The notes under the pieces were generated by a model, which searched no databases, was not told the DNA's origin, and saw only the letters and a program-made list of their open reading frames with translations. Positions 1-64,000 of a stretch of 64,000 nt of DNA are shown piece by piece. Within the stretch, counting starts at the first letter, position 1. The number at the start of each line of letters is the position of its first letter. Origin of the DNA: a virus; IMG/VR virus record IMGVR_UViG_3300020005_000004, positions 1-64,000 of that record. One strand, 5' to 3'. Both the position numbers and the translations under genes were made by a program.

Positions 1-2536
1 CGGTGACGCTGTACTTAAAGTAGAAGGGCATTTAATGCTTAAAGACTACCGACAAGGAAACTCAAATGATTCGGTTCTTACATGGGATGCTGTGACTAAG
101 AAGGTAAGAATGGTTGATAGGTCGGGTTTTTCGGGTGGTGGAGGAGGTAGTACAGACTTATCTACAGCCGACACTTTACTTCCAAGAGACGCAAGATTTG
201 ACGTAGTGTTAGATGATTTAGGTGCTTTTTACAAGCAACACAGACAAGTTGTTTACAATGTAAAAGATTACGGAGCTACAGGTGACGGAGTAACTGATGA
301 TCAGCCATTCATTCAACGAGCAATTGATTCTTGTTTTTCTCAAGGTGGTGGAGTGGTTTATTTGCCTAATGGAATTTATTTATTGACAGCTACGGCGCAA
401 AGCGGAATGCACTTGCGTATTCCCGTATCTACAATTCACCGAACAGATACGGCAGTTACGGTAGAGTTAAGAGGCGAAACTCCTCCAATGATGTGGACGA
501 ATCCTTTAACCGATACTAACAATGCAAAACCTCCTTTAACTGGAGTGATATTAAAAAGTTCTTTACTTTCTTCTACTGCTATAATTTCAACAAATTTTGA
601 CGGGGCAGGTCAGGCTAATTTCTGTAACGTAGTGATAAAAAATATCGGATTCAGAGTACGAAGCATGACGGGCTTAACTCACGTTGCTCCAGAGGGTCAG
701 GGAATCGACGGTAGTAAGTTATCCATGTTAACGGTAGATAATGTAAGAATCGACACAGAAAGTCCAAGAGACAGTACAGTAATGCCAAATTCAAGTAGTG
801 TAGGGATTAATTTTCCAAGAGTAAACAATTGGTGTCAGATAAACTTTACCAACTCGCTTATTACAGGAGTGTATAAGGCAGTAGTTGTAGCGGAACATTT
901 CAAAGCAAACAACGTAGAACTTGATGGAAATTATATTGGGTTAACTACTTACGGAGAAACTCAGTACCATCCTATCGAAATTTCCCAAATGGGTTTCTGG
1001 AGGAACGCTTATAATATAGTTTTACAAGGAAGCGGAAGAATAAGTATTACTCATGCAGTCTTTGAAGATGATACAGTCGGAACTCCGTGGTTTGAAAATA
1101 TCGCAGACATAGACGAAGGTACTCCTAGCACATGGAGTGGTGCTATTGGATTCGCTAAGAATTATTCTTTTGCTGGTCCTTCAGATGCTGTCGTAAGATT
1201 AAATTCTTCTAATTCATATTTAACAACATACCCTTTCGTTAATCCTCTTGAGACTACGGGTTACGGTCATGCGTTAATTAAAAATTTAGGACAAGCTGAT
1301 CAAGCTAATTTAGACCTTCAATCAACAGGTCATGTAGGTGTGATGAGAATAGGGCAAATATCATCAACGTATGCTGGATTTCTTGACCTTGCCGCCAATG
1401 ACGGGTATTTATCTGCGGGTAATGGCAATATGATGTTAGAAACAGCAGGAACAAAAATAAAAGTAGGCATCGGAAGTTTTGGTCAGACACATGAAATAAG
1501 TTCAATCGGATTTAAATACGCAAGTTCAACTTATGGTGCTTTCTTAGGAATTGGCGGACCAGCATTTCCAGGTGTATGGTTGAAGACGGCAGCAGATGCT
1601 CCATCAACATCTAATTATACGTTAGCAGAATCATCAAGTTTAACATTGTTGAGTGGGCCAAGTGGGATTCATTTTGAAGTTGGTAATGATATAACTAATG
1701 GGCTTATTTTAGATGCAAGTAAAAGACTAGGATTTGGTGCTTATAACTTTACTCCAACAGCTTCACTTCATTTAAGAGTAGGTAATTCATCAGCAAGTGG
1801 TGCGCCTTTAAAATTCACTACAGGATCGGCGGCTTTATTAGCAACTCCTGAAGCGGGAGCAATAGAAGTTTTAGTTGATAGTCTTTATTATACAGGAAAT
1901 TCAGGAACTAGGTATAAGATTTATCCGCAAAGCGGCAGCACTCCAACACTTCAGCAGGTAACAGATATTGGCAACACAACTGATACATTGATAAAAGCGG
2001 ACGCTTTTAACGTAACAAGATCAGCGACCAGTTATGCAGAACTTGCTATTGGTTCTTTTTCAGGATTTCTTCATGGAGCTTTAAATCTCCGTAGTCCTAA
2101 CTCAAGTGAAATAGTTTCTATATTCCCAACACTAGGGTTGACAGCATCAAGAACGCAAAAGTTACAAGATGCTGATGGAGTTATTGCATTAAAAGGGACA
2201 TTGTCAAAAGGCGTATTCGTTGCATTCCCAACTTCGGCAGATACGGTAGATGTTTGGCAAACTCCTGTAGCTATAACGATAACTAGTTTGAAAGCGATAC
2301 TTAGGGGAACATCGCCATCGGTTACATATAACATAGCATTCGGAACAAACATTCAAAGCCCTACGGCAGTATTTACTTCAGATATTACCTGTACTTCATT
2401 TACAACAGGGTGCAGTAATTCATCAGGATTTAATGATGCTACTATTCCTGCGGGTTCTTTTATATGGGTATATACAACGGCCACAAGTGGAACTATAAGA
2501 GCAATTGCATTCACTATAAATTATACTGAAGACTAA
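1..2536 (+). CDS. Tail-fibre-like protein with pectate-lyase-type beta-helix, copy A (5' end outside window)
   Basis: The reading frame is open to the left edge, and the first visible codons match residues 36 onward of the copy B fibre at 47677, so about 35 residues including a signal peptide are missing. The segment DYGATGDGVTDDQPF (about nt 270-315) followed by GGGVVYLPNGIYLL is the classic start of the pectate-lyase-3 type right-handed beta-helix, common in phage tailspikes that bind or cut polysaccharide. Glycine- and serine-rich repeats and a STPTLQQVT linker (near nt 1940) follow, as in other Bacteroidota phage fibres. I see no S74 autocleavage domain. Role as receptor-binding or depolymerase fibre is inferred. 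It overlaps the next start by one base. Confidence 0.8.
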   Translation, partial: GDAVLKVEGHLMLKDYRQGNSNDSVLTWDAVTKKVRMVDRSGFSGGGGGSTDLSTADTLLPRDARFDVVLDDLGAFYKQHRQVVYNVKDYGATGDGVTDDQPFIQRAIDSCFSQGGGVVYLPNGIYLLTATAQSGMHLRIPVSTIHRTDTAVTVELRGETPPMMWTNPLTDTNNAKPPLTGVILKSSLLSSTAIISTNFDGAGQANFCNVVIKNIGFRVRSMTGLTHVAPEGQGIDGSKLSMLTVDNVRIDTESPRDSTVMPNSSSVGINFPRVNNWCQINFTNSLITGVYKAVVVAEHFKANNVELDGNYIGLTTYGETQYHPIEISQMGFWRNAYNIVLQGSGRISITHAVFEDDTVGTPWFENIADIDEGTPSTWSGAIGFAKNYSFAGPSDAVVRLNSSNSYLTTYPFVNPLETTGYGHALIKNLGQADQANLDLQSTGHVGVMRIGQISSTYAGFLDLAANDGYLSAGNGNMMLETAGTKIKVGIGSFGQTHEISSIGFKYASSTYGAFLGIGGPAFPGVWLKTAADAPSTSNYTLAESSSLTLLSGPSGIHFEVGNDITNGLILDASKRLGFGAYNFTPTASLHLRVGNSSASGAPLKFTTGSAALLATPEAGAIEVLVDSLYYTGNSGTRYKIYPQSGSTPTLQQVTDIGNTTDTLIKADAFNVTRSATSYAELAIGSFSGFLHGALNLRSPNSSEIVSIFPTLGLTASRTQKLQDADGVIALKGTLSKGVFVAFPTSADTVDVWQTPVAITITSLKAILRGTSPSVTYNIAFGTNIQSPTAVFTSDITCTSFTTGCSNSSGFNDATIPAGSFIWVYTTATSGTIRAIAFTINYTED

Positions 2537-3252
2537 TGAAAAAATTATTATTCTTATTATTCCCCGTTATAAGTTACGGTCAAACTTTTACACAGGTTGG
2601 CGGCACGACAAATACCATTAACAATTCATCCTATACCGTAGCAAGCATTTCATTTGCCAGTAATAAATTGTATTTGCTATTTACGGTTTCTACGTCAGCT
2701 GGTGTTCCTAATATACCGACTGTTTCCGGTACGGGCATAACATTTACACAAATAGCATCAACCACTTTTAATACCGTAGGATCAGCAGTTCAGCAAGTAT
2801 CCGTCTTTAGAGCATTGATCTCTTCTGGAACATCAACAACTCTAACCGTTAGCTTTTCAGGTCAAACTCAAAACGAGCTTTTGTGTAATATATACGAGGT
2901 TTCGGGGGTGGCGGTTACCGGGACAAATGGAAGTGATGCAATTGTTCAAAGTGCAACAGACAGGGCAGACACAGACGCAAATCCAGCTATAACATTATCT
3001 TCATTAAGTGGTAGCGGGAACGCTGTAATTTGTATATTTTCTAATAATCAAGCTCCTTTTGGCGGGACTCCAGAATCTGGATGGACGCAGTTGTTGAATT
3101 TAACAGCAATAGGATCGCCACCATCTTCTTATATAGTATATAGAACGAAAACAACAGATAACACACCGTCAGTAACTGCATCGGCAAGTAATTGGGGAGG
3201 TGTTGCTATTGAATTATTAGCAACTGGTAGAAGAATTATAATAACAAATTAA
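2536..3252 (+). CDS. Secreted protein of unknown function
   Basis: This 238-residue protein starts with a Sec signal peptide (MKKLLFLLFPVISYGQ) that ends in the Gln typical of Bacteroidota exported proteins. The mature part is rich in Thr, Ser, Gly and Val with regular beta-strand-like alternation, as in fibre or adhesin domains. It sits in a TAATG overlap directly after the fibre gene and before the metalloprotease lipoprotein, so it probably belongs to the same late transcript. Copy B has a different exported protein at this place (50139). I do not recognise a family; it may be a fibre-associated or surface-displayed protein. Confidence 0.65.
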   Translation: MKKLLFLLFPVISYGQTFTQVGGTTNTINNSSYTVASISFASNKLYLLFTVSTSAGVPNIPTVSGTGITFTQIASTTFNTVGSAVQQVSVFRALISSGTSTTLTVSFSGQTQNELLCNIYEVSGVAVTGTNGSDAIVQSATDRADTDANPAITLSSLSGSGNAVICIFSNNQAPFGGTPESGWTQLLNLTAIGSPPSSYIVYRTKTTDNTPSVTASASNWGGVAIELLATGRRIIITN

Positions 3253-3255
3253 AAT

Positions 3256-4278
3256 ATGAAAAAAATAATAATCGTTTTAATCGTCATCAGTTTTGTTGGT
3301 TGTAATGATAACAACAAAAAGAAAACCGACACACCAATTACAACGGCTGACACTTCTTTGCTGCCAATAATTGACACAACAATTATCGAAGACGGTGTGG
3401 CTCCATTAGCTGATGATAATGTAATGGCTAGGAAAGACAAAGCGGATAAGGAGGAAAAACAAAAGAAGATAAAGATTAGTTGCAGTTGGGGCGAACACAA
3501 ATTCAATGGTAACGAAAAATTCAATCACAAGAAGCGTAATCTTGATGAAGCAAAAAGAGCAAAGCCGCCAAGAGGTCGCGGTCATGGTGGTGGCGGAGAT
3601 ACAACTGTTAACCCGCCTCCACCAATAAATACGTCAACAAATGTTGTGTTCTTAAATTTCTTTGGTGATAGTATAAACAATACTGCATGGAATGTTAATG
3701 GTCTGATAGTTGTTGGTCATTCAGGGTTAACACAACCGGAAGTTGATGCTATATTAGTTGAAGTACAATTACATTTCCCGTTATATAATATTCGTATAAC
3801 AACTGATAAAGCTGTATTTGATAGTGCAGCATGGGGGCATAAGGTACAAGTGGATATTACTGAAGATTATCAATGGTACGGAAGTGCGGGCGGTGTTGCT
3901 TATCTTAATTCTTTCTTTTGGACTGACCACTCTCCTGCATTCGTATTCTCATCATTACTTGCATACGGCGTACATAATGTTGCTGAAGCTATTTCGCATG
4001 AAGCAGGTCATACACTTGGATTGCGCCATCAATCAGATTGCACCAATGGAGTTAAAACCAATGAATATTCTTTTGGTAAAGTAATGGGTAATAGTTACGG
4101 AACTTATCCTACTGGTCCATGGTGGCATGGTACTAATTCATTATGTGCAGACCAAGACGATGATGCTATGATAGCCGCAGCAATTGGAAGGAAAGCTATG
4201 GGAGCAGCCTATACTGCAAGACATATATTTAGTTTGGTTCATCAATCATATTTTTTAAAACCTAAAAATAAAATTTAA
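3256..4278 (+). CDS. Lipoprotein with metzincin-type zinc metalloprotease domain, copy A
   Basis: The N-terminus MKKIIIVLIVISFVGC has a lipobox with Cys16, so the protein should be exported and lipid-anchored. After a low-complexity Lys/Asp-rich and Pro/Gly-rich linker comes a catalytic domain with HEAGHTLGLRHQ (about nt 3997-4032), the HExxHxxGxxH zinc motif of metzincins, followed by a Met-turn candidate KVMGNSYG. The glutamate needed for catalysis is present. It lies between a secreted protein and a fibronectin-like protein in the fibre/lysis cassette. The copy B homologue (52971) is in a different gene order. Likely roles are cutting envelope or receptor proteins during lysis or release; the target is unknown. 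Confidence 0.75.
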   Translation: MKKIIIVLIVISFVGCNDNNKKKTDTPITTADTSLLPIIDTTIIEDGVAPLADDNVMARKDKADKEEKQKKIKISCSWGEHKFNGNEKFNHKKRNLDEAKRAKPPRGRGHGGGGDTTVNPPPPINTSTNVVFLNFFGDSINNTAWNVNGLIVVGHSGLTQPEVDAILVEVQLHFPLYNIRITTDKAVFDSAAWGHKVQVDITEDYQWYGSAGGVAYLNSFFWTDHSPAFVFSSLLAYGVHNVAEAISHEAGHTLGLRHQSDCTNGVKTNEYSFGKVMGNSYGTYPTGPWWHGTNSLCADQDDDAMIAAAIGRKAMGAAYTARHIFSLVHQSYFLKPKNKI

Positions 4279-4279
4279 C

Positions 4280-4579
4280 ATGGCAAAAGTAAAACCTCCA
4301 AAACCAGGCGGCGGCGGATCAAATTCAATTCCGGCTCCAGAGGGCTTAATAGCTACAATGAAATCAGACGGCATTCTTCTCCAATGGTACAGCGTTCCAT
4401 TTGCAACAACTTACTGGATATCCAGAAGTGACAGGGAAGCGTTAGGTGAAAAAGCTATCGCAATTATTACCGGAACAAGTTTTACCGATCATTACCCTGT
4501 TGCGGGAACTACTTATAAAGTTGCGGCAGTTGTGGGTGATACTCTTGGAAACTTTTCAAATCCGGTAACTCCAATATAA
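4280..4579 (+). CDS. Fibronectin type III-like small protein, copy A
   Basis: The 99-residue protein has a short basic, Pro/Gly-rich start followed by one domain with FN3-like spacing: APEGLIAT, ILLQWYSVPFATTYWISR, then TTYKVAAVVGDTLGNFS at the end. FN3 domains are common in phage tail and fibre proteins, where they bind carbohydrate surfaces weakly. No signal peptide is visible. It starts one base after the stop of the metalloprotease gene and overlaps the next gene at TAATG. The copy B version (50595) differs mainly in the N-terminal linker. Function as a virion decoration or fibre accessory is inferred. Confidence 0.65.
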   Translation: MAKVKPPKPGGGGSNSIPAPEGLIATMKSDGILLQWYSVPFATTYWISRSDREALGEKAIAIITGTSFTDHYPVAGTTYKVAAVVGDTLGNFSNPVTPI

Positions 4580-4869
4580 TGGGAGCAAAATTTGATGCAC
4601 TATTTAAGGCGTTTAAAGAAAATCCAACTGCTGCGATAATGACGCTATTGGTAATTGGCATTTCTGTTATGTTTGTTATCAATCAAAAAACTAATGAAGG
4701 CGTAAAAGATGATTTGAAGAAAGCTAATAAAGATTGTGTTACTGAAAAATTTGTTCTTGCTACTCAAATGGATCAAATGAGAGGTCAGATAATTGATTTA
4801 ACCGGAGCATTCAAAGAACTTAAAGGCGAAATGAATACACTTAGAAAACTTGGTATCGTAAAAGAATGA
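4579..4869 (+). CDS. Small single-pass membrane protein with coiled coil, copy A
   Basis: The 96-residue protein has one strong transmembrane segment (about residues 17-35, AIMTLLVIGISVMFVIN) followed by a charged helical, coiled-coil-like tail. It is conserved in copy B (51118) at high identity in the first 50 residues. It is encoded between the FN3 protein and a lipoprotein with 1-4 base overlaps, inside the lysis cassette. It could be a holin-like, antiholin or spanin-accessory protein. The single membrane pass fits a pinholin or anchor better than a canonical multi-pass holin. No family assignment is made. Confidence 0.6.
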   Translation: MGAKFDALFKAFKENPTAAIMTLLVIGISVMFVINQKTNEGVKDDLKKANKDCVTEKFVLATQMDQMRGQIIDLTGAFKELKGEMNTLRKLGIVKE

Positions 4870-5624
4870 GAAAATATTTACCTATATTATTATTGTTTGT
4901 GGCTTGCAATAGCAGTTATGAAAAGGCAACTCCAATAACAGTAAGCGATAAACCATTAACAGATTCTATTTCTTTAATTGTAGATAGTTTAAAAGAATGG
5001 ACAGAAGATATTTCTTCAGTTTCAAGTTATGCAATAAATGCACAAGCAAGGATTAAAGAGTTAGAAGAAAGAAAAGCACTAACACAGGCACAAGTTGAAC
5101 ATGAACCTTTTTATTTATCAATGATGAAGTCAGAAGATTACAAGCCTACTGATGACAAGGACAAAGAAATTTACCGACTAACTCAGAAAATAAGAGAATA
5201 TGAAAGGGAAATATCAAAGTTAAAGAATAGGTTATTTTACGATAGTATGATGAGAGTTGGGAAGATCGAATATGACCAAGTGCCTAACGAAGAAAAACCA
5301 AACGATAAAAGTTTAGTGATTACATTAAATAAGAAATTACGGGGCGATGGTGACATTTCGGAACATGGTGTAAGTGTTTGGATAATGAAGTACACCAAGA
5401 AGGCAAAGAAACTATTCAAGGGGTATGAAAGTTGTCAGCAAAAAGACTTAAATTTATTAGATGCAAAAGAGGCAAGTTATTATAAAGGGCAGTATTTTTT
5501 TAATGACGTAGAACCTGGAAAGTATTTAATAAAAGTCTGTGCTTTGTTTGGAAACTGGATGGTGATTAATAAAAAAGATTATAAACAGGAGATTGAAATG
5601 TTGATGTCTCCGCCTATTCAATAA
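4866..5624 (+). CDS. Lipoprotein with coiled coil and beta-sandwich-like C-terminus, copy A
   Basis: A lipobox (LLLLFVAC, Cys15) predicts a lipid-anchored exported protein of 252 residues. Residues about 60-115 form a charged coiled coil (EIYRLTQKIREYEREISKLK). The C-terminal half contains YFFNDVEPGKYLIKVCA, like the last strands of carboxypeptidase-regulatory or transthyretin-type domains. The copy B homologue at 51402 keeps the lipobox, the coiled coil and the ending MSPPIQ. It is tightly coupled to the genes on both sides. The location in the lysis cassette suggests an outer-membrane-associated lysis or adsorption factor; this is inference. Confidence 0.65.
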   Translation: MRKYLPILLLFVACNSSYEKATPITVSDKPLTDSISLIVDSLKEWTEDISSVSSYAINAQARIKELEERKALTQAQVEHEPFYLSMMKSEDYKPTDDKDKEIYRLTQKIREYEREISKLKNRLFYDSMMRVGKIEYDQVPNEEKPNDKSLVITLNKKLRGDGDISEHGVSVWIMKYTKKAKKLFKGYESCQQKDLNLLDAKEASYYKGQYFFNDVEPGKYLIKVCALFGNWMVINKKDYKQEIEMLMSPPIQ

Positions 5625-5635
5625 AAATTAAAATT

Positions 5636-5926
5636 ATGAATGTAACAACTTCATCAAAACGGTTCAGTTTAAATGGTAATGATTTTATTAAGGGATTAAT
5701 TGTGGCGGCACTTTCGCCTATTGTCCCAATTATAACAGATACCATAAATTCAGGCAATCTTACTTTTGACTGGAAGAAAATTGCTCTTGCTGCATTGGGT
5801 GGCTTCGTTGCTTATATTGTTAAGAACTTCTTTGACAAACCAAAAGTAGTTATCACCGATTTGAAAAACGACACAATCGAAGGGGTTCAGGACAAAACTA
5901 TTGACGTTAAATTAACCACGAATTGA
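5636..5926 (+). CDS. Holin candidate with two membrane segments, copy A
   Basis: The 96-residue protein begins with a polar N-terminus and has two hydrophobic segments (about residues 18-38, LIVAALSPIVPIITDTI, and 47-65, IALAALGGFVAYIVKNFF) followed by a charged tail. This is the layout of small class II holins, which make the inner-membrane lesions that let the endolysin through. The copy B homologue is at 52160. Its stop overlaps the start of the next gene. Size, topology and the neighbouring spanin and muramidase genes support a holin role; no specific holin family was recognised. Confidence 0.6.
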   Translation: MNVTTSSKRFSLNGNDFIKGLIVAALSPIVPIITDTINSGNLTFDWKKIALAALGGFVAYIVKNFFDKPKVVITDLKNDTIEGVQDKTIDVKLTTN

Positions 5927-6444
5927 AAAGGTGGTCGTTTATATTATTACTTGGACTCGTAGCCTGTAATACAGAAAAGAAAGCATTGTCCAAAACTCAG
6001 CTTTATCTTTTTAAACATCCTGAATTTTCTGCGGGTTATTGTGCTGAACAATTCCCTGATAAAGCGGATTCCGTAATAGTAAAAACCGATACCGTAACTG
6101 AGATTCAGTTTATGGATTCGATAGTTTTTGATACGGATACTCTTTACAAGGATTCATTAGGTTTTAAATACCGAACAATAACAAAGGTCGTAACCAAAAC
6201 TATCACTAAGGATAACATAATTTACAGGGAAAACCGAGCAGAGCAAGAACGATTACAGCTTGCTCTGCTTTCTGCTAACAAAAACATTACAGACTTAATT
6301 GCAAAAAATACAATTTTAGAACAAGATAGAAACGATTGGAAAGGGAAAGCTAAGACCCGTTGGTGGTGGATTGCCTTACTTATCGGTGGATTTGTGGGAA
6401 CGATTGCTATTAAGGTATTTGGTAAAACGAAATTCCCGATATGA
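5923..6444 (+). CDS. u-spanin-like lipoprotein with C-terminal membrane anchor, copy A
   Basis: The protein has a lipobox at the N-terminus (LLLGLVAC, Cys15), a charged helical middle (about residues 85-140, RENRAEQERLQLALL) and a C-terminal transmembrane segment (WWWIALLIGGFVGTIAIKVFG). An outer-membrane lipid anchor plus an inner-membrane anchor on one chain is the defining layout of unimolecular spanins, which fuse the two membranes in the last lysis step. The start is TTG at 5923 in an ATTGA overlap with the holin candidate; copy B uses ATG at the matching place (52450), which supports this start. The next gene overlaps its end by 4 bases. Confidence 0.7.
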   Translation: MKRWSFILLLGLVACNTEKKALSKTQLYLFKHPEFSAGYCAEQFPDKADSVIVKTDTVTEIQFMDSIVFDTDTLYKDSLGFKYRTITKVVTKTITKDNIIYRENRAEQERLQLALLSANKNITDLIAKNTILEQDRNDWKGKAKTRWWWIALLIGGFVGTIAIKVFGKTKFPI

Positions 6445-6674
6445 CCAGATGGGATTCTACAGATTGGGCTATTATAATTTTAGCTCTATCAATTCCAATT
6501 GCTGAACTTGGATTAATAATAATGAGAATATTCACAAATTCACCTTTATCAGATAATGCAGCAAATGTTATTGACGGGATAACTAAAATAATAGGAGGTG
6601 GTCTAATTTCAATTCTTTCAATAAGATACGTTAACAATAAACACAAAAAAGAAAATGACACAAACAACACTTAG
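6441..6674 (+). CDS. Small two-pass membrane protein, second holin/antiholin candidate, copy A
   Basis: The 77-residue protein has two hydrophobic stretches (WAIIILALSIPIAELGLIIM and GITKIIGGGLISILSIRYV) and a charged C-terminal tail (NNKHKKEND). It overlaps the u-spanin gene by 4 bases and lies close before the muramidase. Copy B has a shorter protein of the same layout, MKSGDWVLIMLAFCV, at 53851, also just before the muramidase. The place suggests a holin, antiholin or endolysin-release factor. Sequence similarity between the two copies is weak, so it may be an analogous rather than a conserved gene. Confidence 0.55.
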   Translation: MTRWDSTDWAIIILALSIPIAELGLIIMRIFTNSPLSDNAANVIDGITKIIGGGLISILSIRYVNNKHKKENDTNNT

Positions 6675-6897
6675 AAAATTAAAGGATCAGGCAAAGTTCA
6701 AACTTTCAAAAAGAAGTAAAGTTATTTATACTAAACAAACCAAGTGGAGAAGATCCGGAGGGTTGATGGCTTATGTCTTTACTTCTGATTCAAGCGGATT
6801 GACTTTTAAACGGGTGGGAAGTGTGAAAGTATGGCTTGTAGAGTTCATGGTAAATAAATCAACTGGATCAACGGTTGCAAGAAAACAAAAGAAATGA
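6655..6897 (+). CDS. Small basic protein of unknown function
   Basis: The 80-residue protein is very basic (many Lys and Arg) and has no membrane segment. It overlaps the preceding two-pass membrane gene by 20 bases and the following muramidase start by 4 bases, so it looks like part of the lysis transcript. Copy B has no counterpart between its two-pass membrane gene and muramidase. I do not recognise a family and the function is unknown. Confidence 0.5.
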   Translation: MTQTTLRKLKDQAKFKLSKRSKVIYTKQTKWRRSGGLMAYVFTSDSSGLTFKRVGSVKVWLVEFMVNKSTGSTVARKQKK

Positions 6898-7472
6898 TTA
6901 CTGAAAAAGCGTTTAATGATTCAGCTACACTTTTAGGAGTAGAACCGGCAACAATCAAAGCGGTGGCAGAAGTTGAAAGTAAAGGAAGTGGATTTCTACC
7001 AAGTGGGCATCCGGTTGTACTTTTTGAGCCTCATGTCTTTTGGGCAGAACTTAAAAAGCGTGGAATTGACCCCAAAATGATCACAGGGGCTTCAGACATC
7101 CTTTATGAGAAATGGACAACAGGTAAGTACGGGAAAACTTCAGCCCAACCTGAACGCTTAAAACGGGCAATAGCGATAAGCAAAGATGCAGCCCTTTCTT
7201 CGGCAAGTTGGGGCAAGTTTCAAATAATGGGGTATAACTACGGCCTTGCCGGATTTTCAGACGTTGATTCATTTGTTGCAGCCATGCACATTGACGAAGA
7301 TCAGCACCTTAATGCCTTTATAAATTTCGTTAAGAATAAGAACTTGGTTGATGAACTTCAAAGAAAAGATTGGGCGGGGTTTGCTCTTGGTTACAACGGT
7401 TCAGGATATAAGCAGAATAAGTATGATGAAAAGTTGGCTACTGCGTATAACAAGTTTAAGGGATCGCTTTAG
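6894..7472 (+). CDS. Endolysin, N-acetylmuramidase family, copy A
   Basis: The 192-residue protein matches the N-acetylmuramidase (DUF3380-type) lysin family. It has the N-terminal AVAEVES segment with the likely catalytic Glu, then SGHPVVLFEPHVFW, then SASWGKFQIMGYNY and the C-terminal LGYNGSGYKQNKYDEKLA. It cuts the glycan strands of peptidoglycan. There is no signal peptide, so release should depend on the holin candidates upstream. The copy B enzyme at 54039 is very similar along its whole length. It is the last gene of the rightward late block and faces the leftward block. Confidence 0.9.
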   Translation: MITEKAFNDSATLLGVEPATIKAVAEVESKGSGFLPSGHPVVLFEPHVFWAELKKRGIDPKMITGASDILYEKWTTGKYGKTSAQPERLKRAIAISKDAALSSASWGKFQIMGYNYGLAGFSDVDSFVAAMHIDEDQHLNAFINFVKNKNLVDELQRKDWAGFALGYNGSGYKQNKYDEKLATAYNKFKGSL

Positions 7473-7487
7473 TTTCTACTTCCTTTC

Positions 7488-7619
7488 TTAATTAAAAACA
7501 TGAAGCACTTTATCCAAGAATAAAAACATACCGTAAGCGCATAGCGTTCCAAGTATAAAGGCTATATATCCTTTTATCATTGTTTTTTGTAGGTTATTCA
7601 TTCTACGATCCTTTTTCAT
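7488..7619 (-). CDS. 43-residue single-pass membrane microprotein with strong Shine-Dalgarno site
   Basis: The leftward frame reads MKKDRRMNNLQKTMIKG, then one hydrophobic segment (YIAFILGTLCAYGMFLFL), and ends DKVLHVFN. An AAAGGAGG sequence lies 6 bases before the ATG; such a strong Shine-Dalgarno site is rare in this window. It is the last gene of the copy A leftward block, directly after the 7639 gene. In copy B the leader, the Shine-Dalgarno site and the ATG are kept but the gene body is gone. A role in the envelope, such as exclusion or lysis control, is possible but not shown. Confidence 0.55.
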   Translation of the reverse strand: MKKDRRMNNLQKTMIKGYIAFILGTLCAYGMFLFLDKVLHVFN

Positions 7620-7648
7620 GTGTTCCTCCTTTGGGGTTTTATAGATTG
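7617..7648 (-). repeat. 32-bp identical leader block (copy A)
   Basis: These 32 bp hold the last codons of the 7639 gene, a CCCC segment, AAAGGAGG and an ATG, and are identical to 54610-54641 in copy B. In copy A they lead the 43-residue membrane gene. It marks a recombination boundary between the two phage copies. Confidence 0.7.
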
Positions 7649-8046
7649 TTTTGTTTTTTAAAATCTTGCCATTGTCCCGCTATTTGTTCTGCTGTAAACT
7701 CTCCTGTTTTATAAAACGAGTGCATATTAAAAATCAATCCTTTCAGTCTTTCCTTCTCTGCTTTTAGTTCCTCTATTGATAAATCTCTATGAAGTATAGC
7801 TTTTGAATATTTGCTTTTCCATTCCTCTATTTGTTTGGATTGTTCTTCGGCAACTTTTCTATAACTCATTGCGGTTCGTTCCCAAGTTTCGGCATGGTCT
7901 TTCAATTCTTCACACTCCTTCTCTTTCTCCTTTAATGAGGATTGAAGGGCGGTGATTTGGTCATCTTTATTACCAAAATATTTATCAAGTGCGATTGACC
8001 AATCGGTTATGCTTCGGTAGTCTTTGCTTTGTGGTATGTCTGACAT
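7639..8046 (-). CDS. Coiled-coil accessory protein with C-terminal WQDFKKQNNL
   Basis: The 135-residue protein has a short N-terminus (SDIPQSKDYRSITDWS) and a long charged coiled coil over about residues 28-110. It ends in WQDFKKQNNL, a motif shared with the ends of the 8050 and 8646 proteins. The segment ITALQSSLKEKEKECEELK reappears in the 54632 protein of copy B, so the gene is mosaic. It belongs to the leftward accessory block. Function unknown; oligomerising host-takeover or inhibitor proteins are typical of such blocks, but nothing here proves that. Confidence 0.6.
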   Translation of the reverse strand: MSDIPQSKDYRSITDWSIALDKYFGNKDDQITALQSSLKEKEKECEELKDHAETWERTAMSYRKVAEEQSKQIEEWKSKYSKAILHRDLSIEELKAEKERLKGLIFNMHSFYKTGEFTAEQIAGQWQDFKKQNNL

Positions 8047-8049
8047 AGT

Positions 8050-8340
8050 TTATAATTTATTTTCTTTTTGATATTGCTGCCATCTATACCCCGATATTTC
8101 CTTATCGGCAAGCGGATATATAATGTTATAATTATCCTTAACTTGTCTTTCTAATAATAATTTTATCCGGGCATTCTCCTTTTCCAATTCTTCCCGCCCA
8201 TCGGTTGCAAGTTGGTAACCGGAAATAAAGGCTCTTCTACTTGCTGCGTTTGCATCATATTCACCAATTACTCCCGCTTCCATATCAACAGGGAATAATT
8301 CTTTTGCCTTATCCATTATCGGTTTCGGTATAGTTGACAT
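8050..8340 (-). CDS. Small accessory protein with C-terminal WQQYQKENKL
   Basis: The 96-residue protein starts MSTIPK like the 54632 protein of copy B and shares with it the segment QLATDGREELEKE, encoded by a 30-bp block that is almost identical at DNA level. It ends in WQQYQKENKL, the C-terminal motif seen in its two neighbours. The start is preceded by an A-rich CAAAAATAAAAACA leader and no Shine-Dalgarno site. It lies 3 bp from the 7639 gene in the leftward block. Function unknown. Confidence 0.6.
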   Translation of the reverse strand: MSTIPKPIMDKAKELFPVDMEAGVIGEYDANAASRRAFISGYQLATDGREELEKENARIKLLLERQVKDNYNIIYPLADKEISGYRWQQYQKENKL

Positions 8341-8345
8341 TGTTT

Positions 8346-8609
8346 TTATTTTTGGTTTGATTTAGGTTTCTTTTTTGGTGGAATCATTTTTAGTTCATGG
8401 CTATATGAAGCACTATTAATATCCCACTTTACATCATGCGTCTTGCCGTCTACGTTCATCGGATGAATAATAAAATGGTCTTTATCTTGCATACCAACTC
8501 TAAACTCAATTATTCCTTGTGCGTAATACTCTTCAAGATACTTACACAGCTTACGGCCTATTCTATCCATAGCCATGTCTTTTTTTATTTTATCTGGTAT
8601 TGTATTCAT
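8346..8609 (-). CDS. Small accessory protein of unknown function
   Basis: The 87-residue protein starts MNTIPDKIKKDMAMD and ends in a Lys/Pro-rich tail (IPPKKKPKSNQK). No known domain is recognised. The leader is A-rich and belongs to the repeated element described at 8611-8640. It is co-directional with and 5 bp from the 8050 gene. No copy B homologue was seen. Function unknown. Confidence 0.5.
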   Translation of the reverse strand: MNTIPDKIKKDMAMDRIGRKLCKYLEEYYAQGIIEFRVGMQDKDHFIIHPMNVDGKTHDVKWDINSASYSHELKMIPPKKKPKSNQK

Positions 8610-8610
8610 A

Positions 8611-8640
8611 ATTTTTATTTTTTAAGACGGAAGCGGTTTA
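8611..8640 (-). repeat. Intergenic GACGGAAGCGG repeat (copy 1 of 3)
   Basis: On the minus strand this reads ACCGCTTCCGTCTT followed by an A-rich leader and the start codon of the 8346 gene. Near-identical sequence occurs at 56028-56056 and a variant at 55818-55838, always between leftward genes. It may be an RNA processing, translation or recombination element. Confidence 0.5.
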
Positions 8641-8645
8641 GAGAT

Positions 8646-9551
8646 TTAGAGTTTATTTTTCCTTTTGAACTTTTGCCAAGAATCTTCTTTGTTTTCAGGC
8701 CATTCAACTCGTTTTACTTCATGTTCAATCAACCCCTTCAATCTTTCAACTTCCTTTTTCAACTCCTCACAGTCTCGGTGGGCAGATAATCTTTTTATTA
8801 ACTCCTTTGCCCTTGCAACACATCTTTCTATTTCTTCATAGGCGATTCCTTTTACGCTGCCGCCATCATAATTCTTTTCATGCAATAAATGTTCAGATGC
8901 CCATATCAATATTTCCAAAACTGTTTTTGTGTTGAATGGTTGGTCATTATCAAGCGGCAACTCCTCACAGTCTCGGTCACCTGTGCGTATCTCTGATTGA
9001 CTTGATTCGTTTGGGATAATATATTTTTCATCAGTTGGGATGCATTCTTCTTTTGTTGCTATTAATGAAATGCCGTCTGTTCTATCCCAAACATAATAAT
9101 CATCACCGTCAATTTTATACAACTTTCCTATTGTTAAATAGTCTCCTACTTTTGGCTCTCGGTCACCTGTGGGGGAGGGGGAAGGAAGGCACAAATCATT
9201 AACTTTTTTATCAATGGTAAATTGAACATATTCCGTCATGTGAAACCACCACAGCCACCAACTATACATTCGCTCCTGAATAGGCCAATTACCATCTCCT
9301 TTTTTTACGTCAGGAACAAACCTTCTTTGATAATAATCCTGTTGGTTGATGCAATATGTTTTAAAAGAAATCAAATCACCAACAGAAAGAAGCATGAGAT
9401 TACCACCAAGTATTATATTTTCTTTTTCAATCAGAGAAGCGCAAATTCCGTCTGAAGATTTTGGATAAATATTACTCATATAATTTTTATTTTCTTCTTT
9501 TTCTGAAGAAGTAGCACAGGGTTCTATGGCCTTTTCTTTTTTATTATCCAT
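8646..9551 (-). CDS. Mosaic accessory protein with repeated TGDRDCEEL segments
   Basis: The 301-residue protein contains three related segments, SPTGDREPKVGD, TGDRDCEELPLD and HRDCEELKKEVERLKGL, encoded by near-identical DNA blocks that also occur in the 56064 gene. Near its start is IEPCATSSE, also found in the 56491 protein. A Trp-rich part (MYSWWLWWFHM) and an SH3-like VGDYLTIGKLYKI part lie between. It ends WQKFKRKNKL, the motif of the 7639 and 8050 proteins. It looks assembled by recombination. Similar mosaicism is known for Ea22-like phage proteins, but no family is claimed. Confidence 0.55.
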   Translation of the reverse strand: MDNKKEKAIEPCATSSEKEENKNYMSNIYPKSSDGICASLIEKENIILGGNLMLLSVGDLISFKTYCINQQDYYQRRFVPDVKKGDGNWPIQERMYSWWLWWFHMTEYVQFTIDKKVNDLCLPSPSPTGDREPKVGDYLTIGKLYKIDGDDYYVWDRTDGISLIATKEECIPTDEKYIIPNESSQSEIRTGDRDCEELPLDNDQPFNTKTVLEILIWASEHLLHEKNYDGGSVKGIAYEEIERCVARAKELIKRLSAHRDCEELKKEVERLKGLIEHEVKRVEWPENKEDSWQKFKRKNKL

Positions 9552-9975
9552 TATGGTATTTTTTAAATAGTTCAGGCCATCTCTTGCCTCTTTTTATATC
9601 TGATACTGTACTTGGGTCAAGGTTATATCCTTTTGCGATTTGCTTATTTGGTACACCTGTTTTCAACAGGTCGTATATTTCTAACACTTTAGCTTCGGAA
9701 AGTTTTGACCTGTTGTGTGATTCGCCTTGTTTCTTAGCCTTCAATTTGGTTCTTATACTTTCATTAAAATCATACTTACGATGACATGAAGTGCATAGTT
9801 GTAAATAATCTTCAGGATTTGAAGAGTACTCGTGGCCTTCCCTTAAACACCATTCATACCTTTTAGCCGTTGTTGATTTACAATGCTCACATTTAGCCGC
9901 ATTACCATAATTATTAATAATGCTTTTGTGAAACTTGTTATGTTTCCATTTTGGTATGTTGCCGACCATTTTCAT
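9544..9975 (-). CDS. HNH endonuclease with C-terminal helix-turn-helix
   Basis: The protein has a zinc-finger HNH core: CEHCKS, YEWCLREGHEYS, then LCTSCHRKYD, with the His/Asn region between, as in small phage homing endonucleases. The C-terminal part contains KQIAKGYNLDPSTVSDIKRG, a helix-turn-helix for DNA binding. I chose the ATG at 9975, one base after the stop of the 9977 gene; an ATG at 10005 in the same frame would overlap that gene. It is probably a free-standing homing endonuclease in the leftward block. Confidence 0.75.
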   Translation of the reverse strand: MKMVGNIPKWKHNKFHKSIINNYGNAAKCEHCKSTTAKRYEWCLREGHEYSSNPEDYLQLCTSCHRKYDFNESIRTKLKAKKQGESHNRSKLSEAKVLEIYDLLKTGVPNKQIAKGYNLDPSTVSDIKRGKRWPELFKKYHNG

Positions 9976-9976
9976 A

Positions 9977-10210
9977 TTACTCATTATTTTCGTCAAGCCA
10001 TTCATAAACTTTTAATTTTTTAGGCAACCCTGTATAAGAATCGTATTGCGATGGATGCTCCCAATGTTGCAAATTCCAAACCGACCCAGTATTCCAACAC
10101 CCTGGTTTATCATCTTCATATCTTACTTTGACATGATAATTTTTTCTAACTTCTGGCAACCGATCTGAGCATTTCACCCATCTGCATCCCTGCCTATTAT
10201 TATTTTCCAT
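9977..10210 (-). CDS. DUF551-like small protein
   Basis: The 77-residue protein contains CRWVKCSDRLPE near the start and ends with VYEWLDENNE, matching the pattern of DUF551 modules found at the ends of phage Ea22-like proteins. The DNA for NRQGCRWVK is a 27-bp exact match to 56890-56916 in a different gene of copy B. It stands alone here as a short gene in the leftward block. Function of the family is unknown. Confidence 0.6.
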   Translation of the reverse strand: MENNNRQGCRWVKCSDRLPEVRKNYHVKVRYEDDKPGCWNTGSVWNLQHWEHPSQYDSYTGLPKKLKVYEWLDENNE

Positions 10211-10212
10211 GA

Positions 10213-10485
10213 TTAAAAGTTTGAGGGTTTATTTTTGAGTTGCTCATAATGAAGTTCGTAAGCGAGTTTGGTTAATGATTGTAATGCGCTTTTAAATTTT
10301 TCTTCAGTTGCTCGCCCTGCTAAATACTCTTCAATCCAATACATACAATTTTGCATATACTCTATGGTTGTAGTTTCTTTTACAGGGGGTATAAATTTAT
10401 ATCTTGGCTTTAATGTTCTTGCTTTCTTTTTAAGCATACTATCATAAAATCTTTGTTGGTCTGGTGTTCTCGCCGCCCGTTTCAT
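10213..10485 (-). CDS. Small accessory protein of unknown function
   Basis: The 90-residue protein is basic at its N-terminus ([20 protein letters not shown]) and helical and acidic/basic mixed in the rest. No domain is recognised. It overlaps the 10482 gene by 4 bases, so the two are probably translated together. No copy B homologue was seen. Function unknown. Confidence 0.5.
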   Translation of the reverse strand: MKRAARTPDQQRFYDSMLKKKARTLKPRYKFIPPVKETTTIEYMQNCMYWIEEYLAGRATEEKFKSALQSLTKLAYELHYEQLKNKPSNF

Positions 10486-10796
10486 ATACTTGGTTTATTT
10501 GGTAGTGGCATTGATTTTAATCTTTCTAAATATTTTATCACATTCCAATAAGCTATATCCATGTCAGTATGGTTTTCGGAATTTGCCGTAACCCATGTTT
10601 TCAATTCTGCAATTAAATCTTCAACCCTCGTCAATCCCTGCCTATTGAGGGAGGCGGCAAACATGGCATCAATTATCGCTTGGTAAACATTTGGTGTCGT
10701 TCCTTTGCATCTTAGCCAATCCCAATGAGGAACTTCAATAGCCAAAAGAATTGATTCCAATTCGTCATATTTTTTATCTTCAATAGTAGGTGTCAT
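10482..10796 (-). CDS. Small accessory protein starting MTPTIE
   Basis: The 104-residue protein shares only its first residues (MTPTIE) and leader with the 57034 gene of copy B. It has the SLNRQG segment in the middle, encoded by a 22-bp block (10635-10656) that is identical to 56905-56926. The rest is helical with no recognised domain. It is a further example of block-wise assembly in the leftward cluster. Function unknown. Confidence 0.5.
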
Positions 10797-11314
10797 AGTC
10801 TTTTATTGTTTGTATCGTTAAAATTCAATCTTGCAAATTCTCCATAATACTTTATTGCCGCTTTATCGTATGCTTTTGCAGCTTCTTCTTTAGTTGCGAA
10901 ACATCCCAAATGTATTTGATTGCGCTTGTAGCCTATTTTTGCTGACCATGTTTTACATCTGGCATCTTTACATATTCCTTTAAAACCAAGTTTATTTTCT
11001 TTAGTCTTACTACGATTTGCCTGATTTTGGCCATTGGTTGCTTTCCTTAGATTTGATTTTTGATTATTTAATCCATTTAGGTCTCTATGATCTACGGCTA
11101 TTTTATTACCTTTTAATTTCATTATTTCTCTGTGCATAAAAACCTTTCTTCTTTTAACGTTTGGCAAAATAGAACACCTATAAGCATAATCACTCGTTCT
11201 ATTTTTAAACCTTGTTATGTGCCAATTAAATTGATTTAAGTATTCATAATCTTCATCATCAACAAGTATTTCAACTGCTGCGTATTTTTTAGCGAATGAC
11301 AGTATTTTTTTCAT
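10793..11314 (-). CDS. HNH homing endonuclease with AP2 domain (leftward)
   Basis: From the ATG at 11314 the protein reads [20 protein letters not shown], the usual start of this family. It is followed by the HNH part ([29 protein letters not shown]) and a C-terminal AP2 DNA-binding domain ([37 protein letters not shown]). The frame is open further upstream to 11404, but that would overlap the 11289 gene much more. It is a free-standing homing endonuclease in the leftward operon. Confidence 0.8.
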
Positions 11315-11594
11315 ACGGCTTTTTAAGTGTGAACAAAAGATATGATCCTTCTGTGTTTTTTGAAATATTGTACTTATAACCGAAAACCTCATTAAACAAT
11401 TCAATTTTATCAGCCATTAAAATAGGTGAACAATCAACTTCAATTCCTATAATGTTCTCAGAAGGTGATTCACGGCGAATCCTTATTGTGTATCTGGAAA
11501 GGATTAAAGCCGATTGTAATACTTCGTAAGCAAGGTTACCCTTTAGAACGCTGAATGAATCCTGAACGCTTACGGTTGTTTTTAAATTTAGCAT
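11289..11594 (-). CDS. Conserved leftward protein starting [10 protein letters not shown], copy A
   Basis: The 101-residue protein shares its N-terminus [10 protein letters not shown] with the 57727 protein of copy B, and more distant similarity follows. The homing endonuclease gene 10793 overlaps its 3' end, so the last residues may have been altered by that insertion. It lies directly after the conserved hairpin at 11625-11652, which could attenuate its transcription. No domain recognised; function unknown. Confidence 0.55.
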
Positions 11595-11624
11595 GGTTTT
11601 AATTTTTTGGTTTGTTAATAAAAG

Positions 11625-11652
11625 TCGGAGCTTACTTTCGATTCAGCCCCGA
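11625..11652 (-). terminator. Conserved hairpin in the leftward transcript, copy A
   Basis: On the minus strand TCGGGGCT pairs with AGCTCCGA (8 bp, one G-U) around the loop GAATCGAAAGTA, followed by CTTTTATT. The copy B element at 58321-58347 has almost the same loop but a different stem that still pairs. This argues for selection on the RNA. It may be an attenuator between the first and later leftward genes. Confidence 0.6.
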
Positions 11653-11663
11653 ACTCTAACTAT

Positions 11664-11897
11664 TTAAGATTTGTAATAAATGATTCCAATTCTTTCGTTG
11701 TTTGATTTTCTGCTAAACCAAATATGGCTGCCACCCCTACCAAAATGAAGTCCAGATTTATTAATAATGCCAGAAAATTGTAGCTCTAATATCAAATAAT
11801 CTCCATTTATATCGCAATTAGTTTTTGATACATACGAAAACAATGGGCTTAAGAATCTAAACTTTTCAGATTCTATTTTAAAAGATTTAGTTGTCAT
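11664..11897 (-). CDS. First leftward early protein, copy A
   Basis: I chose the ATG at 11897 (MTTKSFKIESEKFRFLSPLF), 30 bp downstream of the promoter at 11928-11958. The frame stays open to 12035, but that start lies upstream of the promoter and overlaps the rightward gene. The 77-residue protein has no recognised domain. Copy B has an unrelated protein (58357) at the same place. It is the first gene of the early leftward transcript, a position where phages often put regulators or host-takeover proteins. Confidence 0.5.
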   Translation of the reverse strand: MTTKSFKIESEKFRFLSPLFSYVSKTNCDINGDYLILELQFSGIINKSGLHFGRGGSHIWFSRKSNNERIGIIYYKS

Positions 11898-11927
11898 TTT
11901 GTTAGAGTTTAATTGTGAATGATGATG

Positions 11928-11958
11928 CAAATTAAACAGTCTTTTTGATATTGCCAAA
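11928..11958 (-). promoter_or_regulatory. Leftward early promoter, copy A
   Basis: On the minus strand TTTG (11955-11958), a 19-bp spacer and TTAATTTG (11928-11935) match the Bacteroidota TTTG / TAnnTTTG promoter with one mismatch. The surrounding block CTTTTTGATATTRCCAAATA is shared with the copy B leftward promoter. Confidence 0.6.
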
Positions 11959-11967
11959 TATTTGTCA
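11952..11967. promoter_or_regulatory. Near-perfect 16-bp palindrome in the divergent control region, copy A
   Basis: TGCCAAATATTTGTCA is a palindrome with one mismatched pair, and it covers the -33 box of the leftward promoter. A second TTTGTCA half-site lies 19 bp to the right (11980-11986). This is a good candidate operator for the regulator encoded at 12026. Confidence 0.5.
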
Positions 11968-11988
11968 TAAAAAAAATATTTTGTCAAA

Positions 11989-12021
11989 TTGTGCGGAATA
12001 TGAAAACTTTCATTATCTTCG
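11989..12021 (+). promoter_or_regulatory. Probable rightward early promoter, copy A
   Basis: TATCTTCG (12014-12021) resembles the TAnnTTTG box and ends exactly 4 nt before the ATG at 12026. A TTG (11989-11991) lies 22 bp upstream, a little too far. The arrangement matches the clearer copy B promoter at 58682-58713. Confidence 0.45.
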
Positions 12022-12025
12022 TCAA

Positions 12026-12196
12026 ATGAAAGCAATCAATAAAAAACAAGAAAAGAACTGGATCACTATCAAAATTGATCCCACTCTTTACGAATCTCTG
12101 AAGAAATATTGTACCGACAAAGGTTTAAAAGTTGGTCATTTCGCAGGGAAGGCAATCGAAAAGGAAATTACGATTTTAAACATGCAAAACGCCTAA
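12026..12196 (+). CDS. Small ribbon-helix-helix-like regulator candidate, copy A
   Basis: From the ATG at 12026 the 56-residue protein reads MKAINKKQEKNWITIKIDP, then a helix-turn-helix-sized segment (LYESLKKYCTDKGLKVGHFA). This fits a ribbon-helix-helix fold: a short beta-strand (WITIKIDP) and two helices. It is the first rightward early gene next to the palindrome at 11952-11967, the usual place for a lambda-like early repressor. Copy B has a LuxR-type HTH protein here instead. The mRNA appears leaderless. Confidence 0.55.
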   Translation: MKAINKKQEKNWITIKIDPTLYESLKKYCTDKGLKVGHFAGKAIEKEITILNMQNA

Positions 12197-12197
12197 C

Positions 12198-12335
12198 ATG
12201 CTATATCTTTTTATCAGCTCCGTTTTAATCGTTTTTGTTTTTGCTTCTTATTTAATATTCAGGATTCGCATACATCGCAATGATTTAAGAAAGGCAAAGA
12301 GGCAATGGGATGATTCAGACAATATTTATTTATAA
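12198..12335 (+). CDS. Conserved 45-residue membrane microprotein, copy A
   Basis: The short frame reads MLYLFISSVLIVFVFASYLIF, a single transmembrane segment, followed by a basic/acidic tail (RIRIHRNDLRKAKRQWDD). The copy B protein at 58936 is nearly identical, and about 50 bp of its DNA is almost unchanged although both neighbours have been replaced. It starts 1 bp after the 12026 stop. Role unknown; a conserved early membrane peptide suggests action on the envelope or on incoming phage DNA. Confidence 0.7.
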   Translation: MLYLFISSVLIVFVFASYLIFRIRIHRNDLRKAKRQWDDSDNIYL

Positions 12336-12350
12336 CTTAAAAAACAAACC

Positions 12351-13241
12351 ATGAACGAATTAATTAAAATAACCGAATTTGCTCCGGTTGAAAAAAGGAT
12401 GCAGGAAGCGGGTTTTTCTATTGAGAAGGTAAAACAGGAAGTTTCCTTTGCCCTTCAGTTAATCAATAAGTCTGCACAACTTCAAAAATGCTCTAAAGAA
12501 TCACTTCAGCAAGCAGTTTTAAACATTTCAAATATTGGGCTTTCACTTAACCCTGCGGCAAAAGAGGCGTATTTAATACCAAGATGGAACGGGGCTTTAA
12601 AGATAATGGAGGCGAGTTTAGAACCTGGATATGTCGGGCTTGTTAAACTCCTTACAGATGCGGGATCGGTTAAGTCAATGGTCTGCCAACTTGTTTACGA
12701 TGGCGATACTTTTGAAATTGACTTAGCTAATAATATGCAGCCAGTAACTCACAAACCGGAACTTTCAAGGGCTAAGAAAGGGAATATCAAAGGAGCTTAC
12801 GCTTTAGCTACGTTAATTGACAATACCCGCCAAGTTGAATTTATGGACGTTGAAGAAATTGATGGCATTAGAGGCCGTTCAGAGACCTATAAAGCCTACC
12901 TTGAAAACAAGATAAAATCCTGCACTTGGGTTTCAGACTACGGGGAAATGGCAAGGAAAACGGTTATAAAGAGAATTTACAAGTATTTGCCAAGAACCGA
13001 AAGGATGGATCAGATTGACGAGGCAATAAAACAGGATAACTCAGATTTTACGGCTTCCGATTCTCAGGTTTACTATATCGAAAATTTACTGAATAATTCA
13101 ACCTTAGAAGAAAGGCAGAGGGCGCAAATAGAAATGGAACTTCCGGTTATGGGATCACAAAGGGCAAACGAAGTGATAAATATGCTTAAAATGAATCAGC
13201 AACTTTCAGATAAAGAAACATTAAAAAGGATTCAGTCATGA
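12351..13241 (+). CDS. recT: RecT-family single-strand annealing recombinase
   Basis: The 296-residue protein is a typical RecT: NISNIGLSLNPAAKEAYLIP, EPGYVGLVKLL, FEIDLANN, RAKKGNIKGAYALATL and MARKTVIKRIYKYLP all lie in order. RecT anneals single-stranded DNA for phage recombination and usually pairs with an exonuclease. No RecE-like exonuclease was recognised; the next gene (13238) is a possible partner. In copy B the gene is replaced by an SSB-like gene set between conserved flanks. The leader is A-rich (AAAAAACAAACC), without Shine-Dalgarno site. Confidence 0.88.
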   Translation: MNELIKITEFAPVEKRMQEAGFSIEKVKQEVSFALQLINKSAQLQKCSKESLQQAVLNISNIGLSLNPAAKEAYLIPRWNGALKIMEASLEPGYVGLVKLLTDAGSVKSMVCQLVYDGDTFEIDLANNMQPVTHKPELSRAKKGNIKGAYALATLIDNTRQVEFMDVEEIDGIRGRSETYKAYLENKIKSCTWVSDYGEMARKTVIKRIYKYLPRTERMDQIDEAIKQDNSDFTASDSQVYYIENLLNNSTLEERQRAQIEMELPVMGSQRANEVINMLKMNQQLSDKETLKRIQS

Positions 13242-13591
13242 TAATCCTTCCTGCACAACTTGACGGGCTTAGAACTTTAGCGGATAAAACCCTAAAGATA
13301 ACTTTTGAAACTCAGGAGTTAAACCCGCAGGACCTTTTAGGTCTGATGGAAAATATGCACCAATTTGGCTACTTGGCTTTCAAAAAAGAACCATTCAAAG
13401 AAGATGAAAAAGAAATGCTCCAGGAGTTGAAATCAGATTTTGAATTTAAAGGAAAAACCAGTTCGCAAAGATTACGATCCGTACTCTATGTAATGTTTCA
13501 GAATAATAACGAGGGCTTTGATAGTTCGGTTAAACACTATGAGCATTGGATGGAAAGGATAATTACTCAAATGAAAACTAAATTACCCTGA
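13238..13591 (+). CDS. Recombination/replication-linked protein of unknown function
   Basis: The 117-residue protein overlaps the recT stop by 4 bases and abuts ninG, so it is co-translated with both. The sequence is mixed alpha/beta with an amphipathic C-terminal half (HYEHWMERIITQMKTKLP). Small proteins in this place in Bacteroidota phages are often annotated as replication-associated, but no motif supports a defined activity. There is no copy B homologue; it was exchanged together with recT. Confidence 0.6.
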   Translation: MIILPAQLDGLRTLADKTLKITFETQELNPQDLLGLMENMHQFGYLAFKKEPFKEDEKEMLQELKSDFEFKGKTSSQRLRSVLYVMFQNNNEGFDSSVKHYEHWMERIITQMKTKLP

Positions 13592-13962
13592 TGGCAAAAG
13601 TAAAATCATTAAAAGGGTTAAAGAAAAAAGCGATCACCGTTTTTAATAAGTGGATTCGTGTAAGGGACAAAAACAAAGGCTGTATTTCCTGCGGTGGTGG
13701 CGTTCACAATGCAGGACATTTTTATCATGGTCATATTTATTCAGCCCTTCAGTTTAATGAGGTCAATGTTCAGGGGCAATGCGTTCATTGTAACTTATCG
13801 AAAGCTGGGAATGAAAAAGGATTCAGACAAGGACTTATAAGACGTTACGGACAGGATAAAGTTGATCTGTTGGATTCAGCAGCAAGGCACAGAAAGGTTT
13901 GGACAGAAGTTGAATTAACTTTTATAATAAATCATTACAAATGCCAGGAGTTATCAAATTAA
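13591..13962 (+). CDS. ninG: NinG/Rap-like recombination nuclease, copy A
   Basis: The protein has the NinG pattern: ITVFNKWIRVRDKNKGCISC, then AGHFYHG, LQFNEVNVQGQCVHCN and a closing RQGLIRRYGQDKV. The two CxxC pairs should bind zinc, and the GHFYHG/EVN part resembles an HNH-type nuclease centre. In lambda, NinG (Rap) is a structure-specific nuclease that resolves recombination intermediates. The copy B gene at 60596 is similar throughout. It follows the recombinase genes directly. Confidence 0.85.
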   Translation: MAKVKSLKGLKKKAITVFNKWIRVRDKNKGCISCGGGVHNAGHFYHGHIYSALQFNEVNVQGQCVHCNLSKAGNEKGFRQGLIRRYGQDKVDLLDSAARHRKVWTEVELTFIINHYKCQELSN

Positions 13963-14135
13963 TAAAATGGGCTATGACAGTAAAAAAAGTTCATTACTAT
14001 TCTACTAAAGAATGGAAGTCAATAGTGGAAAGTTGGATAAAATTATATGGTGATAGCATTGATACTTATTTTATTCACATAGTTCCAGACAGGCAAACGG
14101 ATAGATTTTTAGAAACCAAAAACAAATCAAAATGA
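13941..14135 (+). CDS. Conserved small protein, 3' end cut by homing endonuclease insertion, copy A
   Basis: The 64-residue protein overlaps the end of ninG and shares VHYYSTKEWKS, FIHIVPDR and the start MPG with the copy B protein at 60952. The last 10-15 residues differ completely between copies and end just before the homing endonuclease start. A conserved coding fragment (ENPDLRGTVNEARQKEGEE, 14611-14694) lies after that endonuclease in both copies and is probably the lost C-terminus of this gene. Function unknown. Confidence 0.6.
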   Translation: MPGVIKLIKWAMTVKKVHYYSTKEWKSIVESWIKLYGDSIDTYFIHIVPDRQTDRFLETKNKSK

Positions 14136-14605
14136 AGCTAATACCACTTACACAGGGGCAGTTTGCGATGGTTGACGATGATGATTATGATGAATTATCA
14201 AAGTTTAAATGGCAAGTATATACAAGCAAAAGACATATCATGTATGCCATAAGAACTACTCCAGATGATAAAACTGTTTATATGCACAGGTCTATTTTGA
14301 AAATAACTGATCGTTATCTTTTTACAGATCATAGAGATCATAATGGATTGAATAACCAAAAAGATAATCTAAGAAAAGCTACAATGGCAGAAAATAATGC
14401 TAATAGAAGAAGGTTTAAAAAGGGTACATCAATTTATCGTGGCGTTTGGTTTGATTCTTATTATGGCGTTTACAAAGTGCAAATATCAGAGAATGGCAGG
14501 AAGGTACATTTAGGCCGGTTTAAAAATGAAATTGATGCGGCAAAAGCATATAATGAAGCGGCTATTAAATACCATAAAGAATTTGCATTTTTAAACGAAG
14601 TTTGA
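14132..14605 (+). CDS. HNH homing endonuclease with AP2 domain (rightward, intact)
   Basis: The 157-residue protein starts MKLIPLTQGQFAMVDDDDYD and contains the HNH part (VYMHRSILKI, TDHRDHNGLNNQKDNLRKAT) and an AP2 DNA-binding domain (IYRGVWFDSYYGVYKVQI, HLGRFKNEIDAAKAYNEAA). It is a mobile endonuclease inserted after FIHIVPDR of the 13941 gene. Its start overlaps the truncated gene by 4 bases. The copy B equivalent (61149) carries an in-frame stop. There is no room for a group I intron around it. Confidence 0.85.
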   Translation: MKLIPLTQGQFAMVDDDDYDELSKFKWQVYTSKRHIMYAIRTTPDDKTVYMHRSILKITDRYLFTDHRDHNGLNNQKDNLRKATMAENNANRRRFKKGTSIYRGVWFDSYYGVYKVQISENGRKVHLGRFKNEIDAAKAYNEAAIKYHKEFAFLNEV

Positions 14606-14610
14606 TTCAA

Positions 14611-14694
14611 GAGGAAAACCCTGACCTTCGGGGAACGGTGAATGAGGCAAGGCAAAAGGAAGGGGAGGAAGTAAGAAAACAAATTAAAAATTAA
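14611..14694 (+). pseudogene. Orphan 3' exon-like fragment of the split gene, copy A
   Basis: The frame reads ENPDLRGTVNEARQKEGEE and stops at 14694. The copy B fragment at 61625-61699 has the same peptide with mostly synonymous changes, so it was under protein-level selection. It has no start codon of its own except a possible TTG at 14602. It is best explained as the severed end of the 13941 gene. Confidence 0.6.
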
Positions 14695-14698
14695 ATAT

Positions 14699-14956
14699 AT
14701 GAAACTTGATATATCTGGAGTTATCACCACAAATAACCCCGAAAAGATAAACCACAATTCATCAATCATGGTTTATACAAATAGGATTAGTGGAATACTT
14801 AGCCATAAGATGTGCATTGAAATAGTAAATGAGAAAGGCGAAGATATTAATGATTCTATTTGCATGGAGTTTAATAAAAATGAAGCGTTATATTTAATGA
14901 AGTTTCTATCAGCTTTTATTGCTGAAAAAGATATTGATATTAATGAAGAGGATTAA
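14699..14956 (+). CDS. Small early protein of unknown function
   Basis: The 85-residue protein starts MKLDISGVITTNN, is acidic (ends IDINEED) and appears mixed alpha/beta. No domain is recognised. It follows the orphan fragment and precedes a zinc-ribbon protein. There is no clear copy B homologue; copy B carries 61775 here. Function unknown. Confidence 0.5.
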   Translation: MKLDISGVITTNNPEKINHNSSIMVYTNRISGILSHKMCIEIVNEKGEDINDSICMEFNKNEALYLMKFLSAFIAEKDIDINEED

Positions 14957-14958
14957 AA

Positions 14959-15360
14959 ATGGCAACCTACTATGACCCTAATTGGTTTAATTACTGTGTT
15001 GCTTGCCGAAAACATAAGACTTGGTATAATTTTAAAGATTTGGCAAGAGGAAAAGAAGGGGTTTGTTTAAGATGTCAAGATAGACAAAGTAAAAATATTA
15101 TAATATTAAAACTCGATAGACTGTTAACAATTGCTATGAAAAATAAAATGTCCGATTTGAGAAACCACCTCTTTGAAACGATTGAATCTTTAAGAGACAA
15201 TTCAATTACTCCAGAAAAAGCAAAAGCGGTTTGTGAGGTTGCACAGGTGATAATAAATTCCGCAAAGGTTGAATTAGATTTTTTAAAGGTTATCGGTGGA
15301 AAGAAAAGTGATTTTTTACAAATAGAAGATAAAGAACTTACAAATGGAAAAGATTCTTAA
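14959..15360 (+). CDS. Zinc-ribbon protein of unknown function
   Basis: The 133-residue protein has two CxxC pairs near the N-terminus (CVACRKH at residues 13-19 and VCLRCQD about 20 residues later), which form a small zinc ribbon. A helical C-terminal region (residues 50-120) follows. It could bind DNA or act as a transcription or replication accessory. It overlaps the following lipoprotein gene by 17 bases. No copy B homologue was seen. Confidence 0.55.
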   Translation: MATYYDPNWFNYCVACRKHKTWYNFKDLARGKEGVCLRCQDRQSKNIIILKLDRLLTIAMKNKMSDLRNHLFETIESLRDNSITPEKAKAVCEVAQVIINSAKVELDFLKVIGGKKSDFLQIEDKELTNGKDS

Positions 15361-15625
15361 ACTCATAGTTTTTATCGCAATAATATTTGCTATCTTTTGT
15401 TCTTGCAGTAAAACAGAAATCAAAACCGAAGGCCAATGTTTAATTATTTCTTTGAAGTACACAACTCAAAAGGCATTTTTAAAAACCGATACTCTTTACA
15501 ACGATTACCTTACCGGACATTGGTTCCAGGTGTTTGTTGAGAATAAGAAGATTTGGGATTTAGACACAGGTTTTAGGGTTTGTGATCGGGATTTATTTGA
15601 GAGAAGAATTTATATTATAAAATGA
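15344..15625 (+). CDS. Early lipoprotein, superinfection-exclusion candidate, copy A
   Basis: The 93-residue protein has a signal sequence and lipobox (FAIFCSC, Cys22) and a short mature part ending CDRDLFERRIYIIK. A lipoprotein made among early DNA-metabolism genes is unusual. Known cases such as T5 Llp and TP-J34 Ltp block superinfection by binding receptors or incoming tails, so a similar role is suggested. In copy B only the last 17 codons survive (62687-62737) and a different lipoprotein stands in its place. Confidence 0.6.
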   Translation: MEKILKLIVFIAIIFAIFCSCSKTEIKTEGQCLIISLKYTTQKAFLKTDTLYNDYLTGHWFQVFVENKKIWDLDTGFRVCDRDLFERRIYIIK

Positions 15626-16170
15626 AAGTATTAATAGCTTGTGAAGAAAGCCAAGTAGTTTGTAAAGCCTTCAGAGAAAAAGGGCATGAGGCGTTTAGTT
15701 GTGATATACAAGACTGTTCCGGCGGTCATCCTGAGTGGCATATTAAAGACGATATTTTTAATGTTATTTATCAGGATTGGGATTTAAGAATAGGTTTCCC
15801 GCCATGCGATCATTTAGCTGTTTCAGGCGCAAGGTGGTTTGAAGAAAAAAGAAAGGACGGAAGGCAGCAAAAGGGAATTGAATTCTTTTTAAGGCTTGCA
15901 GAGGTTTGTAATGCGATTGAAAACCCAATAGGAATAATGAGTTCTTTATTCAGGAAACCGGATCAGATAATTCAGCCCTGGCAATTCGGTCATGGAGAAA
16001 CGAAGGCAACTTGTCTTTGGTTGAAAGGATTGCCATTACTTAAAGCAACAAACGAAGTAACCGGGCGAGAAGGCAGGATTTGGCGAATGGCTCCTGGACC
16101 TAACAGATCAAAAGAACGATCAAAAACCTTTAGCGGAATTGCGGAAGCAATGAGTTTGCAATGGGGATAA
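15622..16170 (+). CDS. Short C5-cytosine-methyltransferase-like protein, copy A
   Basis: The 182-residue protein has a Rossmann-like start (MKVLIACEESQVVCKAFREK), an acidic second strand (CDIQD) and GFPPCDHLAVSG, which resembles motif IV (PPC) of C5-cytosine methyltransferases. It then has AIENPIGIMS, like motif VI (ENP). It is much shorter than a full enzyme (usually over 300 residues) and lacks a clear target-recognition domain. Such short forms are common in phages and may protect phage DNA. Copy B has a full-length methyltransferase at the same place. Confidence 0.6.
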   Translation: MKVLIACEESQVVCKAFREKGHEAFSCDIQDCSGGHPEWHIKDDIFNVIYQDWDLRIGFPPCDHLAVSGARWFEEKRKDGRQQKGIEFFLRLAEVCNAIENPIGIMSSLFRKPDQIIQPWQFGHGETKATCLWLKGLPLLKATNEVTGREGRIWRMAPGPNRSKERSKTFSGIAEAMSLQWG

Positions 16171-16177
16171 AATAAAT

Positions 16178-16208
16178 TTTGTTTACTAACTGTTCTTTTA
16201 TAAATTAG
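16178..16208 (+). promoter_or_regulatory. Promoter of the leader RNA, copy A
   Basis: TTTG (16178-16181), a 19-bp spacer and TAAATTAG (16201-16208) fit the Bacteroidota promoter pattern. The same boxes, spacer and flanking TTTAC and AGCG occur in copy B at 63807-63837 after an unrelated methyltransferase. Confidence 0.7.
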
Positions 16209-16211
16209 CGT

Positions 16212-16302
16212 TGAATTTTAGCCGGGTGCATCGGTTGAGATGGAAACTCGTAATGGGCTTTAAGGCGTAGGGATGCACCCCCGAAACCTTAAAGCCTTTT
16301 TT
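16212..16302 (+). ncRNA. Structured leader RNA with interlocking stems (pseudoknot), copy A
   Basis: Two perfect helices interlock: GGGTGCATC (16224-16232) with GATGCACCC (16272-16280), and GGCTTTAAGG (16256-16265) with CCTTAAAGCC (16287-16296). A 3-bp GAG/CTC hairpin lies inside the first. The second helix is followed by six T and then the ATG of the 16314 gene 12 nt on, so it also looks like an intrinsic terminator. The RNA may be an attenuating leader or a free small RNA. Copy B has the same topology with unrelated sequence. Confidence 0.65.
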
Positions 16303-16313
16303 AATTTAACTGC

Positions 16314-16994
16314 ATGGCTGAAGGAAAAAATAAAATAATAGTCTATAAGGATTGGATTAAAAAATTTGAAGCCCTTAAAGATGTTGAGGCCGGTAAATTA
16401 ATCAAACACTTCTTTCGTTATGTAAACGATCTAAACCCTGTGGCTCCTGACAGGATAACTGAGCTTTCGTTTATTGACATTGAACAAACACTTAAAAGGG
16501 ATTTAAAGAAGTGGGAAAGTTTTGTTGAAAAACAATCTGAAAATGGTAAAAAAGGCGGCAGACCTGAAAACCCAAAAGAACCCAAAGAAAGCCAAATAAC
16601 CCAAGCCTTAAATAATAAACCCAAAAAAGCCGTTATTGATAATGTTATTGTTATTGATAATGATACTAAAATACAGAATATAGATATAGACTTCGCTTTG
16701 GAACTTCCAGAAATGAAAATTAATAACGCAATCGAATATTTAAGCAGAACCAGAAAAACGGAAGCTGATCGTGACTTAGTGTTAACCCTATGGACTGCAT
16801 TTAAAGAAAAGAATTTCACCGGCGAAAAATTTTACAAATCTGAGGCTAAAATATTTGGACACTTTTTTGAAACTTTAAAATTTGAAAAAATAAATGGACA
16901 TCCAAAAACTCAAACAAGCAATAGACACAAGGGAGCCATGCAACTTGTCTCAAATCTCAAACAAAATTACACCGGAAGAAAAGAAGATTCTTGA
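16314..16994 (+). CDS. DUF6291-like replication-module protein, copy A
   Basis: The 226-residue protein starts MAEGKNKIIVYKDWIKKFEA followed by EAGKLIKHFFRYVNDL, the pattern of the DUF6291 family found in phage replication modules. A GGRPENPKEP-like linker and a basic C-terminal part follow. These proteins resemble replisome organisers but no activity is proven. The gene sits directly behind the structured leader RNA, which may control it. Its 3' end overlaps the next gene by 101 bases in another frame. The copy B homologue starts at 63952 and is cut by the window edge. Confidence 0.65.
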   Translation: MAEGKNKIIVYKDWIKKFEALKDVEAGKLIKHFFRYVNDLNPVAPDRITELSFIDIEQTLKRDLKKWESFVEKQSENGKKGGRPENPKEPKESQITQALNNKPKKAVIDNVIVIDNDTKIQNIDIDFALELPEMKINNAIEYLSRTRKTEADRDLVLTLWTAFKEKNFTGEKFYKSEAKIFGHFFETLKFEKINGHPKTQTSNRHKGAMQLVSNLKQNYTGRKEDS

Positions 16995-17418
16995 ACTTAA
17001 ATATTCCGGCAAAAGGTTTGGACAAATGCAGCCCGTTGAAATATTAGAATCTGCTCAGCAAGTTCTTTTAAGGGTTCATGTAATTGCAGGATGGGTAATG
17101 CCAGCCGATGAACTTGTGGCAATCCTGGTTGATGAGTTCTCAAAAAAAATAGTAGAATCTTATCCAAATGTTACGGCTGAAGAAATTGCTTATGCTTTTA
17201 GATCGGAAGGTTATAAGGTTAAAGAATGGGGAAAGGCTTTAAACATTGGATTGATTGATGAAGTCATGGTCCCGTACTTGGAAAAAAGATTTGAATTAAG
17301 CAGGTTTGAAGAACAAAAAAAACAGATAGAATACAAACCTGACCTTGCACAAATAGAAAAAGAATATCAGGATTTTTTACAAACCGATTTAGGCAAACAA
17401 TTAAATCCTAAAATATGA
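16894..17418 (+). CDS. Replication-module protein of unknown function
   Basis: The 174-residue protein is mostly helical, with a central segment (VMPADELVAILVDEFSKKI) and a C-terminal coiled coil (YKPDLAQIEKEYQDFLQT). It overlaps the 16314 gene by 101 bases and the next gene by 4 bases. The long overlap with a different frame is unusual and both frames seem maintained. It may be a helicase-loader-like or DnaB-interacting protein judging by place only. Confidence 0.55.
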   Translation: MDIQKLKQAIDTREPCNLSQISNKITPEEKKILELKYSGKRFGQMQPVEILESAQQVLLRVHVIAGWVMPADELVAILVDEFSKKIVESYPNVTAEEIAYAFRSEGYKVKEWGKALNIGLIDEVMVPYLEKRFELSRFEEQKKQIEYKPDLAQIEKEYQDFLQTDLGKQLNPKI

Positions 17419-17747
17419 CTAAAGAAATGTTTGAATGGATTACAGCATGGCAGCGTGAAAAGTTCACCAAAGCCACGTCAATGAGTGCCGCCAATCATCT
17501 AAATGAAGAAATTAAAGAATTGTTATGTGAACTTAACGACGGGCAAACCGGATTTTTTTCTGACAATCAAAAAGAGAAAATTAAAAAAGAGTATGCAGAT
17601 TGTTTTCTGTTGCTATTCGGTTCTGCATCACTATTTGGGCTATCCTATGAAGATATTTGCAAAGCAATCAATGATAAAATGGAAATAAATAAAGCCCGTA
17701 AATGGGGCGAAGTTAATGAGCAAGGTTATGTAAAACATATTGATTAA
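17415..17747 (+). CDS. MazG-like dATP/dGTP diphosphohydrolase
   Basis: The 110-residue protein matches the dATP/dGTP pyrophosphohydrolase (DUF550, MazG-like) family. It has HLNEEIKELLCEL with the EEIxE metal-binding helix, KKEYADCFLLLFG with the second acidic helix (EYAD), and the closing KMEINKARKWG. Such enzymes hydrolyse purine dNTPs to monophosphates and shape the nucleotide pool during infection. The family includes MazZ of 2-aminoadenine phages, but no PurZ gene is visible here, so a base-modification role is not supported. Confidence 0.75.
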   Translation: MTKEMFEWITAWQREKFTKATSMSAANHLNEEIKELLCELNDGQTGFFSDNQKEKIKKEYADCFLLLFGSASLFGLSYEDICKAINDKMEINKARKWGEVNEQGYVKHID

Positions 17748-17803
17748 AGGATACGCAAAGACAGATTTAATTTTTTCTGACATACTAAAAATAAGAAAAT
17801 GAA

Positions 17804-18199
17804 ATGCCAATAGACTACAAAGAATATCATCCTGAATGGAAAACAAAGATTCGTCCTGATATTTTAGAAAGGGATAATCATTGTTGTAAATTTTGCAAAG
17901 TGAAAAACCACAGTATAATTCACAGAACAGGCAAAGGGATGAATGATTGGTTTTACTGGCCGGAAGGAATGGAAAGCGAAGCATGGACTTTGGACGGGTT
18001 AAAAAGCACAAAAATTGTTTTAACTATTGCACATCTTGACCACGACAAAACTAATAACGATTATGAAAACCTTGCAGCCCTTTGTCAAAAATGCCACTTA
18101 GGAATAGATTTAAAACATCACATGAAAAACGCAAGAGAGACAAACGAAAAGAAGAAAAAACTTCAAAGATTATTCGATGAAAGCAATCAGAATATATAG
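17804..18199 (+). CDS. HNH endonuclease
   Basis: The 131-residue protein has RPDILERDNHCCKFCKVKNH, then AHLDHDKTNNDYENLAALCQ and KCHLGIDLKHH. These are the classic HNH core with Asp-His, Asn and His residues and two CxxC zinc pairs. HNH proteins next to terminase genes are often needed for packaging in siphophages (they stimulate terminase cleavage), so this may be a packaging cofactor rather than a homing endonuclease. It stands alone between the nucleotide-pool gene and the terminase genes. Confidence 0.82.
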   Translation: MPIDYKEYHPEWKTKIRPDILERDNHCCKFCKVKNHSIIHRTGKGMNDWFYWPEGMESEAWTLDGLKSTKIVLTIAHLDHDKTNNDYENLAALCQKCHLGIDLKHHMKNARETNEKKKKLQRLFDESNQNI

Positions 18200-18202
18200 C
18201 GC

Positions 18203-18565
18203 ATGAATATAAGCGAATGGGTACATAAGAAGAACGACAACAATATTTCCGATGGGGAGTTTTTAAAAATATTAGATCAGGCTACTTTAAATTTCGGACA
18301 AGAATGTTTAATTACTTATTCAAAGTCGTACCAGGAAAACCCCAAAGCATTTATAAACTCGTTTATCAAATTCGATTCAGCAAAAATGGCTTGCCAGTAT
18401 GTGATTAAATACGCAAGAAAGGAAGGCATTTTAAAAGAGTTGGAAGGGCAGAAAGATTTCACAGAATGGGTTAATAAACAAAGAATAGATGAAAAATGGA
18501 AACTCGTGCTTAGTGAATTATTATTGATAATTTGGGGCGCAACAAAAGACGAAAACCCAATTTAG
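18203..18565 (+). CDS. Protein of unknown function upstream of terminase
   Basis: The 120-residue helical protein contains FGQECLITYSKSYQENPKAF and a C-terminal hydrophobic helix (LVLSELLLIIWG). It begins 3 bp after the HNH gene and overlaps the longest possible reading of the small terminase frame. No family recognised. Its place suggests a packaging or late-gene regulatory protein. Confidence 0.5.
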   Translation: MNISEWVHKKNDNNISDGEFLKILDQATLNFGQECLITYSKSYQENPKAFINSFIKFDSAKMACQYVIKYARKEGILKELEGQKDFTEWVNKQRIDEKWKLVLSELLLIIWGATKDENPI

Positions 18566-18584
18566 GGCGAATTTCTTACCTTAG

Positions 18585-18600
18585 TGTTTCACGTGGAACA
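18585..18600. promoter_or_regulatory. parS-like centromere site
   Basis: TGTTTCACGTGGAACA differs from the general bacterial parS palindrome TGTTTCACGTGAAACA at one base. Its reverse complement TGTTCCACGTGAAACA is the Bacillus subtilis parS consensus. A further half-site GTGAAACA lies at 18605-18612. The site falls between the 18203 stop and the GTG at 18616 of the small terminase gene. No parA or parB was seen in the window, so host ParB would be the binding partner. Confidence 0.75.
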
Positions 18601-18615
18601 ATCTGTGAAACAACT

Positions 18616-18909
18616 GTGAATAAAAAACCCCGTTTAGAAAACCTAAAACCCTTTAAAAAGGGACACGACGAAAGGCGAAACATGAAGGGTGCGCCAAAAC
18701 TTCCAAACCTTGAAGAGTTAATGGCTGAAGTTTTAGATGAACAAAAAGACGGCAAAACGGCAGCGCAACAAATCTTAGCCAAACTGGTTGCAAAGGCAAT
18801 TAAAGGAGACATAAGAGCCGCAGAAGTATTATTTGATCGTGGTTATGGCAGGGCAAAACAGGCTATTGATTTAAACGTTAAAGAAACGGACGTTGATTTT
18901 ACTTTCTAA
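18616..18909 (+). CDS. Small terminase subunit candidate (DUF5681-like)
   Basis: From the GTG at 18616 the 97-residue protein reads VNKKPRLENLKPFKKGHDER, then LPNLEELMAEVLDE and DIRAAEVLFDRGYGRAKQAI. This is the pattern of DUF5681-type proteins found directly before large terminases. The frame stays open to a TTG at 18532, which would place the parS site inside the coding region; the GTG start leaves it intergenic and seems more likely. It abuts terL (stop-start at 18909) and should recognise the packaging site. Confidence 0.65.
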   Translation: MNKKPRLENLKPFKKGHDERRNMKGAPKLPNLEELMAEVLDEQKDGKTAAQQILAKLVAKAIKGDIRAAEVLFDRGYGRAKQAIDLNVKETDVDFTF

Positions 18910-20165
18910 TGAAGATAAAAACTCCCCAACTATCCGACTATCAGAAGCAAATGATAGACTCCCCTTTAAACACAATCACAGAAGCAGGGACTAAAATAGG
19001 CAAAACGGTTTCGCATATGTGGTGGTTATTCAGGGAAGCTCAACAACCCCATGTTCAGGTCGGTTGGAATTATTGGTGGGTTGCTCCAATCAATGAACAG
19101 GCTAAAATCGCTTTTAACCGTATTTGTGCTAAGATTAAGGGCAATCCGAACTACACGATTTACAATTCCTCACCGTACACGATAGTGACCCCTAAAGGCA
19201 CTAAAATCGTTTTCAGGTCAGGTGACGATCCTGATTCACTTTACGGAGAGGATGTTTACGGGGTAGTTATTGACGAAGGATCAAGGATGAAGGAAGGTGC
19301 TTTTCATGCTATCCTTTCTACGACAACAGCGACAAACGGACGAATAAGGTGTATAGGAAACATGAGAGGGATTGATAATTGGTACTATCAGTTAGCAAGA
19401 AAGGTTCAGGACGGACTTTTGCCAACTTGGGAGCATTTTAAGTTCACGGCTGACGATGCGGTTAAAGCCGGAATACTCACACAAGAGAAAATTGATGAAC
19501 AAAGGGCAATTTATCCGGAAGGGATATTTTTAGAGTTGTTCTTTTGCATACCATTCATCAATATGGGTAATAGGTTTGCTTTTTCTTTCAAGACAGATAA
19601 GCACGTTTCAGAAACAAAGTTCAATCCAGAATACCCGCTTTACCTTTCGTTTGACTTTAATCGTAACCCGATTTGTTGTGCAGTTTTTCAACACTACTCA
19701 GATAGGATATTTGGGATAGAATCTATCAAATTACCTAACTCAGATATTTACCGGCTTTGCGATACGATAAAAATGAAATATCCGAAAGCCCTTTTAATTG
19801 TCAATGGTGATGCAACAGGTCAAGCAAGTTCAGCACTCGTAAAAGATAATTTGAATTACTATAAAGTGATCAGGACACAATTAAACCTTAGTCCTAATCA
19901 AATAAAAATACCTACGGTTAATCCTGGCATTGCAGAAAATCAGGTCTTGGTAAACTCAATGCTTGAGCATTATCGCATAAGTTTAGACCCTACTAATTGT
20001 GCTCCTCTCATTCACGATCTTCAGTTTGTGGAAATGCTTCCTGATGGCTCAATTAAAAAGGGTGACAGGGAAGACCCGAACCAACAGGCAGACAGTTTGG
20101 ATTGCTTCAGATATTACCTTAATGCAAATTTTAAATGGTTTCTTAAAACTTGGCAAGGAAATTAG
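18909..20165 (+). CDS. terL: Terminase large subunit
   Basis: The 418-residue protein has an ATPase domain with a Walker A-like TEAGTKIGKT (about residues 24-33), a Walker B YGVVIDEGSRM and a coupling segment IRCIGNMRG. Its RNase H-like nuclease domain carries acidic motifs LSFDFNRNP, VNGDATG and QADSLDCFRYYL. It is the packaging motor that cuts and translocates the genome. It follows the small terminase candidate with a one-base overlap. The length is normal for a compact siphophage terminase. Confidence 0.92.
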   Translation: MKIKTPQLSDYQKQMIDSPLNTITEAGTKIGKTVSHMWWLFREAQQPHVQVGWNYWWVAPINEQAKIAFNRICAKIKGNPNYTIYNSSPYTIVTPKGTKIVFRSGDDPDSLYGEDVYGVVIDEGSRMKEGAFHAILSTTTATNGRIRCIGNMRGIDNWYYQLARKVQDGLLPTWEHFKFTADDAVKAGILTQEKIDEQRAIYPEGIFLELFFCIPFINMGNRFAFSFKTDKHVSETKFNPEYPLYLSFDFNRNPICCAVFQHYSDRIFGIESIKLPNSDIYRLCDTIKMKYPKALLIVNGDATGQASSALVKDNLNYYKVIRTQLNLSPNQIKIPTVNPGIAENQVLVNSMLEHYRISLDPTNCAPLIHDLQFVEMLPDGSIKKGDREDPNQQADSLDCFRYYLNANFKWFLKTWQGN

Positions 20166-20177
20166 TATATTTACTCT

Positions 20178-20462
20178 ATGAATATTCATATCCACATACA
20201 TCACCATAACAATGATGGTGAGGATATCCTAAAAATTTTAAAATTAATTAAAATGGAACAATCAGAATTAGCCGCACAATTAACAGCACTACAAACACAA
20301 ACTGAAAAAGCCAAAGCCGAAATTCTTTCTAAGATCGCTGACCTTGAAGGAGCTTTAGACGCAGCCGATGACGTTACTCCTGAAGTTCAGGCAGCTTTCG
20401 ATGCACTTAAAGCAAGTGTTCAGGGTGTTGACGATATTGTTGCTGACGCTCCAACTACTTAA
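20178..20462 (+). CDS. Small helical protein with His-rich start
   Basis: The 94-residue protein begins with a metal-binding-like HIHIHIHHHNND stretch, continues as a coiled coil (QLAALQTQ-like, residues 30-65) and ends in an acidic, Ala-rich tail. A second ATG at residue 26 (MEQSELAAQLTAL) could be the real start, leaving a 69-residue coiled-coil protein; both are possible. It is the last gene before the triple terminator. Function unknown; the coiled-coil part resembles small virion decoration proteins. Confidence 0.5.
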   Translation: MNIHIHIHHHNNDGEDILKILKLIKMEQSELAAQLTALQTQTEKAKAEILSKIADLEGALDAADDVTPEVQAAFDALKASVQGVDDIVADAPTT

Positions 20463-20488
20463 AACTTTTTGTGGTTAATGGTTTTTTG

Positions 20489-20518
20489 AAACCGGATATT
20501 TCCATATTCGGTTTTTTG
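20489..20518 (+). terminator. Intrinsic terminator 1 after the terminase block
   Basis: AAACCGGATAT pairs with ATATTCGGTTT around a TTCC loop (one G-U), followed by a T tract. It ends the terminase transcript. Confidence 0.75.
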
Positions 20519-20580
20519 TATTATATTTAAATCTGATAAGAGAAGGGGTTAGAGCCTTCCCTACAGTCAACTTCTGATCC

Positions 20581-20609
20581 CTCCCTATTTCCATAGGGAG
20601 ATTCTTTTT
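20581..20609 (+). terminator. Intrinsic terminator 2
   Basis: CTCCCTAT and ATAGGGAG form a perfect 8-bp stem with a TTCC loop, followed by ATTCTTTTT. It is the second of three hairpins before the glycan cassette. Confidence 0.7.
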
Positions 20610-20660
20610 AGAGTAAAGCGGTTAGTTACCGTTTTCATAAACTTGGTTTGTTTTAATAGT

Positions 20661-20693
20661 AAAGTCGAATTGTTTCTACATTTCGGCTTTTTT
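20661..20693 (+). terminator. Intrinsic terminator 3
   Basis: AAGTCGAA pairs with TTCGGCTT (one G-U) followed by TTTTTTG. It directly precedes the promoter box of the next transcript, so upstream readthrough is blocked and the cassette starts afresh. Confidence 0.65.
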
Positions 20694-20703
20694 GTTACCT
20701 TAG
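20670..20703 (+). promoter_or_regulatory. Probable promoter of the glycan cassette (leaderless)
   Basis: TACCTTAG (20696-20703) resembles the TAnnTTTG box and ends exactly 4 nt before the ATG at 20708, as at 12014-12021 and 58706-58713. The TTG at 20670-20672 is 23 bp upstream, longer than ideal. Confidence 0.45.
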
Positions 20704-20707
20704 ACAA

Positions 20708-20875
20708 ATGACTGATGTAGCAATTATAAAAGAAGAAATTGAAAGAAGGATAAGAGAATATGAAAATACTGCTGAAGAATGTTTTCAGGAATTAGACAAT
20801 GAAGAAAGAGGCAATGCTTATTTAGACAGGGCAGCGGAATTAAAATCACTACTTGAATACATCTACAACTTATGA
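20708..20875 (+). CDS. 55-residue helical protein at the head of the glycan cassette
   Basis: The frame reads MTDVAIIKEEIERRIREYE and continues as one long charged helix to YLDRAAELKSLLEYIYNL. It begins 4 nt after the promoter box, so the mRNA is probably leaderless. Its stop overlaps the next start at ATGA. The coding potential is supported by this coupling. Function unknown; a regulatory or small adaptor role is possible. Confidence 0.55.
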   Translation: MTDVAIIKEEIERRIREYENTAEECFQELDNEERGNAYLDRAAELKSLLEYIYNL

Positions 20876-21519
20876 TTTGTTTCAATTTCGCTTCTCGCTC
20901 TCGACCTACCAAATTCTACGAATGCTTAGATAATATCCGTCAATTCATTTCAGATAAAGATTATTTTGTACTTGCTAAACTTGATAATAACGATAGGGAA
21001 ATTGAAAGCTACAAAGCAAGATTAAACGATTACCCAGAAGTTATTCCCGTCTTTGGGATCAGTCAAAGTAAGATTCATGCAATCAATAGATGGTTAGAAG
21101 GCGTTAATTTTGACATTCTTTGTAATCATTCGGACGATATGTTTTTTATCAAGAAAGGATTCGACATGGTAATTAAAGAACATTGTACCGATGATACGTT
21201 TATACATTTCCCCGATGCCAAAACAACTTTATGCACTTATTCGATCATGGATAAGATTTATTTCAGTAGATTTAATTATGTTTACAACCCGGCTTATAGA
21301 AATCTTTGGTGTGATAATGAAGCTATGGAAGTTGCAAAGAGACTCGGAAGATATAAGTTTGTTGATGAGAAAATATTAGAACATAGGCATCCGGCGAACG
21401 GTTTCGGAAGGCCGGATATGCAGTACAGGAAAACAGAGGCAACTTATCACATAGACAAAAGGACTTTTGATATAAGGGAACGAAATAATTTTGGATTACC
21501 AATAAAACAAACCACATGA
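20872..21519 (+). CDS. Glycosyltransferase-like protein (GT-A fold)
   Basis: The 215-residue protein begins with ICFNFASRSRPTKFYECLDN, the first strand of GT2-like enzymes, and has NHSDDMFFI, a DxD-like metal/nucleotide-sugar site, in the middle. A C-terminal region rich in aromatic and His residues (EHRHPANGFGR) follows. It should move a sugar from a nucleotide donor, target unknown. It opens a row of glycan and methyl transfer genes and is coupled to its neighbours by 4-base overlaps. Confidence 0.65.
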   Translation: MICFNFASRSRPTKFYECLDNIRQFISDKDYFVLAKLDNNDREIESYKARLNDYPEVIPVFGISQSKIHAINRWLEGVNFDILCNHSDDMFFIKKGFDMVIKEHCTDDTFIHFPDAKTTLCTYSIMDKIYFSRFNYVYNPAYRNLWCDNEAMEVAKRLGRYKFVDEKILEHRHPANGFGRPDMQYRKTEATYHIDKRTFDIRERNNFGLPIKQTT

Positions 21520-21881
21520 TACAAGAAAGATTAGTTAAACAACTACAAACGCAACTTAATAAAATGGTTGCCGATTACGAAGCCTTAAAGATTGAAATTG
21601 CATCAAAGCAGCAAGAATCAAGTCAGAAAAAACAGGCCATTAATAAACTGAAACAACAAATAGATGAAGCCGATAAAAAAAAGGAAATCTATGTCTCCGA
21701 ACACGCTTTAGTAAGATATTTTGAAAGGGTTAAAGGTTTCGATATTGAAGAAATAAAAAAGGAAATACTTTCTGATAGCATAAAACAAATGCTTTCTGTT
21801 CTTGGTGGAACGGGGCAATACCCAAATGAAAATGGTTACGGGGTTATTCTTGATAACTTTAGGGTTACTACAATTATTTAA
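21516..21881 (+). CDS. Coiled-coil protein with C-terminal HALVRYFERV domain
   Basis: Residues 1-60 form a strong coiled coil (QLQTQLNKMVADYEALKIEI). Residues 62-121 contain SEHALVRYFERVKGFDIEEI, a small alpha/beta domain seen in many uncharacterised phage proteins and vaguely like DUF4258/BrnT toxins. It overlaps both neighbours in the glycan cassette. Function unknown; the coiled coil could form an oligomer with the transferases. Confidence 0.5.
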   Translation: MIQERLVKQLQTQLNKMVADYEALKIEIASKQQESSQKKQAINKLKQQIDEADKKKEIYVSEHALVRYFERVKGFDIEEIKKEILSDSIKQMLSVLGGTGQYPNENGYGVILDNFRVTTII

Positions 21882-21890
21882 AACATTTTT

Positions 21891-22034
21891 ATGAAAATAA
21901 TAATCTACATCATCGCACTAATTTTCTTTTGTTTCTCTTGCTATAAAGCAGTAGTACATGAAGATTTAATTGCTATTTTTTTCATGGTAGCGACAATCGC
22001 AATACTTAAATTAGGAGAGAATCGTCCGGCTTGA
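21891..22034 (+). CDS. 47-residue membrane microprotein in the glycan cassette
   Basis: The frame reads MKIIIYIIALIFFCFSC, then a second hydrophobic segment (LIAIFFMVATIAILKL). A lipobox-like FCFSC suggests either a lipoprotein or a two-pass membrane protein. Its stop overlaps the TTG start of the 22031 gene. It may anchor the glycosyltransferases at the membrane, but that is a guess from context. Confidence 0.5.
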   Translation: MKIIIYIIALIFFCFSCYKAVVHEDLIAIFFMVATIAILKLGENRPA

Positions 22035-22582
22035 TTTACAAACTCGCAATATTAATTTGTTCTTTGGAAGAAAGACAGGATAAACTTGCCCGACTGATAG
22101 AATCTATTCCTTCCCATCCTGATTTAATAATCATTCCAGAAGTGGATAACAGAGAAATAACCACAGGAGCAAAAAGGAACAAGTTATTACAAAGGGCTTT
22201 GGATATTGGGGCTGAATACGTTTCTTTTGTCGATGACGATGATAAATTAGATATTGAGTATGTTGCTGAAATGATGAAAGCTATCGAACAAAAGCCGGAT
22301 GCAATAGGTTTTAAAGGATGGATCACTTTTGACGGTAAGAATAAAACAGAATGGAGAATTTCAGTAAGATACCCTTATGAAAAGCGGGGAAATGTTTATC
22401 TTAGGTATAATAATCATCTTTCCCCAATAAAGACAGAATTGGCTTTGCAAATTAAATATCCTGATATTACTTTTGGCGAGGACTATGATTATGCTAAGAG
22501 GTTAAAGGAAGCGGGACTTGTGCAGAAGGAAGTATTTGTAAATAAACATCTTTACCATTACGATTATATAACGAAGAAATGA
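22031..22582 (+). CDS. Family 2 glycosyltransferase
   Basis: The 183-residue protein has the GT2 layout: LAILICSLEERQDKLARLIE at the start, GAKRNKLLQRA, then YVSFVDDDDKLDIEYV with the DDDD/DxD metal site, and a downstream FGEDYDYAKRLKEAG acceptor-side motif. It should use a nucleotide sugar to glycosylate a polysaccharide or protein. The start is TTG in a TTGA overlap with the 21891 microprotein. It is the clearest glycosyltransferase of the cassette. Confidence 0.8.
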   Translation: MIYKLAILICSLEERQDKLARLIESIPSHPDLIIIPEVDNREITTGAKRNKLLQRALDIGAEYVSFVDDDDKLDIEYVAEMMKAIEQKPDAIGFKGWITFDGKNKTEWRISVRYPYEKRGNVYLRYNNHLSPIKTELALQIKYPDITFGEDYDYAKRLKEAGLVQKEVFVNKHLYHYDYITKK

Positions 22583-23256
22583 AGCTGCAATTACCGAGTG
22601 TTACTTGTATGATAATTGACAGCGTAAACGCAAAAGGCGCAATAAATGTTTTAGAGCATTGTAAAAACCTTTGTGACTTCGGGGCGGTAAAACTTCTTAC
22701 AGACATTGAAATAGATTACGAGCATAAAGTAACGATCCCTAAACTCAATTCTTTAGTTGCTTATTCTATTTTTATGCTGACGAAGTGTAAAGATTACTTT
22801 GATACTGACCATGTTTTAATCGTTCAAAGGGATGGCTTTATTTTAAATCCTGAATCCTGGAATCCGGCATGGTTAGAATACGATTACATTGCTCCCTTGT
22901 TTCAGCAAATGGACAGAGTGGGTTCGGGTGGATTCAGTTTAAGGAGTAAGAAAGTAATGGAAAGGCTTGCCGAAATTACTCCAGAGTGGGATTGGTCGCA
23001 AGGGCAAGCTGACACGATTCAGAAGATAATGGGGTATTATGAAGATGGCGTAATTAGCTTATCGGGGCAAGGATTTAATATTGCTCCATTGCACGAAGGG
23101 GCTAAATTTGCACAGGGGGGAAATGAGAATCTTGCCTACTATGTAGAAAAACCATTTGGTTTTCACAGAACTTCTCAGTACATTGACTTTAATACGGGAC
23201 AGGTTAGTTCTTCTTATGAGAACTTTTTTCAGCAATACGAATTAGAAATCAAATGA
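22579..23256 (+). CDS. DUF5672-like glycosyltransferase-associated protein
   Basis: The 225-residue protein contains VLIVQRDGFILNPESWNPAW, YDYIAPLF and GSGGFSLRSKKVME, which are the hallmark segments of DUF5672, a family found with glycosyltransferases in polysaccharide clusters and giant viruses. The VQRDG segment resembles a nucleotide-sugar site. It overlaps the GT2 gene by 4 bases. A sugar-transfer role is likely by family context; the substrate is unknown. Confidence 0.7.
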   Translation: MKLQLPSVTCMIIDSVNAKGAINVLEHCKNLCDFGAVKLLTDIEIDYEHKVTIPKLNSLVAYSIFMLTKCKDYFDTDHVLIVQRDGFILNPESWNPAWLEYDYIAPLFQQMDRVGSGGFSLRSKKVMERLAEITPEWDWSQGQADTIQKIMGYYEDGVISLSGQGFNIAPLHEGAKFAQGGNENLAYYVEKPFGFHRTSQYIDFNTGQVSSSYENFFQQYELEIK

Positions 23257-23396
23257 AAATAGAAGTAAGGTATAAATCTCAGGGTAAAGTAAAAGGGAAA
23301 ACCTATGTCTATACTACAAACAGTTTTTTTAAATTCATATCAATTTGGTGGGTTGCAAGACGGAGCAAGGCCGAAGCGGTATTAACTTATTTCTGA
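23253..23396 (+). CDS. 47-residue basic microprotein
   Basis: The frame reads MKIEVRYKSQGKVKGKTYVY, then SFFKFISIWWVARRSKAEAV. It fills the gap between the DUF5672 gene and the next gene exactly, with ATGA and TGATG overlaps at the two ends. It is basic and Trp-rich. Translational coupling is the main support. Function unknown. Confidence 0.5.
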   Translation: MKIEVRYKSQGKVKGKTYVYTTNSFFKFISIWWVARRSKAEAVLTYF

Positions 23397-24253
23397 TGAT
23401 TTACTTAGAGAAAAACGATATTCATTGCACTCTCACGACATATATCTATTGTCATATGTGGATGCTTTGGTCATTTGAGCAGAGGGGTATCAATGATGTT
23501 TATATAAGTTGGCCTATTGGTAAATCGGTTAAATCTTACGAGGATAAAGATTGGTTTAATAATTGGGGTAATCAGTTTGAATGGTATTTTAATCAACCAA
23601 AAGGCTGTCACGATTATTGCACTAAAGCAGATGAAACTTATACTTGGGAACATTGGATCGATCCGGTTTCACCTTCTTTCATGTCACAACCACTATCAGT
23701 AATAAAAGACTATTATAAAAAAAACCTACACTTCAATGAAGAAACTAACAAAAGAGGTCAAGCCATTGTCGATAGATACAACATTGACTTCAGGAAAACT
23801 ATTGGAATTACATGGCGAGGAACTGATATCTATCTTGATGGAAGGCCAAGAATCCCGATTGAAAGATATTTAAGATTCGTGGATGAGATTATGGAACGAA
23901 ACCCAGACTTCAAAATTGCAGCAACTGCCGAAGAGGTTGGAATACTTGACCCGTTGCTTGCCCGATACCCCAATGCCTTTATTATAGAAGAATTTATTCA
24001 GGCTCCATTAAATTCAAAGAATAATCCAGAAAGGTTTTCTCCGGTTAGCGGTTACGAGAGGGGCTTGCAGCCTGTGTTAATGGTTTGGCTATTCAGTAAG
24101 TGTAAACATTACATTAAGAACAGAAGTTCAACAGGGGCGGTTGCAAGTTGGTTAAGCGATGGAAGGATAGTGAATATTGCACATGAAGAAACTTTATCTT
24201 ATTTAAAAATGGACGATCAGGTAGAAATTGAAGGAATAAAATATCCGTTATGA
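23396..24253 (+). CDS. Fucosyltransferase-like protein (GT-B type, tentative)
   Basis: I chose the ATG at 23396 (MIYLEKNDIHCTLTTY) in a TGATG overlap; a longer open frame from 23345 would run through the 23253 gene. The protein contains FRKTIGITWRGTDIYLDGRP and IKNRSSTGAVASWLSDG, resembling the donor-binding region of O-fucosyltransferase and NodZ-like enzymes. PDFKIAATAEE is another typical Rossmann strand. The assignment is tentative. It is coupled to the 24250 methyltransferase. Confidence 0.55.
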   Translation: MIYLEKNDIHCTLTTYIYCHMWMLWSFEQRGINDVYISWPIGKSVKSYEDKDWFNNWGNQFEWYFNQPKGCHDYCTKADETYTWEHWIDPVSPSFMSQPLSVIKDYYKKNLHFNEETNKRGQAIVDRYNIDFRKTIGITWRGTDIYLDGRPRIPIERYLRFVDEIMERNPDFKIAATAEEVGILDPLLARYPNAFIIEEFIQAPLNSKNNPERFSPVSGYERGLQPVLMVWLFSKCKHYIKNRSSTGAVASWLSDGRIVNIAHEETLSYLKMDDQVEIEGIKYPL

Positions 24254-24804
24254 AAGTAGTTAATTCAAGAGAAGAATATTTAAAACAACTATCATTAGAA
24301 TCGGGGATAGGTTATTGCTCTTTTGCTGAATTGGGTGTATATCATGGTGACTTCTCGGAAATGATTTTAAAAACTATTAAACCGAGTTGGCTTTGCTTAG
24401 TTGATCCTTATAAGAACGGAGTAGAAAAATATAATAACGGTTTATCTACACAATATTCCACAGATGAAGATTACGATAAGCTGATTAAGAGATTTCCTAA
24501 AGAGATTTTAAAAGGTCAGATTTCGGTTTATAAAATGCCCTCATATAATGCCGTAAGTTGTTTCCCTGACTTGTACTTTGATTTCATTTACCACGATGCA
24601 AGCCATTTGAAAGAAGACGTGAAAAGGGATTTATGGGAATGGTTGCCTAAATTAAAACTTGACGGAGTAATGTGTGGCCATGATATGATTGAACACGAAG
24701 ACTTCGGCGTAATTGATGCGGTTGAAGATTTCTGTAATCAGTTCGGATTTAAGATATTTCTATATAACAAAAACGGAGGCGATTACGCTTTAAAAAGAAT
24801 ATGA
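24250..24804 (+). CDS. Class I SAM-dependent methyltransferase
   Basis: The 184-residue protein has a SAM-binding start (SFAELGVYHGDFSEMILK), an acidic second strand (CLVDPYKNG) and FDFIYHDASHLKEDVKRDL, the pattern of Methyltransf_24-like enzymes that modify sugars. The DGVMCGHDM strand follows. It should methylate a small molecule or glycan. It overlaps both neighbours by 4 bases. Confidence 0.75.
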   Translation: MKVVNSREEYLKQLSLESGIGYCSFAELGVYHGDFSEMILKTIKPSWLCLVDPYKNGVEKYNNGLSTQYSTDEDYDKLIKRFPKEILKGQISVYKMPSYNAVSCFPDLYFDFIYHDASHLKEDVKRDLWEWLPKLKLDGVMCGHDMIEHEDFGVIDAVEDFCNQFGFKIFLYNKNGGDYALKRI

Positions 24805-25763
24805 ATAACTATTGCGTAATAACAACAATAAACAAACCAACAAAAGCAGTTGAGGCTTTATATGAGAAGTTCGGGGAAAGGCTGATTGTTGTATTGGATG
24901 AAAAAAGCCCAAAGGATTGGCATTACCAAAAAGCTAATTTTATATTGTCTTACGGGAACAGAAATGGATATGCGCCAATGAATCACTATGCTCGTAAGAA
25001 CTTAGGATATTTAAGAGCTATATCTGAAAAAGCTGATTTAATCTATGATACAGACGATGACAACATACCAAATAAAGAATGGGGTTTAAGATTCAAAGAA
25101 ACTAAAGCGAGTAAATCATTTGGCGAAGGTTGGTTTAATGCTTACGAGCCAATGACCCCGACAAAGATTTGGCCTCGGGGCTTCCCGTTGAATCATGTAA
25201 ATAAGGGTAAAGAATTATTCGGGGCAAAAGAAGCTGTTGTTAGTTCTATTCAACAAGGGTTAGCAGATGGCGAGCCTGACGTGGATGCTATTTACCGAAT
25301 GACGAACAATAAACCCAATGAGTTTAAATACGAACGGTCAATTTATTTGGATAAAAATACTTGGTGTCCGTTTAATTCTCAAAGTACTTGGTGGTTTCCC
25401 GATGCTTACCCGTTAATGTATCTTCCGGTTAATTGTTCATTCAGAATGACAGATATTTGGCGTTCATTTGTGGCGCAAAGGTGTTTGTGGGAAATCGGGC
25501 AAGGGGTAACGTTTCATTCACCGAGTGAAGTTTACCAAGAAAGGAACGAACATGATTTAATGAAAGACTTTAAAGATGAAGTTCCAGGTTATCTTTATAA
25601 CGAAGAAATAGTTAGTATTTTAGGCAAGTTAACGTTAAGAGGAAGTATGGATATTATGATTAGGACTTGTTATGCCGCATTAATTAACGCTGATATACTG
25701 CCAATGGAGGAGGCTATATCATTAAACGCATGGTTAGATGACATTGCAAAAATTATACGATAA
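24801..25763 (+). CDS. STELLO-like glycosyltransferase
   Basis: The 320-residue protein has CVITTINKPTKAVEALYEKF, LIVVLDEKSPKDW, LSYGNRNGYAPMNHYARKNL and LIYDTDDDNIPNKEWG. These are the ordered segments of the STELLO glycosyltransferase family, with TDDDN as the metal and donor site. Bacterial members occur in surface glycan clusters. It lies between two methyltransferases and overlaps the following one by 26 bases. Confidence 0.78.
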   Translation: MNNYCVITTINKPTKAVEALYEKFGERLIVVLDEKSPKDWHYQKANFILSYGNRNGYAPMNHYARKNLGYLRAISEKADLIYDTDDDNIPNKEWGLRFKETKASKSFGEGWFNAYEPMTPTKIWPRGFPLNHVNKGKELFGAKEAVVSSIQQGLADGEPDVDAIYRMTNNKPNEFKYERSIYLDKNTWCPFNSQSTWWFPDAYPLMYLPVNCSFRMTDIWRSFVAQRCLWEIGQGVTFHSPSEVYQERNEHDLMKDFKDEVPGYLYNEEIVSILGKLTLRGSMDIMIRTCYAALINADILPMEEAISLNAWLDDIAKIIR

Positions 25764-26286
25764 ATACTACGATCCAAAAACCGGATGGCCGGATAAGGGG
25801 ACACAGCATTCCTATATAGAAATATATGAAGAACTGCTTGCTCCTTATCGTAAAACAGCCTACAACATTTTAGAGATCGGTTTAATGTCCGGTGAAAGTT
25901 TAAGAATGTGGGATGAATATTTTAAAGGAGAAGTTTTTGGTATTGATTGTTCAATAAAACCCATTGATGGCAAAGCAGATTTAACGAAGGCTATTGAGGA
26001 CGGGTTGTATATTTCAATAGGGGATGCTACAAATCCTGCTGACATCGAAAGGTATTATGAAGGATTAAAATTTGATGTGGTGTTGGATGACGGCAGTCAC
26101 AATATCGAAGACCAAATAAAAACCCATTACATTTTAAAGGACTATATGGCCGAAGGATCAATTTATATCATTGAGGACATTCAGGATATTGATGCCAAGA
26201 AACATTTATTTTGGGAGGGTGAGATAATTGACCGGAGGCATATTAAAAATAGGTATGATGACGTACTTGTAATTTATAGAAAATGA
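25738..26286 (+). CDS. SAM-dependent methyltransferase (cephalosporin-hydroxylase-like)
   Basis: The 182-residue protein has NILEIGLMSGESLRMWDEYF (SAM-binding loop), VFGIDCSIKP, ISIGDATNP and FDVVLDDGSHNIEDQIKTH with the DDGSH metal-like motif of the cephalosporin-hydroxylase/Methyltransf_24 group. Such enzymes methylate sugars in surface polysaccharides. It starts inside the 3' end of the STELLO gene. Confidence 0.75.
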   Translation: MTLQKLYDKYYDPKTGWPDKGTQHSYIEIYEELLAPYRKTAYNILEIGLMSGESLRMWDEYFKGEVFGIDCSIKPIDGKADLTKAIEDGLYISIGDATNPADIERYYEGLKFDVVLDDGSHNIEDQIKTHYILKDYMAEGSIYIIEDIQDIDAKKHLFWEGEIIDRRHIKNRYDDVLVIYRK

Positions 26287-26912
26287 ACTATAGCCAATCA
26301 AACGAACAAGAAATTATTATTAATCTTTTCAAAGGGAAAAGAGACGGGACTTTTTTAGACATTGGCGCAAATGACGGGGTTACTTTATCAAATACGTTTG
26401 CTTTAGCCAATAACTACGGATGGACAGGACTTTTAGTTGAAGCAAGTCCGAAGGCTTACGAAAGGCTTTTAAAGAATTATGAGCTAATTGATCGGGATAT
26501 AGATTTTCAAAATGTGGCGATTGGGAAAGAAGATGGTGTTTTGGAATTTTGGGAATCGGGGGAACTATTAGGGAAAGGAGATGTTGGCTTAGTTTCTTCG
26601 GGTGTTTTATTTGAATTAAACAGATGGAAGACATTAGATATGAAATTTGAAAAACTATCCGTTCCTATGACTTCTGTGGAAACAATGTTGGGAAGGTCAA
26701 GGCACAAAACATTCGACCTTTTGTCTTTGGACATTGAAGGAATGGAACTTGACGTTTTACCCCAGATAGATTTTAAAGCCTTAAAGATTCAAGTGGCGGT
26801 CATTGAGTTCAATGGTAAGGACGAACAGAAGTACCATGATATAATGTTCCCACAGGGCTTTAAATTGGTTTCAAAGAACATGGAGAATTTAATTTATACT
26901 ATCTTTAAATAA
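26283..26912 (+). CDS. FkbM-family methyltransferase
   Basis: The 209-residue protein has GTFLDIGANDGVTLSNTFA, GLLVEASPKAYERLLKNY and LLSLDIEGMELDVLPQIDF, the classic FkbM pattern. FkbM enzymes O-methylate sugars and other small molecules. It is the last gene of the glycan/methyl cassette; the next gene starts 7 bp later and is a virion-type protein. With the neighbours it could make an O-methylated glycan on capsid or tail proteins. Confidence 0.85.
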   Translation: MNYSQSNEQEIIINLFKGKRDGTFLDIGANDGVTLSNTFALANNYGWTGLLVEASPKAYERLLKNYELIDRDIDFQNVAIGKEDGVLEFWESGELLGKGDVGLVSSGVLFELNRWKTLDMKFEKLSVPMTSVETMLGRSRHKTFDLLSLDIEGMELDVLPQIDFKALKIQVAVIEFNGKDEQKYHDIMFPQGFKLVSKNMENLIYTIFK

Positions 26913-26918
26913 AAAATT

Positions 26919-27503
26919 ATGCACTCCGAAAAGCTAAACGCCAACGATAATAATTCAGCTTCGCTAATCAGAAACTCAGGCCACGAAGAGAAAGCAGAAG
27001 CACATGGTTTTTTTACTGTCAAATGTTTTGATAAAGACGGTAAACTAAAATGGGAAGACACTATTAACAATGTGGTTGCAACGGTTGGCAAGAATGCAGC
27101 ACTTGATGCGTATTTAGCAGGATCGGCATATACGGTAACGGGGCCGTTTATGGGTTTAATAAGTTCAACAAGTTTCACAGCAGTAGCGGCAGCAGACACA
27201 ATGAGTTCTCATGGTGGTTGGCTTGAAGCCGGTCTTGCTAACGCTCCAACATACACAGCCCCAAGAAAGACGGCAGCATGGTCGGCTGCTTCATCAGGTA
27301 GTAAGGCATTATCATCTGCATTATCTTTTGCGATTACAGGAACAGGAACTGTAAAGGGTTGTTTCCTGGTATTCGGATCGGGCGCAGTTAGCACGATAGA
27401 CAACACTTCAGGAGTATTATATTCAGCCGGATTGTTTACAGGAGGAGATAAGGCGGTTGTGAGTACAGATACGCTTAACGTTTCTTATACAGCTAGTTTA
27501 TAA
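26919..27503 (+). CDS. Putative virion structural protein
   Basis: The 194-residue protein contains FFTVKCFDKDGKLKWEDTIN and NVVATVGKNAALDAYLAGSA, a segment common in phage structural proteins near tail genes. The rest is Ala/Ser/Thr/Gly-rich with beta-strand character. It is the first structural gene after the glycan cassette. Exact role (minor tail or fibre-associated) is unknown. Confidence 0.6.
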   Translation: MHSEKLNANDNNSASLIRNSGHEEKAEAHGFFTVKCFDKDGKLKWEDTINNVVATVGKNAALDAYLAGSAYTVTGPFMGLISSTSFTAVAAADTMSSHGGWLEAGLANAPTYTAPRKTAAWSAASSGSKALSSALSFAITGTGTVKGCFLVFGSGAVSTIDNTSGVLYSAGLFTGGDKAVVSTDTLNVSYTASL

Positions 27504-27504
27504 T

Positions 27505-28140
27505 ATGGCAGATACCAAAATATCGGCTTTATCAGCAGCTTCGGCGGCAGCAGGGGCAAATGAACTTGCTATTAATGAAGCTGGCACTTCTAAAAAAATT
27601 ACGGTAACACAATTGGTTACTTATCTGCAAACTCTAGGAATGCCAAGAGTTTTAAAGTTAACAGGTCAGCATTCTATTTCTTCAACAACGGCAACAAAAG
27701 TAACAGGGCTTGACATGGTTCTTGAAGACGCAACTTATGTTTATAAATATTCTTTACTCATTCAACAAGCAACAAGCACAGGTGATGCGCCTCAATTCGG
27801 TATAAACTTTTCAACCGGAACGGCAGCAGTAAAGGCACATGGGCTAAGGTTTTGGGATGCAACTGTTGCTGTAACTGCGGAAGTGCATATAATGGACAAT
27901 ATCGGTATAAAAGCAGCAGGGTTTGTTTCAGGGATGGTTTCAAACGCATATACAACAACAGCTCCAGATATGGGTACAACTATTGGAGTAGCGGCAACAG
28001 GGGCAAATATTTTTTGCCATATCGAGGGGATTATAGTTGTAACGGTTCAGGGTACATTAGAATTATGGAGAGGGGCAGAAGGCGCAAACGCATCAACAAC
28101 AGAAATAGGATCATCATTAGTAGTAATAAGAACAGCATAA
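27505..28140 (+). CDS. Tail-fibre-type protein with conserved ADTKISAL start
   Basis: The 211-residue protein starts MADTKISALSAASAAAGANE and continues LAINEAGTSKKITVTQLVTY, the N-terminal block found in very many phage fibre or tail-tip proteins. The rest is beta-rich and predicts an attachment or fibre-tip domain. It is 1 bp from the preceding gene and overlaps the next at the stop. Likely a virion receptor-binding accessory. Confidence 0.7.
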   Translation: MADTKISALSAASAAAGANELAINEAGTSKKITVTQLVTYLQTLGMPRVLKLTGQHSISSTTATKVTGLDMVLEDATYVYKYSLLIQQATSTGDAPQFGINFSTGTAAVKAHGLRFWDATVAVTAEVHIMDNIGIKAAGFVSGMVSNAYTTTAPDMGTTIGVAATGANIFCHIEGIIVVTVQGTLELWRGAEGANASTTEIGSSLVVIRTA

Positions 28141-28141
28141 T

Positions 28142-29383
28142 GTGGCAGATAGATATTTATTAGAAAGTAGTTCTACTGACGGGTATCTTTTAGAAGATGG
28201 CTCCGGTGTTCTTTTACTTCAATTTTCCACATTTACTTCAGCAATAACGGAGTCCGCAACAGCTACAGATAGTAGTAGTGTATCATTGGTAACTTTGTCA
28301 GCCATTACAGAAACTGTTTCATCAACTGAAAGCACATCTTCAACACAGGTAACTTTATCGGCAATAACAGAATCGGGTAGTGCAACTGAGTCTCAAAGCA
28401 ATAATTTTGTGACCCTCCCGTCTATACAGGAAAGCGGGACGGCTACCGAATCTAATAACGCTTTATCTGTCTATGTTGCAGCAATAATTGAGGCGGCAAA
28501 TGCTACCGAAAACGAAACATCTTCCCAACTTTTTATAAATAGTATTACAGAAATCGGCACAGCGACTGAATTAGCTAATTCAACACAGGATTTATTTCCA
28601 ATAATATCAGAAACAGTAAGTAGTACAGAATCTTCATCGGTAACTCAGATATTACCTACTTCTCTTGCTGAAAGCGTAACGGCTACCGAAGTATCGGAAT
28701 CGCTAAAAACTTTAGAAGCATTAATTTCTGAACAAGGCTCAGCGTCAGATTTAAACGATTCATCAGAAGAAGATATAGCCGGAATAACAGAATCAGCAGA
28801 GGCGTTAGATATTGTACAGGCGGTAGGTATATACGGGACTGGTATTATAGAAAGTGGTAACGCAACCGAAACAACAGATGCTGGCTCCGGTATGATTTTA
28901 ACGGCAGACGTTGAAGAAATTGCGTTAGCAGAAGAAACCACAACCGGAACAAGTGTTTATATAGAACCAGTTGTTGTAGATTCAACTGTTTGGATTAAAT
29001 TTGGTAAATTTTCAATTATGCCTTGTGATCCATGCGCTCCAAAATTCATAGTTAGCTGCTTAACTGATGAACCTACTGACGATTTTGAATTTAATATTTA
29101 CGGTCTTGCAGACGGTGTTTATTATTGGCGAATAACGGAAGCAAGTACAGTTTTAACAAAAGCGTTCAGTCACGTCGAAGGGACGCCTCTTTCAATAGCA
29201 GTTTCAGATGTTCCTGATGGATTTTTTCAAACTAAGAGAACGTTCTTATTTGAGATACTTAAAACTGCCTCTTCTGAGAATCCTATTCCTTTTTTAATCG
29301 GTCAGTATGTGGAACAGCTAAGTATAGACATTGAGTGTAATATTTACCCAAGTCAAACAGTAGGAGAGGACACAACTCCATGA
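28142..29383 (+). CDS. Repetitive virion protein with twelve 20-residue repeats
   Basis: The start is GTG at 28142 (MADRYLLESSSTDGYLLEDG), a block common at the N-terminus of phage tail proteins. Residues about 33-272 form twelve degenerate 20-residue repeats of the type SAITESGSATESQSNNFVTL, with the pattern I-T-E-x-x-x-A-T-E. A C-terminal domain of about 130 residues with CDPCAPKF follows. The repeats are Thr/Ser-rich and could be O-glycosylated by the phage enzymes. It is likely a fibre or whisker-like virion protein. Confidence 0.65.
   Translation: MADRYLLESSSTDGYLLEDGSGVLLLQFSTFTSAITESATATDSSSVSLVTLSAITETVSSTESTSSTQVTLSAITESGSATESQSNNFVTLPSIQESGTATESNNALSVYVAAIIEAANATENETSSQLFINSITEIGTATELANSTQDLFPIISETVSSTESSSVTQILPTSLAESVTATEVSESLKTLEALISEQGSASDLNDSSEEDIAGITESAEALDIVQAVGIYGTGIIESGNATETTDAGSGMILTADVEEIALAEETTTGTSVYIEPVVVDSTVWIKFGKFSIMPCDPCAPKFIVSCLTDEPTDDFEFNIYGLADGVYYWRITEASTVLTKAFSHVEGTPLSIAVSDVPDGFFQTKRTFLFEILKTASSENPIPFLIGQYVEQLSIDIECNIYPSQTVGEDTTP
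28238..28957 (+). repeat. Twelve tandem 60-bp coding repeats
   Basis: These 720 bp encode twelve 20-residue units in exact 20-residue register. The DNA is diverged between units while the I-T-E / A-T-E positions are kept, so selection acts on the protein. Confidence 0.7.
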
Positions 29384-29619
29384 TTCATTGCTGTGACCAT
29401 ACCGTTTTTCCTTTTTCAAATACGGCTATTATGGACATAGCTTATTCGGTAAATATGCAAAACAGGTTCGGGGTAGTTCCTCATGTGAAGGTTTATCACT
29501 TACAAGCGGGTGATTACATTGAGCCATTAATAGAGATTAAATTAGATGGTAATCCGACAACAAACATCCATATTGATAACGGTGGGGCGGCTACGGGCTA
29601 TGTAAAAATATTCAGATGA
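29380..29619 (+). CDS. Small virion protein with GGAATGYVKI domain
   Basis: The 79-residue protein is a single domain ending IDNGGAATGYVKIFR. The same domain forms the C-terminus of the 36086 protein (GGAATGFIKIS, with matching SMSEKYGQVPTVEIW). It overlaps the repeat protein by 4 bases and the next gene by 4 bases. It is probably a domain-sized tail or decoration subunit created by duplication. Confidence 0.6.
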   Translation: MIHCCDHTVFPFSNTAIMDIAYSVNMQNRFGVVPHVKVYHLQAGDYIEPLIEIKLDGNPTTNIHIDNGGAATGYVKIFR

Positions 29620-29915
29620 TTGAACTAAGTGTTTTAATTGCTTTTGCTGTTCTTTTTATAAACTCAACTACTTGGGAAGGAATGATATTTGAAGATGTGG
29701 CTAATTATCTTGATACTAAGTTGCCTGAGTGGGTAAGCAAACCTTTATACGGCTGTCCAATTTGCTCTTCATTTTGGTATGGATCGGTTTTTTATCTTAT
29801 CTATCATGGTTTTGATAAGTGGTTGATAATAGTGGTTTTCGCTGCTGCAGGAATTAACGCATTTATTGTTAATTTGAATAAACACATTAAGGAGGCGGGA
29901 ACAAGTGACGAATGA
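29616..29915 (+). CDS. DUF1360-like membrane protein
   Basis: The 99-residue protein has an N-terminal membrane segment (LSVLIAFAVLFINSTTW), a Cys-containing motif YGCPICSSFWYGSVFYLIYH and another membrane segment (LIIVVFAAAGINAFIV). The CPICSSFWYG pattern is typical of small phage DUF1360-type membrane proteins. It is an unexpected membrane protein among tail genes; it may act in lysis or exclusion. It overlaps both neighbours. Confidence 0.6.
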   Translation: MIELSVLIAFAVLFINSTTWEGMIFEDVANYLDTKLPEWVSKPLYGCPICSSFWYGSVFYLIYHGFDKWLIIVVFAAAGINAFIVNLNKHIKEAGTSDE

Positions 29916-30141
29916 ATGTAAAGGCATACATAAAACCCTTATAGATTTTGGGTTTAAGGATTTTGGATATTGTGCTTGTGCATCACGAATAAGAACGTAT
30001 AAAAAAGGAAGATTTTCGATAAAGGTTTATGGGACGAAATGTTTTTTAAGACTGTTAGATAAAGAAAAAGTAATTAAAAATGGTGGAACGATTGAAGAAC
30101 TTATTCAGAAGGCCGTTCAAGAATCTCAGGTTACAGGATAA
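29905..30141 (+). CDS. Small protein of unknown function
   Basis: The 78-residue protein starts at GTG 29905 (MTNECKGIHKTLIDFGFKDF), has a Cys pair (YCACASR) and a basic C-terminal half. It overlaps the membrane gene upstream by 11 bases and the tail chaperone gene downstream by 62 bases. No domain recognised. Confidence 0.45.
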   Translation: MTNECKGIHKTLIDFGFKDFGYCACASRIRTYKKGRFSIKVYGTKCFLRLLDKEKVIKNGGTIEELIQKAVQESQVTG

Positions 30142-30682
30142 ACAGAAGATAATAAAGGCTTTTGTTTACCAGGGTAAGTCTTACTTTATGTTTGACGATA
30201 TTTTTTCCATCCCTTCAATTAGAGGGCTTCAGGCATTGGATTATTACGAAGAATTTAACATGAGATGCACAAAGGATTATTTAGAAAAATGGACTGAATC
30301 TGCTGAAAAGATTTTAAGTGATAATAAGAAAATAAAACTGATTGACTTAGCGACTTTGGTTAAACACTTACAGGAGAGATTAAAAATGATTCCTGTTAGT
30401 GACCATATTTATAAAATAGCAAGTGTTATTTTTTTCGACCAAGATGAAAACCCGTATCACTTTGACAGGGAGTACAACAGAGAAAAGATTGAGAGATGGA
30501 AAAAAGACCCTAAAGTATTAAGTTTTTTTTTGCAGACTCCTCTGAGAGACTTGATACCTTACTTAGATTCTCAAGGAGCAAGTTTACAAACTTATTCGGG
30601 AATAGTAAAAGAGTTGAACACGATACATTTTCGAGAAGTTTTAAAACACTTATCGCCGAAAGTCACGACAATAGATATGTAG
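30080..30682 (+). CDS. Tail assembly chaperone, short product
   Basis: The 200-residue helical protein lies directly before the tape measure gene, the place of the lambda G-type tail chaperone. It contains a run of nine T (30523-30531) at codons for SFF followed by LQTP. In the minus-one frame the sequence stays open from that run to 30840, through the 30685 frame. This is the arrangement of a programmed frameshift giving a short and a long chaperone. The 0-frame product ends at 30682. Confidence 0.6.
   Translation: MVERLKNLFRRPFKNLRLQDKQKIIKAFVYQGKSYFMFDDIFSIPSIRGLQALDYYEEFNMRCTKDYLEKWTESAEKILSDNKKIKLIDLATLVKHLQERLKMIPVSDHIYKIASVIFFDQDENPYHFDREYNREKIERWKKDPKVLSFFLQTPLRDLIPYLDSQGASLQTYSGIVKELNTIHFREVLKHLSPKVTTIDM
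30523..30531 (+). other. Nine-T slippery tract, candidate programmed -1 frameshift site
   Basis: The tract lies in the tail chaperone gene, and a -1 shift here opens about 100 codons to 30840 without stop. T runs of this kind support -1 slippage. Confidence 0.5.
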
Positions 30683-30684
30683 AA

Positions 30685-30840
30685 ATGGTTTGGTTAAGTG
30701 GCGATGATCCTATGAAGATTGAACATTTGGAGCGAATGCCAATTATCGACTACTGGCATTTACTCAATAGAAAATATGCAGCTAATCAGAAAATGGCTGC
30801 TGAACTTCAAAAGTTGAAAAGTGGCAGAAATACTCGTTGA
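30685..30840 (+). CDS. Tail chaperone C-terminal part (GT-like), reached by -1 frameshift
   Basis: The frame contains MVWLSGDDPMKIEHLERMP and ends AELQKLKSGRNTR, overlapping the tape measure GTG start by 20 bases. It could start at its own ATG (51 residues), but the frame is open back to the T tract at 30523, so it is probably expressed as the C-terminal extension of the 30080 chaperone, like the T part of lambda GT. It should bind the tape measure protein during tail assembly. Confidence 0.6.
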   Translation: MVWLSGDDPMKIEHLERMPIIDYWHLLNRKYAANQKMAAELQKLKSGRNTR

Positions 30841-33800
30841 GTTCATTGCGGACTTCACCAAATTAGAATCGGGGGTTGATAAGTTAGTAAATGATGGCAC
30901 TATCTCAAAAGAGATGGGGGCTTTGTTCAATGATGCCGGAAAGTCTTTAGACCAATTCTCCAATAAGTTTGCCAATCTTCCAAAGAATATTGCCGACCCC
31001 TTACAAAAGATTTTAAAACCCGCATTAGATCAGGCAAAGAAAAACATCAATGCACTTTCAACGTCTGGAATAAAGGATTTAGGGGAACTTAAAAAACGGG
31101 TAGAAGGAATTACAAATTCATTTACTCAGGGTTTCGGAGAAGGTGTAAAAACCGCTTTAGATGAAGCAGGTATTTCGATGGAAGAGTTTAATAAGGAGCT
31201 TAAAAAACTTGTCGAAACTGAAGGGACTGTAAAACAGGAATTAAGAGAAATCACGGAACAGCTTACCCAAATGAAGATTAGGGGTGAGGAGAATACCGTT
31301 CAATATCAGGAATTGGCAGCGAAGGCCGGACTTTACAGGGATGCTTTAGGTGATGTCCAAAAGGAGATTAATAAAACCGCTTCAGATACTCGTAAACTTG
31401 ACACAGCTATTGAGTTCATTCAAGGAATTGCCGGAGCTTTTGCGGTAATGCAGGGAGTGATAGCTTTGGCAGGGGAAGAAAGTGAAGAGTTCCAAAAGAC
31501 ATTGCTAAAAGTAAATGCGGCAATGTCCATTCTCGCAGGACTTCAGCAATTACAAAACTTACTTCAGAAAGAATCGAATATAATCAGGGCGGTTTCGCTT
31601 GTTCAACAAAGGGCGGGTATTGTAGCTACTAATCTTGAAACGGCTGCCCAATCAAAGAACGTAGTAATTAAAGGGGCTGCAATAGTCACACAACGTATTT
31701 TAAACGCTGTCATGGCTGCCAATCCTGCCCTTATAGTTGTTGCGGCTTTAGGAGCTTTAGCGGCTGCGTTGGTCTTCTTTACGGGTAAGACAAGGGATGC
31801 TGCAGATGTTACCGCAGAACTAAACAGGGAGTTGGAAAAGTCGGCTGATTTCGCAAACGAAAGTTTAGATATAATAGATCGCAGGACTAAGATTGAAGTT
31901 GAAAAAGCAAAACAAAGGGGTGCGGCTGAAACCGAAGTTCAAAAAATAATCAGCGATGGTTTAAAAACTCAGTCAAAGGAATTGGAGTTTTTTGCTAACG
32001 AGGCTGCGGCTACTGCTAAAGGTTTAAGCACTACTGTTTTTACTCAAACAGAAGGGCAGTTAAATTTAACTTCCAGGTTGTTTAATTCAGTCGCTGCGGC
32101 TGCCGAGAATCTTAATAACATAAAAGATTTTAAAGTAACTCAGGCGTTTAAAGATTTAAGCAAATCAGCGAAAGAATCGGTTAATCAGTTGGAACTTGCT
32201 ACGAGTTCAGCTTTGAAATTTCAGCAACAAATAGCCGAGTTTAATGATAAGGTTGAATTAACGGGGTTAGAAGCACAAACGGCTGCGGCTGAGAAGGCAA
32301 GAGAAGCTGCTAAGAAAGCTGCTGAAGAAGCAAAGAAACGTGCCGAAGATGCTGCCAAAGCACAAGCTGAATTAATTCAAAGAGGTTTTGAAGATCAGAT
32401 TGCAAAAGAAAAATTAAAACTGCTTCAGGTCGAAAAGGGTGGGCAGGATGAATTGAAAGTAAGGCAAGGTATTTTAAAAGCGGAATTACAATTAGCTCTT
32501 AACAATGATAAACTAACTTTCAATCAAAGGAAACTTTTAATTCAGCAATTCTTTGCAGACCAAAAAGAGTTATCTAAACAGCTTCAGGAGAATAATAAAA
32601 AACAGGCTTTAGAAGATCAGGCTTCTTTAATATCTGCACAACTTGCTGCACTTAATTTATCTTTTGACGAAAGGGAAAGATTAACTGTTGAACAATTAGA
32701 AATTGAACGGCAAATTCAACTTTCTGCGGTTGTAAATAATAAGAGTAAAGAAAAAGAAATTAACGCAAAGTTTGATAAGGAAATAATTGAGCAAAGAAAA
32801 TCAATTCGTCAGGCTGCTTTTGCTGAGGAATTGGCAGACTTACAAAGGAGTCAGTTTATTCGTAAGTCAGTTCTTCAAACAACAGCAGGAGATGAAACGG
32901 CGGATATTGACGAAAGAAAAAAGGCAGTTGCTGAACTTTCAAGAATTGAATTAGATGCGATAACTCGTAGAAGGTTATTTAATCAGTCTCAGTTAAAAGC
33001 AGGATTAATTGATTTGGAAGAGTATAATAAAAATGCTCAGGATATTTCTAATGACGAATACACAGTTAAAGCAGGACTTGAAAAACAATATACCGATATT
33101 GTTAAATCAGAGTCAGAAAAAAGACTTGACCATTTAAAAGAAGTTATTGGTTCTATTGCGGGTTTTGCAAATCAGGCTATTGAATCATTGAGAGGTTTTT
33201 TAGATACTATTGCAGCAAATGAGGATAATCGAATTGCAGCCCAAAAAGATAGCTTACAAAGGCTAAGGGAAAACGGAATTGTATCTCAAAAAGAGTACGA
33301 GGCAAGGTTAAAAGTTATTGATCGTTTGGATAGGCAGACCAAACAGAAACAAGCAGAACGTGAAAAGGCTATAGCTTTATTCGATGCTTTTGTTAAAGGT
33401 GCTGCGGCTATTGTAGAGGCTGCGCCTAACCCTTTCCTTATAGCTGCAACATCCGTTTTAGTTGCCGCACAAATAGCCGCTATTGCTTCCAGACAAATAC
33501 CTAAATTCGGCAAGGGTACAAAATCAGCTCCTAAAGGATTCGCTGAAGTAGGTGAAACCGGAACGGAGTTGATTCAAATGAACGGTAAATATTTTGTAGC
33601 CGATCACCCACAAGTTATTTGGATGAAAGGAGGTGAAAGGGTTTACAATCCAAATGAGACGAAAGATATTTTAACTCCACAGGCAAACATGACGGTTATA
33701 AATAATACAAATGGTCATTCTAAAGATTTACAAATAGATTACGATAAGATGGCTAAAAAGTTCGGCGATGAAATAGCCAAGCATCCAAGAAGTCTAACAA

Positions 33801-33883
33801 ACTTTGATGCAGAAGGGGTTTCTCATTTCTTAATTGAGGGGCTCAATAAATCCAAGTACCTAAACAACCGATTTAGATTTTGA
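30821..33883 (+). CDS. Tail tape measure protein
   Basis: This is the longest gene of the window (1020 residues). It has long coiled-coil regions (KKAAEEAKKRAEDAAKAQAE near the middle) and two hydrophobic segments (GIAGAFAVMQGVIALAGEE and PALIVVAALGALAAALVFF), plus a third near the C-terminus. It sets tail length and is ejected ahead of the DNA. The start is GTG at 30821, overlapping the chaperone. Place, length and composition all agree. Confidence 0.88.
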   Translation: MAEILVEFIADFTKLESGVDKLVNDGTISKEMGALFNDAGKSLDQFSNKFANLPKNIADPLQKILKPALDQAKKNINALSTSGIKDLGELKKRVEGITNSFTQGFGEGVKTALDEAGISMEEFNKELKKLVETEGTVKQELREITEQLTQMKIRGEENTVQYQELAAKAGLYRDALGDVQKEINKTASDTRKLDTAIEFIQGIAGAFAVMQGVIALAGEESEEFQKTLLKVNAAMSILAGLQQLQNLLQKESNIIRAVSLVQQRAGIVATNLETAAQSKNVVIKGAAIVTQRILNAVMAANPALIVVAALGALAAALVFFTGKTRDAADVTAELNRELEKSADFANESLDIIDRRTKIEVEKAKQRGAAETEVQKIISDGLKTQSKELEFFANEAAATAKGLSTTVFTQTEGQLNLTSRLFNSVAAAAENLNNIKDFKVTQAFKDLSKSAKESVNQLELATSSALKFQQQIAEFNDKVELTGLEAQTAAAEKAREAAKKAAEEAKKRAEDAAKAQAELIQRGFEDQIAKEKLKLLQVEKGGQDELKVRQGILKAELQLALNNDKLTFNQRKLLIQQFFADQKELSKQLQENNKKQALEDQASLISAQLAALNLSFDERERLTVEQLEIERQIQLSAVVNNKSKEKEINAKFDKEIIEQRKSIRQAAFAEELADLQRSQFIRKSVLQTTAGDETADIDERKKAVAELSRIELDAITRRRLFNQSQLKAGLIDLEEYNKNAQDISNDEYTVKAGLEKQYTDIVKSESEKRLDHLKEVIGSIAGFANQAIESLRGFLDTIAANEDNRIAAQKDSLQRLRENGIVSQKEYEARLKVIDRLDRQTKQKQAEREKAIALFDAFVKGAAAIVEAAPNPFLIAATSVLVAAQIAAIASRQIPKFGKGTKSAPKGFAEVGETGTELIQMNGKYFVADHPQVIWMKGGERVYNPNETKDILTPQANMTVINNTNGHSKDLQIDYDKMAKKFGDEIAKHPRSLTNFDAEGVSHFLIEGLNKSKYLNNRFRF

Positions 33884-36093
33884 TTGATTGGAGTTTTATA
33901 TTAAATCCCGATACTGATAATTTAGAGATCGACGAGCCAATAGGATGGGCTGATATTGCTTTTGAGATCATCAGGGATAAACGTTTTCACGGGGTTTCTA
34001 TTGGTTACTCACTTTCTGAAATTAAATTAGTTGGGGCAGGTGCTATTTTTCTTAAAACACAATACGAATTAACCGGGACTGATACCGATGTTAAAATAAG
34101 GATTTCGGCTATATGCGATAACGAAGTACAGGACACAGAAGATTTTCAGTTAGACTTTAATCGGTACAAAGAAAAATGCGGTGATGAATGTTCTGTTTCC
34201 ATAGGGATTGAAGATATTTCTTGTTTTACTTTATTCAATAACAATTTCGATAAGAAAGTTGACCTTTTAAGTGATGTTGCTTTTGACCAAGTAACCCCTT
34301 TGGCTGAATACGAAGGATTAGAAAAAGATGTTACTATTCCAGGTAAGGCTTTAAGATTTAGAAACCATGCAACGACTACACAAGTAACAGAAAACATTGC
34401 CGACCCTCCTTATTTCAATGACGGGGATGACATACAAAGCGATACGGCTATCCTTCCTGCCTTCCAAAATACGGTGGAATCTTCTTTGGGAACTTTTAAT
34501 CCAAGCCCTATAATTGACGCTGTGGCGCATGACGATGCGTTAACTTATCCTCCTTATTTGGATTGGTCACCATTAGTAAATACGGCTAACCTTTTCGGAA
34601 ATATTCATTGCGATATTAGTGATATAAATTTCAGCTTCAGGCTTAAAGGGAACCTTGACACGGTACTTCCTGCTACCTTCGGGATGTATATTAGGGTAGA
34701 CAGGCTTCCTGCGGGCGGTGATGCAACCGTCCCGGGTGATTGGGTTAGAGAATACGAATTAAGCATAGTGAATGTTTTCGGTGGAACGATTGCAAGTTGG
34801 GACGAAGAACATACTATCCCGATGAGCATTGAAGAAGGTGATTTAATTTATTTATACTACGAGTTCGTTACTACTGATCATATTGATGATTTACTTTTTA
34901 CAAATGACGCTGAATCTTATTTCACTTTAGAAGTTAAAACTCTTTGCGATCCTTCAGTTTCTAAAATGTTTCTTGTTCATGAAACGCTTTCAAGAATGGC
35001 AGAATCAAACACTAATAACTGCCTGACTTTAAAAAGCGAATATTTCGGACGAACGGATAGCGAACCGACTTCTTATCCTGTTAACGGCTGTGGGGGCTTT
35101 GAGGCCTTAACGTCAGGCTTATTTATAAGACGGGCAGAGAATCCAACTTTCTTTTTGAGCATGAAAGATGCGCTTACAGGGCTTCAGGCGATACATAATA
35201 TCGGGTTTGGATTGGAAAGGGAAGGAACTGATGAACTTTTAAGGGTTGAAAAGGTTGACCATTTTTATCAGGACGTTCAGTTAATGGATTGCTCAGATTT
35301 GGACGTACAAACTAAATCAGTAGTTCCTGATGAAATACCCGGAATCATTTTAGGCGGGTACGAAAAATGGGAAGTCGAGAACGTGAACGGGTTAGATGAA
35401 TTTAATTCTAAAAGAGAATACCGATTAACAATTAAAAACGCAAAAGGCACACTTGATTATAGATGCAAATTTATTGCCGGTGGCTACGCTATTGAGCTGA
35501 CGAGGTTACAGTCGTTTGCAGATACCGGAGCCGCCGACACTAAATATGACAATGAAACTTTTATTCTTTGCCTCGAGCAGGACGTTTACGGATATACTTA
35601 TCCTTATGTTTACGGCGGTTACAGGGTAGAACAAGGTGGAATAACTGATTCGGCGAATATGTTCGATCCAGATACTGTCATAAACTTTAGAATTTCTCCT
35701 ATAAGGAACATGATGCGTTTAGCTAAGTTATTCATGGGTGCTTATAGAGATTACACAGGACTTGACAGTAAAATAATTTTAAGTTCAGGTGATGGGAATT
35801 TACTCGCTGAAGGTTGGTTAAGTTTAGATGATTGCACTCCCGAAAATCAGGCAATAAGTGAAAGCGATGAAATTAAGGAAGATATTTACGCAAGAGTTGA
35901 AGATGTTATACCAATAATACGTCCTGAAAGTATTATTTTTGAATATCCAATGAGCCTTTCCGACTTCAAACGGATAAAGGCTAATCCATACGGTTTTATT
36001 AATCATTGTGACGGTACTGGGTACATTTCAAAGATTATTTACAAACCGAATGACGGAAAAGCAAGTTTCGAACTGAGAAATAAATATGATTGA
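33880..36093 (+). CDS. Tail tip / distal tail protein
   Basis: The 737-residue protein starts at TTG 33880 in a TTGA overlap with the tape measure gene. It is beta-rich with several Cys and contains FGRTDSEPTSYPVNGCGGFE and a carbohydrate-like YVYGGYRVEQGGITD part. Large proteins directly after the tape measure are distal tail or tail-associated proteins in siphophages. No lytic domain was recognised. Confidence 0.65.
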   Translation: MIDWSFILNPDTDNLEIDEPIGWADIAFEIIRDKRFHGVSIGYSLSEIKLVGAGAIFLKTQYELTGTDTDVKIRISAICDNEVQDTEDFQLDFNRYKEKCGDECSVSIGIEDISCFTLFNNNFDKKVDLLSDVAFDQVTPLAEYEGLEKDVTIPGKALRFRNHATTTQVTENIADPPYFNDGDDIQSDTAILPAFQNTVESSLGTFNPSPIIDAVAHDDALTYPPYLDWSPLVNTANLFGNIHCDISDINFSFRLKGNLDTVLPATFGMYIRVDRLPAGGDATVPGDWVREYELSIVNVFGGTIASWDEEHTIPMSIEEGDLIYLYYEFVTTDHIDDLLFTNDAESYFTLEVKTLCDPSVSKMFLVHETLSRMAESNTNNCLTLKSEYFGRTDSEPTSYPVNGCGGFEALTSGLFIRRAENPTFFLSMKDALTGLQAIHNIGFGLEREGTDELLRVEKVDHFYQDVQLMDCSDLDVQTKSVVPDEIPGIILGGYEKWEVENVNGLDEFNSKREYRLTIKNAKGTLDYRCKFIAGGYAIELTRLQSFADTGAADTKYDNETFILCLEQDVYGYTYPYVYGGYRVEQGGITDSANMFDPDTVINFRISPIRNMMRLAKLFMGAYRDYTGLDSKIILSSGDGNLLAEGWLSLDDCTPENQAISESDEIKEDIYARVEDVIPIIRPESIIFEYPMSLSDFKRIKANPYGFINHCDGTGYISKIIYKPNDGKASFELRNKYD

Positions 36094-36862
36094 CATTAGA
36101 AGTCCGAGGTTCTCATTTGTTCAGCTTGCTACGGCTGCTTATGGATACGTCCCTGAGACTTACGATACTTGTAATTTCCCTAACGTTCAATTTTGTTTAC
36201 CTGTTTACGCTTATGACGATATAGCGTTTATGTTCATTTTACAAGGAACAGAGGAAGAAGCTGACGAGCTTTGTTTATTAGATAATCCGGTTGATAAAGT
36301 CAAGGTTGGTTTATTCAGAACCTGTGGAGAAGATTTTGACGTAGATTTTTCAGATGCTGCACTTTATGCTCAGAGAGTAAGAATTTCACCTACACAAGTT
36401 TTATACAAATGGCCTCACGGATTCCCTGGTTTTGATAGCGAGTATGGAATAGGAGAATGTTTTTATTTGGGTGTAATAGTTCAAATGAACGAAGCCCCTG
36501 TTAGTGCTTGTTCAAATTGTTTTCAAAGAATAGGAGAAGATTGTTATACTTCTCTTTTAGAATACGGATCAGAGCAAAATATTTTCGGATTTAATTACTG
36601 TGATGGTGGCGTAGAAGATGAAGAAGCAGAAATTTGCGCCGACCCTACTATAATTGAGTTCACAGATGCTTTGACTTTAAATATCCCTTATACAGTTTCA
36701 ATGAGCGAGAAATACGGTCAGGTTCCTACCGTTGAGATTTGGATTTGGGACGGGTCACAGTATGTTAAACCATTTATTCAAGCCGGATTCGATGCTTACC
36801 CACCGACTGCTATCATAGCAGATTTGGGTGGCGCAGCAACCGGATTTATTAAAATATCGTAA
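36086..36862 (+). CDS. Tail tip protein with C-terminal GGAATGFIKI domain
   Basis: The 258-residue protein has a Cys-rich N-terminal region (TYDTCNFPNVQFCLPVYAYD) and a C-terminal domain (residues about 190-258) that matches the whole 29380 protein: SMSEKYGQVPTVEIWIWDG and GGAATGFIKIS. It overlaps the tail-tip gene by 8 bases. It is probably a tail-tip or receptor-binding component. The shared domain suggests assembly of similar subunits at two sites. Confidence 0.6.
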   Translation: MIDIRSPRFSFVQLATAAYGYVPETYDTCNFPNVQFCLPVYAYDDIAFMFILQGTEEEADELCLLDNPVDKVKVGLFRTCGEDFDVDFSDAALYAQRVRISPTQVLYKWPHGFPGFDSEYGIGECFYLGVIVQMNEAPVSACSNCFQRIGEDCYTSLLEYGSEQNIFGFNYCDGGVEDEEAEICADPTIIEFTDALTLNIPYTVSMSEKYGQVPTVEIWIWDGSQYVKPFIQAGFDAYPPTAIIADLGGAATGFIKIS

Positions 36863-36873
36863 AACTTAAAATT

Positions 36874-37560
36874 ATGGGAGCAAGAAACGTTGATGAAGAA
36901 ACAATAAGAAGGTGGATTTCAGAAAACGGGGGTTCTCCCGGAGGTTCATCATATTTGCCTTTAGACTTAACAGATGACGTAACTCAAATTACCAATACCG
37001 CAGATGCTTCATTAGAAGAATTGCTATCTATTACAGAAGGGTTTGTTGGTTTTAGAACAGGAGATTTTGATTCATCTCATTTAAACGGTGGTTGTTTTGA
37101 ATCGAATAATAACGGATGGGAGTTATCTGTTTCCGATGCAATACATAGAAGCGATGGGGATAAATCTGCTATTTTAAGGGCTTGGATTTGGAGTCTTGTT
37201 AGTGAGGTAATAAGCAACACTTACGGAACGGCTGCTGATTTTCAACTAACCGCAGAAATAGACCCGAATACATTTTTAGGGGCATACGCTGGCAACCAAG
37301 GGGATTATGGCGCACAATCAATTAACATAGTTCAAAGTAATGTTCCACAATCAGAAATGAGTGCGTATGATTTAGTTAATCAGTCAGAGCTTCATGTTTT
37401 TGCAGATAAGGTTATAGCAACATTCGCAGAAAAGAACGGAGACCCTGATGCAACAGATATCCCAGATGGTTTTTATGGGGTTTATAAAAACACAAGCGGC
37501 GGTGCAATTAAACTATGGGTGAATGATGGTGGCAGTTTTAAATCGGTTGCACTTACATAA
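36874..37560 (+). CDS. Putative tail protein of unknown function
   Basis: The 228-residue protein starts MGARNVDEETIRRWISENGG, a short helix followed by a Gly/Ser linker, then a beta-rich body ending LWVNDGGSFKSVALT, a common ending of phage fibre proteins. The N-terminal helix may attach it to the tail tip. It lies in the tail-tip gene row. Confidence 0.55.
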   Translation: MGARNVDEETIRRWISENGGSPGGSSYLPLDLTDDVTQITNTADASLEELLSITEGFVGFRTGDFDSSHLNGGCFESNNNGWELSVSDAIHRSDGDKSAILRAWIWSLVSEVISNTYGTAADFQLTAEIDPNTFLGAYAGNQGDYGAQSINIVQSNVPQSEMSAYDLVNQSELHVFADKVIATFAEKNGDPDATDIPDGFYGVYKNTSGGAIKLWVNDGGSFKSVALT

Positions 37561-37604
37561 TTATAAAAATAAAAATTACAAATGATGGGAACAAAAAATA
37601 AAAT

Positions 37605-38840
37605 ATGCTAAACAGAGTTCGTTTACCGTTCTACCTTTCGAAGCCGCAATATCCGGCAGAGGAAGATATTTATCTAAAGGGTAACGGGCGAAGAGTTGTT
37701 TTAAAGTCAATCGTGAGTAAAGTAATGGACGGGAGGACGGATTATATGCCTTACAAATTACACGAAAGACTAACGATTGCACTCAGGCATGACGAAGTAA
37801 ATGTTGAAGGGGAAAATTTTGTTGGCTCAATAAGAATGTCGGGAGCTTATGATATTGCATGGCAGGAGTTTTTGGATTATCCTGTTGCTCCTGCTAACTT
37901 TAAAGCATTTGAAGAAGAATTTGTTGCACGTTCTAATAAGTGCGATATATGCGAACCTGCGGGTAATTTGACTTTAGAAAATGATTCATTTGAAGAAAAT
38001 ATTATCGAAGGAACAGAAAACGAAATTAACGTAGCCGAGAACGATGATATTTGTTGTGATAGCCCTGTTTTCTCTATTGAAAGTTTCGATACCGATTACA
38101 TTGATACGATAGGTATTACTCAACTTGGAGTGGTTACATTAACGCTTAAAACTCCGTTAGATTCTGCGCCTGATAAATTACTGTTTACTTATAAGGTTGT
38201 TTGCGGAAATGGTCAAGAGGCTACGGCAGATGTTTACGGAACGGTAGAAGGAAGTAATACTCCTTTGTGCGAAGCTCCTTTAAGTGTGGGATTGAATGTT
38301 GTTGACCCTTCTGATAATCCTGCGGAAATTCATGCAGTCTGGATTGAGCCTTCAGGCGGTGCGCCTACGGACGGTTACTACTGGCAATTATTAAATGAAG
38401 CAGGTGACACGGTAATAAGTTTCGGCAGTACGACGGATTTATTTGTAAACATAAATTCTCTGGATTGCGATACTACTTATAGATTCAGAGTAAGATCGGT
38501 TTGTGATGATTCTTTAGGAGATTTCAGTTCATGGGTAGAAGATGAGGTAACAACAACGTGTGAAGAAACTAAAAATATTTTCTTAGTAAACGAAACAGGC
38601 GGGGCTGTTCAAGTTGATGTCGATGGGGTTAATTGGAATTTCGCAACCGGAGTGAATGGAAATATGGAAATTTTCCCTAACTCGGTTTGGAAAAATGAAT
38701 CCGGTTCGACTTTGAAATTTAGATTCCTTCAATCAATGCCAAGTACTTTAATAACAGAACAAGTATTAGCAAACAATGCGACTTATGTTTTACCGGCTGA
38801 TGTTTCACTTTATAATTACGTTAGAGTATCAATACCATGA
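37605..38840 (+). CDS. Tail protein with fibronectin type III-like domain
   Basis: The 411-residue protein has an N-terminal conserved part (NRVRLPFYLSKPQYPAEEDI), a central FN3-like domain (WIEPSGGAPTDGYYWQLLNE to TTYRFRVRSVC) and a C-terminal beta domain. Cys residues are frequent (CDICEPAG, DDICCDS). FN3 domains in tail proteins bind carbohydrate surfaces. It is the last gene of the tail-tip group and overlaps the next gene by 4 bases. Confidence 0.65.
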   Translation: MLNRVRLPFYLSKPQYPAEEDIYLKGNGRRVVLKSIVSKVMDGRTDYMPYKLHERLTIALRHDEVNVEGENFVGSIRMSGAYDIAWQEFLDYPVAPANFKAFEEEFVARSNKCDICEPAGNLTLENDSFEENIIEGTENEINVAENDDICCDSPVFSIESFDTDYIDTIGITQLGVVTLTLKTPLDSAPDKLLFTYKVVCGNGQEATADVYGTVEGSNTPLCEAPLSVGLNVVDPSDNPAEIHAVWIEPSGGAPTDGYYWQLLNEAGDTVISFGSTTDLFVNINSLDCDTTYRFRVRSVCDDSLGDFSSWVEDEVTTTCEETKNIFLVNETGGAVQVDVDGVNWNFATGVNGNMEIFPNSVWKNESGSTLKFRFLQSMPSTLITEQVLANNATYVLPADVSLYNYVRVSIP

Positions 38841-39694
38841 CAGGAATATTAATCATAGCAACCAAACACCCATATTATGGTAGAATGGCATATAACCTTG
38901 CTGCCTCTATTAAAGCTGCAAATAAAGAATGTCCTGTTTGTATTTTGCATTCAGGAAGAGGACTTGCTCACCTCTCAGAGTATCAGAAAGAAATATTCGA
39001 TACGATTATTGAGATCAAAGAGAACGATATGGGGGTCGGAACTAAGCTCTTGGCAATTGACTATACTCCGTATGAAAATACATTAATGATAGATGCTGAT
39101 AACCTTTGGTTTCAAAAAAGAAGTCCTGAACAACTTTTTAAAGAGTTGGAGGACGTAGATTTTTCAGCTATAAGTGAAGGATATATTGATTTCAGTACAG
39201 GTCACAATGAACTAAGAACGGATTACTTCATGTGGGCAAATATTGACGAACAGAAAAACGCTTATAATCTTACGGGTAAACTTTATCAATTCAGGTCTGA
39301 GGTAATGTGGTTCAAAAAAACCGAAAGGATAATTGAGATGTTTAACAAGGCTAAAGAGATTTTCCACGATCCCAAAATTGAGTTTATGAAATTCGGCGGG
39401 GTGATGCCGGATGAACTTCCTTTAAATATTGCTTGTTCTATTTATGGAATAGTTCCTCATTCGTATAAATGGCAACCATGTTTTTGGGACAGGATACACA
39501 AGAACGAATCTAAAAAGGATTCAGGTCTTTACGAGAAATTTTGGTTAATGAGTACGGGAGGAAATTCGGTAACGGCTTATTGTGTAAAATTATACAACAG
39601 GTTAGCGGGAGCTGCTTGTTATAAATTAGGGCTGCAATTTTTATTTACCTTACAGCCAAAAAAAAGAGTAATTGAAGAAAGAAAAATAATGTAA
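38837..39694 (+). CDS. GT8-like glycosyltransferase between tail and head genes
   Basis: The 285-residue protein starts GILIIATKHPYYGRMAYNLA and has TLMIDADNLWFQKRSPEQLF, a DxD-type metal/nucleotide-sugar site of the GT8/glycogenin-like kind. Further conserved segments are MKFGGVMPDELPLNIACSIYG and SYKWQPCFWD. It is separated from the glycan cassette by 12 kb and lies between the FN3 tail protein and the portal gene, overlapping the former by 4 bases. The target is likely a virion protein made in the same row. Confidence 0.72.
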   Translation: MTGILIIATKHPYYGRMAYNLAASIKAANKECPVCILHSGRGLAHLSEYQKEIFDTIIEIKENDMGVGTKLLAIDYTPYENTLMIDADNLWFQKRSPEQLFKELEDVDFSAISEGYIDFSTGHNELRTDYFMWANIDEQKNAYNLTGKLYQFRSEVMWFKKTERIIEMFNKAKEIFHDPKIEFMKFGGVMPDELPLNIACSIYGIVPHSYKWQPCFWDRIHKNESKKDSGLYEKFWLMSTGGNSVTAYCVKLYNRLAGAACYKLGLQFLFTLQPKKRVIEERKIM

Positions 39695-39695
39695 A

Positions 39696-41453
39696 ATGCC
39701 TAAAATAATTTTTACTCCTGAAGAACTTGCTTACTACTTTGACCCTTCTTATAAGTCAGAGATAGGAGTTAAGTCTAAGGAATTTGAAACCGATTTCCGT
39801 ATTCATGCGGACGGGATATTTCCCGATAAAATTATTTCTGAGGCAAGACCTAATGAGAGTGCAGAAGTATTTAAGTACAGGAAAACAATTTGGCAACCAA
39901 AAACAAAACCATCTTTTAATAAAGTATTTTCTTCACTTCAAAAAATCCGCAGGAGTTCTGATTGGTCAGTAAAATTCAATGAAACAAGTTTTAAAATTCC
40001 AGAAGGTGAAACCTTAGAAGATTACTTAACTGAATACTATCCTAAGTTTGAAAGTTTAGAGAAGTATATGTTTGACGTTTGGCTTCGTGAATACTTAATT
40101 GATCCAAATGCGGTTTGTGCAGTCTTTCCAGGTGAAGCAAAAGAAGAAACAGAATTTAAAGAACCGATTGCGGAAATATTTAATTCGTGTTTGGTGGTAT
40201 TTTTTAAGTCAGAAGATTACGTTGTACTTAAAAATCCATTAGGAACAACTTTCAAAGACGAAAAAGGAAACGAACATTCAGGGGATTCGTTTTATATCTT
40301 AACAACTACTCAGTATTTAAAATACGATCAGATAAACGTCAAAAGAGATTTTAAATTAGTTTCTGAGATTGACCATGAAATAGGATACTTACCCGCTTGG
40401 AAATTGGGAGGAGTTTTAATTAAATCGTTAGATGGTGAACTTTTATACGAGAGTAAGATTGCGGGTATGCTTCCAGAGTTCGACGAAGCCGTAAGAGAGT
40501 ATTCAGATTTACAAGCTGCGGTTATTATGAACATTTTTCCTGAACGGTGGGAAATGGCAACGGCTGAATGTAATACTTGTCACGGTACTGGAAAAATCAC
40601 AAATCAAGGCGATCCTTCAGGCTTTAGTGCTTGTAATAACCCTAATTGTGTGGCAGGGTACGTTGTAAGCCCTTATTCTAAAGTCCTCGTTAAACCGGCT
40701 GATATTGGTCAACAGATGGCAATCCCTCCTGTGGGGTATGTGGAAAAACCTGTTGAAATCGTAGAGCTTCAGGACAAGAGGGTAGAGAAACATATTTACA
40801 ATGCCCTCGCTGCTATAAATATGCAATTCCTTTCCGATGTTCCTTTAGTTGAATCAGGCTTAGCGAAGGGGGTTGACAGGGACGAGGCGAGTAATTTCGT
40901 TCACTCTGTTGCGGAAGATTTAGTTAATTCAATGGAACAAATTTCATACAATGTTTCTATTTTAAGATTTGGGGTTCAACACTCAGAAGCCGAGATTGAA
41001 GAAATGCAACCTGAGATAACTGTTCCTGAAAACTTCGATTTGTTTTCAATTAAGTTGGATGAGGAAGAACTTCAGAACGCAAAGACGAATAAATTGAATC
41101 CGGCTATTATAAATGAAATGGAAATTGAATACGCAAATAAGAAGTTTGCCGGTAAGCAAGAGATTCAACAAAAACTATCTGCGGTTTTAACACTTGATCC
41201 TTTGGCGAACGTTTCAGAAGATGATAAAGCAATGAGGCTTACTAATAACGGTATCACTCAGGAAGATTATATTCTTTCTTGTAATATAAATTCATTTGTC
41301 GAAAGGGCTATTTCTGAAAATAAGAACTTTTTGGTTTTAGATACTAAGCAACAAAAAGAAATTCTTTTGGTTTATGTTAAAGAAACAACCGAGGCAACTA
41401 CAATGAAGGGTCAGCTTACAAAAGAAGAAGAGTTAGCAAATGCCGGATTATAA
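39696..41453 (+). CDS. Portal protein candidate
   Basis: The 585-residue protein is a portal-like structural protein. It has a long helical and beta-rich body with YFDPSYKSEI near the start, an internal cysteine knot (CNTCHGTGKI ... CNNPNCVAGY) that could bind zinc, and an acidic helical C-terminal half (EEMQPEITVPENFDLFSIKL, then ELQNAKTNKLNPAIINEMEI). Place before the MuF-like gene supports a portal role, where it would form the packaging ring. It overlaps the next gene by 14 bases. Direct motif evidence is weak. Confidence 0.65.
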   Translation: MPKIIFTPEELAYYFDPSYKSEIGVKSKEFETDFRIHADGIFPDKIISEARPNESAEVFKYRKTIWQPKTKPSFNKVFSSLQKIRRSSDWSVKFNETSFKIPEGETLEDYLTEYYPKFESLEKYMFDVWLREYLIDPNAVCAVFPGEAKEETEFKEPIAEIFNSCLVVFFKSEDYVVLKNPLGTTFKDEKGNEHSGDSFYILTTTQYLKYDQINVKRDFKLVSEIDHEIGYLPAWKLGGVLIKSLDGELLYESKIAGMLPEFDEAVREYSDLQAAVIMNIFPERWEMATAECNTCHGTGKITNQGDPSGFSACNNPNCVAGYVVSPYSKVLVKPADIGQQMAIPPVGYVEKPVEIVELQDKRVEKHIYNALAAINMQFLSDVPLVESGLAKGVDRDEASNFVHSVAEDLVNSMEQISYNVSILRFGVQHSEAEIEEMQPEITVPENFDLFSIKLDEEELQNAKTNKLNPAIINEMEIEYANKKFAGKQEIQQKLSAVLTLDPLANVSEDDKAMRLTNNGITQEDYILSCNINSFVERAISENKNFLVLDTKQQKEILLVYVKETTEATTMKGQLTKEEELANAGL

Positions 41454-42378
41454 CGAATTAATAAAAACTATTGACGATGCTATTAATGGCTTCAACGATT
41501 CTTTGCCTAAGATTCAAAAAGAAATCCTTGCTGATGTTTTAGACCAAATAAAAAAGTTTGATACAAGGGATAAAAGGATAACAAACACGGTCAAGAATAT
41601 TAGGTTACTGAATACGATTAAAAACCGTTTAAAGAAAATTATCTTAACTGATTCTTACAAGCAAGAGGTAAAGGATTTTTTAAAGGTTTTCAATGATGTT
41701 TCCACTTTCCAGAACGCTTACTTCGCTGAAGCTGAAAAGTCTTTTAAACCTCCGACGATTGTAAAGGAAATAAAATCTCAAACTATTGACGACACTATTA
41801 ACCGTTTAACCGAGGCGGGGATAGGGGTAAATGTTTCCGATAAGATCGCTGAACTATTAAAACAAAACGTTACAACAGGAGTTAAATATTCTGATTTAGC
41901 GGCTCAGTTAAGGGAGTATATTTTAACAACCGAAACGCCTGGGGTATTAGAACGATATGTTAAACAAATAGCCACAGATTCAGTTAATCAGTATTCGGCT
42001 CAGTACATGAACACTATTTCAGGTGATTTGGGTTATGAGTGGTTCATGTATCAGGGGAAGGATATTTTAACTACAAGGCCATGGTGCGACGCCATGACAG
42101 ATAGAAAATTCTTTCATATATCAGAAGTGCCTGATTTATTAGCAGCAAAAGACCTTTATTATAGTTCAGAAGATGGATTAAAAAAAGTTACTATATATGA
42201 GAAAACGGGGCTTCCAAATGGAATGATACCGGACACAAATGCGGAAAACTTGTTTATTAGACGGGGAGGATATAATTGCGGTCACCAAATTTTTCCAGTT
42301 ATTGAAAGGTTAGTTCCAAAAGATATTCAGGACAGAGTTAAGGCAACGGCGGCTTATAAAAGATGGAAAAATATTTGA
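41440..42378 (+). CDS. MuF-like head morphogenesis protein
   Basis: The 312-residue protein has a helical N-terminal half and a C-terminal domain with RPWCDAMTDRKFFHISEVPD and GYNCGHQIFPVIERLVP, the Cys/His pattern of phage head morphogenesis (MuF-like) proteins. These minor head proteins are needed in assembly and are injected with DNA. It overlaps the portal gene, the usual portal-MuF arrangement. Confidence 0.75.
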   Translation: MPDYNELIKTIDDAINGFNDSLPKIQKEILADVLDQIKKFDTRDKRITNTVKNIRLLNTIKNRLKKIILTDSYKQEVKDFLKVFNDVSTFQNAYFAEAEKSFKPPTIVKEIKSQTIDDTINRLTEAGIGVNVSDKIAELLKQNVTTGVKYSDLAAQLREYILTTETPGVLERYVKQIATDSVNQYSAQYMNTISGDLGYEWFMYQGKDILTTRPWCDAMTDRKFFHISEVPDLLAAKDLYYSSEDGLKKVTIYEKTGLPNGMIPDTNAENLFIRRGGYNCGHQIFPVIERLVPKDIQDRVKATAAYKRWKNI

Positions 42379-42401
42379 ATTATTAAAATTCCTTATATTT
42401 G
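42374..42401 (+). promoter_or_regulatory. Possible internal promoter before the head genes
   Basis: TATATTTG (42394-42401) is a perfect TAnnTTTG box, but the upstream TTTG (42374-42377) is only 16 bp away. It ends 9 nt before the ATG at 42411 and would boost capsid gene expression. Confidence 0.4.
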
Positions 42402-42410
42402 GTAAAAAAT

Positions 42411-42737
42411 ATGTCACTTCTTTTATCTAAAAAGCATCTAAGGGTAGAAGTCCCACAAACGATTGACGGGATAAACTCACTTCTTGATGATAATAATAGA
42501 CTTGTAACGAAAACCGTTTATCTCCCTTTTTCCGCAAAGAGAATGATTGAAAGCAATCAGGCAAAAAAGCCCAAACATTTACAGGCAAAAATTACAGTTG
42601 AACAAGGTGATTTAGTTGAAAAAACTGAGTTAAAAGAAACCGGACAATTTACACCCGAACAGATTGAGAAGTTAAAGGGGATGACAAAGAATAAAGGCGG
42701 CAGACCTAAGAAAGTTGAAGAAACCGAAAATAATTAG
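42411..42737 (+). CDS. Small head-region protein of unknown function
   Basis: From the ATG at 42411 the 108-residue protein reads MSLLLSKKHLRVEVPQTIDG and ends with a basic and acidic tail (NKGGRPKKVEETENN). A TTG at 42399 is an alternative start but lies in the promoter box. It precedes the scaffold and capsid genes. It may be a small head assembly protein; no family recognised. Confidence 0.5.
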   Translation: MSLLLSKKHLRVEVPQTIDGINSLLDDNNRLVTKTVYLPFSAKRMIESNQAKKPKHLQAKITVEQGDLVEKTELKETGQFTPEQIEKLKGMTKNKGGRPKKVEETENN

Positions 42738-42739
42738 TT

Positions 42740-42790
42740 ATGTGTTGCGGCAGACCTAAACCATCACGTCCACGACCTAAACCCAGATAA
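42740..42790 (+). CDS. 16-residue Arg/Pro-rich minigene
   Basis: The short frame reads MCCGRPKPSRPRPKPR and fits exactly between the previous stop (42737) and the next ATG (42791). The exact fit and the unusual Cys-Cys start and proline-arginine composition suggest it is translated. It could be a DNA- or RNA-binding packaging peptide. Alone, its length makes chance possible. Confidence 0.4.
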   Translation: MCCGRPKPSRPRPKPR

Positions 42791-43708
42791 ATGGCAAAAG
42801 TAAAACTTCATTCGTTTTTATTCTCTTTAGCAGAAAAAGCCGGAATCGATCCTAAAGATGCCGGACTTACTGAAATCCTTTCAAACGCTGCGTTAGATAA
42901 TGTTGAGTTATCGAAAGATTTAGAGAGTTCAATAAACAAAAGTTTACTTTCTGTTGTGGATGCAAAAAATAATCATCCTGAAATAAAGACACACTACTTT
43001 GCTGAGATCATGGCGAATGTTGATAGGTCTTTGGATGATTTTTACCGTGAAGCAGGACTTGACCAAAAAGTAATTGATGAGGTTTCAAGGGAAAGAAGTT
43101 CTACAAAAAGAATTGCTCTTTTAGGAACTAAGTTAAAAGAGGTTATTGAAGGGGCAAGTAAGGCAACTAAAAAACCTTCCGATAATGAGGCTGCTTTGAA
43201 TCAGCAAATAAATGATCTTAATGAAAAATTAAGGGTTGAAAAAGAAGGCCGAAAAGCTGACAACGATAAGGCTAAAGGTGAAATGAACACTTTCAAAACT
43301 GAACTTAATTTAAATAATAAAACAGGTTCAGTTAAAACGATATACGATGAATTGCCTTCAGATGTAAGGGCAATTTCAATAAGAAATATTTTAGAAAAAG
43401 AACTTCAAGATAGCAACGCATCCTTTATCCTTGATGAAAACGGTAGTTTGAAACTGCAAAAAAAGGACGGTTCAAATTACTTCGACGAAAATAATCGCCA
43501 ATTAACTGTTGATGATTTCATCAATAAGACATTAGCGAAAAATAAAATCCTTAAACAATCTGCGCCTAACAGCGAACAACCGGGAGCAACTCCAAACAAT
43601 GGACAACCGCCAATCATTCCGAGTAACGGGAAGTCAAAAATCAACATAGGTTCATTAATGGAAGAAAGTCTAAAAGGACTGGAAGCCGAACCTACTAAGA
43701 TGATCTAA
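42791..43708 (+). CDS. Head scaffold-like protein
   Basis: The 305-residue protein is highly charged and helical, with a coiled coil in the middle (ALNQQINDLNEKLRVEKEGR) and a Pro/Gly/Asn-rich linker (SAPNSEQPGATPNNGQPP) before a short helical C-terminus. The place directly before the major capsid gene and this composition are typical of scaffold proteins, which are removed during capsid maturation. Confidence 0.65.
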   Translation: MAKVKLHSFLFSLAEKAGIDPKDAGLTEILSNAALDNVELSKDLESSINKSLLSVVDAKNNHPEIKTHYFAEIMANVDRSLDDFYREAGLDQKVIDEVSRERSSTKRIALLGTKLKEVIEGASKATKKPSDNEAALNQQINDLNEKLRVEKEGRKADNDKAKGEMNTFKTELNLNNKTGSVKTIYDELPSDVRAISIRNILEKELQDSNASFILDENGSLKLQKKDGSNYFDENNRQLTVDDFINKTLAKNKILKQSAPNSEQPGATPNNGQPPIIPSNGKSKINIGSLMEESLKGLEAEPTKMI

Positions 43709-43728
43709 CTTACTAATCTATTTTTTAT

Positions 43729-44898
43729 ATGGCTACAGGTTACTGCCCGGCGTTACTACGTCAGGTTACCGAAGTTGCTAATGGCAACTCTGCGGTAGGC
43801 AAAATTCATGTTGCAGGTTTTTTAAAGATGCTTTTTTGTTGTCAAAATTCAACCGTAAACCCAATCAATGATGGTTTCGGTGGTAATTCACACAGAAAAA
43901 CTTTAACAGTCGCTTATCGTCAACGTCCTACTTTGGCTCACGTTCAGGACACAGATGATTGCGATATTAACCGGATTCCTGCGAAAGCGGAATGGACACT
44001 TCCAAACCTTCATCACAAACAAACAACTTTTTATCTGTCCGATTCTGAAATTCAGAAGTATTGCGATGAAGCTTCTCGTACGGTTATGGTAGGGCTTCCG
44101 GCTACTGCTATGATGCAAGAACATTATTCTCTTTTTATTGAACACGCAAACATCCTTTACAAAGCGATCAATCAGGAATTAGTTACAGAAATGTCAACCC
44201 AATTCGGAAAGAACGTTACGACTAATTCTTCTTTCGCAAAAGCGATCAATATTGCTCGTAATGGTGCGACAATTAATTTAACTGATGGCATCATTGAAAT
44301 GATGAACGACCTCAGAGATAATGAGATTTGCGATGATCCTTGTATGGTAGGAGGCGGTTTGATGGCTTCTTACGATATGATCAGAATGGCACAGGGTCTT
44401 TCTCAGTCAGGTATTGATGCTTCACGCTTACCGATTCCTTCGTTTTGGTTTGACAAAGACACTCAGAACATTTGGGGTACAGATTCAGTTGGTGTTTTTG
44501 CTCCAGGTTCTGTTAAGTTCCTTTCATGGAATAAGTATTTGGGTGCTTTTGCGGGTGAAAAAGGCGGTTCAATTTTCTTTACTGCGCCTTTCCCTGTTAA
44601 CGAGTTTACTGGTTGTGTGGATCAACTTCAATGTTTAAGAGACTTACGTTTGGATATTCAAATGAAATATATAGACTGTCCTACGGTGGTTGATGTAAAC
44701 GGAGTTCCTACGACTGTAAACAGAGGATGGCAAGTTATACTTTCTAAAGAGTTTGCTCTTTGGGTTCAGCCAGCAACAACTAATGAGTATGCTGCGGGAG
44801 ATGAACTTTATCAGACAAACGGAACACTTCTTTATGAGATTTCAAATAATTGTGAAGATTGTGTTGGAAATGAAAGTTCTTACGGAACAGGTTACTAA
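43729..44898 (+). CDS. Major capsid protein
   Basis: The 389-residue protein is beta- and alpha-rich, contains many Cys and follows the scaffold gene, with a strong terminator just after it (44914-44947), as expected for the most abundant protein. Segments include VAYRQRPTLAHVQDTDDCD, IWGTDSVGVFAPGSVKFLSW and RGWQVILSKEFALWVQP. It fits an HK97-fold capsid of the Bacteroidota siphophage type by place and size; no signature motif is available from sequence alone. Confidence 0.75.
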   Translation: MATGYCPALLRQVTEVANGNSAVGKIHVAGFLKMLFCCQNSTVNPINDGFGGNSHRKTLTVAYRQRPTLAHVQDTDDCDINRIPAKAEWTLPNLHHKQTTFYLSDSEIQKYCDEASRTVMVGLPATAMMQEHYSLFIEHANILYKAINQELVTEMSTQFGKNVTTNSSFAKAINIARNGATINLTDGIIEMMNDLRDNEICDDPCMVGGGLMASYDMIRMAQGLSQSGIDASRLPIPSFWFDKDTQNIWGTDSVGVFAPGSVKFLSWNKYLGAFAGEKGGSIFFTAPFPVNEFTGCVDQLQCLRDLRLDIQMKYIDCPTVVDVNGVPTTVNRGWQVILSKEFALWVQPATTNEYAAGDELYQTNGTLLYEISNNCEDCVGNESSYGTGY

Positions 44899-44913
44899 CC
44901 TTCGATAATATAC

Positions 44914-44947
44914 AGGGGTGTCGTGAAATGCGACATCCCTTATTTTA
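44914..44947 (+). terminator. Intrinsic terminator after the capsid gene
   Basis: AGGGGTGTCG and CGACATCCCT form a 10-bp stem (one G-U) with a TGAAATG loop, followed by TATTTTAATT. It separates capsid from connector expression. Confidence 0.7.
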
Positions 44948-44950
44948 ATT

Positions 44951-45928
44951 ATGGAATGTTTAATTAACTACATTGGGATTCTCGATTGTGGCACTCCTCC
45001 TGAATCTGGACTTTACATTAATAATCTTCCGGGTTTAAATACTGAGATAATTGGGGCTATTGCAGACGGCGAGGAAATCACCCATAAGGGTGTTTGGTCA
45101 GATGTAAATAAGATTTCAGCACGAAGGTTTCAGACTGACATCATGGTTCAGTTGAGAAAAAACTACAATGTTAAAAGGGTAAAAGAAACCATTGAGTTTA
45201 TACCTGAAGCAAGTACAAGCGAACCCGCTTCAGCAAACTACAGAGGTCTTTTACTTGGATTCGATTACCAATACTTTACGTTTCAGGCTTTCATTGTTTC
45301 TACGGTTTATTTATATTCTGAGACTGCGGGAAGTTCTACTTTAAAGGTTTTTAACAGGCAGAACGTTGAACTTTATTCAAAAGACGTTGAGGTTGTTCAG
45401 GGTTTAAATTCTTTCCAAATAAACCAAACCTTCGTTTCAGATCGTTTATTTGTCGGGTTTGATTTTACAAACATTGACGGGTTTAGCTCTGATATTTCAA
45501 GCAATGTGAGTTCGTGCTTTTGTCAGGTTTTAAACGAGGTCTTTTGCGATACTTGTAATCCTTCTTTTGGGGGAGCTACAAAATCAGGTGCTACAATAAC
45601 CACTACTTCAACGAATGCTCACGGTGTGGGTATTTTAGGAAGTGCAGGGTGTGATTATTCTCAGATTGTTTGTAATCAGAAACAAATCTTTACAAGTGCA
45701 TGGCTTTATCTTTTGGGAAATCAATTACTAATTCACTTGTTAAACGCTGACAGGTTAAATAAATACACTACGGCTGACGTAGCTAAGTACAATGAGTTAA
45801 AAGATTACTATCAGGTAATGTATGAGAAAAGCCTTGAAGAGGCGGTTTTAGGAATAGAACTTGATGCTATGGATGATTGTTGTATTGAATGCAGTCCTTT
45901 GGTTAAATCAGTTCAATGGCTACCGTAA
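44951..45928 (+). CDS. Head-tail connector region structural protein
   Basis: The 325-residue protein is beta-rich with an unusual number of Cys (CFCQVLNEVFCDTCNPSF, DDCCIECSP), which suggests disulfide or zinc stabilisation. A C-terminal helical segment (LNADRLNKYTTADVAKYNEL) follows. It lies after the capsid gene and overlaps the next gene by 13 bases. Likely a neck or head-decoration protein. Confidence 0.55.
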   Translation: MECLINYIGILDCGTPPESGLYINNLPGLNTEIIGAIADGEEITHKGVWSDVNKISARRFQTDIMVQLRKNYNVKRVKETIEFIPEASTSEPASANYRGLLLGFDYQYFTFQAFIVSTVYLYSETAGSSTLKVFNRQNVELYSKDVEVVQGLNSFQINQTFVSDRLFVGFDFTNIDGFSSDISSNVSSCFCQVLNEVFCDTCNPSFGGATKSGATITTTSTNAHGVGILGSAGCDYSQIVCNQKQIFTSAWLYLLGNQLLIHLLNADRLNKYTTADVAKYNELKDYYQVMYEKSLEEAVLGIELDAMDDCCIECSPLVKSVQWLP

Positions 45929-46536
45929 ACATAGACTACTCTCAGTTTAATGATGATTTGAGTAAAATCAAAGAAAAGCTATCTGATAAAGAAGCTTTTT
46001 TAAGACCAATGGCGGTTGAGTTATCGGGGATTATGAATGATAGGATTCATGAACAAGGCATAGCTTCTGATGGTTCTCAAATTGGAACTTATAGCGAAGG
46101 TTACATGAAAGTAAGAACGGGGAATTTTAAGAATAGTGAAAAGTTTGTAAGAGGAAAGAATAAGGGAAAACTGAAAGGGGCAGGATTTAAGACTAAGCAA
46201 AGAATAGCAACCCCTTTTGGTAAAAGTGCATTCACTACTCAGAATATTGAAGCCGATAAAGTTCCAAGAATAAGATATAATCTTGATAGCAGTACAAAAG
46301 TGATATTGGTATTGACAAGAAAACTTTCAAACTCATGGGCTGTATTTGCGACTGACAGAGGTTATGCAATCGGGTTTACTGATTCGGGAGCTACCGAAGG
46401 AGTTACAAGTCTTAAAAAAATTGAGTACGCTGAAGAAACTTATAAAAAAAGGATTCAGGATTTGACTAAGGAAGAAACACAGTATTACATTGAAAGATTA
46501 AACGAATTATCAACAGAAATAATTGGAAGGACTTAA
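45916..46536 (+). CDS. Virion morphogenesis / tail completion protein
   Basis: The 206-residue protein has LSGIMNDRIHEQGIASDGSQ followed by IGTYSEGYMKVR, the signature of the Mu gpG-like / PF05069-type virion morphogenesis proteins that join head and tail. The start overlaps the connector gene. It should act at the head-tail interface. Confidence 0.65.
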   Translation: MATVNIDYSQFNDDLSKIKEKLSDKEAFLRPMAVELSGIMNDRIHEQGIASDGSQIGTYSEGYMKVRTGNFKNSEKFVRGKNKGKLKGAGFKTKQRIATPFGKSAFTTQNIEADKVPRIRYNLDSSTKVILVLTRKLSNSWAVFATDRGYAIGFTDSGATEGVTSLKKIEYAEETYKKRIQDLTKEETQYYIERLNELSTEIIGRT

Positions 46537-47074
46537 AGACATAATTGCGATCATAAACGAAGACCTCAGAAATTCTTTTGTAAAAAACGGATTCGGGGCT
46601 TTGTCTTTATTTGGAATATCCGAAACTACGACAAGAGAAGATCAATCCTTTCCTGTTTTTTTCAAAACCAATCAAGGAACATGGGCGGGATTCGATGACA
46701 GAAAAGAGGTTATTCTTTATCATAAATTAGGATCAGTTCAAACAAGTCAGTCAAATACCGGCTATGGAAGGAGTTTGGGTGAAGTGATTAATAAATATTC
46801 CATGAACTTAGTTGTTTATTTTAAAAGTAACAAGGTGAAATCAGATGAAATGTTTGCTTTTATTCAAGCTGTCTTACCTGAGTCATTACAATTAGAAAAT
46901 TCAAATTTTACTTATATTCGTACAAGCGTTATATCAGCTATTTTGAATACAATGCAGGTTTTTAACGGTGAGTACAAAGGAATAACATTCACCTTAAAAC
47001 CTGAACAGAGCTTAATAAACATAAGCTACATTATCGAAAGCCGCTTTAAAAAAGGCTGCTTTAATTGTTGTTAA
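46523..47074 (+). CDS. Minor connector/tail terminator-like protein
   Basis: The 183-residue protein starts at TTG 46523 (MEGLKDIIAIINEDLRNSFV) in an overlap with the preceding gene, and ends with RFKKGCFNCC. It is alpha/beta with LGSVQTSQSNTGYGRSLGEV. The order morphogenesis protein, this protein, tail tube is that of the head-tail completion and tail terminator group. Function inferred from place. Confidence 0.55.
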   Translation: MEGLKDIIAIINEDLRNSFVKNGFGALSLFGISETTTREDQSFPVFFKTNQGTWAGFDDRKEVILYHKLGSVQTSQSNTGYGRSLGEVINKYSMNLVVYFKSNKVKSDEMFAFIQAVLPESLQLENSNFTYIRTSVISAILNTMQVFNGEYKGITFTLKPEQSLINISYIIESRFKKGCFNCC

Positions 47075-47090
47075 ATTTCAAATTTAATCT

Positions 47091-47642
47091 ATGTCTATTT
47101 ATTATCCAGAAGGCTGCGATTCAACCGTTCCGGATCACATTTGCGATCCCTGCGAAACTCCAGAGCATGGGCGGGTTGGATCAGTCGCTTATATAAAAAC
47201 CTCTTTTAATTTTGCCGACCAAACTGACCCAACAGAATGGCAAACAGGCATAAACTCAAGAGATATTATTGTTATTCCTGCTGTTTTCGGTTCGTTTGAC
47301 GGAGGTTCTCCGGTTGAAGGTACGGGCTACGGAAGGCAGGCAACTCGTTTGACTGGCTACAATTTCTCGTTAACTTACAAAGACCCTAACTATAAAAGTA
47401 ATTGTGAGTTTTATAACGGGTTAAAAAATTCAAGGAATTATAAGGTTGCATGGGTAACAGAAACGCAAACGCACATAAGCGATAATGCGGTTTCTGTAAT
47501 TCCTAAACAACCCGTTACTGATGATGTTGCTTCAATAGTAGAATATGATGTTGAGGTAAAATTTGCGCAAGGCGATTTGGCTTGTCCATTTGATACACCT
47601 GCGGGTATCTTTGACCAATGTCTTTTAGTAACTGCGGCTTAA
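47091..47642 (+). CDS. Major tail tube protein candidate
   Basis: The 183-residue protein is beta-rich and has a Cys cluster at the start (YYPEGCDSTVPDHICDPCET) and a compact body (TGYNFSLTYKDPNYKSNCEF). It is followed by a strong GAAA-loop terminator, as expected for an abundantly made tube protein, and lies just before the second fibre gene. The tube role is inferred from size, place and terminator. Confidence 0.6.
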   Translation: MSIYYPEGCDSTVPDHICDPCETPEHGRVGSVAYIKTSFNFADQTDPTEWQTGINSRDIIVIPAVFGSFDGGSPVEGTGYGRQATRLTGYNFSLTYKDPNYKSNCEFYNGLKNSRNYKVAWVTETQTHISDNAVSVIPKQPVTDDVASIVEYDVEVKFAQGDLACPFDTPAGIFDQCLLVTAA

Positions 47643-47647
47643 AATAA

Positions 47648-47673
47648 GGGACGGGAAACTGTCCCATTTTTTT
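47648..47673 (+). terminator. Intrinsic terminator with GAAA tetraloop
   Basis: GGGACGG and CTGTCCC form a 7-bp stem (one G-U) around GAAA, followed by ATTTTTTTA. It ends the copy A structural transcript 3 bp before the copy B fibre ATG. Confidence 0.75.
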
Positions 47674-47676
47674 ATT

Positions 47677-50136
47677 ATGAAAAGAATACTTTTTTTCATA
47701 GCGATTTTATTTTCGCTTAATGCCTTTTCTCAGTCTACTGTTTTACTGAGGGGAGATACGATTAAAGTTTATAAACAGGGCGGTGACGCTGTCTTGAAGG
47801 TAGAAGGGCATTTAATGCTTAAAGATTACAGACAAGGAAATTCAAACGACTCTGTTCTTACATGGGATGCCACGACAAAGAAAGTCAGAATGATGGATAG
47901 AAATAGTTTTGCGGGTGGCAGCACTCCAACACTTCAACAGGTAACAGGGGCTGATAGTATAACTAATCATAGAATACGAATAGATAATGTGGCAGGTGAT
48001 CCGGTTATTTATTTACAGAATGCGGGATATGTTGGAACGATAGACGTACTTAATCCCGCCAATTCTGCCGGAGTTAGTGTTCAAGGGGCAACGGGCTCTG
48101 TCCAATTATCAAATGCAGCAGGATTTACTGGAAGAATTTCACCAACAGATTTAACCGCTAATCATTATTATGAATTAAGAAACACAGGAAACGGTAACGA
48201 TACACTTGCAACACTATACGACGTTCGTGCAGGCGGCGGTGGAGGTGGTACAGGTTCTAATCTTTCATGGGATGCAGCAAATCACCAAGTAGATATTGAC
48301 GGTGGAGGTACAAGCGCAACTATTCCTTATGCTACAACAGCAACAGATGGTTTGATAAGTTCATCAAGTCAAACAATAGATGGTGCTAAAACTTTTAATA
48401 ATGGTATAGTAGCTCCTTCAATTAGTGATGCATCTGCATTATTTAATTTACATATTACAGCAGGGCAAGGGGATTTATCATTATCAAATGGTTCTGCTAC
48501 AGATCATATAAGACCACAGGCATCTTCATCAGGAAGTAGTAATAGATTACCGAATACAGGGAATGTGGCAGACACACTTGCAACGTTATATGATATTCGG
48601 GCTGGTGGCGGTGGCGGCGGTTATACAAACCTCACCCAATTTGTAGCACAGAATAACTGGAAAATATTTCATAGCGATGGTAGTGGCGATGTACAGGAAC
48701 TTTCATTAGGTGCTGCCGGTTCTCCATTTTATTCCGTAGGCACTTCTTCTACACCGGCATTCTTTGCAGGTGTTACTTACGCCACAAGCGGGACAAACGT
48801 AAAAATAACAACACAGAACACTACTGATGTAGGATTAGAAATAAAATTAGCATCTTCTCAAACAGCTAACGCTTTAAATATTTCATCGAGTAGTGGAACA
48901 GGCGATTTGGCAATTATTGACGCAGCAGGTGCATCAAGATTTACAAGTGAAATAATTGGTACGGCATCGGCAAGAAAAATAGAACTATTCGCTAACGGGG
49001 AGGCGTTGTTTACAAGCGATGCAACTGCTTCTATTTACGATCCCGATGCCTTTGATAATACAACTCAAATTTACGGCAGTGGCAATGCAAGGCTTCTTGT
49101 TTCTAGCGGAAGCGGATATGACCATAGTTTAGTAGCTGTCACTGGTAATTTATTTGGAGTTTATTCAGGATTTGTAGATGGAGGCGGAATAGGAATGGAA
49201 ACTAATAACGCATTAAATTTAATTACAAACAAAGTTACACGGTTAACCATAACCTCAGCAGGGGCAATTACTGTTCCAGAACAAGCGGCTTCGGCAACTC
49301 CGGGTGCTAATAATGTAACCATCTATCCTAAATCAGACGGTCTTTGGTATGGCAAAGATGATGCAGGGGTAGAAACTAAATTGAGTAATGATGCGGGCGG
49401 TACTCCAACATTCCAACAAGTATTAACAGCAGGTAGCACGTTAAGCGGAAGCAATACAGTAAATATAAATACATCAGATTTTACATTTGACGGAACAACC
49501 GGAGGCCTTAGAGCTATAACTTCAAATTCAATTCCTATTACAGCAAGGTACAGCGCAGCTTCCACAAATACGATAGCTACTGTATTATCTGTACAAAGAT
49601 TTACAAGCGGGTCTGCTGCTTCTGGAATAGGAAGCAGAATTGAATTTCCGACATCAAACTCTTCTGGGGTTGTTAACGGGACGGAAATAATTTCAAAACT
49701 TACTGCTGTAACAGCCACCGCCGAAACATCTCAAACTTTAATAACAGGAGTTTCTAAGGGTGTTATAGATACAACTATGGCATTAGGTGGTTATGTTACT
49801 TTAACTGAATCATCGGCTACAAAATTTACATCAACAACAATAGCATCAGGAAAAATTCAAGGCGGTTCAATATTGATTACGATTGAATCAAATGATGCAA
49901 CAGATTACCAAAGCAGAACATTAAGATTTATTTGGAGTGCGGTTAATAAGGCCGGGACACTTACAATAACATTAAGCACACCTGAAGAAGTGGTTGCTTT
50001 ATCTTCTGGAACGCTTACTTGTACGATCACGGCAGTAGATGCAGGAAGCGGAGTTTTAGATTTTAAGGCTAATGCGGTTAGTTCGTTAACACAAACAACA
50101 TTAAGAGCAACTTATCAAACGTTTAAAAATTTCTAA
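47677..50136 (+). CDS. Tail-fibre-like protein with Sec signal peptide, copy B
   Basis: The 819-residue protein begins with a signal peptide (MKRILFFIAILFSLNAFSQ), then VYKQGGDAVLKVEGHLMLKD, which matches the visible start of the copy A fibre. Three STPTLQQVT-like linkers (about nt 47917 and 49399) and glycine-rich repeats (AGGGGGG) separate domains. Unlike copy A it has no pectate-lyase-like segment, so the receptor-binding part was exchanged. A signal peptide on a tail fibre is unusual, since virions assemble in the cytoplasm. It follows a terminator and may start a new transcript. Confidence 0.78.
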   Translation: MKRILFFIAILFSLNAFSQSTVLLRGDTIKVYKQGGDAVLKVEGHLMLKDYRQGNSNDSVLTWDATTKKVRMMDRNSFAGGSTPTLQQVTGADSITNHRIRIDNVAGDPVIYLQNAGYVGTIDVLNPANSAGVSVQGATGSVQLSNAAGFTGRISPTDLTANHYYELRNTGNGNDTLATLYDVRAGGGGGGTGSNLSWDAANHQVDIDGGGTSATIPYATTATDGLISSSSQTIDGAKTFNNGIVAPSISDASALFNLHITAGQGDLSLSNGSATDHIRPQASSSGSSNRLPNTGNVADTLATLYDIRAGGGGGGYTNLTQFVAQNNWKIFHSDGSGDVQELSLGAAGSPFYSVGTSSTPAFFAGVTYATSGTNVKITTQNTTDVGLEIKLASSQTANALNISSSSGTGDLAIIDAAGASRFTSEIIGTASARKIELFANGEALFTSDATASIYDPDAFDNTTQIYGSGNARLLVSSGSGYDHSLVAVTGNLFGVYSGFVDGGGIGMETNNALNLITNKVTRLTITSAGAITVPEQAASATPGANNVTIYPKSDGLWYGKDDAGVETKLSNDAGGTPTFQQVLTAGSTLSGSNTVNINTSDFTFDGTTGGLRAITSNSIPITARYSAASTNTIATVLSVQRFTSGSAASGIGSRIEFPTSNSSGVVNGTEIISKLTAVTATAETSQTLITGVSKGVIDTTMALGGYVTLTESSATKFTSTTIASGKIQGGSILITIESNDATDYQSRTLRFIWSAVNKAGTLTITLSTPEEVVALSSGTLTCTITAVDAGSGVLDFKANAVSSLTQTTLRATYQTFKNF

Positions 50137-50138
50137 TA

Positions 50139-50573
50139 ATGAAATATATATTCATATTAATAACAGGGCTTTTTTTATCAGCTATTATTTACGCTCAAAA
50201 CATAGATACAGTTTATGTTCGTAATCTTCAATTAAAATACGAAGAATGGAGCTGGATCGCAGGTGGAATAAATCCACAAGGTTTAGATTCTGTTAATAAG
50301 AAACGATACAAAAAGTTGATAAAGTTTTTAGACAATGCTAATCCTGCTGGCTTTGCAACTAATGTTACTTATGATTCTTTACCAGGAAGATTTGCAATGT
50401 TCGCTTTTCAGGAATACTGGAGCCACCATGAAGCTAGAGACAATATGGGAACTGGTATAGATACTAAATTAAGGTTATACACTCCTTTATCAAGTTTCAT
50501 TGCTGCGGCAGATGCGGCAAGGTTATCTTTATTTATAAACAGAAGAAATGCGGGGCGAGATGCCATAGAATAA
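50139..50573 (+). CDS. Secreted protein of unknown function
   Basis: The 144-residue protein has a Sec signal peptide (MKYIFILITGLFLSAIIYAQ) and a mature part with Trp-rich IDTVYVRNLQLKYEEWSWIA. It lies where copy A has the unrelated 2536 protein. No domain recognised. It is part of the fibre/lysis transcript and is likely exported. Confidence 0.55.
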   Translation: MKYIFILITGLFLSAIIYAQNIDTVYVRNLQLKYEEWSWIAGGINPQGLDSVNKKRYKKLIKFLDNANPAGFATNVTYDSLPGRFAMFAFQEYWSHHEARDNMGTGIDTKLRLYTPLSSFIAAADAARLSLFINRRNAGRDAIE

Positions 50574-50594
50574 AAACATTTAAAAATAAAATAT

Positions 50595-50897
50595 ATGGTA
50601 AAAGTAAAACCTCCGAAACCGCCTCATGGCACACCTCCGAACACTATTCCTGCTCCAGAAGGATTAATTGCTACTATTAAATCAGATGGCGTTCTTCTTC
50701 AATGGTACAGCGTTCCACTTGCAACAACTTACTGGATTTCCAGAAGTGACAGAGAAGCATTAGGTGAAAAAGCTATTGCAATCATTACACAAACAATTTT
50801 TACGGATCACTTTCCTGTTGCTGGAACTACTTATAAAGTTGCTGCAGTTGTTGGTGATACACTTGGAAACTTTTCAGCTTCTGTAACTCCTATATAA
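50595..50897 (+). CDS. Fibronectin type III-like small protein, copy B
   Basis: The 100-residue protein is the copy B homologue of 4280, with the same FN3-like body (LLQWYSVPLATTYWISRSDR) but a different Pro/Gly/Thr-rich linker (KPPKPPHGTPPNTIPAPEGL). It starts in an ATG after an A-rich leader and overlaps the next gene by one base. Confidence 0.65.
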   Translation: MVKVKPPKPPHGTPPNTIPAPEGLIATIKSDGVLLQWYSVPLATTYWISRSDREALGEKAIAIITQTIFTDHFPVAGTTYKVAAVVGDTLGNFSASVTPI

Positions 50898-51118
50898 TGT
50901 CAGATGCAGTATTAATAGTAGTTGTACCCTCAGCAATAACCACTATTGGGTTAATTGTTGTAGCTTACTTAAATACTAGGCAGAACAAAAAAATTTCAGA
51001 AAAGGTTGATGGATATCATAAAGAGGTGAATGGGAAAATGGGTGAGTTGTTAACGACAACAAAAGCACTAGGTAACGCAGAAGGAAAAGCACAAGAAAAA
51101 GCGAAAGGTAAAAAATAA
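50897..51118 (+). CDS. Small membrane protein only in copy B
   Basis: The 73-residue protein has an N-terminal membrane segment (LIVVVPSAITTIGLIVVAYL) and a charged, Lys-rich tail. It is inserted between the FN3 and the coiled-coil membrane genes, where copy A has no gene, with TAATG and one-base overlaps. It resembles small holins or antiholins in layout. Confidence 0.55.
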   Translation: MSDAVLIVVVPSAITTIGLIVVAYLNTRQNKKISEKVDGYHKEVNGKMGELLTTTKALGNAEGKAQEKAKGKK

Positions 51119-51405
51119 TGGGAGCGAAATTTGATGCACTTTTTAAGGCGTTTAAAGACAATCCTACTGCTGCAATTATGACGTTGCTAGTAATTGGCAT
51201 TTCTGTTATGTTTACTATTAATCAAAGAACAAACGAAAATATTAAAGATGATTTGAAGAAGGCGAACAAAGATTGTGCAACGGCAAATTTTGTTCAGGGT
51301 GTTGAAATGAAACAATTGAGAAGTCAGAATGTTGAAACGTTTGGATTATTGAAAGAATTACAGGGACAATTTAAAATTTTGAAAGACTTAGGTAAAATAC
51401 AATGA
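51118..51405 (+). CDS. Small single-pass membrane protein with coiled coil, copy B
   Basis: The 95-residue protein is highly similar to 4579 in its first half (MGAKFDALFKAFKDNPTAAI and the transmembrane segment) and has a diverged coiled coil after. The pattern suggests conserved membrane function and exchangeable coiled coils. It is coupled to the 51402 gene by 4 bases. Confidence 0.6.
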   Translation: MGAKFDALFKAFKDNPTAAIMTLLVIGISVMFTINQRTNENIKDDLKKANKDCATANFVQGVEMKQLRSQNVETFGLLKELQGQFKILKDLGKIQ

Positions 51406-52145
51406 AAATAATTATACCGTTTTTGATTTTTTTAGCTTCCTGTGGTGCGAATAATTCTAACTCTACGAAAACTCATAAACCATCTACAGTCGATTCGCTT
51501 ATTAAAACATCAGACAGCGTTAACGATGCTCTCAGGGATATGAAATCAGACATGGCGCAAGCTATAAGTTTCGCAAAGAAGATAGTTAGTTTAAAGAAAG
51601 AAAAGGATATGTATGAGCAGCCTGTTTTAGCAGATAAATATTCAGATGCTTACTATCTTCCTTCGGATGAGAAAGATAAAAAGATTCGTGAATTAACTGA
51701 ACAGATATTACAATACGAAAGGGAAATATCAAGACTTAAAAAACGTATCGAAGCAGACAGTTTAATTAAGTTCGGAAAGGTAAAGCCGATGCCTGATTAT
51801 ATAGAATCTGACCCTCCAAAACCCGATGGAAAGAGTTTAATCGTTAACTTAGACAAGAGAATGAGGGGCGATGGTGATATTTCAGATAGCGCAGCAAGTG
51901 TTTATATAATCCCGTATAGTAAGAAGATTAAAAAATATATGCGGTATGACATATACTGCGCAGGGGTTGATCTATCGAATGCTAAACAGGCTTATTATTA
52001 TGGAGGATTGTATTTTTTTAATGATGTTCCTCCTGGTGAATACTTGATAAAAGTTTGTGCTTATTATGGCAACTATAAAAAAATTAAAAGAGAAACCGAT
52101 GGCTATCAAATGGTGACTATGCAAATGTCTCCACCTATTCAATAA
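51402..52145 (+). CDS. Lipoprotein with coiled coil and beta-sandwich-like C-terminus, copy B
   Basis: The 247-residue protein is the homologue of 4866. It has a lipobox (FLIFLASC, Cys14), coiled coil (EKDKKIRELTEQILQYEREI) and C-terminal YFFNDVPPGEYLIKVCAYYG, ending MSPPIQ. N-terminal halves differ, C-terminal halves are well conserved. Likely role in lysis or surface interaction. Confidence 0.65.
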   Translation: MKIIIPFLIFLASCGANNSNSTKTHKPSTVDSLIKTSDSVNDALRDMKSDMAQAISFAKKIVSLKKEKDMYEQPVLADKYSDAYYLPSDEKDKKIRELTEQILQYEREISRLKKRIEADSLIKFGKVKPMPDYIESDPPKPDGKSLIVNLDKRMRGDGDISDSAASVYIIPYSKKIKKYMRYDIYCAGVDLSNAKQAYYYGGLYFFNDVPPGEYLIKVCAYYGNYKKIKRETDGYQMVTMQMSPPIQ

Positions 52146-52159
52146 TTAAAAACAAATGT

Positions 52160-52453
52160 ATGAGTACAACTACAACAACATCGAAACAATTCACTCTTAA
52201 TCTTAATGACTTTTGGAAAGGCTTGATCATGGCAGTTGGTGGCGCAGTATTTCAGATCATAGTTGATACTATTAATTCAGGTACTTTGACTTTTGACTGG
52301 AACGCTATCTGGAAAACAGCGTTAGGTGCAGCAGTTGTTTATTTGGGTAAAAACTTTTTTACATCTTCAGCTATCGTTGTAAAAGATGTTCCAAAAGAAA
52401 CAGTTGAAGCAGTTAAAGAGGGTGATGCAAAAGTTACTGTTACTAAGCAATGA
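52160..52453 (+). CDS. Holin candidate with two membrane segments, copy B
   Basis: The 97-residue protein is the homologue of 5636. It has two hydrophobic segments (LIMAVGGAVFQIIVDTI and WKTALGAAVVYLGKNFF) and a charged tail. It overlaps the u-spanin gene by 4 bases (ATGA). Confidence 0.6.
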   Translation: MSTTTTTSKQFTLNLNDFWKGLIMAVGGAVFQIIVDTINSGTLTFDWNAIWKTALGAAVVYLGKNFFTSSAIVVKDVPKETVEAVKEGDAKVTVTKQ

Positions 52454-52974
52454 AGAAATGGGCATTCATATTATGTTTTGGATTCTTAGCCTGTAATGTA
52501 GAGAACAGGCAAAAGATTAAAGCACAACTTTACCTTTTAAAACATCCTGAATTTTCTGCGGGTTATTGCGCTGAACAATTCTCTGATAAACCGGATTCGG
52601 TAATAGTAAAAACCGATACTGTAACTGAGATTCAGTTTATGGATTCGATAGTTTTTGATACGGATACTCTTTTCAGGGATTCATTAGGTTTTAAATACAG
52701 GACAATTACAAAGATCGTAACCAAAACTATCAGGAAAGATTCGATCATTTATCGGGAGAACAGAGCCGAACAGGAACGATTGCAATTAGCCTTACTTGAA
52801 TGCCAAAAGACAACGGCTGCTTTAGTTCAAAAAAATACAGTCTTAGAACAAGATAGAAACGAATGGAAAGGGAAGGCAAGAAAAAGAGGCTGGATGTTTT
52901 TGGGTTTAATATTCTTGGTTGTAGGTGCTGTCGGAATGAGACTATATTTAAAAAGTAAATCAATTATAATATGA
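52450..52974 (+). CDS. u-spanin-like lipoprotein with C-terminal membrane anchor, copy B
   Basis: The 174-residue protein is the homologue of 5923 and starts with ATG. It has a lipobox (LCFGFLAC, Cys15), charged helical middle and C-terminal transmembrane segment (GWMFLGLIFLVVGAVGMRLY). The layout outer-membrane lipid anchor plus inner-membrane segment is kept although the middle is diverged. It should fuse the two membranes at the end of lysis. Confidence 0.7.
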   Translation: MKKWAFILCFGFLACNVENRQKIKAQLYLLKHPEFSAGYCAEQFSDKPDSVIVKTDTVTEIQFMDSIVFDTDTLFRDSLGFKYRTITKIVTKTIRKDSIIYRENRAEQERLQLALLECQKTTAALVQKNTVLEQDRNEWKGKARKRGWMFLGLIFLVVGAVGMRLYLKSKSIII

Positions 52975-53849
52975 AAAAACTAGTCCCTATAATTATAGCC
53001 GTGTTTCTTGCCGGTTGTAATGGTCAGCCAAAAGATGACCGAGTGCCGAGAGAAGATACTACAGTTACGCCAATAGATACTACAATAATTGAAGACGGGA
53101 TTTCGCCGGTAGCATCAAACGTTACCGCTAAAGCTAAACCACAAAAGAAAGAAAAAATAACTTGCTCATTCGGGTTTAAAAAACTGAACAACAGGAAACG
53201 ACCAATTGAAGAAGCTCCAGGAGGGAAGAAAGGTAAGCCTGTTAAACCCGGAACCGAACCACCCCTTCCTCCTCAGCCTCCTACAATTTCAAACAATGTT
53301 ATTTATATAAACTATTTCGGGAAAGATATTCCTCCTACCATGTGGAGCATAACGCCATTTACTGTTGGTGATGCTGGATTAGCACAGCCTGAAATCGACT
53401 ACATAACAACAGCCGTAGCGGCACATTTCCCTGATTATAATATAAGGATCACACAAGACAAAGCTATTTTTGATGCTGCTCCTATTGGTCACAGAATCGA
53501 AGTAGTAGTTACCGAAGATTACCAATGGTACGGAAGTGCAGGAGGAGTTGCTTACTTAAATTCTTTCACTTGGTCGGATGGATCACCCGCTTTTGTTTTT
53601 AGCACTCTGTTAAGTTACAATTCACATTACATCGCTGAAGCTATTGCACATGAAGCGGGTCATACACTTGGTTTAAGACATCAGTCAGAATGCGTAAACG
53701 GTGTTAAAACTGTTGAATATTCTTACGGTAAAACAATGGGTAATAGCTATGGGTCATATCCACAAGGTGCTTGGGTTATAGGAGTAAATCCTTTTTGTGC
53801 AACACAGGATGACAATGCTTTATTAACAGCAGCAGTTGGGAGGAAATAA
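52971..53849 (+). CDS. Lipoprotein with metzincin-type zinc metalloprotease domain, copy B
   Basis: The 292-residue protein has a lipobox (VFLAGC, Cys16) and the zinc motif HEAGHTLGLRHQ (near nt 53650) with a Met-turn candidate KTMGNSYGSY. It is similar to the copy A protein (3256), but its gene lies between the u-spanin and muramidase genes instead of directly after the fibre gene. The same zinc and Met-turn segments are conserved. The Pro-rich linker (EPPLPPQPPT) is different. Confidence 0.75.
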   Translation: MKKLVPIIIAVFLAGCNGQPKDDRVPREDTTVTPIDTTIIEDGISPVASNVTAKAKPQKKEKITCSFGFKKLNNRKRPIEEAPGGKKGKPVKPGTEPPLPPQPPTISNNVIYINYFGKDIPPTMWSITPFTVGDAGLAQPEIDYITTAVAAHFPDYNIRITQDKAIFDAAPIGHRIEVVVTEDYQWYGSAGGVAYLNSFTWSDGSPAFVFSTLLSYNSHYIAEAIAHEAGHTLGLRHQSECVNGVKTVEYSYGKTMGNSYGSYPQGAWVIGVNPFCATQDDNALLTAAVGRK

Positions 53850-53850
53850 T

Positions 53851-54042
53851 ATGAAATCAGGAGATTGGGTTTTAATAATGTTAGCCTTTTGCGTTACCGC
53901 TTCAATACTGATTACGGTTGCAGGGATAGTATTTAAGGGTAAAGAGGCAAATGAACATTCTGTGGTGATAAGGACGGCTTTGATTGATCTTCTTAAAGTA
54001 ATTGTCGGTGGTGTCATCGGCGCAATAAGTTCACATTTATGA
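53851..54042 (+). CDS. Small two-pass membrane protein, holin/antiholin candidate, copy B
   Basis: From the ATG at 53851 the 63-residue protein has two hydrophobic segments (DWVLIMLAFCVTASILITV and LLKVIVGGVIGAISS). It is the positional equivalent of 6441 and overlaps the muramidase by 4 bases. It could be the holin released with the endolysin. Confidence 0.55.
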   Translation: MKSGDWVLIMLAFCVTASILITVAGIVFKGKEANEHSVVIRTALIDLLKVIVGGVIGAISSHL

Positions 54043-54608
54043 TAACAGAAAAAGCCTTTAACGATTCTGCTGCACTTTTAGGAGTAGAGCCAGCAGTCAT
54101 AAAAGCGGTTGCAGAGGTAGAAAGCTCCGGTGATGGGTTTCTTTCTTCAGGACATCCTAAAATCCTTTTTGAGCCGCACGTCTTTTGGGCAGAACTAAAA
54201 AAGCGTAGAATTGACCCCAAAACGATCACAGGGGCTTCAGACATACTTTATGAGAAATGGACAACAGGAAAGTACGGTAAAACTTCAGCCCAGCCTGAAC
54301 GCTTAAAACGGGCAATAGCGATAAACAAAGAAGCGGCTTTAAGTTCGGCAAGTTGGGGCAAGTTTCAAATAATGGGGTATAACTACGGACTTGCAGGATT
54401 TGCAGATGTTGATTCTTTTGTTGCAGCTATGCACATTGACGAGGATCAGCACCTTCATGCCTTTGTAAACTTCGTTAAGAATAAGAATTTAGTTCAATAC
54501 CTGGTAACTAAAAACTGGCCTAAGTTTGCTGAAGGATTTAACGGATCTGGGTATAAGCAGAATAAGTATGATGAGAAACTGGCGGCTGCTTATAATAAGT
54601 TTTCCTGA
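54039..54608 (+). CDS. Endolysin, N-acetylmuramidase family, copy B
   Basis: The 189-residue protein is highly similar to the copy A lysin, with AVAEVESSGDG, SGHPKILFEPHVFW, SASWGKFQIMGYNY and FNGSGYKQNKYDEKLA. The C-terminal 20 residues diverge. It cuts peptidoglycan glycan strands and is the last gene of the rightward late block in copy B. Confidence 0.9.
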   Translation: MITEKAFNDSAALLGVEPAVIKAVAEVESSGDGFLSSGHPKILFEPHVFWAELKKRRIDPKTITGASDILYEKWTTGKYGKTSAQPERLKRAIAINKEAALSSASWGKFQIMGYNYGLAGFADVDSFVAAMHIDEDQHLHAFVNFVKNKNLVQYLVTKNWPKFAEGFNGSGYKQNKYDEKLAAAYNKFS

Positions 54609-54609
54609 T

Positions 54610-54641
54610 CATGTGTTCCTCCTTTGGGGTTTTATAGATTG
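54610..54641 (-). repeat. 32-bp identical leader block (copy B, gene lost)
   Basis: These bases are identical to 7617-7648 and still hold AAAGGAGG and an ATG on the minus strand. The 43-residue membrane gene is missing: the ATG now leads into a 24-codon frame antisense to the lysin. It marks a deletion or exchange junction. Confidence 0.65.
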
Positions 54642-55189
54642 GATAAAATATTTAACGCTTCTTTTATTAAGATTAACGGATTGCCGTCAGGATGAAACCC
54701 GCCAACTTTGTTTACAAATCCTTTCAGCCTTTCATTCTCGGCTTTTAGTTCCTCTATTTGTTTTGATTGTTGAAATTTATCTGCGTCTGCATCAAGCAAT
54801 ATTTGGGCATTATAAGATTTTAATTCTACACACTCCTTCTCTTTCTCATTTAAGGATGATTGGAGGGAGGTGATTTTATCAAAAATTGCATCGTATAACG
54901 GTTGACATGGTTCGCCAATATCATTCCTGCTAAAAATAAGTTCCCGTACTTTATCGGTTTGTTCACGGTAAAATTCAACTTTCGTTTTATACAACGCCAA
55001 TTCCTTCTCCAATTCTTCCCGCCCATCGGTTGCAAGTTGGCGCATTTCATCCCACATTACTATCTCTCCTGCCATGTAGATAGATTTTAAACGTGGCTCG
55101 TTTTCAGCAATAAGGTAATCTCTTACTTCTTTAGCGGCCTGTAATTGTTCTTCTGAAAAATTGTTTCTCTCTTTCGGTATAGTTGACAT
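54632..55189 (-). CDS. Coiled-coil accessory protein (fusion of blocks from two copy A genes)
   Basis: The 185-residue protein begins MSTIPK and contains QLATDGREELEKE as in the copy A 8050 protein, then ITSLQSSLNEKEKECVELK as in the 7639 protein, and ends in ILSNL. It reads as a recombined fusion of the two copy A genes. Long charged coiled coils dominate. It is the last gene of the copy B leftward block, and its stop lies in the 32-bp leader block. Function unknown. Confidence 0.6.
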   Translation of the reverse strand: MSTIPKERNNFSEEQLQAAKEVRDYLIAENEPRLKSIYMAGEIVMWDEMRQLATDGREELEKELALYKTKVEFYREQTDKVRELIFSRNDIGEPCQPLYDAIFDKITSLQSSLNEKEKECVELKSYNAQILLDADADKFQQSKQIEELKAENERLKGFVNKVGGFHPDGNPLILIKEALNILSNL

Positions 55190-55211
55190 TGTTTTTATTT
55201 TTGGTTTGAGG

Positions 55212-55421
55212 TTAAAGAGATTTTAATAATTCTTCTTTACTGCTAAACATTTTTTCGATGTTGTTTGCGATTCTGTTTTGGTCAATGGTTATATTGTAAG
55301 ATTCGTAACTTGATGTACTATCACTAAATGTTTTAATAGCATTTACTTTTCCCGTTTCGACTTTGTTGCTAAACAAAAACCAAACAATATCGCCAACATT
55401 ATATTTCGTTTCTACCTTCAT
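55212..55421 (-). CDS. Small protein with SH3-like segment
   Basis: The 69-residue protein reads MKVETKYNVGDIVWFLFSNK, a typical SH3-like beta-barrel start (VGDIVWFL), then a polar tail. It could bind nucleic acid or protein. The start is preceded by an A-rich leader. No copy A homologue was seen, though VGDYLTIG occurs in the 8646 protein. Function unknown. Confidence 0.5.
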   Translation of the reverse strand: MKVETKYNVGDIVWFLFSNKVETGKVNAIKTFSDSTSSYESYNITIDQNRIANNIEKMFSSKEELLKSL

Positions 55422-55469
55422 AATTTTTATTTTTTATCCCCCAAGGGTTTTGTTTAATTTGTTTGTCAG

Positions 55470-55775
55470 CTAAGCAGCCGTTTTTAATTTTCGTTTCCTT
55501 CTGTTATTGGATTGTTCTTTTGGAGTTGACCACTTACAATTACGCTTTGAATAGTTGCCATCATTTTTAATCCTGTCCAGAGACTTTCCTTCCGGTCTTT
55601 CGCCCATGTCAGCAAAGAAGTTCAAAAAGGATTTTAGCCATCTCTTACAAACAGAAATTCCCCTTGCTCCATAGTCTTTATACTTTGGGTCTTTAGGATT
55701 ATAGCATCTTCTTTTCATGTGATCCCAAGAGTTCCATTCTCTTGACTTCCATTTACCGTGTGTTGTTTTTGGCAT
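55470..55775 (-). CDS. Small endonuclease-like protein (GARGISVC family)
   Basis: The 101-residue protein has NSWDHMKRRCYNPKDPKYKD, YGARGISVCKRW, SLDRIKNDGNYSKRNCKWST and a basic end (NNRRKRKLKTAA). This ordered pattern is widespread in phages and usually annotated as a mobile endonuclease or DNA-binding protein related to AP2-domain homing enzymes. A nuclease role is likely but I could not place the active site. It stands in the leftward block. Confidence 0.55.
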   Translation of the reverse strand: MPKTTHGKWKSREWNSWDHMKRRCYNPKDPKYKDYGARGISVCKRWLKSFLNFFADMGERPEGKSLDRIKNDGNYSKRNCKWSTPKEQSNNRRKRKLKTAA

Positions 55776-55817
55776 CTTTATTTTTTTTATTTACTTCCTA
55801 CTGCTCAATAATTCCCC

Positions 55818-55838
55818 CCGTCTAAAGACGGAAGCGGT
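55818..55838 (-). repeat. Intergenic GACGGAAGCGG repeat (copy 2 of 3, hairpin form)
   Basis: On the minus strand CCGTC TTTA GACGG forms a perfect 5-bp hairpin next to ACCGCTT. The other copies (8611-8640, 56028-56056) keep ACCGCTTCCGTC but continue into an A-rich leader. Confidence 0.5.
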
Positions 55839-55840
55839 GA

Positions 55841-56029
55841 TTAAGTGTTTTTTATAATAAATTCATTCCAATCTTTTTCAGACGCACACATCATTAAGGT
55901 TGGTATCATTTTAACGTCTCCTTTTTCGTACCAAACAGATGTTTCGCTGACTTTAAAAACAAAGCCAATACTTTCTAATTGACTTGCTCTTTCGTTTATT
56001 ATTTGTTCTTCTGATGTCATGGTTAACAT
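55841..56029 (-). CDS. Small acidic-helical protein of unknown function
   Basis: The 62-residue protein reads MLTMTSEEQIINERASQLES and ends with CASEKDWNEFIIKN. The start is likely at the ATG behind an A-rich leader; the second Met (residue 4) is an alternative. No family recognised. Confidence 0.5.
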   Translation of the reverse strand: MLTMTSEEQIINERASQLESIGFVFKVSETSVWYEKGDVKMIPTLMMCASEKDWNEFIIKNT

Positions 56030-56056
56030 TTTTATTTTTTAAGACGGAAGCGGTTA
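56028..56056 (-). repeat. Intergenic GACGGAAGCGG repeat (copy 3 of 3)
   Basis: The sequence is almost identical to 8611-8640 and forms the leader of the 55841 gene, with ACCGCTTCCGTCTT before an A-rich stretch. Confidence 0.5.
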
Positions 56057-56063
56057 GAGATTG

Positions 56064-56432
56064 TTAAGATTGTCTTCTATTTTGCGCTGCTCTTAATTTT
56101 TCCAGATACTCGTCGGCATTCGTTTCGTATGTTGCTAACAACCCCTTCAATCTTTCAACTTCCTTTTTCAACTCCTCACAGTCTCGGTCACCTGTGGGGG
56201 AGGGGGTTTGGGATTTATCCATTAGTTTATTAAACCGGCTATTGCATTGTTCAAATAACGACATCCAATAATTTATTTCTTTCAAAATATCATTTGGTAA
56301 AAGCAAATCAACGCCGATACAACCAATACAAGTAGTGTTTGCTTTATTATGCGCAGCGCCGTCATCTCCTATATGGTAAGCATATACAAATCGTTTTCTT
56401 ATTTTGTCAAAGCATATTATTTTATTTGCCAT
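56064..56432 (-). CDS. Mosaic accessory protein with TGDRDCEELKKEVERLKGL
   Basis: The 122-residue protein has an N-terminal domain with a Cys pair (NTTCIGCIGVDLLL) and the segment TPSPTGDRDCEELKKEVERL, encoded by a block almost identical to parts of the 8646 gene in copy A. The end is basic (AAQNRRQS). It is another block-assembled gene of the leftward cluster. Function unknown. Confidence 0.55.
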   Translation of the reverse strand: MANKIICFDKIRKRFVYAYHIGDDGAAHNKANTTCIGCIGVDLLLPNDILKEINYWMSLFEQCNSRFNKLMDKSQTPSPTGDRDCEELKKEVERLKGLLATYETNADEYLEKLRAAQNRRQS

Positions 56433-56490
56433 AATTATTCTTTTATTAAAAGTAAGTGTGAATATTGTTTATACGATTATTATTTCTTCC

Positions 56491-57030
56491 TTACTCATTT
56501 ACTTTCTGTTTTTGGTTTTGATAGATGGTGTATAGTTGCTCGGTTGTGTAGTGATAATCAAGTTGTATATTTTTGCCATCGCAATAGTCGTCATTGAAGC
56601 ATTCCCAAATATTATTAAGAGCAAGCATTTTAAATCCATTGCCTACCCAATCCGCAAATCCAATAGCATCTGAAGAAGTAGCACAGGGTTCTATGGATTC
56701 TGATAGCCATTCAATTTTATCAAAGTCTTTTTTATAGATATAGTAATCTTCAAAAGCCCCGCAGCCATTCACCCAAAAAACTATTTCTCCTTCATTACTA
56801 ATATCACAAAAATTTCCATTAACCTTATCGAACCCGTTTAGTCTAAAATGATAATTTGGGCTGTCTGATTCAGGCAATAGTTCACTTGCTTTCACCCATC
56901 TGCATCCCTGCCTATTGAGGGAGGCGTATTCGGTCATAGCTGCGATAACATCATCACGGTGATAGTAGCTATCTTCGCTCCATTTTGATTTGTGCTTTTT
57001 CAGCACATCCTCTGGCATTATTTCCTTCAT
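56491..57030 (-). CDS. DUF551/Ea22-like mosaic protein
   Basis: The 179-residue protein has HRDDVIAAMTEYASLNRQGC, then RWVKASELLPES, EIVFWVNG, IEWLSESIEPCATSSDA and a C-terminal helical part. The CRWVKASxxLPE to EWLSES stretch is the DUF551-like pattern. SLNRQG, RQGCRWVK and IEPCATSS are encoded by blocks that are identical to DNA in three different copy A genes. It may be translated as one protein. Function unknown. Confidence 0.6.
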   Translation of the reverse strand: MKEIMPEDVLKKHKSKWSEDSYYHRDDVIAAMTEYASLNRQGCRWVKASELLPESDSPNYHFRLNGFDKVNGNFCDISNEGEIVFWVNGCGAFEDYYIYKKDFDKIEWLSESIEPCATSSDAIGFADWVGNGFKMLALNNIWECFNDDYCDGKNIQLDYHYTTEQLYTIYQNQKQKVNE

Positions 57031-57033
57031 TGC

Positions 57034-57417
57034 TTAATTATTTTCATTGTAATCTTTAATAAATTCTACTACTGCGTTATATGTAGCTTCAATTAAAGTG
57101 GCTGCGCTAAATAATGTATTGGCATTGAATCTTACCATGTAATTACCTTCGCTATCTCTCATACCAAAAGTTCTCGGATAAGCGCAATCCTCCCATTCAT
57201 TAGCATCATCAGGCTTTATGCCGCCCCAATAATCAGGATAATGAATATTTGAAATCTTTTCTACCACAGGCATAAGCCAATCCCATGAGTAATGATAACG
57301 TGCCTCTTTGAAATTAACCTTTGTAACTGGATGCCCGAATGGATATTTTTCACCCTTTATTAGATAAAGTTCCATAAACTCTGCAATCAATTTATTTCCT
57401 TCAATAGTAGGTGTCAT
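57034..57417 (-). CDS. Conserved small phage protein (NKLIAEFM type)
   Basis: The 127-residue protein starts MTPTIEGNKLIAEFMELYLI and contains YHYSWDWLMPVVEKIS, a pattern common in small uncharacterised Bacteroidota phage and mobile-element proteins. It ends FIKDYNENN. It shares the MTPTIE start and leader with the copy A 10482 gene. Function unknown. Confidence 0.55.
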   Translation of the reverse strand: MTPTIEGNKLIAEFMELYLIKGEKYPFGHPVTKVNFKEARYHYSWDWLMPVVEKISNIHYPDYWGGIKPDDANEWEDCAYPRTFGMRDSEGNYMVRFNANTLFSAATLIEATYNAVVEFIKDYNENN

Positions 57418-57423
57418 AGTCTT

Positions 57424-57675
57424 TTATTGTTTGTAGGTTTGGGTGAAATATTGGTTGCCATCTTGCTTTTCGGGTCTGCCTTCAACAGGTGTATCAATTT
57501 GCCCTTGACAATAAGCATCTACTATCTGGGTCTTTTCTTTTTCTAAAAGCGATTTGGCTACTTTTTTTACATCGGTAATTGCTGTATCAGCTTCACTATT
57601 ATATGTGCCTTCAACTAATTCCATGCTTTCGATAAGAATTTGCATTGCTGTCTTAGTAGGTTTGTCTTGTGTCAT
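57424..57675 (-). CDS. Small helical protein of unknown function
   Basis: From the ATG at 57675 (MTQDKPTKTAMQILIESMEL) the protein has 83 residues; an earlier in-frame ATG at 57705 is less likely. It is helical with VKKVAKSLLEKEKTQIVDAY and a polar tail. Similar sequences (MQIL... EKEQI..A) are frequent in Bacteroidota phages as hypothetical proteins. Confidence 0.5.
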   Translation of the reverse strand: MTQDKPTKTAMQILIESMELVEGTYNSEADTAITDVKKVAKSLLEKEKTQIVDAYCQGQIDTPVEGRPEKQDGNQYFTQTYKQ

Positions 57676-57726
57676 ATATTTAGTTTTAAAAAGGGGATCG
57701 GCCAAACCAAATCCCCTGCTACCAAC

Positions 57727-58062
57727 TTAACAAGTTTCCTCTTGGTTTTCGTGGATCAGTCTCATTGTTGCTTTAAAGTCGAAATCTTTTAAAGCCTTGT
57801 TTAATGCTTGGAAAAATTCTTCTTCTGCGATATGCTCCCAAGAATCAATGGCAATTTTTATATTTCTTATATAATCTTCGGTTGCATCATTTTCTACTGA
57901 AACTCTTTTATTGGGGTACATGAAAATTGAAATAGTACATTCTTCAATAACGGCCATATACTTTGTGATGTTAGAAGAAACGATTTCTTTAAAGAAAGCC
58001 GGAGTTTCTAATTCAATAGATACTTCGGTTGGAACGCTTACGGTTGTTTTTAAATTTAGCAT
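57727..58062 (-). CDS. Conserved leftward protein starting [10 protein letters not shown], copy B
   Basis: The 111-residue protein is the homologue of 11289 with an identical first ten residues and weak similarity beyond. It is not interrupted by an endonuclease gene, so it may show the natural length. It lies two genes after the conserved hairpin. Function unknown. Confidence 0.55.
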   Translation of the reverse strand: MLNLKTTVSVPTEVSIELETPAFFKEIVSSNITKYMAVIEECTISIFMYPNKRVSVENDATEDYIRNIKIAIDSWEHIAEEEFFQALNKALKDFDFKATMRLIHENQEETC

Positions 58063-58080
58063 GGTTTGTTTATTTAAAGT

Positions 58081-58290
58081 TTAAGAAAAATTGATAATAT
58101 TATAAAGGCCGAATTTTTCGATTTCTTTTTTAACATCCCAATTAACCTTACCCCATAAGTATTCGTTCTGAACAAAATAATCTATTTGCTCAAGTTTATT
58201 CCAGTCATAGGCGGTTATCTGTCCATCAGAGTAAAACACATGAATTGATTGCTCGTTATAGTTAACTGCAAATTTTGAAACTGTTGCCAT
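58081..58290 (-). CDS. Small early leftward protein
   Basis: The 69-residue protein starts MATVSKFAVNYNEQSIHVFY and has beta-strand character (HVFYSDGQITAYDWNKLEQ), ending YNIINFS. It lies just after the conserved hairpin at 58321-58347. No copy A homologue. Function unknown. Confidence 0.5.
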   Translation of the reverse strand: MATVSKFAVNYNEQSIHVFYSDGQITAYDWNKLEQIDYFVQNEYLWGKVNWDVKKEIEKFGLYNIINFS

Positions 58291-58320
58291 AAAAAATGTT
58301 TTTGGTTTGTTTAAAAATTA

Positions 58321-58347
58321 GTTCCCCTACTTTCGATTTCGGGGAAC
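58321..58347 (-). terminator. Conserved hairpin in the leftward transcript, copy B
   Basis: On the minus strand GTTCCCC pairs with GGGGAAC around GAAATCGAAAGTA, followed by TAATTTTTAAAC. The copy A hairpin at 11625-11652 has nearly the same loop and another stem. It is a candidate attenuator, or a protein-binding hairpin such as an antitermination site. Confidence 0.6.
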
Positions 58348-58356
58348 GTAAACTAT

Positions 58357-58602
58357 TTAAGAATTATTTTTTAATCTAAGTTTCATTTCGGCTAATACTT
58401 CTTTGTAACAATCAACCCCTTTCCATCTGTTCGGGTTGTACTTGATTGAATCTACAACCATTCCCTGATTAATTATTTTGCCCCATGTGCCGTTATTGTT
58501 AAAATCCTTTCCGGTTAAAGAGGGGTTATAATCTACCTGAAAATCTAACAGCATTTCAACTGTGTTAGTAATCTCGTTTGTTCTGATTGATAAGCGTGTC
58601 AT
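58357..58602 (-). CDS. First leftward early protein, copy B
   Basis: The 81-residue protein starts MTRLSIRTNEITNTVEMLLD and continues with beta-rich and basic segments (KYNPNRWKGVDCYKEVLAEM). It begins 20 bp downstream of the promoter at 58623. The copy A protein at the same place is unrelated. Function unknown; likely early regulator or host-takeover protein. Confidence 0.5.
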   Translation of the reverse strand: MTRLSIRTNEITNTVEMLLDFQVDYNPSLTGKDFNNNGTWGKIINQGMVVDSIKYNPNRWKGVDCYKEVLAEMKLRLKNNS

Positions 58603-58622
58603 TTTGTTTACGTTTTAGGATT

Positions 58623-58653
58623 CAAATATACAACCCTTTTTGATATTACCAAA
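58623..58653 (-). promoter_or_regulatory. Leftward early promoter, copy B
   Basis: On the minus strand TTTG (58650-58653), a 19-bp spacer and a perfect TATATTTG (58623-58630) give a consensus Bacteroidota promoter. It drives the 58357 gene and the leftward block. Confidence 0.75.
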
Positions 58654-58681
58654 TAATTCTTTATAAATAATTATATAAATA

Positions 58682-58713
58682 TTTGGCGGTTTGGATTAGG
58701 CAGATTACTTTAG
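58682..58713 (+). promoter_or_regulatory. Rightward early promoter, copy B
   Basis: TTTG (58682-58685), a 20-bp spacer and TACTTTAG (58706-58713) match the consensus. The box ends 4 nt before the ATG at 58718, so the mRNA is leaderless. It lies 28 bp from the divergent leftward promoter. Confidence 0.7.
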
Positions 58714-58717
58714 CGTT

Positions 58718-58930
58718 ATGAAACACGAATTAAAAACAGAGGTTAGCAATGAAGAAAAGCAAATAGTTCGTTTGCTTTTATCTGGTAAAAAAACAGAAGA
58801 AATTGCAAAGGTTGTTGGTATAAAGCCAGAAAACATTGCTACCAAACTAAGAGAAATCAGAATTAAATACGGCTGCAAAAATTCGGTAGAACTTGCCGGA
58901 TATTTTTTAAGAGAAGGAATAATAAACTAA
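58718..58930 (+). CDS. LuxR/GerE-type helix-turn-helix regulator, copy B
   Basis: The 70-residue protein is a stand-alone LuxR-type HTH: EEKQIVRLLLSGKKTEEIAK, VVGIKPENIATKLREIRIK and YGCKNSVELAGYF, with the conserved Glu/Val/Leu and Lys positions. It is the first rightward gene behind its own leaderless promoter and divergent from the leftward operon. That is the place of a repressor or activator of the lytic switch. Copy A has a ribbon-helix-helix-like protein here. Confidence 0.75.
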   Translation: MKHELKTEVSNEEKQIVRLLLSGKKTEEIAKVVGIKPENIATKLREIRIKYGCKNSVELAGYFLREGIIN

Positions 58931-58935
58931 AACCT

Positions 58936-59073
58936 ATGGCATACCTTTTTATCAGCTCCGTTTTAATCGTTTTTGTTTTTGCTTCTTATTTGATATTCAG
59001 AATAAGGATTCATAGAAACGATGTACGAAAGGCTAAGAGGCAATGGGATGATTCAGACAATATTTATTTATAA
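58936..59073 (+). CDS. Conserved 45-residue membrane microprotein, copy B
   Basis: The frame reads MAYLFISSVLIVFVFASYLIF, then RIRIHRNDVRKAKRQWDDS, ending at 59073. It differs from the copy A protein (12198) in only a few residues and most DNA is unchanged. Both flanking genes differ between the copies. It has a single transmembrane segment and a strongly charged cytoplasmic tail. Confidence 0.7.
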   Translation: MAYLFISSVLIVFVFASYLIFRIRIHRNDVRKAKRQWDDSDNIYL

Positions 59074-59089
59074 AACAAACCAATTTAAA

Positions 59090-59719
59090 ATGAGCATTAT
59101 CGCATCAAATTCAGCACAGCAACGGGAGCTTATTCCCGCCGGAAACTACATTGCCCGTTGTTATCAAATGATACACATCGGCACAGTACAAGAGTTAATA
59201 ATGGGCGAAGTAAAAACCGTCAATAAGGTTCGGATCGGTTGGGAGCTTCCAGAAGAAAGAAGGGTTTTTAAAACCGAAAACGGGGAACAGCCTTTTGTAA
59301 TTTCTAAGGAATTCACTTTATCAATGCACGAAAAAAGTAATCTGAGGAAAACTTTAGCTTCCTGGAGGGGAAAGGATTTTTCAGAGGATGAGGTAAAGAG
59401 CTTTGATATTACAAAACTTCTTGGTGTTCCTTGTATGCTTAACGTAATCCATAAACAGGGTAAAAGAGATCCGTCAAAAAGCTACGAAGAAATTGCAGGG
59501 GTTAGTCCACTTCCAAAATCGGTTAAATGTCCAAAGCAGGAAAATGCAATGTTAGTTCTGGATTATACAAACTTCGATTATGATGTTTATAATAAACTTC
59601 CTGACTTCATTAAGGACAAAATAAAGGGAAGTGATGAGTATAAGAAATTGCAGAACCCTGAATCAATGAGTATTGATAATTCACATGAAACTGAGGCAAC
59701 AGACGATTTGCCATTTTAA
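59090..59719 (+). CDS. Single-stranded-DNA-binding-like protein with acidic tip
   Basis: From the ATG at 59090 (MSIIASNSAQQRELIPAGNY) the 209-residue protein has an OB-fold-like body with VKTVNKVRIGWELPEERRVF and a C-terminal Asp/Ser-rich tail ending EATDDLPF, the acidic tip (DDxPF) by which SSB proteins recruit partners. An earlier in-frame ATG at 59021 overlaps the microprotein gene and is rejected. It replaces recT of copy A in this position. Confidence 0.65.
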   Translation: MSIIASNSAQQRELIPAGNYIARCYQMIHIGTVQELIMGEVKTVNKVRIGWELPEERRVFKTENGEQPFVISKEFTLSMHEKSNLRKTLASWRGKDFSEDEVKSFDITKLLGVPCMLNVIHKQGKRDPSKSYEEIAGVSPLPKSVKCPKQENAMLVLDYTNFDYDVYNKLPDFIKDKIKGSDEYKKLQNPESMSIDNSHETEATDDLPF

Positions 59720-59721
59720 CC

Positions 59722-60204
59722 ATGAACGATTTAACAACTACTTCAATACTTGCCTTATTTGAAACAAATAAAGAGCAAAGACAATCCTTCGCTTTGGACA
59801 TGGTTTCTAAGATCGAACAGGGCGAAGTTGATCCGCTTAAAATTCATCTTCAGGTTAAGGCAATGGAAGATATTATAAAACTCCTTAACGACAATACTAT
59901 TTACAAGAAAGCGATTTTGGATGCCGCTGAAAAACATGGTAAGAAGTTTGAGTTTATGAATGCGGAAATAGCTATTAAAGAAGTTGGGGTTAAATATAAC
60001 TTTGAGCAATGCTGCGATCACGAATGGTATTTATTAAACCAACAATCTGATTCATTATCTGCGCAACGAAAAGAAAGGGAAACTTTTTTAAAGACAGTTC
60101 CATCGAAAGGAATTGACATTGTAAGTAAAGAGACTGGCGAAATGGTTACAATTTACCCTCCTTCAAAATCTTCCACAACTTCAATCGCTGTAACACTTAA
60201 ATAA
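59722..60204 (+). CDS. Recombination/replication-linked protein of unknown function, copy B
   Basis: The 160-residue protein has a helical N-terminus (TTTSILALFETNKEQRQSFA) and KHGKKFEFMNAEIAIKEVGV, a pattern common in small Bacteroidota phage proteins next to SSB and NinG genes. It abuts the next gene at ATAATG. No activity assigned. Confidence 0.55.
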   Translation: MNDLTTTSILALFETNKEQRQSFALDMVSKIEQGEVDPLKIHLQVKAMEDIIKLLNDNTIYKKAILDAAEKHGKKFEFMNAEIAIKEVGVKYNFEQCCDHEWYLLNQQSDSLSAQRKERETFLKTVPSKGIDIVSKETGEMVTIYPPSKSSTTSIAVTLK

Positions 60205-60608
60205 TGTTCAAAGCAACTAACATACAATCCCCTGAAGATTTGAATCGAATAGCAACCGATTTACAGGCTTACCTGGAGGCCCAATTTAACGCTGATGTTC
60301 CGGCTGCTTGTGTTCAAAGGTCTGAAGAATTAGCCGGATATATGGCTCAGACAGGAAAAATGCTTGCTGATGCAAAATGGCACTATAACAACCTTTTGAA
60401 TAGTGAGATTATTAAGGCTTTGAAGGATCAGGATAAAATGACGGCAAGTACTTTGAATAATTACATTAAAGGAATGTGTAAGGATTATCAGTATTTAGTG
60501 GACTGGATAGATAGGATCAATGCAACTTGCACTCATCAAATTGACCTTATTAGATCGTTAATTTCTAAGCATAAAGAAGAATTAAAGTTATCAGGATGGC
60601 AAAAGTAA
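60204..60608 (+). CDS. Helical protein of the recombination module, copy B
   Basis: The 134-residue protein is all-helical (ATDLQAYLEAQFNADVPAAC, then YMAQTGKMLADAKWHYNNLL) and overlaps ninG by 13 bases. It may act as an adaptor between the SSB-like protein and NinG. No family recognised. Confidence 0.5.
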   Translation: MFKATNIQSPEDLNRIATDLQAYLEAQFNADVPAACVQRSEELAGYMAQTGKMLADAKWHYNNLLNSEIIKALKDQDKMTASTLNNYIKGMCKDYQYLVDWIDRINATCTHQIDLIRSLISKHKEELKLSGWQK

Positions 60609-60967
60609 TACCATTACCAAAGCTCTTAAAAAAGGCTCAGATAGTTTTCAATAGGTTTATAAGGCTTAGGGATCAATCAAAGGGCTGCATTAGTTGCGGG
60701 GCAGAAGTGACGGAAGCTGGTCATTACTATTCACAAGGCCATCACTCTGCCCTTCGTTTTTCAGAGATCAATACGAATGGACAATGCCCCAGATGCAACA
60801 GGTGGCTACATGGGAACTTAATTAATTATCGAAACGGATTATTAAGCAGATACGGAAAACAAGAATTAGACTTGTTGGATTCGGTAGGCACAAGGCCAAA
60901 AGCTAAGAAATGGGAACGTCACGAACTTGAATTTATAATAAATCATTACCAATGCCAGGAACAATAA
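60596..60967 (+). CDS. ninG: NinG/Rap-like recombination nuclease, copy B
   Basis: The 123-residue protein has VFNRFIRLRDQSKGCISCGA, AGHYYSQGHHSALRFSEINT, then NGQCPRCNRWLHGNLINY and GLLSRYGKQELDLLD, the NinG pattern with two CxxC zinc pairs. It corresponds to copy A 13591. It should cut branched DNA in phage recombination. Confidence 0.85.
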   Translation: MAKVIPLPKLLKKAQIVFNRFIRLRDQSKGCISCGAEVTEAGHYYSQGHHSALRFSEINTNGQCPRCNRWLHGNLINYRNGLLSRYGKQELDLLDSVGTRPKAKKWERHELEFIINHYQCQEQ

Positions 60968-61152
60968 AACTTTTACTTCCAAACGGAACAAAAGAAAAAG
61001 AGGTTCATTATTATTCAACTAAAGAATGGAAGTCTTTAATAAATACTTGGATTGAATTGTACGGGGCAAGGATTGAGAATTATTTTATTCATATAGTTCC
61101 AGATCGTGAAGGAAACAAACATTTGAAAAACCAAAAATATAAACTACAATGA
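60952..61152 (+). CDS. Conserved small protein, 3' end cut by homing endonuclease insertion, copy B
   Basis: The 66-residue protein overlaps ninG at MPG and has VHYYSTKEWKSLINTWIELY and YFIHIVPDR as in copy A 13941. The last residues (HLKNQKYKLQ) differ from copy A, as expected if an inserted gene supplies a random new end. Its lost C-terminus is probably the fragment at 61625-61699. Confidence 0.6.
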   Translation: MPGTIKLLLPNGTKEKEVHYYSTKEWKSLINTWIELYGARIENYFIHIVPDREGNKHLKNQKYKLQ

Positions 61153-61625
61153 AAGAAATAATAGTTTAGTCTAAAAAATATGGTACTAAAATAGTTCTTT
61201 TAGATGACGAAGACTTTGCATTGGTTTCTAATTATACGTGGTGTGTTATAAACGGGAGATGTACATTCTATTCACAAACCAAAATAAAAGATAAGACGGT
61301 ATTAATGCACAGGCTAATATTGGGACTAAATGACCCTAAAATACCTTGTGATCATCGTGACCATAATGGGTTAAACAATCAAAGGAATAATTTAAGGATT
61401 TGTACTCACGCTCAAAATTTATGCAATAGAAGTCCAAATAAAAACGGTACATCTAAATATCTTGGTGTTAGTTGGGATAAGGAACATAGAAAATGGAAGG
61501 TTTTAATACATAACAAATTTCTCGGAAGATTTAATTTAGAAACAGATGCGGCTAAAGCGTATAATAAAGCGGCAAAAGAAATACACGGCGACTTTGCAAA
61601 CTTAAATCCAATACCGTTTAATTAG
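61149..61625 (+). pseudogene. HNH-AP2 homing endonuclease with in-frame TAG, copy B
   Basis: From the ATG at 61149 the frame reads MKEIIV, a TAG stop at 61167-61169, then SKKYGTKIVLLDDEDFALVS and the full HNH (LMHRLILGL, CDHRDHNGLNNQRNNLRICT) and AP2 (YLGVSWDKEHRKWKVLIH) domains to 61625. Q would fit at the stop. A weak restart at TTG 61221 might give a shortened protein. Other genes in the window end in TAG, so the code is normal and this copy is decaying. It corresponds to the intact 14132 gene. Confidence 0.7.
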
Positions 61626-61699
61626 AAAACCCAGAGCTTAGGGGAACGGTGAATGAGGCAAGGCAAAAGGAAGGGGAGGAAGTTAGAAGGGAGATTTAA
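61625..61699 (+). pseudogene. Orphan 3' exon-like fragment of the split gene, copy B
   Basis: The frame reads ENPELRGTVNEARQKEGEEV and stops at 61699. It matches the copy A fragment at 14611-14694 with synonymous changes. An upstream stop closes the frame, so it has no start. Confidence 0.6.
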
Positions 61700-61726
61700 A
61701 ATGTGGATAACTTATTTTGATAAATG

Positions 61727-61758
61727 TTTGCAGGTATCAAAGTAAATGGTTAGCTTTG
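61727..61758 (+). promoter_or_regulatory. Consensus promoter before the 61775 gene
   Basis: TTTG (61727-61730), 20-bp spacer and TAGCTTTG (61751-61758) match the consensus exactly. It restarts transcription after the homing endonuclease insertion. Confidence 0.7.
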
Positions 61759-61772
61759 GTAAAAATTAACCA
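61747..61772. promoter_or_regulatory. Inverted repeat over the promoter and start, operator candidate
   Basis: TGGTTA (61747-61752) and TAACCA (61767-61772) are perfect inverted 6-mers, 14 bp apart, overlapping the -7 box and ending 3 bp before the ATG. Confidence 0.35.
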
Positions 61773-61774
61773 AA

Positions 61775-61960
61775 ATGAAAATCACAATCAATTTAACACC
61801 GAATGAAGTTGCCGCTTTAAAGGCATACTTAAAAGAAGTTAGCCATGATATTAATCCTAAGATCACTAAAAAAGATATTGAAGAAGAAATAAAGGGGGCT
61901 GTTTCTGGTCACTTACAAGCCGGTTCGTTAGGCGATTATTACCAACAATTTAATAATTAA
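61775..61960 (+). CDS. Small early protein of copy B
   Basis: The 61-residue protein reads MKITINLTPNEVAALKAYLK, mostly helical after a short beta-strand, like a ribbon-helix-helix or small DNA-binding protein. It has its own consensus promoter. It is followed closely by the 61965 gene. Function unknown. Confidence 0.5.
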   Translation: MKITINLTPNEVAALKAYLKEVSHDINPKITKKDIEEEIKGAVSGHLQAGSLGDYYQQFNN

Positions 61961-61964
61961 TATT

Positions 61965-62234
61965 ATGCCAAAAAATAAAGAAACTATTTTGCATTGGAAA
62001 GCAGACACAAAGGCTCTGTTTGAAGAGATAATTAGTTGTGGTGGTAGTATGTGGATTATGCAGCAACCATTAAAGATATTACATTCAATTATGTTAGAAG
62101 CTGCTCATCATGCGATGGAAATACAAGACGAAAAAATGATTGCTATAATGGCAAGGCTTGGTCTTTACGAAGCCTGTAATCCTAAACACAAAGACCACAA
62201 AAAAATACTATCACTTATAAACAAATTTTATTGA
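61965..62234 (+). CDS. Small helical protein of unknown function
   Basis: The 89-residue protein is helical (IMLEAAHHAMEIQDEKMIAI) and ends DHKKILSLINKFY, directly abutting the next start. The sequence has no recognised family and no copy A equivalent. Confidence 0.5.
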   Translation: MPKNKETILHWKADTKALFEEIISCGGSMWIMQQPLKILHSIMLEAAHHAMEIQDEKMIAIMARLGLYEACNPKHKDHKKILSLINKFY

Positions 62235-62687
62235 ATGACAAAACAAGAAACAAGGGGCGGCAAACGTGAAGGATCAGGCCGCCCCAAATCTGCCCCAACT
62301 AAAACACTTTCATACCGAGTTCCTTTGAAACTTGCCGCTAAGATTGATAAAGAAATCAGAAAAATAATTACCAACATGAAAGCATTAATATTTTTATTCC
62401 TGATGTGTTGTATCGCTTCCCTTTGTTCCTGTTCAAAATCATGGGAAGACATTGAGATCATGCCAGCAGCTAAGAAAGTTTTTATACTAAGTAAACGGTT
62501 TACAAACCCGCCTTCTTTGAACCAGGACAAGACATGGAAGCCTTACAAGATCATTACGGAAGAAATTAAAGGGGTAGATTGGCAGGGGTATTATGGAGTA
62601 AAGGCAGACACTTTAATTTCGACTTGTTCAATAGACAAAAGGGATTCATTATTTAAGATCGAAATAAGAACTTTTGAAATAAGATGA
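62235..62687 (+). CDS. Fused frame: DNA-binding-like head and lipoprotein with internal start, copy B
   Basis: The first 47 residues (RGGKREGSGRPKSAPTKTLS, YRVPLKLAAKIDKEIRK) resemble small ribbon-helix-helix DNA-binding proteins. In the same frame an ATG at 62376 starts MKALIFLFLMCCIASLCSCS, a complete signal sequence and lipobox. A signal peptide is useless inside a protein, so either the two genes were joined by loss of a stop or the lipoprotein is made from the internal ATG. The lipoprotein replaces the copy A 15344 lipoprotein. Confidence 0.55.
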   Translation: MTKQETRGGKREGSGRPKSAPTKTLSYRVPLKLAAKIDKEIRKIITNMKALIFLFLMCCIASLCSCSKSWEDIEIMPAAKKVFILSKRFTNPPSLNQDKTWKPYKIITEEIKGVDWQGYYGVKADTLISTCSIDKRDSLFKIEIRTFEIR

Positions 62688-62737
62688 GGGTTTGTGATCG
62701 GGATTTATTTGAGAGAAGAATTTATATTGTAAAATGA
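62687..62737 (+). pseudogene. Remnant of the copy A-type lipoprotein gene end
   Basis: The frame reads RVCDRDLFERRIYIVK and ends just over the methyltransferase start. It matches the last 16 codons of the 15344 gene. No start remains; it marks the recombination point in copy B. Confidence 0.6.
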
Positions 62738-63804
62738 AACACGGATCACTATTTTCTGGGATTGGAGGCTTTGACCTTGCTGCTGAGTGGATGGGTTGGG
62801 AAAATATGTTTCATTGTGAATGGAATCCTTTCGGACAAAAAGTTTTAAATTACTATTGGCCTAATGCAAAAAGTTATGGAGATATTACCAAAACAGATTT
62901 TACAGAATGGAGAGGAAAAGTTGACATTGTTTCCGGTGGATTTCCTTGTCAACCATACTCACAGGCGGGGAAACGAAAAGGAAAGGAAGATGACAGACAC
63001 CTCTGGCCTTCGATGCTTAGAGCAATTAAAGAAATTCAACCAGGTTGGATCGTTGGCGAAAACGTTTCTGGCTTGCTTAATTGGTCAGGGGGATTGGTAC
63101 TCGATGAGATCAAGGCTGATTTTGGAGCTGCGGGGTTTGAGGTCTTCCCACCACTTGTACTGCCAGCTTGCGCCGTCAACGCTCCCCACAGAAGAGATAG
63201 GGTTTGGATTGTTGCCCACTCCACAAGCATCAGAAATAAAAGATGTGGGGACGAATATGGAAAATCTACGGAAGTTGCCACCGAAGGAAAGACTAAGCCG
63301 AATATTGGCACATGGCTTAATGCCAACACCTACGGCATCAGACAAACCAACGAATATAAATCCAACTCAGTTGAAGGATACGGTAAGCGGTTTTGTAACG
63401 AATGCCATGTACCCGACTCCAACGGTAATGGATCACATGATGATAAAAACGGGGAGGAAGGATTCAAACTTGGAGCAAGGCGGGAGGCACTCAGTAACAT
63501 TAATGGGAATGGCAGCGAAGGGTTATTTGCCAACTCCAAATGCTTCGGACAACAGGGACAGAGGCGGCCCAGCGAATTCATCGGTACAAAGGAGAATGGA
63601 AATAGGAAAGCAAGTTGGTCTTACGATGATGGTAGATGGCCGACTGTCTCCCCACTTTGTGCTGGAAATGATGGGCTATCCACCAAATTGGACGGAATTG
63701 CCTTTTCAAAATGGGCAACCGAATCAATCAAAGGAGCAGGAAACGCAATAGTTCCCCAAGTAGCTTATGAGATTTTTAAAGCAATAGAGGCAATGGAAAA
63801 ATAA
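62734..63804 (+). CDS. C5-cytosine DNA methyltransferase
   Basis: The 356-residue protein has motif I (GSLFSGIGGFDLAAEWMG), CEWNPFG, motif IV SGGFPCQPYSQAG, ENVSGL (motif VI) and HRRDRVWIV (motif VIII), ending with GNAIVPQVAYEIF (motif X). All core residues are present, so it should methylate cytosine in phage DNA, protecting against host restriction. The target-recognition part (about 63230-63600) is Asn/Gly-rich. A second frame of the same DNA (63190-63751) also reads like methyltransferase sequence. Confidence 0.9.
   Translation: MKHGSLFSGIGGFDLAAEWMGWENMFHCEWNPFGQKVLNYYWPNAKSYGDITKTDFTEWRGKVDIVSGGFPCQPYSQAGKRKGKEDDRHLWPSMLRAIKEIQPGWIVGENVSGLLNWSGGLVLDEIKADFGAAGFEVFPPLVLPACAVNAPHRRDRVWIVAHSTSIRNKRCGDEYGKSTEVATEGKTKPNIGTWLNANTYGIRQTNEYKSNSVEGYGKRFCNECHVPDSNGNGSHDDKNGEEGFKLGARREALSNINGNGSEGLFANSKCFGQQGQRRPSEFIGTKENGNRKASWSYDDGRWPTVSPLCAGNDGLSTKLDGIAFSKWATESIKGAGNAIVPQVAYEIFKAIEAMEK
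63100..63751 (+). other. Second reading frame with methyltransferase-like sequence inside the methyltransferase gene
   Basis: In the +1 frame relative to the methyltransferase the DNA reads CQLAPSTLPTEEIGFGLLPT, LMPTPTASDKPTN, YPTPTVMDHM, LPTPNASDN and RLSPHFVLEMMGYPPNWTEL. Segments such as LLPTPTASD and MMGxPxxWTEL are known from C-terminal parts of other phage cytosine methyltransferases. The frame is open from 62864 to 63751. It may be an overlapping gene or a frameshift extension; whether it is expressed is unknown. Confidence 0.45.
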
Positions 63805-63806
63805 AT

Positions 63807-63837
63807 TTTGTTTACTGGCTCTTTGTTTTTATATTAG
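63807..63837 (+). promoter_or_regulatory. Promoter of the leader RNA, copy B
   Basis: TTTG (63807-63810), 19-bp spacer and TATATTAG (63830-63837) match copy A at 16178-16208 in sequence and spacing. It lies right after the methyltransferase gene. Confidence 0.7.
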
Positions 63838-63840
63838 CGT

Positions 63841-63946
63841 ACTTATTTTTAGTACGGATTTTGCAGATGAAGAGTGAATCATTCGCAAAATCTTATTTCA
63901 AGATTAAATAGTCGGTAAAGGTTTCACTCCCTGAGCCGGCTTTTTT
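63841..63946 (+). ncRNA. Structured leader RNA with loop-loop pseudoknot, copy B
   Basis: GATTTTGC (63857-63864) pairs with GCAAAATC (63885-63892). Its loop holds GAGTGAA (63872-63878), which is complementary to TTCACTC (63923-63929) in the loop of a second hairpin (AGTCGGT 63910-63916 with GCCGGCT 63935-63941) that ends in six T. The sequence is unrelated to copy A but the interlocked topology, promoter, T tract and distance to the next ATG agree. Confidence 0.6.
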
Positions 63947-63951
63947 ATTTA

Positions 63952-64000
63952 ATGGAAGGGAAAAAATCTTTCGTTCTTTATTCTGACATAATTCATACCG
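63952..64000 (+). CDS. DUF6291-like replication-module protein, copy B (cut by window edge)
   Basis: The frame starts MEGKKSFVLYSDIIHT and runs off the window. It matches the start of the DUF6291 family more closely than copy A does, and the order methyltransferase, leader RNA, this gene is the same as in copy A (16314). The ATG lies 6 nt after the T tract of the leader RNA. Confidence 0.6.
   Translation, partial: MEGKKSFVLYSDIIHT

Follow-up and report, generated by a model that had tools for sequence, protein, structure and literature searches.

Predicted two-hairpin leaders with complementary 7-nt loops before replication genes of Bacteroidota phages: a candidate transcription attenuator

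An apparently widespread regulatory RNA of Bacteroidota phages is described here, a leader with two predicted hairpins located ahead of replication genes. The loop of its second hairpin (K2) is the Watson-Crick complement of the loop of the first (K1), and this relation is kept by compensatory changes. With moderate confidence, we favour the reading of this leader as a promoter-proximal transcription attenuator of the phage replication operon, in which the two hairpins would be joined by a variable 7-nt kissing-loop code, feedback in trans being preferred. The specificity code is easily read, and cultured carriers exist.

Two leaders in the analysed window

Copy A was found at positions 16178–16302 of the window (the whole stretch of 64,000 nt analysed), where a promoter of the Bacteroidota type is followed by a predicted two-hairpin RNA of about 85 nt. 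The promoter, both complementary helices, the T6 and the spacing to the ATG reported for this interval in an earlier note could all be read directly from the sequence. Elements of this copy and of the second one, copy B, are listed below together with the evidence for each.

16178–16208, + strand: copy A promoter, TTTG (16178–16181), 19-nt spacer and TAAATTAG (16201–16208); sequence reading
16215–16241, + strand: copy A hairpin 1, arms 16215–16225 and 16231–16241; minimum-free-energy fold
16255–16302, + strand: copy A predicted terminator hairpin, stem 16255–16265 with 16287–16297, cap GGG 16270–16272 with CCC 16280–16282; fold
16314–16994, + strand: DUF6291 (PF19808) replication-module gene behind copy A; Pfam E 4.8e-21, weak PHROG primosomal match
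63807–63837, + strand: copy B promoter, TTTG, 19 nt and TATATTAG; similarity to copy A
63839–63946, + strand: copy B leader; fold z −5.0, detector, four relatives that share the backbone and have other loops with compensated changes
63839–63855, + strand: copy B 5′ hairpin; fold
63856–63893, + strand: copy B hairpin 1, K1 GAGTGAA at 63872–63878; fold and detector
63910–63941, + strand: copy B predicted terminator hairpin, K2 TTCACTC at 63923–63929; fold and detector
63941–63946, + strand: copy B T6; sequence
63952–64000, + strand: start of the DUF6291 gene behind copy B, which continues beyond the window end; tblastn with the copy A protein on L211, 59% identity

The copy A promoter begins 8 nt past the stop codon of a methyltransferase-like gene. 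Its arrangement, TTTG-N19-TAAATTAG, conforms to the −33/−7 type of Bacteroidota with one mismatch in the −7 box, and bears out by sequence the claim that the RNA has a promoter of its own. Hairpin 1, overlooked in the earlier note, shows the kissing loop K1 GGTGCAT (GGUGCAU in RNA) at 16225–16231; the loop has 5 nt in the fold itself and 7 if the closing G-U pair and its neighbouring geometry open. A linker of 13 nt separates it from the terminator hairpin, whose 7-nt apical loop K2 ATGCACC (AUGCACC in RNA; 16273–16279) is the exact reverse complement of K1. The candidate terminator, closed by T6 at 16297–16302, ends 12 nt before the ATG at 16314, as expected from the earlier suggestion of a terminator directly before the replication gene. 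Relatives of the encoded protein in Flavobacterium and Olleya phages carry the annotation “replication protein”.

Folded without a pseudoknot, copy A contains both hairpins at −32.6 kcal/mol; the z-scores of −2.8 for copy A and −5.0 for copy B agree with the proposal of a structured leader. Complementarity pairs GGGTGCATC (16224–16232) with GATGCACCC, and GGCTTTAAGG (16256–16265) with CCTTAAAGCC (16287–16296). These were previously seen as two perfect interlocking helices; they are complementary and, on paper, interlocked, but the 9-bp helix is better read as a 7-bp kissing contact plus two flanking bases. The pseudoknot-blind fold of copy A wraps the first strand in an 11-bp hairpin (16215–16225 with 16231–16241) and encloses the second with the GGG/CCC cap, so that the interlock is best taken as a contact of 7 bp between two hairpin loops. 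An H-type pseudoknot with free 9-bp helices was rejected because pseudoknot-blind folds place both strands in hairpin loops and the 7-nt loops are kept in many members. The idea of a base-pairing switch between an exclusive pseudoknot and a terminator is not supported in that form: as the two pairings involve separate bases, the secondary structure can accommodate both, and no competing antiterminator is conserved. If kissing and terminator exclude one another, the exclusion would be steric, owing to the short linker.

Copy B (63807–63946) was located via the promoter it shares with copy A. The order of elements is identical, in accord with the earlier assertion of a second copy of the same design. 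Identity between the copies reaches 80% across the first 52 nt, and RNA sequence in common is almost nil. The RNA sequence of copy A has no relative in the viral collection searched; what recurs is the architecture and the promoter only.

The contig consists of two related phage segments head to tail, 1–20.6 kb and 47.8–68.3 kb, with about 70–92% nucleotide identity in matching stretches. Copies A and B thus represent one site in two related phages and not two leaders of one genome. The segments (1–20600 and 47780–64000, on to 68335) lie about 47 kb apart and their terminases share 87% amino acid identity; the arrangement is either a true tandem or a chimera assembled from permuted genomes. 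DUF6291 proteins behind copy A (16314–16994) and copy B (L211 from 953) are 59% identical overall, whereas one stretch further downstream in the gene is 90% identical at the DNA level, and the leader together with the 5′ part of the gene therefore seems to have been swapped as a module. The slot right before the leader holds differing DNA methyltransferase-type genes (15622–16170 for copy A, 62734–63804 for copy B), and still other genes in relatives. Imperfect direct repeats were also observed within long ORFs at 28279–28794 and 48174–48621, with 36-nt copies at multiples of 60 nt and a 76-nt pair.

The leader family and its loop code

Five further virus contigs with relatives of copy B emerged from a promoter scan combined with a protein search. 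Their backbone is near-invariant, and the kissing strands are GAGTGAA/TTCACTC, AGAACGAC/GTCGTTCT, GAGCGAC/GTCGCTC, GTGTGAC/GTCACAC and GTGAGTA/TACTCAC. Genes that follow leaders of the copy B type encode DUF6291 or another replication-type (primosomal-like) protein. For a family survey, we inspected the DNA preceding 170 genes for relatives of either protein type; they come from IMG/VR contigs and cultured phages. Using a strict detector, a kissing-loop leader was recorded upstream of 87 of the 170 replication-gene starts, with about 33 distinct loop 7-mers, a few being probably chance matches. Cultured carriers include the Flavobacterium phages 11b, elemo and tooticki/sniff/hattifnatt/hemulen, and the Olleya phage Harreka_1, while leaders in Cellulophaga phi19:3 and phi13:2 were recognised by complementarity. 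Leaders missed by the first detector, such as L072, L108 and L114, have near-perfect loop complements by eye.

Backbones differ widely among leader subfamilies. Loop 7-mers average 55% G+C, compared with 34% for their upstream regions. A TAnnTT(T/C/A)G box occurs upstream of hairpin 1 in all but two leaders when one representative per distinct loop is considered (29 of about 31), and TTG is enriched at the −33 position (52–59% vs 0–17% elsewhere). The predicted length from transcription start to T-tract is 76–98 nt in most members, close to 87 nt. In most distinct leaders the T-tract lies 7–20 nt ahead of the ORF, a position indicative of a leader or attenuator role. From these sequence features we infer that the leaders carry a promoter and a terminator.

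Complementarity of the loops was assessed on 67 distinct terminator loops. An upstream complement of at least 7 nt exists for 53 of them, against 285 of 4422 swapped pairs (6%), in regions chosen without selecting on complementarity; some swapped pairs come from phages that have one loop in common, and each true pair was scored at its best T-run, slightly in its favour. Among the 11 sequences of subfamily A4, each of the 7 kissing pairs shows variation, with both sides changed and none broken, and both-side changes affect 22 of the 36 pairs overall. The whole A4 structure is 89% paired, compared with at most 49% when partners are slid by one column; the 100% reached by its kissing helix is a somewhat flattering figure, as the exact-complement detector had supplied many members in the first place. 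Kissing pairs of group B are replaced in 5 of 7 cases, always on both sides, in comparison with 3 of 18 stem pairs (Fisher p = 0.017). Counted as pairwise differences in a hand-registered alignment, group B kissing helices differ in 28 of 70 pairs, all both-sided, and the three stems in 14 of 180, none both-sided. In most folds computed blind to K1 and K2, both fall in hairpin loops.

Some genomes contain more than one leader. The phage tooticki (L207, 11608 and 12647) and the contig L175 (1209 and 2908) have two leaders each, with different loops, the second preceding a nuclease/SSB operon in tooticki and a DNA methylase operon in L175; control may therefore extend to DNA-metabolism operons generally and not to one gene. 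Four muminphage-related genomes examined indicate that phages with common hosts can have common loops. Differing loop codes were found in L021 and L031, relatives from one metagenome. The code GTAGGAT/ATCCTAC is retained in 31 virus contigs (L041–L083) from many metagenomes, though stems and upstream genes vary, and the loop code is thus not always fast-evolving.

Rfam 15 gave no match at the gathering cut-off in the window or in 18 loci, most of them with leaders, and only chance-level matches around copy A at E values up to 10, in keeping with the absence of a known RNA family stated in the earlier note. BLASTN with copy B against phage and plasmid records yielded only chance matches, and the exact promoter pattern had three chance matches and no leader in bacterial genomes. 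In 397 Flavobacteriaceae genomes the replication gene scored above the cut-off in 5, all without a leader. A covariance model detected no leader in 792 bacterial genome searches under strict filters; it fits one subfamily well and has modest sensitivity outside it, yet picks up some of the other subfamilies, in each case where the leader is expected. No description of such a leader was found in the open-access literature.

Attenuation model and alternative readings

With a putative terminator ahead of the ATG, an attenuator is the simplest reading. RNA polymerase would start at the leader promoter, then either stop at the T-tract, giving an RNA of roughly 75–100 nt, or read into the replication gene, and the K1–K2 contact would set the ratio of termination to read-through. 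Complementarity of hairpin 1 and linker to the terminator arms equals that of swapped controls (mean 6.10 vs 6.05 for the 5′ arm; 5.87 vs 6.03 for the 3′ arm). As no base-paired antiterminator is conserved, the K1–K2 contact is the only conserved partner of the terminator.

Linkers between the two hairpins have a median of 13 nt. In a crude rod model of kissing geometry (2.8 Å per bp, 6 Å per linker nt; approximate), 24 of 30 leaders have a linker that falls short of spanning a straight end-to-end stack of two closed hairpins, and in 16 of 30 it falls short even with a 60-degree bend; several linkers could reach. By these estimates, a kiss in cis may work against completion of the terminator, or the kissing partners may be separate molecules. 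On this ground we prefer the feedback model. Hairpin 1 would form first and capture K2 of the same nascent chain, and the short linker would let this cis kiss oppose full closure of the terminator, resulting in read-through. Released leader RNAs would build up with genome copies and present the same loops in trans; by occupying K1 or K2 of new nascent chains they would free the terminator from its cis contact and shut the operon. Replication genes would thereby come under a feedback that titrates itself and is sequence-specific, only RNAs of the same code being recognised. Read-through by the cis kiss and termination by the trans kiss are hypothetical, and no other part of the argument is less certain than this wiring.

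That two leaders in one genome differ in their loops (tooticki, L175) fits an avoidance of cross-talk. Many related phages have the device with other lock-and-key sequences, and it probably is an RNA switch that has had no name so far and bears a code for self-recognition. It is possible, and we put this forward tentatively, that it forms a large unnamed class of phage leaders in which one sense transcript brings along its own code of loop-loop recognition; once released, such leaders would gauge in trans how many copies of their phage are present and turn off the replication operon, the code defining compatibility groups among co-infecting virulent phages.

Covariation would also arise from a purely cis role. 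In the alternative that survives best, kissing builds a compact single-RNA fold that stabilises the terminator or binds a phage or host protein acting on RNA polymerase, in a nut/put-like manner. Both loops are on one transcript, and effective local concentration favours pairing in cis; the kissing helix draws on none of the bases of the terminator helix, and no alternative antiterminator pairing is conserved. The strongly conserved backbone of group B is as expected of a protein site, but such a site leaves unexplained both the replacement of loops on a near-constant backbone and the different loops per genome, and backbones vary widely among subfamilies. On balance, we consider a leader acting in cis only rather unlikely.

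A stable phage small RNA, whose terminated product (monomer or kissing dimer) would act on host or phage targets while the replication gene is expressed mainly from upstream promoters, appears improbable. Own promoter and terminator, judged by sequence, and the compact predicted fold (copy B z −5.0) suit it; against it, phages and gene neighbourhoods of great diversity preserve the place right before the ORF, as do the second copies before methylase and nuclease operons, and the would-be target-binding loops are replaced between close relatives. More doubtful still is a P4 CI-like RNA of superinfection or lysogenic immunity, by which the leader of a resident would cut short replication transcripts of a newly entering phage whose loops match: the target type (replication operon) and the outcome (premature termination) are as in P4 (PMC4825925), and the loop code varies among related phages, including L021 and L031 of one metagenome, but muminphages, which carry the leader, are described as exclusively lytic (PMC7077304), the copies of the replication gene found in bacterial chromosomes lack it, the covariance model gave none in the 792 bacterial genome searches (strict filters), and loops are common to phages of the same hosts.

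If, as the attenuation model with trans feedback proposes, the loops act in trans, the leader would be an RNA-based device of virulent phages for copy-number control or self-recognition, and nature would offer in it many orthogonal attenuators. Should its action be confined to cis, the loop of the terminator itself would still be the sensing element, a design not found described in the open-access literature.

Comparison with known RNA regulators

In the replication control of ColE1 (RNAI/RNAII) and ColIb-P9/IncB, specificity is likewise determined by the sequence of short loops with full complementarity. Kissing loops of these systems act on primer formation or translation and involve antisense strands, whereas the leader described here is itself a putative terminator. 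In antisense RNAs of the P1 c4 type, complementary elements reside within one leader transcript.

Attenuation controlled by kissing hairpins, with programmable specificity, is established for pT181 (PMC3753616), and the ColIb-P9 loop-loop regulator is also included in that work. As in pT181, the leader lies upstream of a replication gene with a predicted intrinsic terminator just before it, and termination would be set by kissing of hairpin loops; specificity in pT181 resides in the loop and upper stem (PMC3753616). The antisense RNA of pT181 is, however, a separate molecule from the opposite strand, while here one sense transcript bears both partners, and the terminator's own loop serves as K2. 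In addition, the pT181 leader has an antiterminator sequence and none is conserved here, and pT181 is a plasmid system whereas the present leaders belong to phages.

The P4 CI RNA, with its seqA and seqC, resembles K1 and K2 in having complementary elements in one leader, and its premature termination ahead of replication genes (PMC4825925) resembles the termination proposed here. P4 CI is a processed RNA for lysogeny, unlike a two-hairpin leader with matching 7-nt loops in phages that include virulent ones. The lysogenic immunity of P4 CI and c4 is not paralleled, the leader being present in muminphages (lytic only, PMC7077304) and not found with the chromosomal copies of the gene. Like IsrK of prophage Gifsy-1, it would use one promoter for two products, a short RNA that ends at the terminator and an mRNA made by read-through; in IsrK the former acts on the latter (PMC4825925). 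IsrK differs in that it switches on translation of the read-through transcript, leading to antiterminator production, and the available text of that source describes no kissing-loop terminator design for it.

The leader most resembles pT181 attenuation and P4 CI, yet lacks a defining feature of each, the antiterminator of the former and the lysogenic immunity of the latter. It is classed as a variant of RNA-controlled attenuation, within neither the pT181 nor the P4 CI family, in which both partners are on one sense RNA and the terminator loop is the target.
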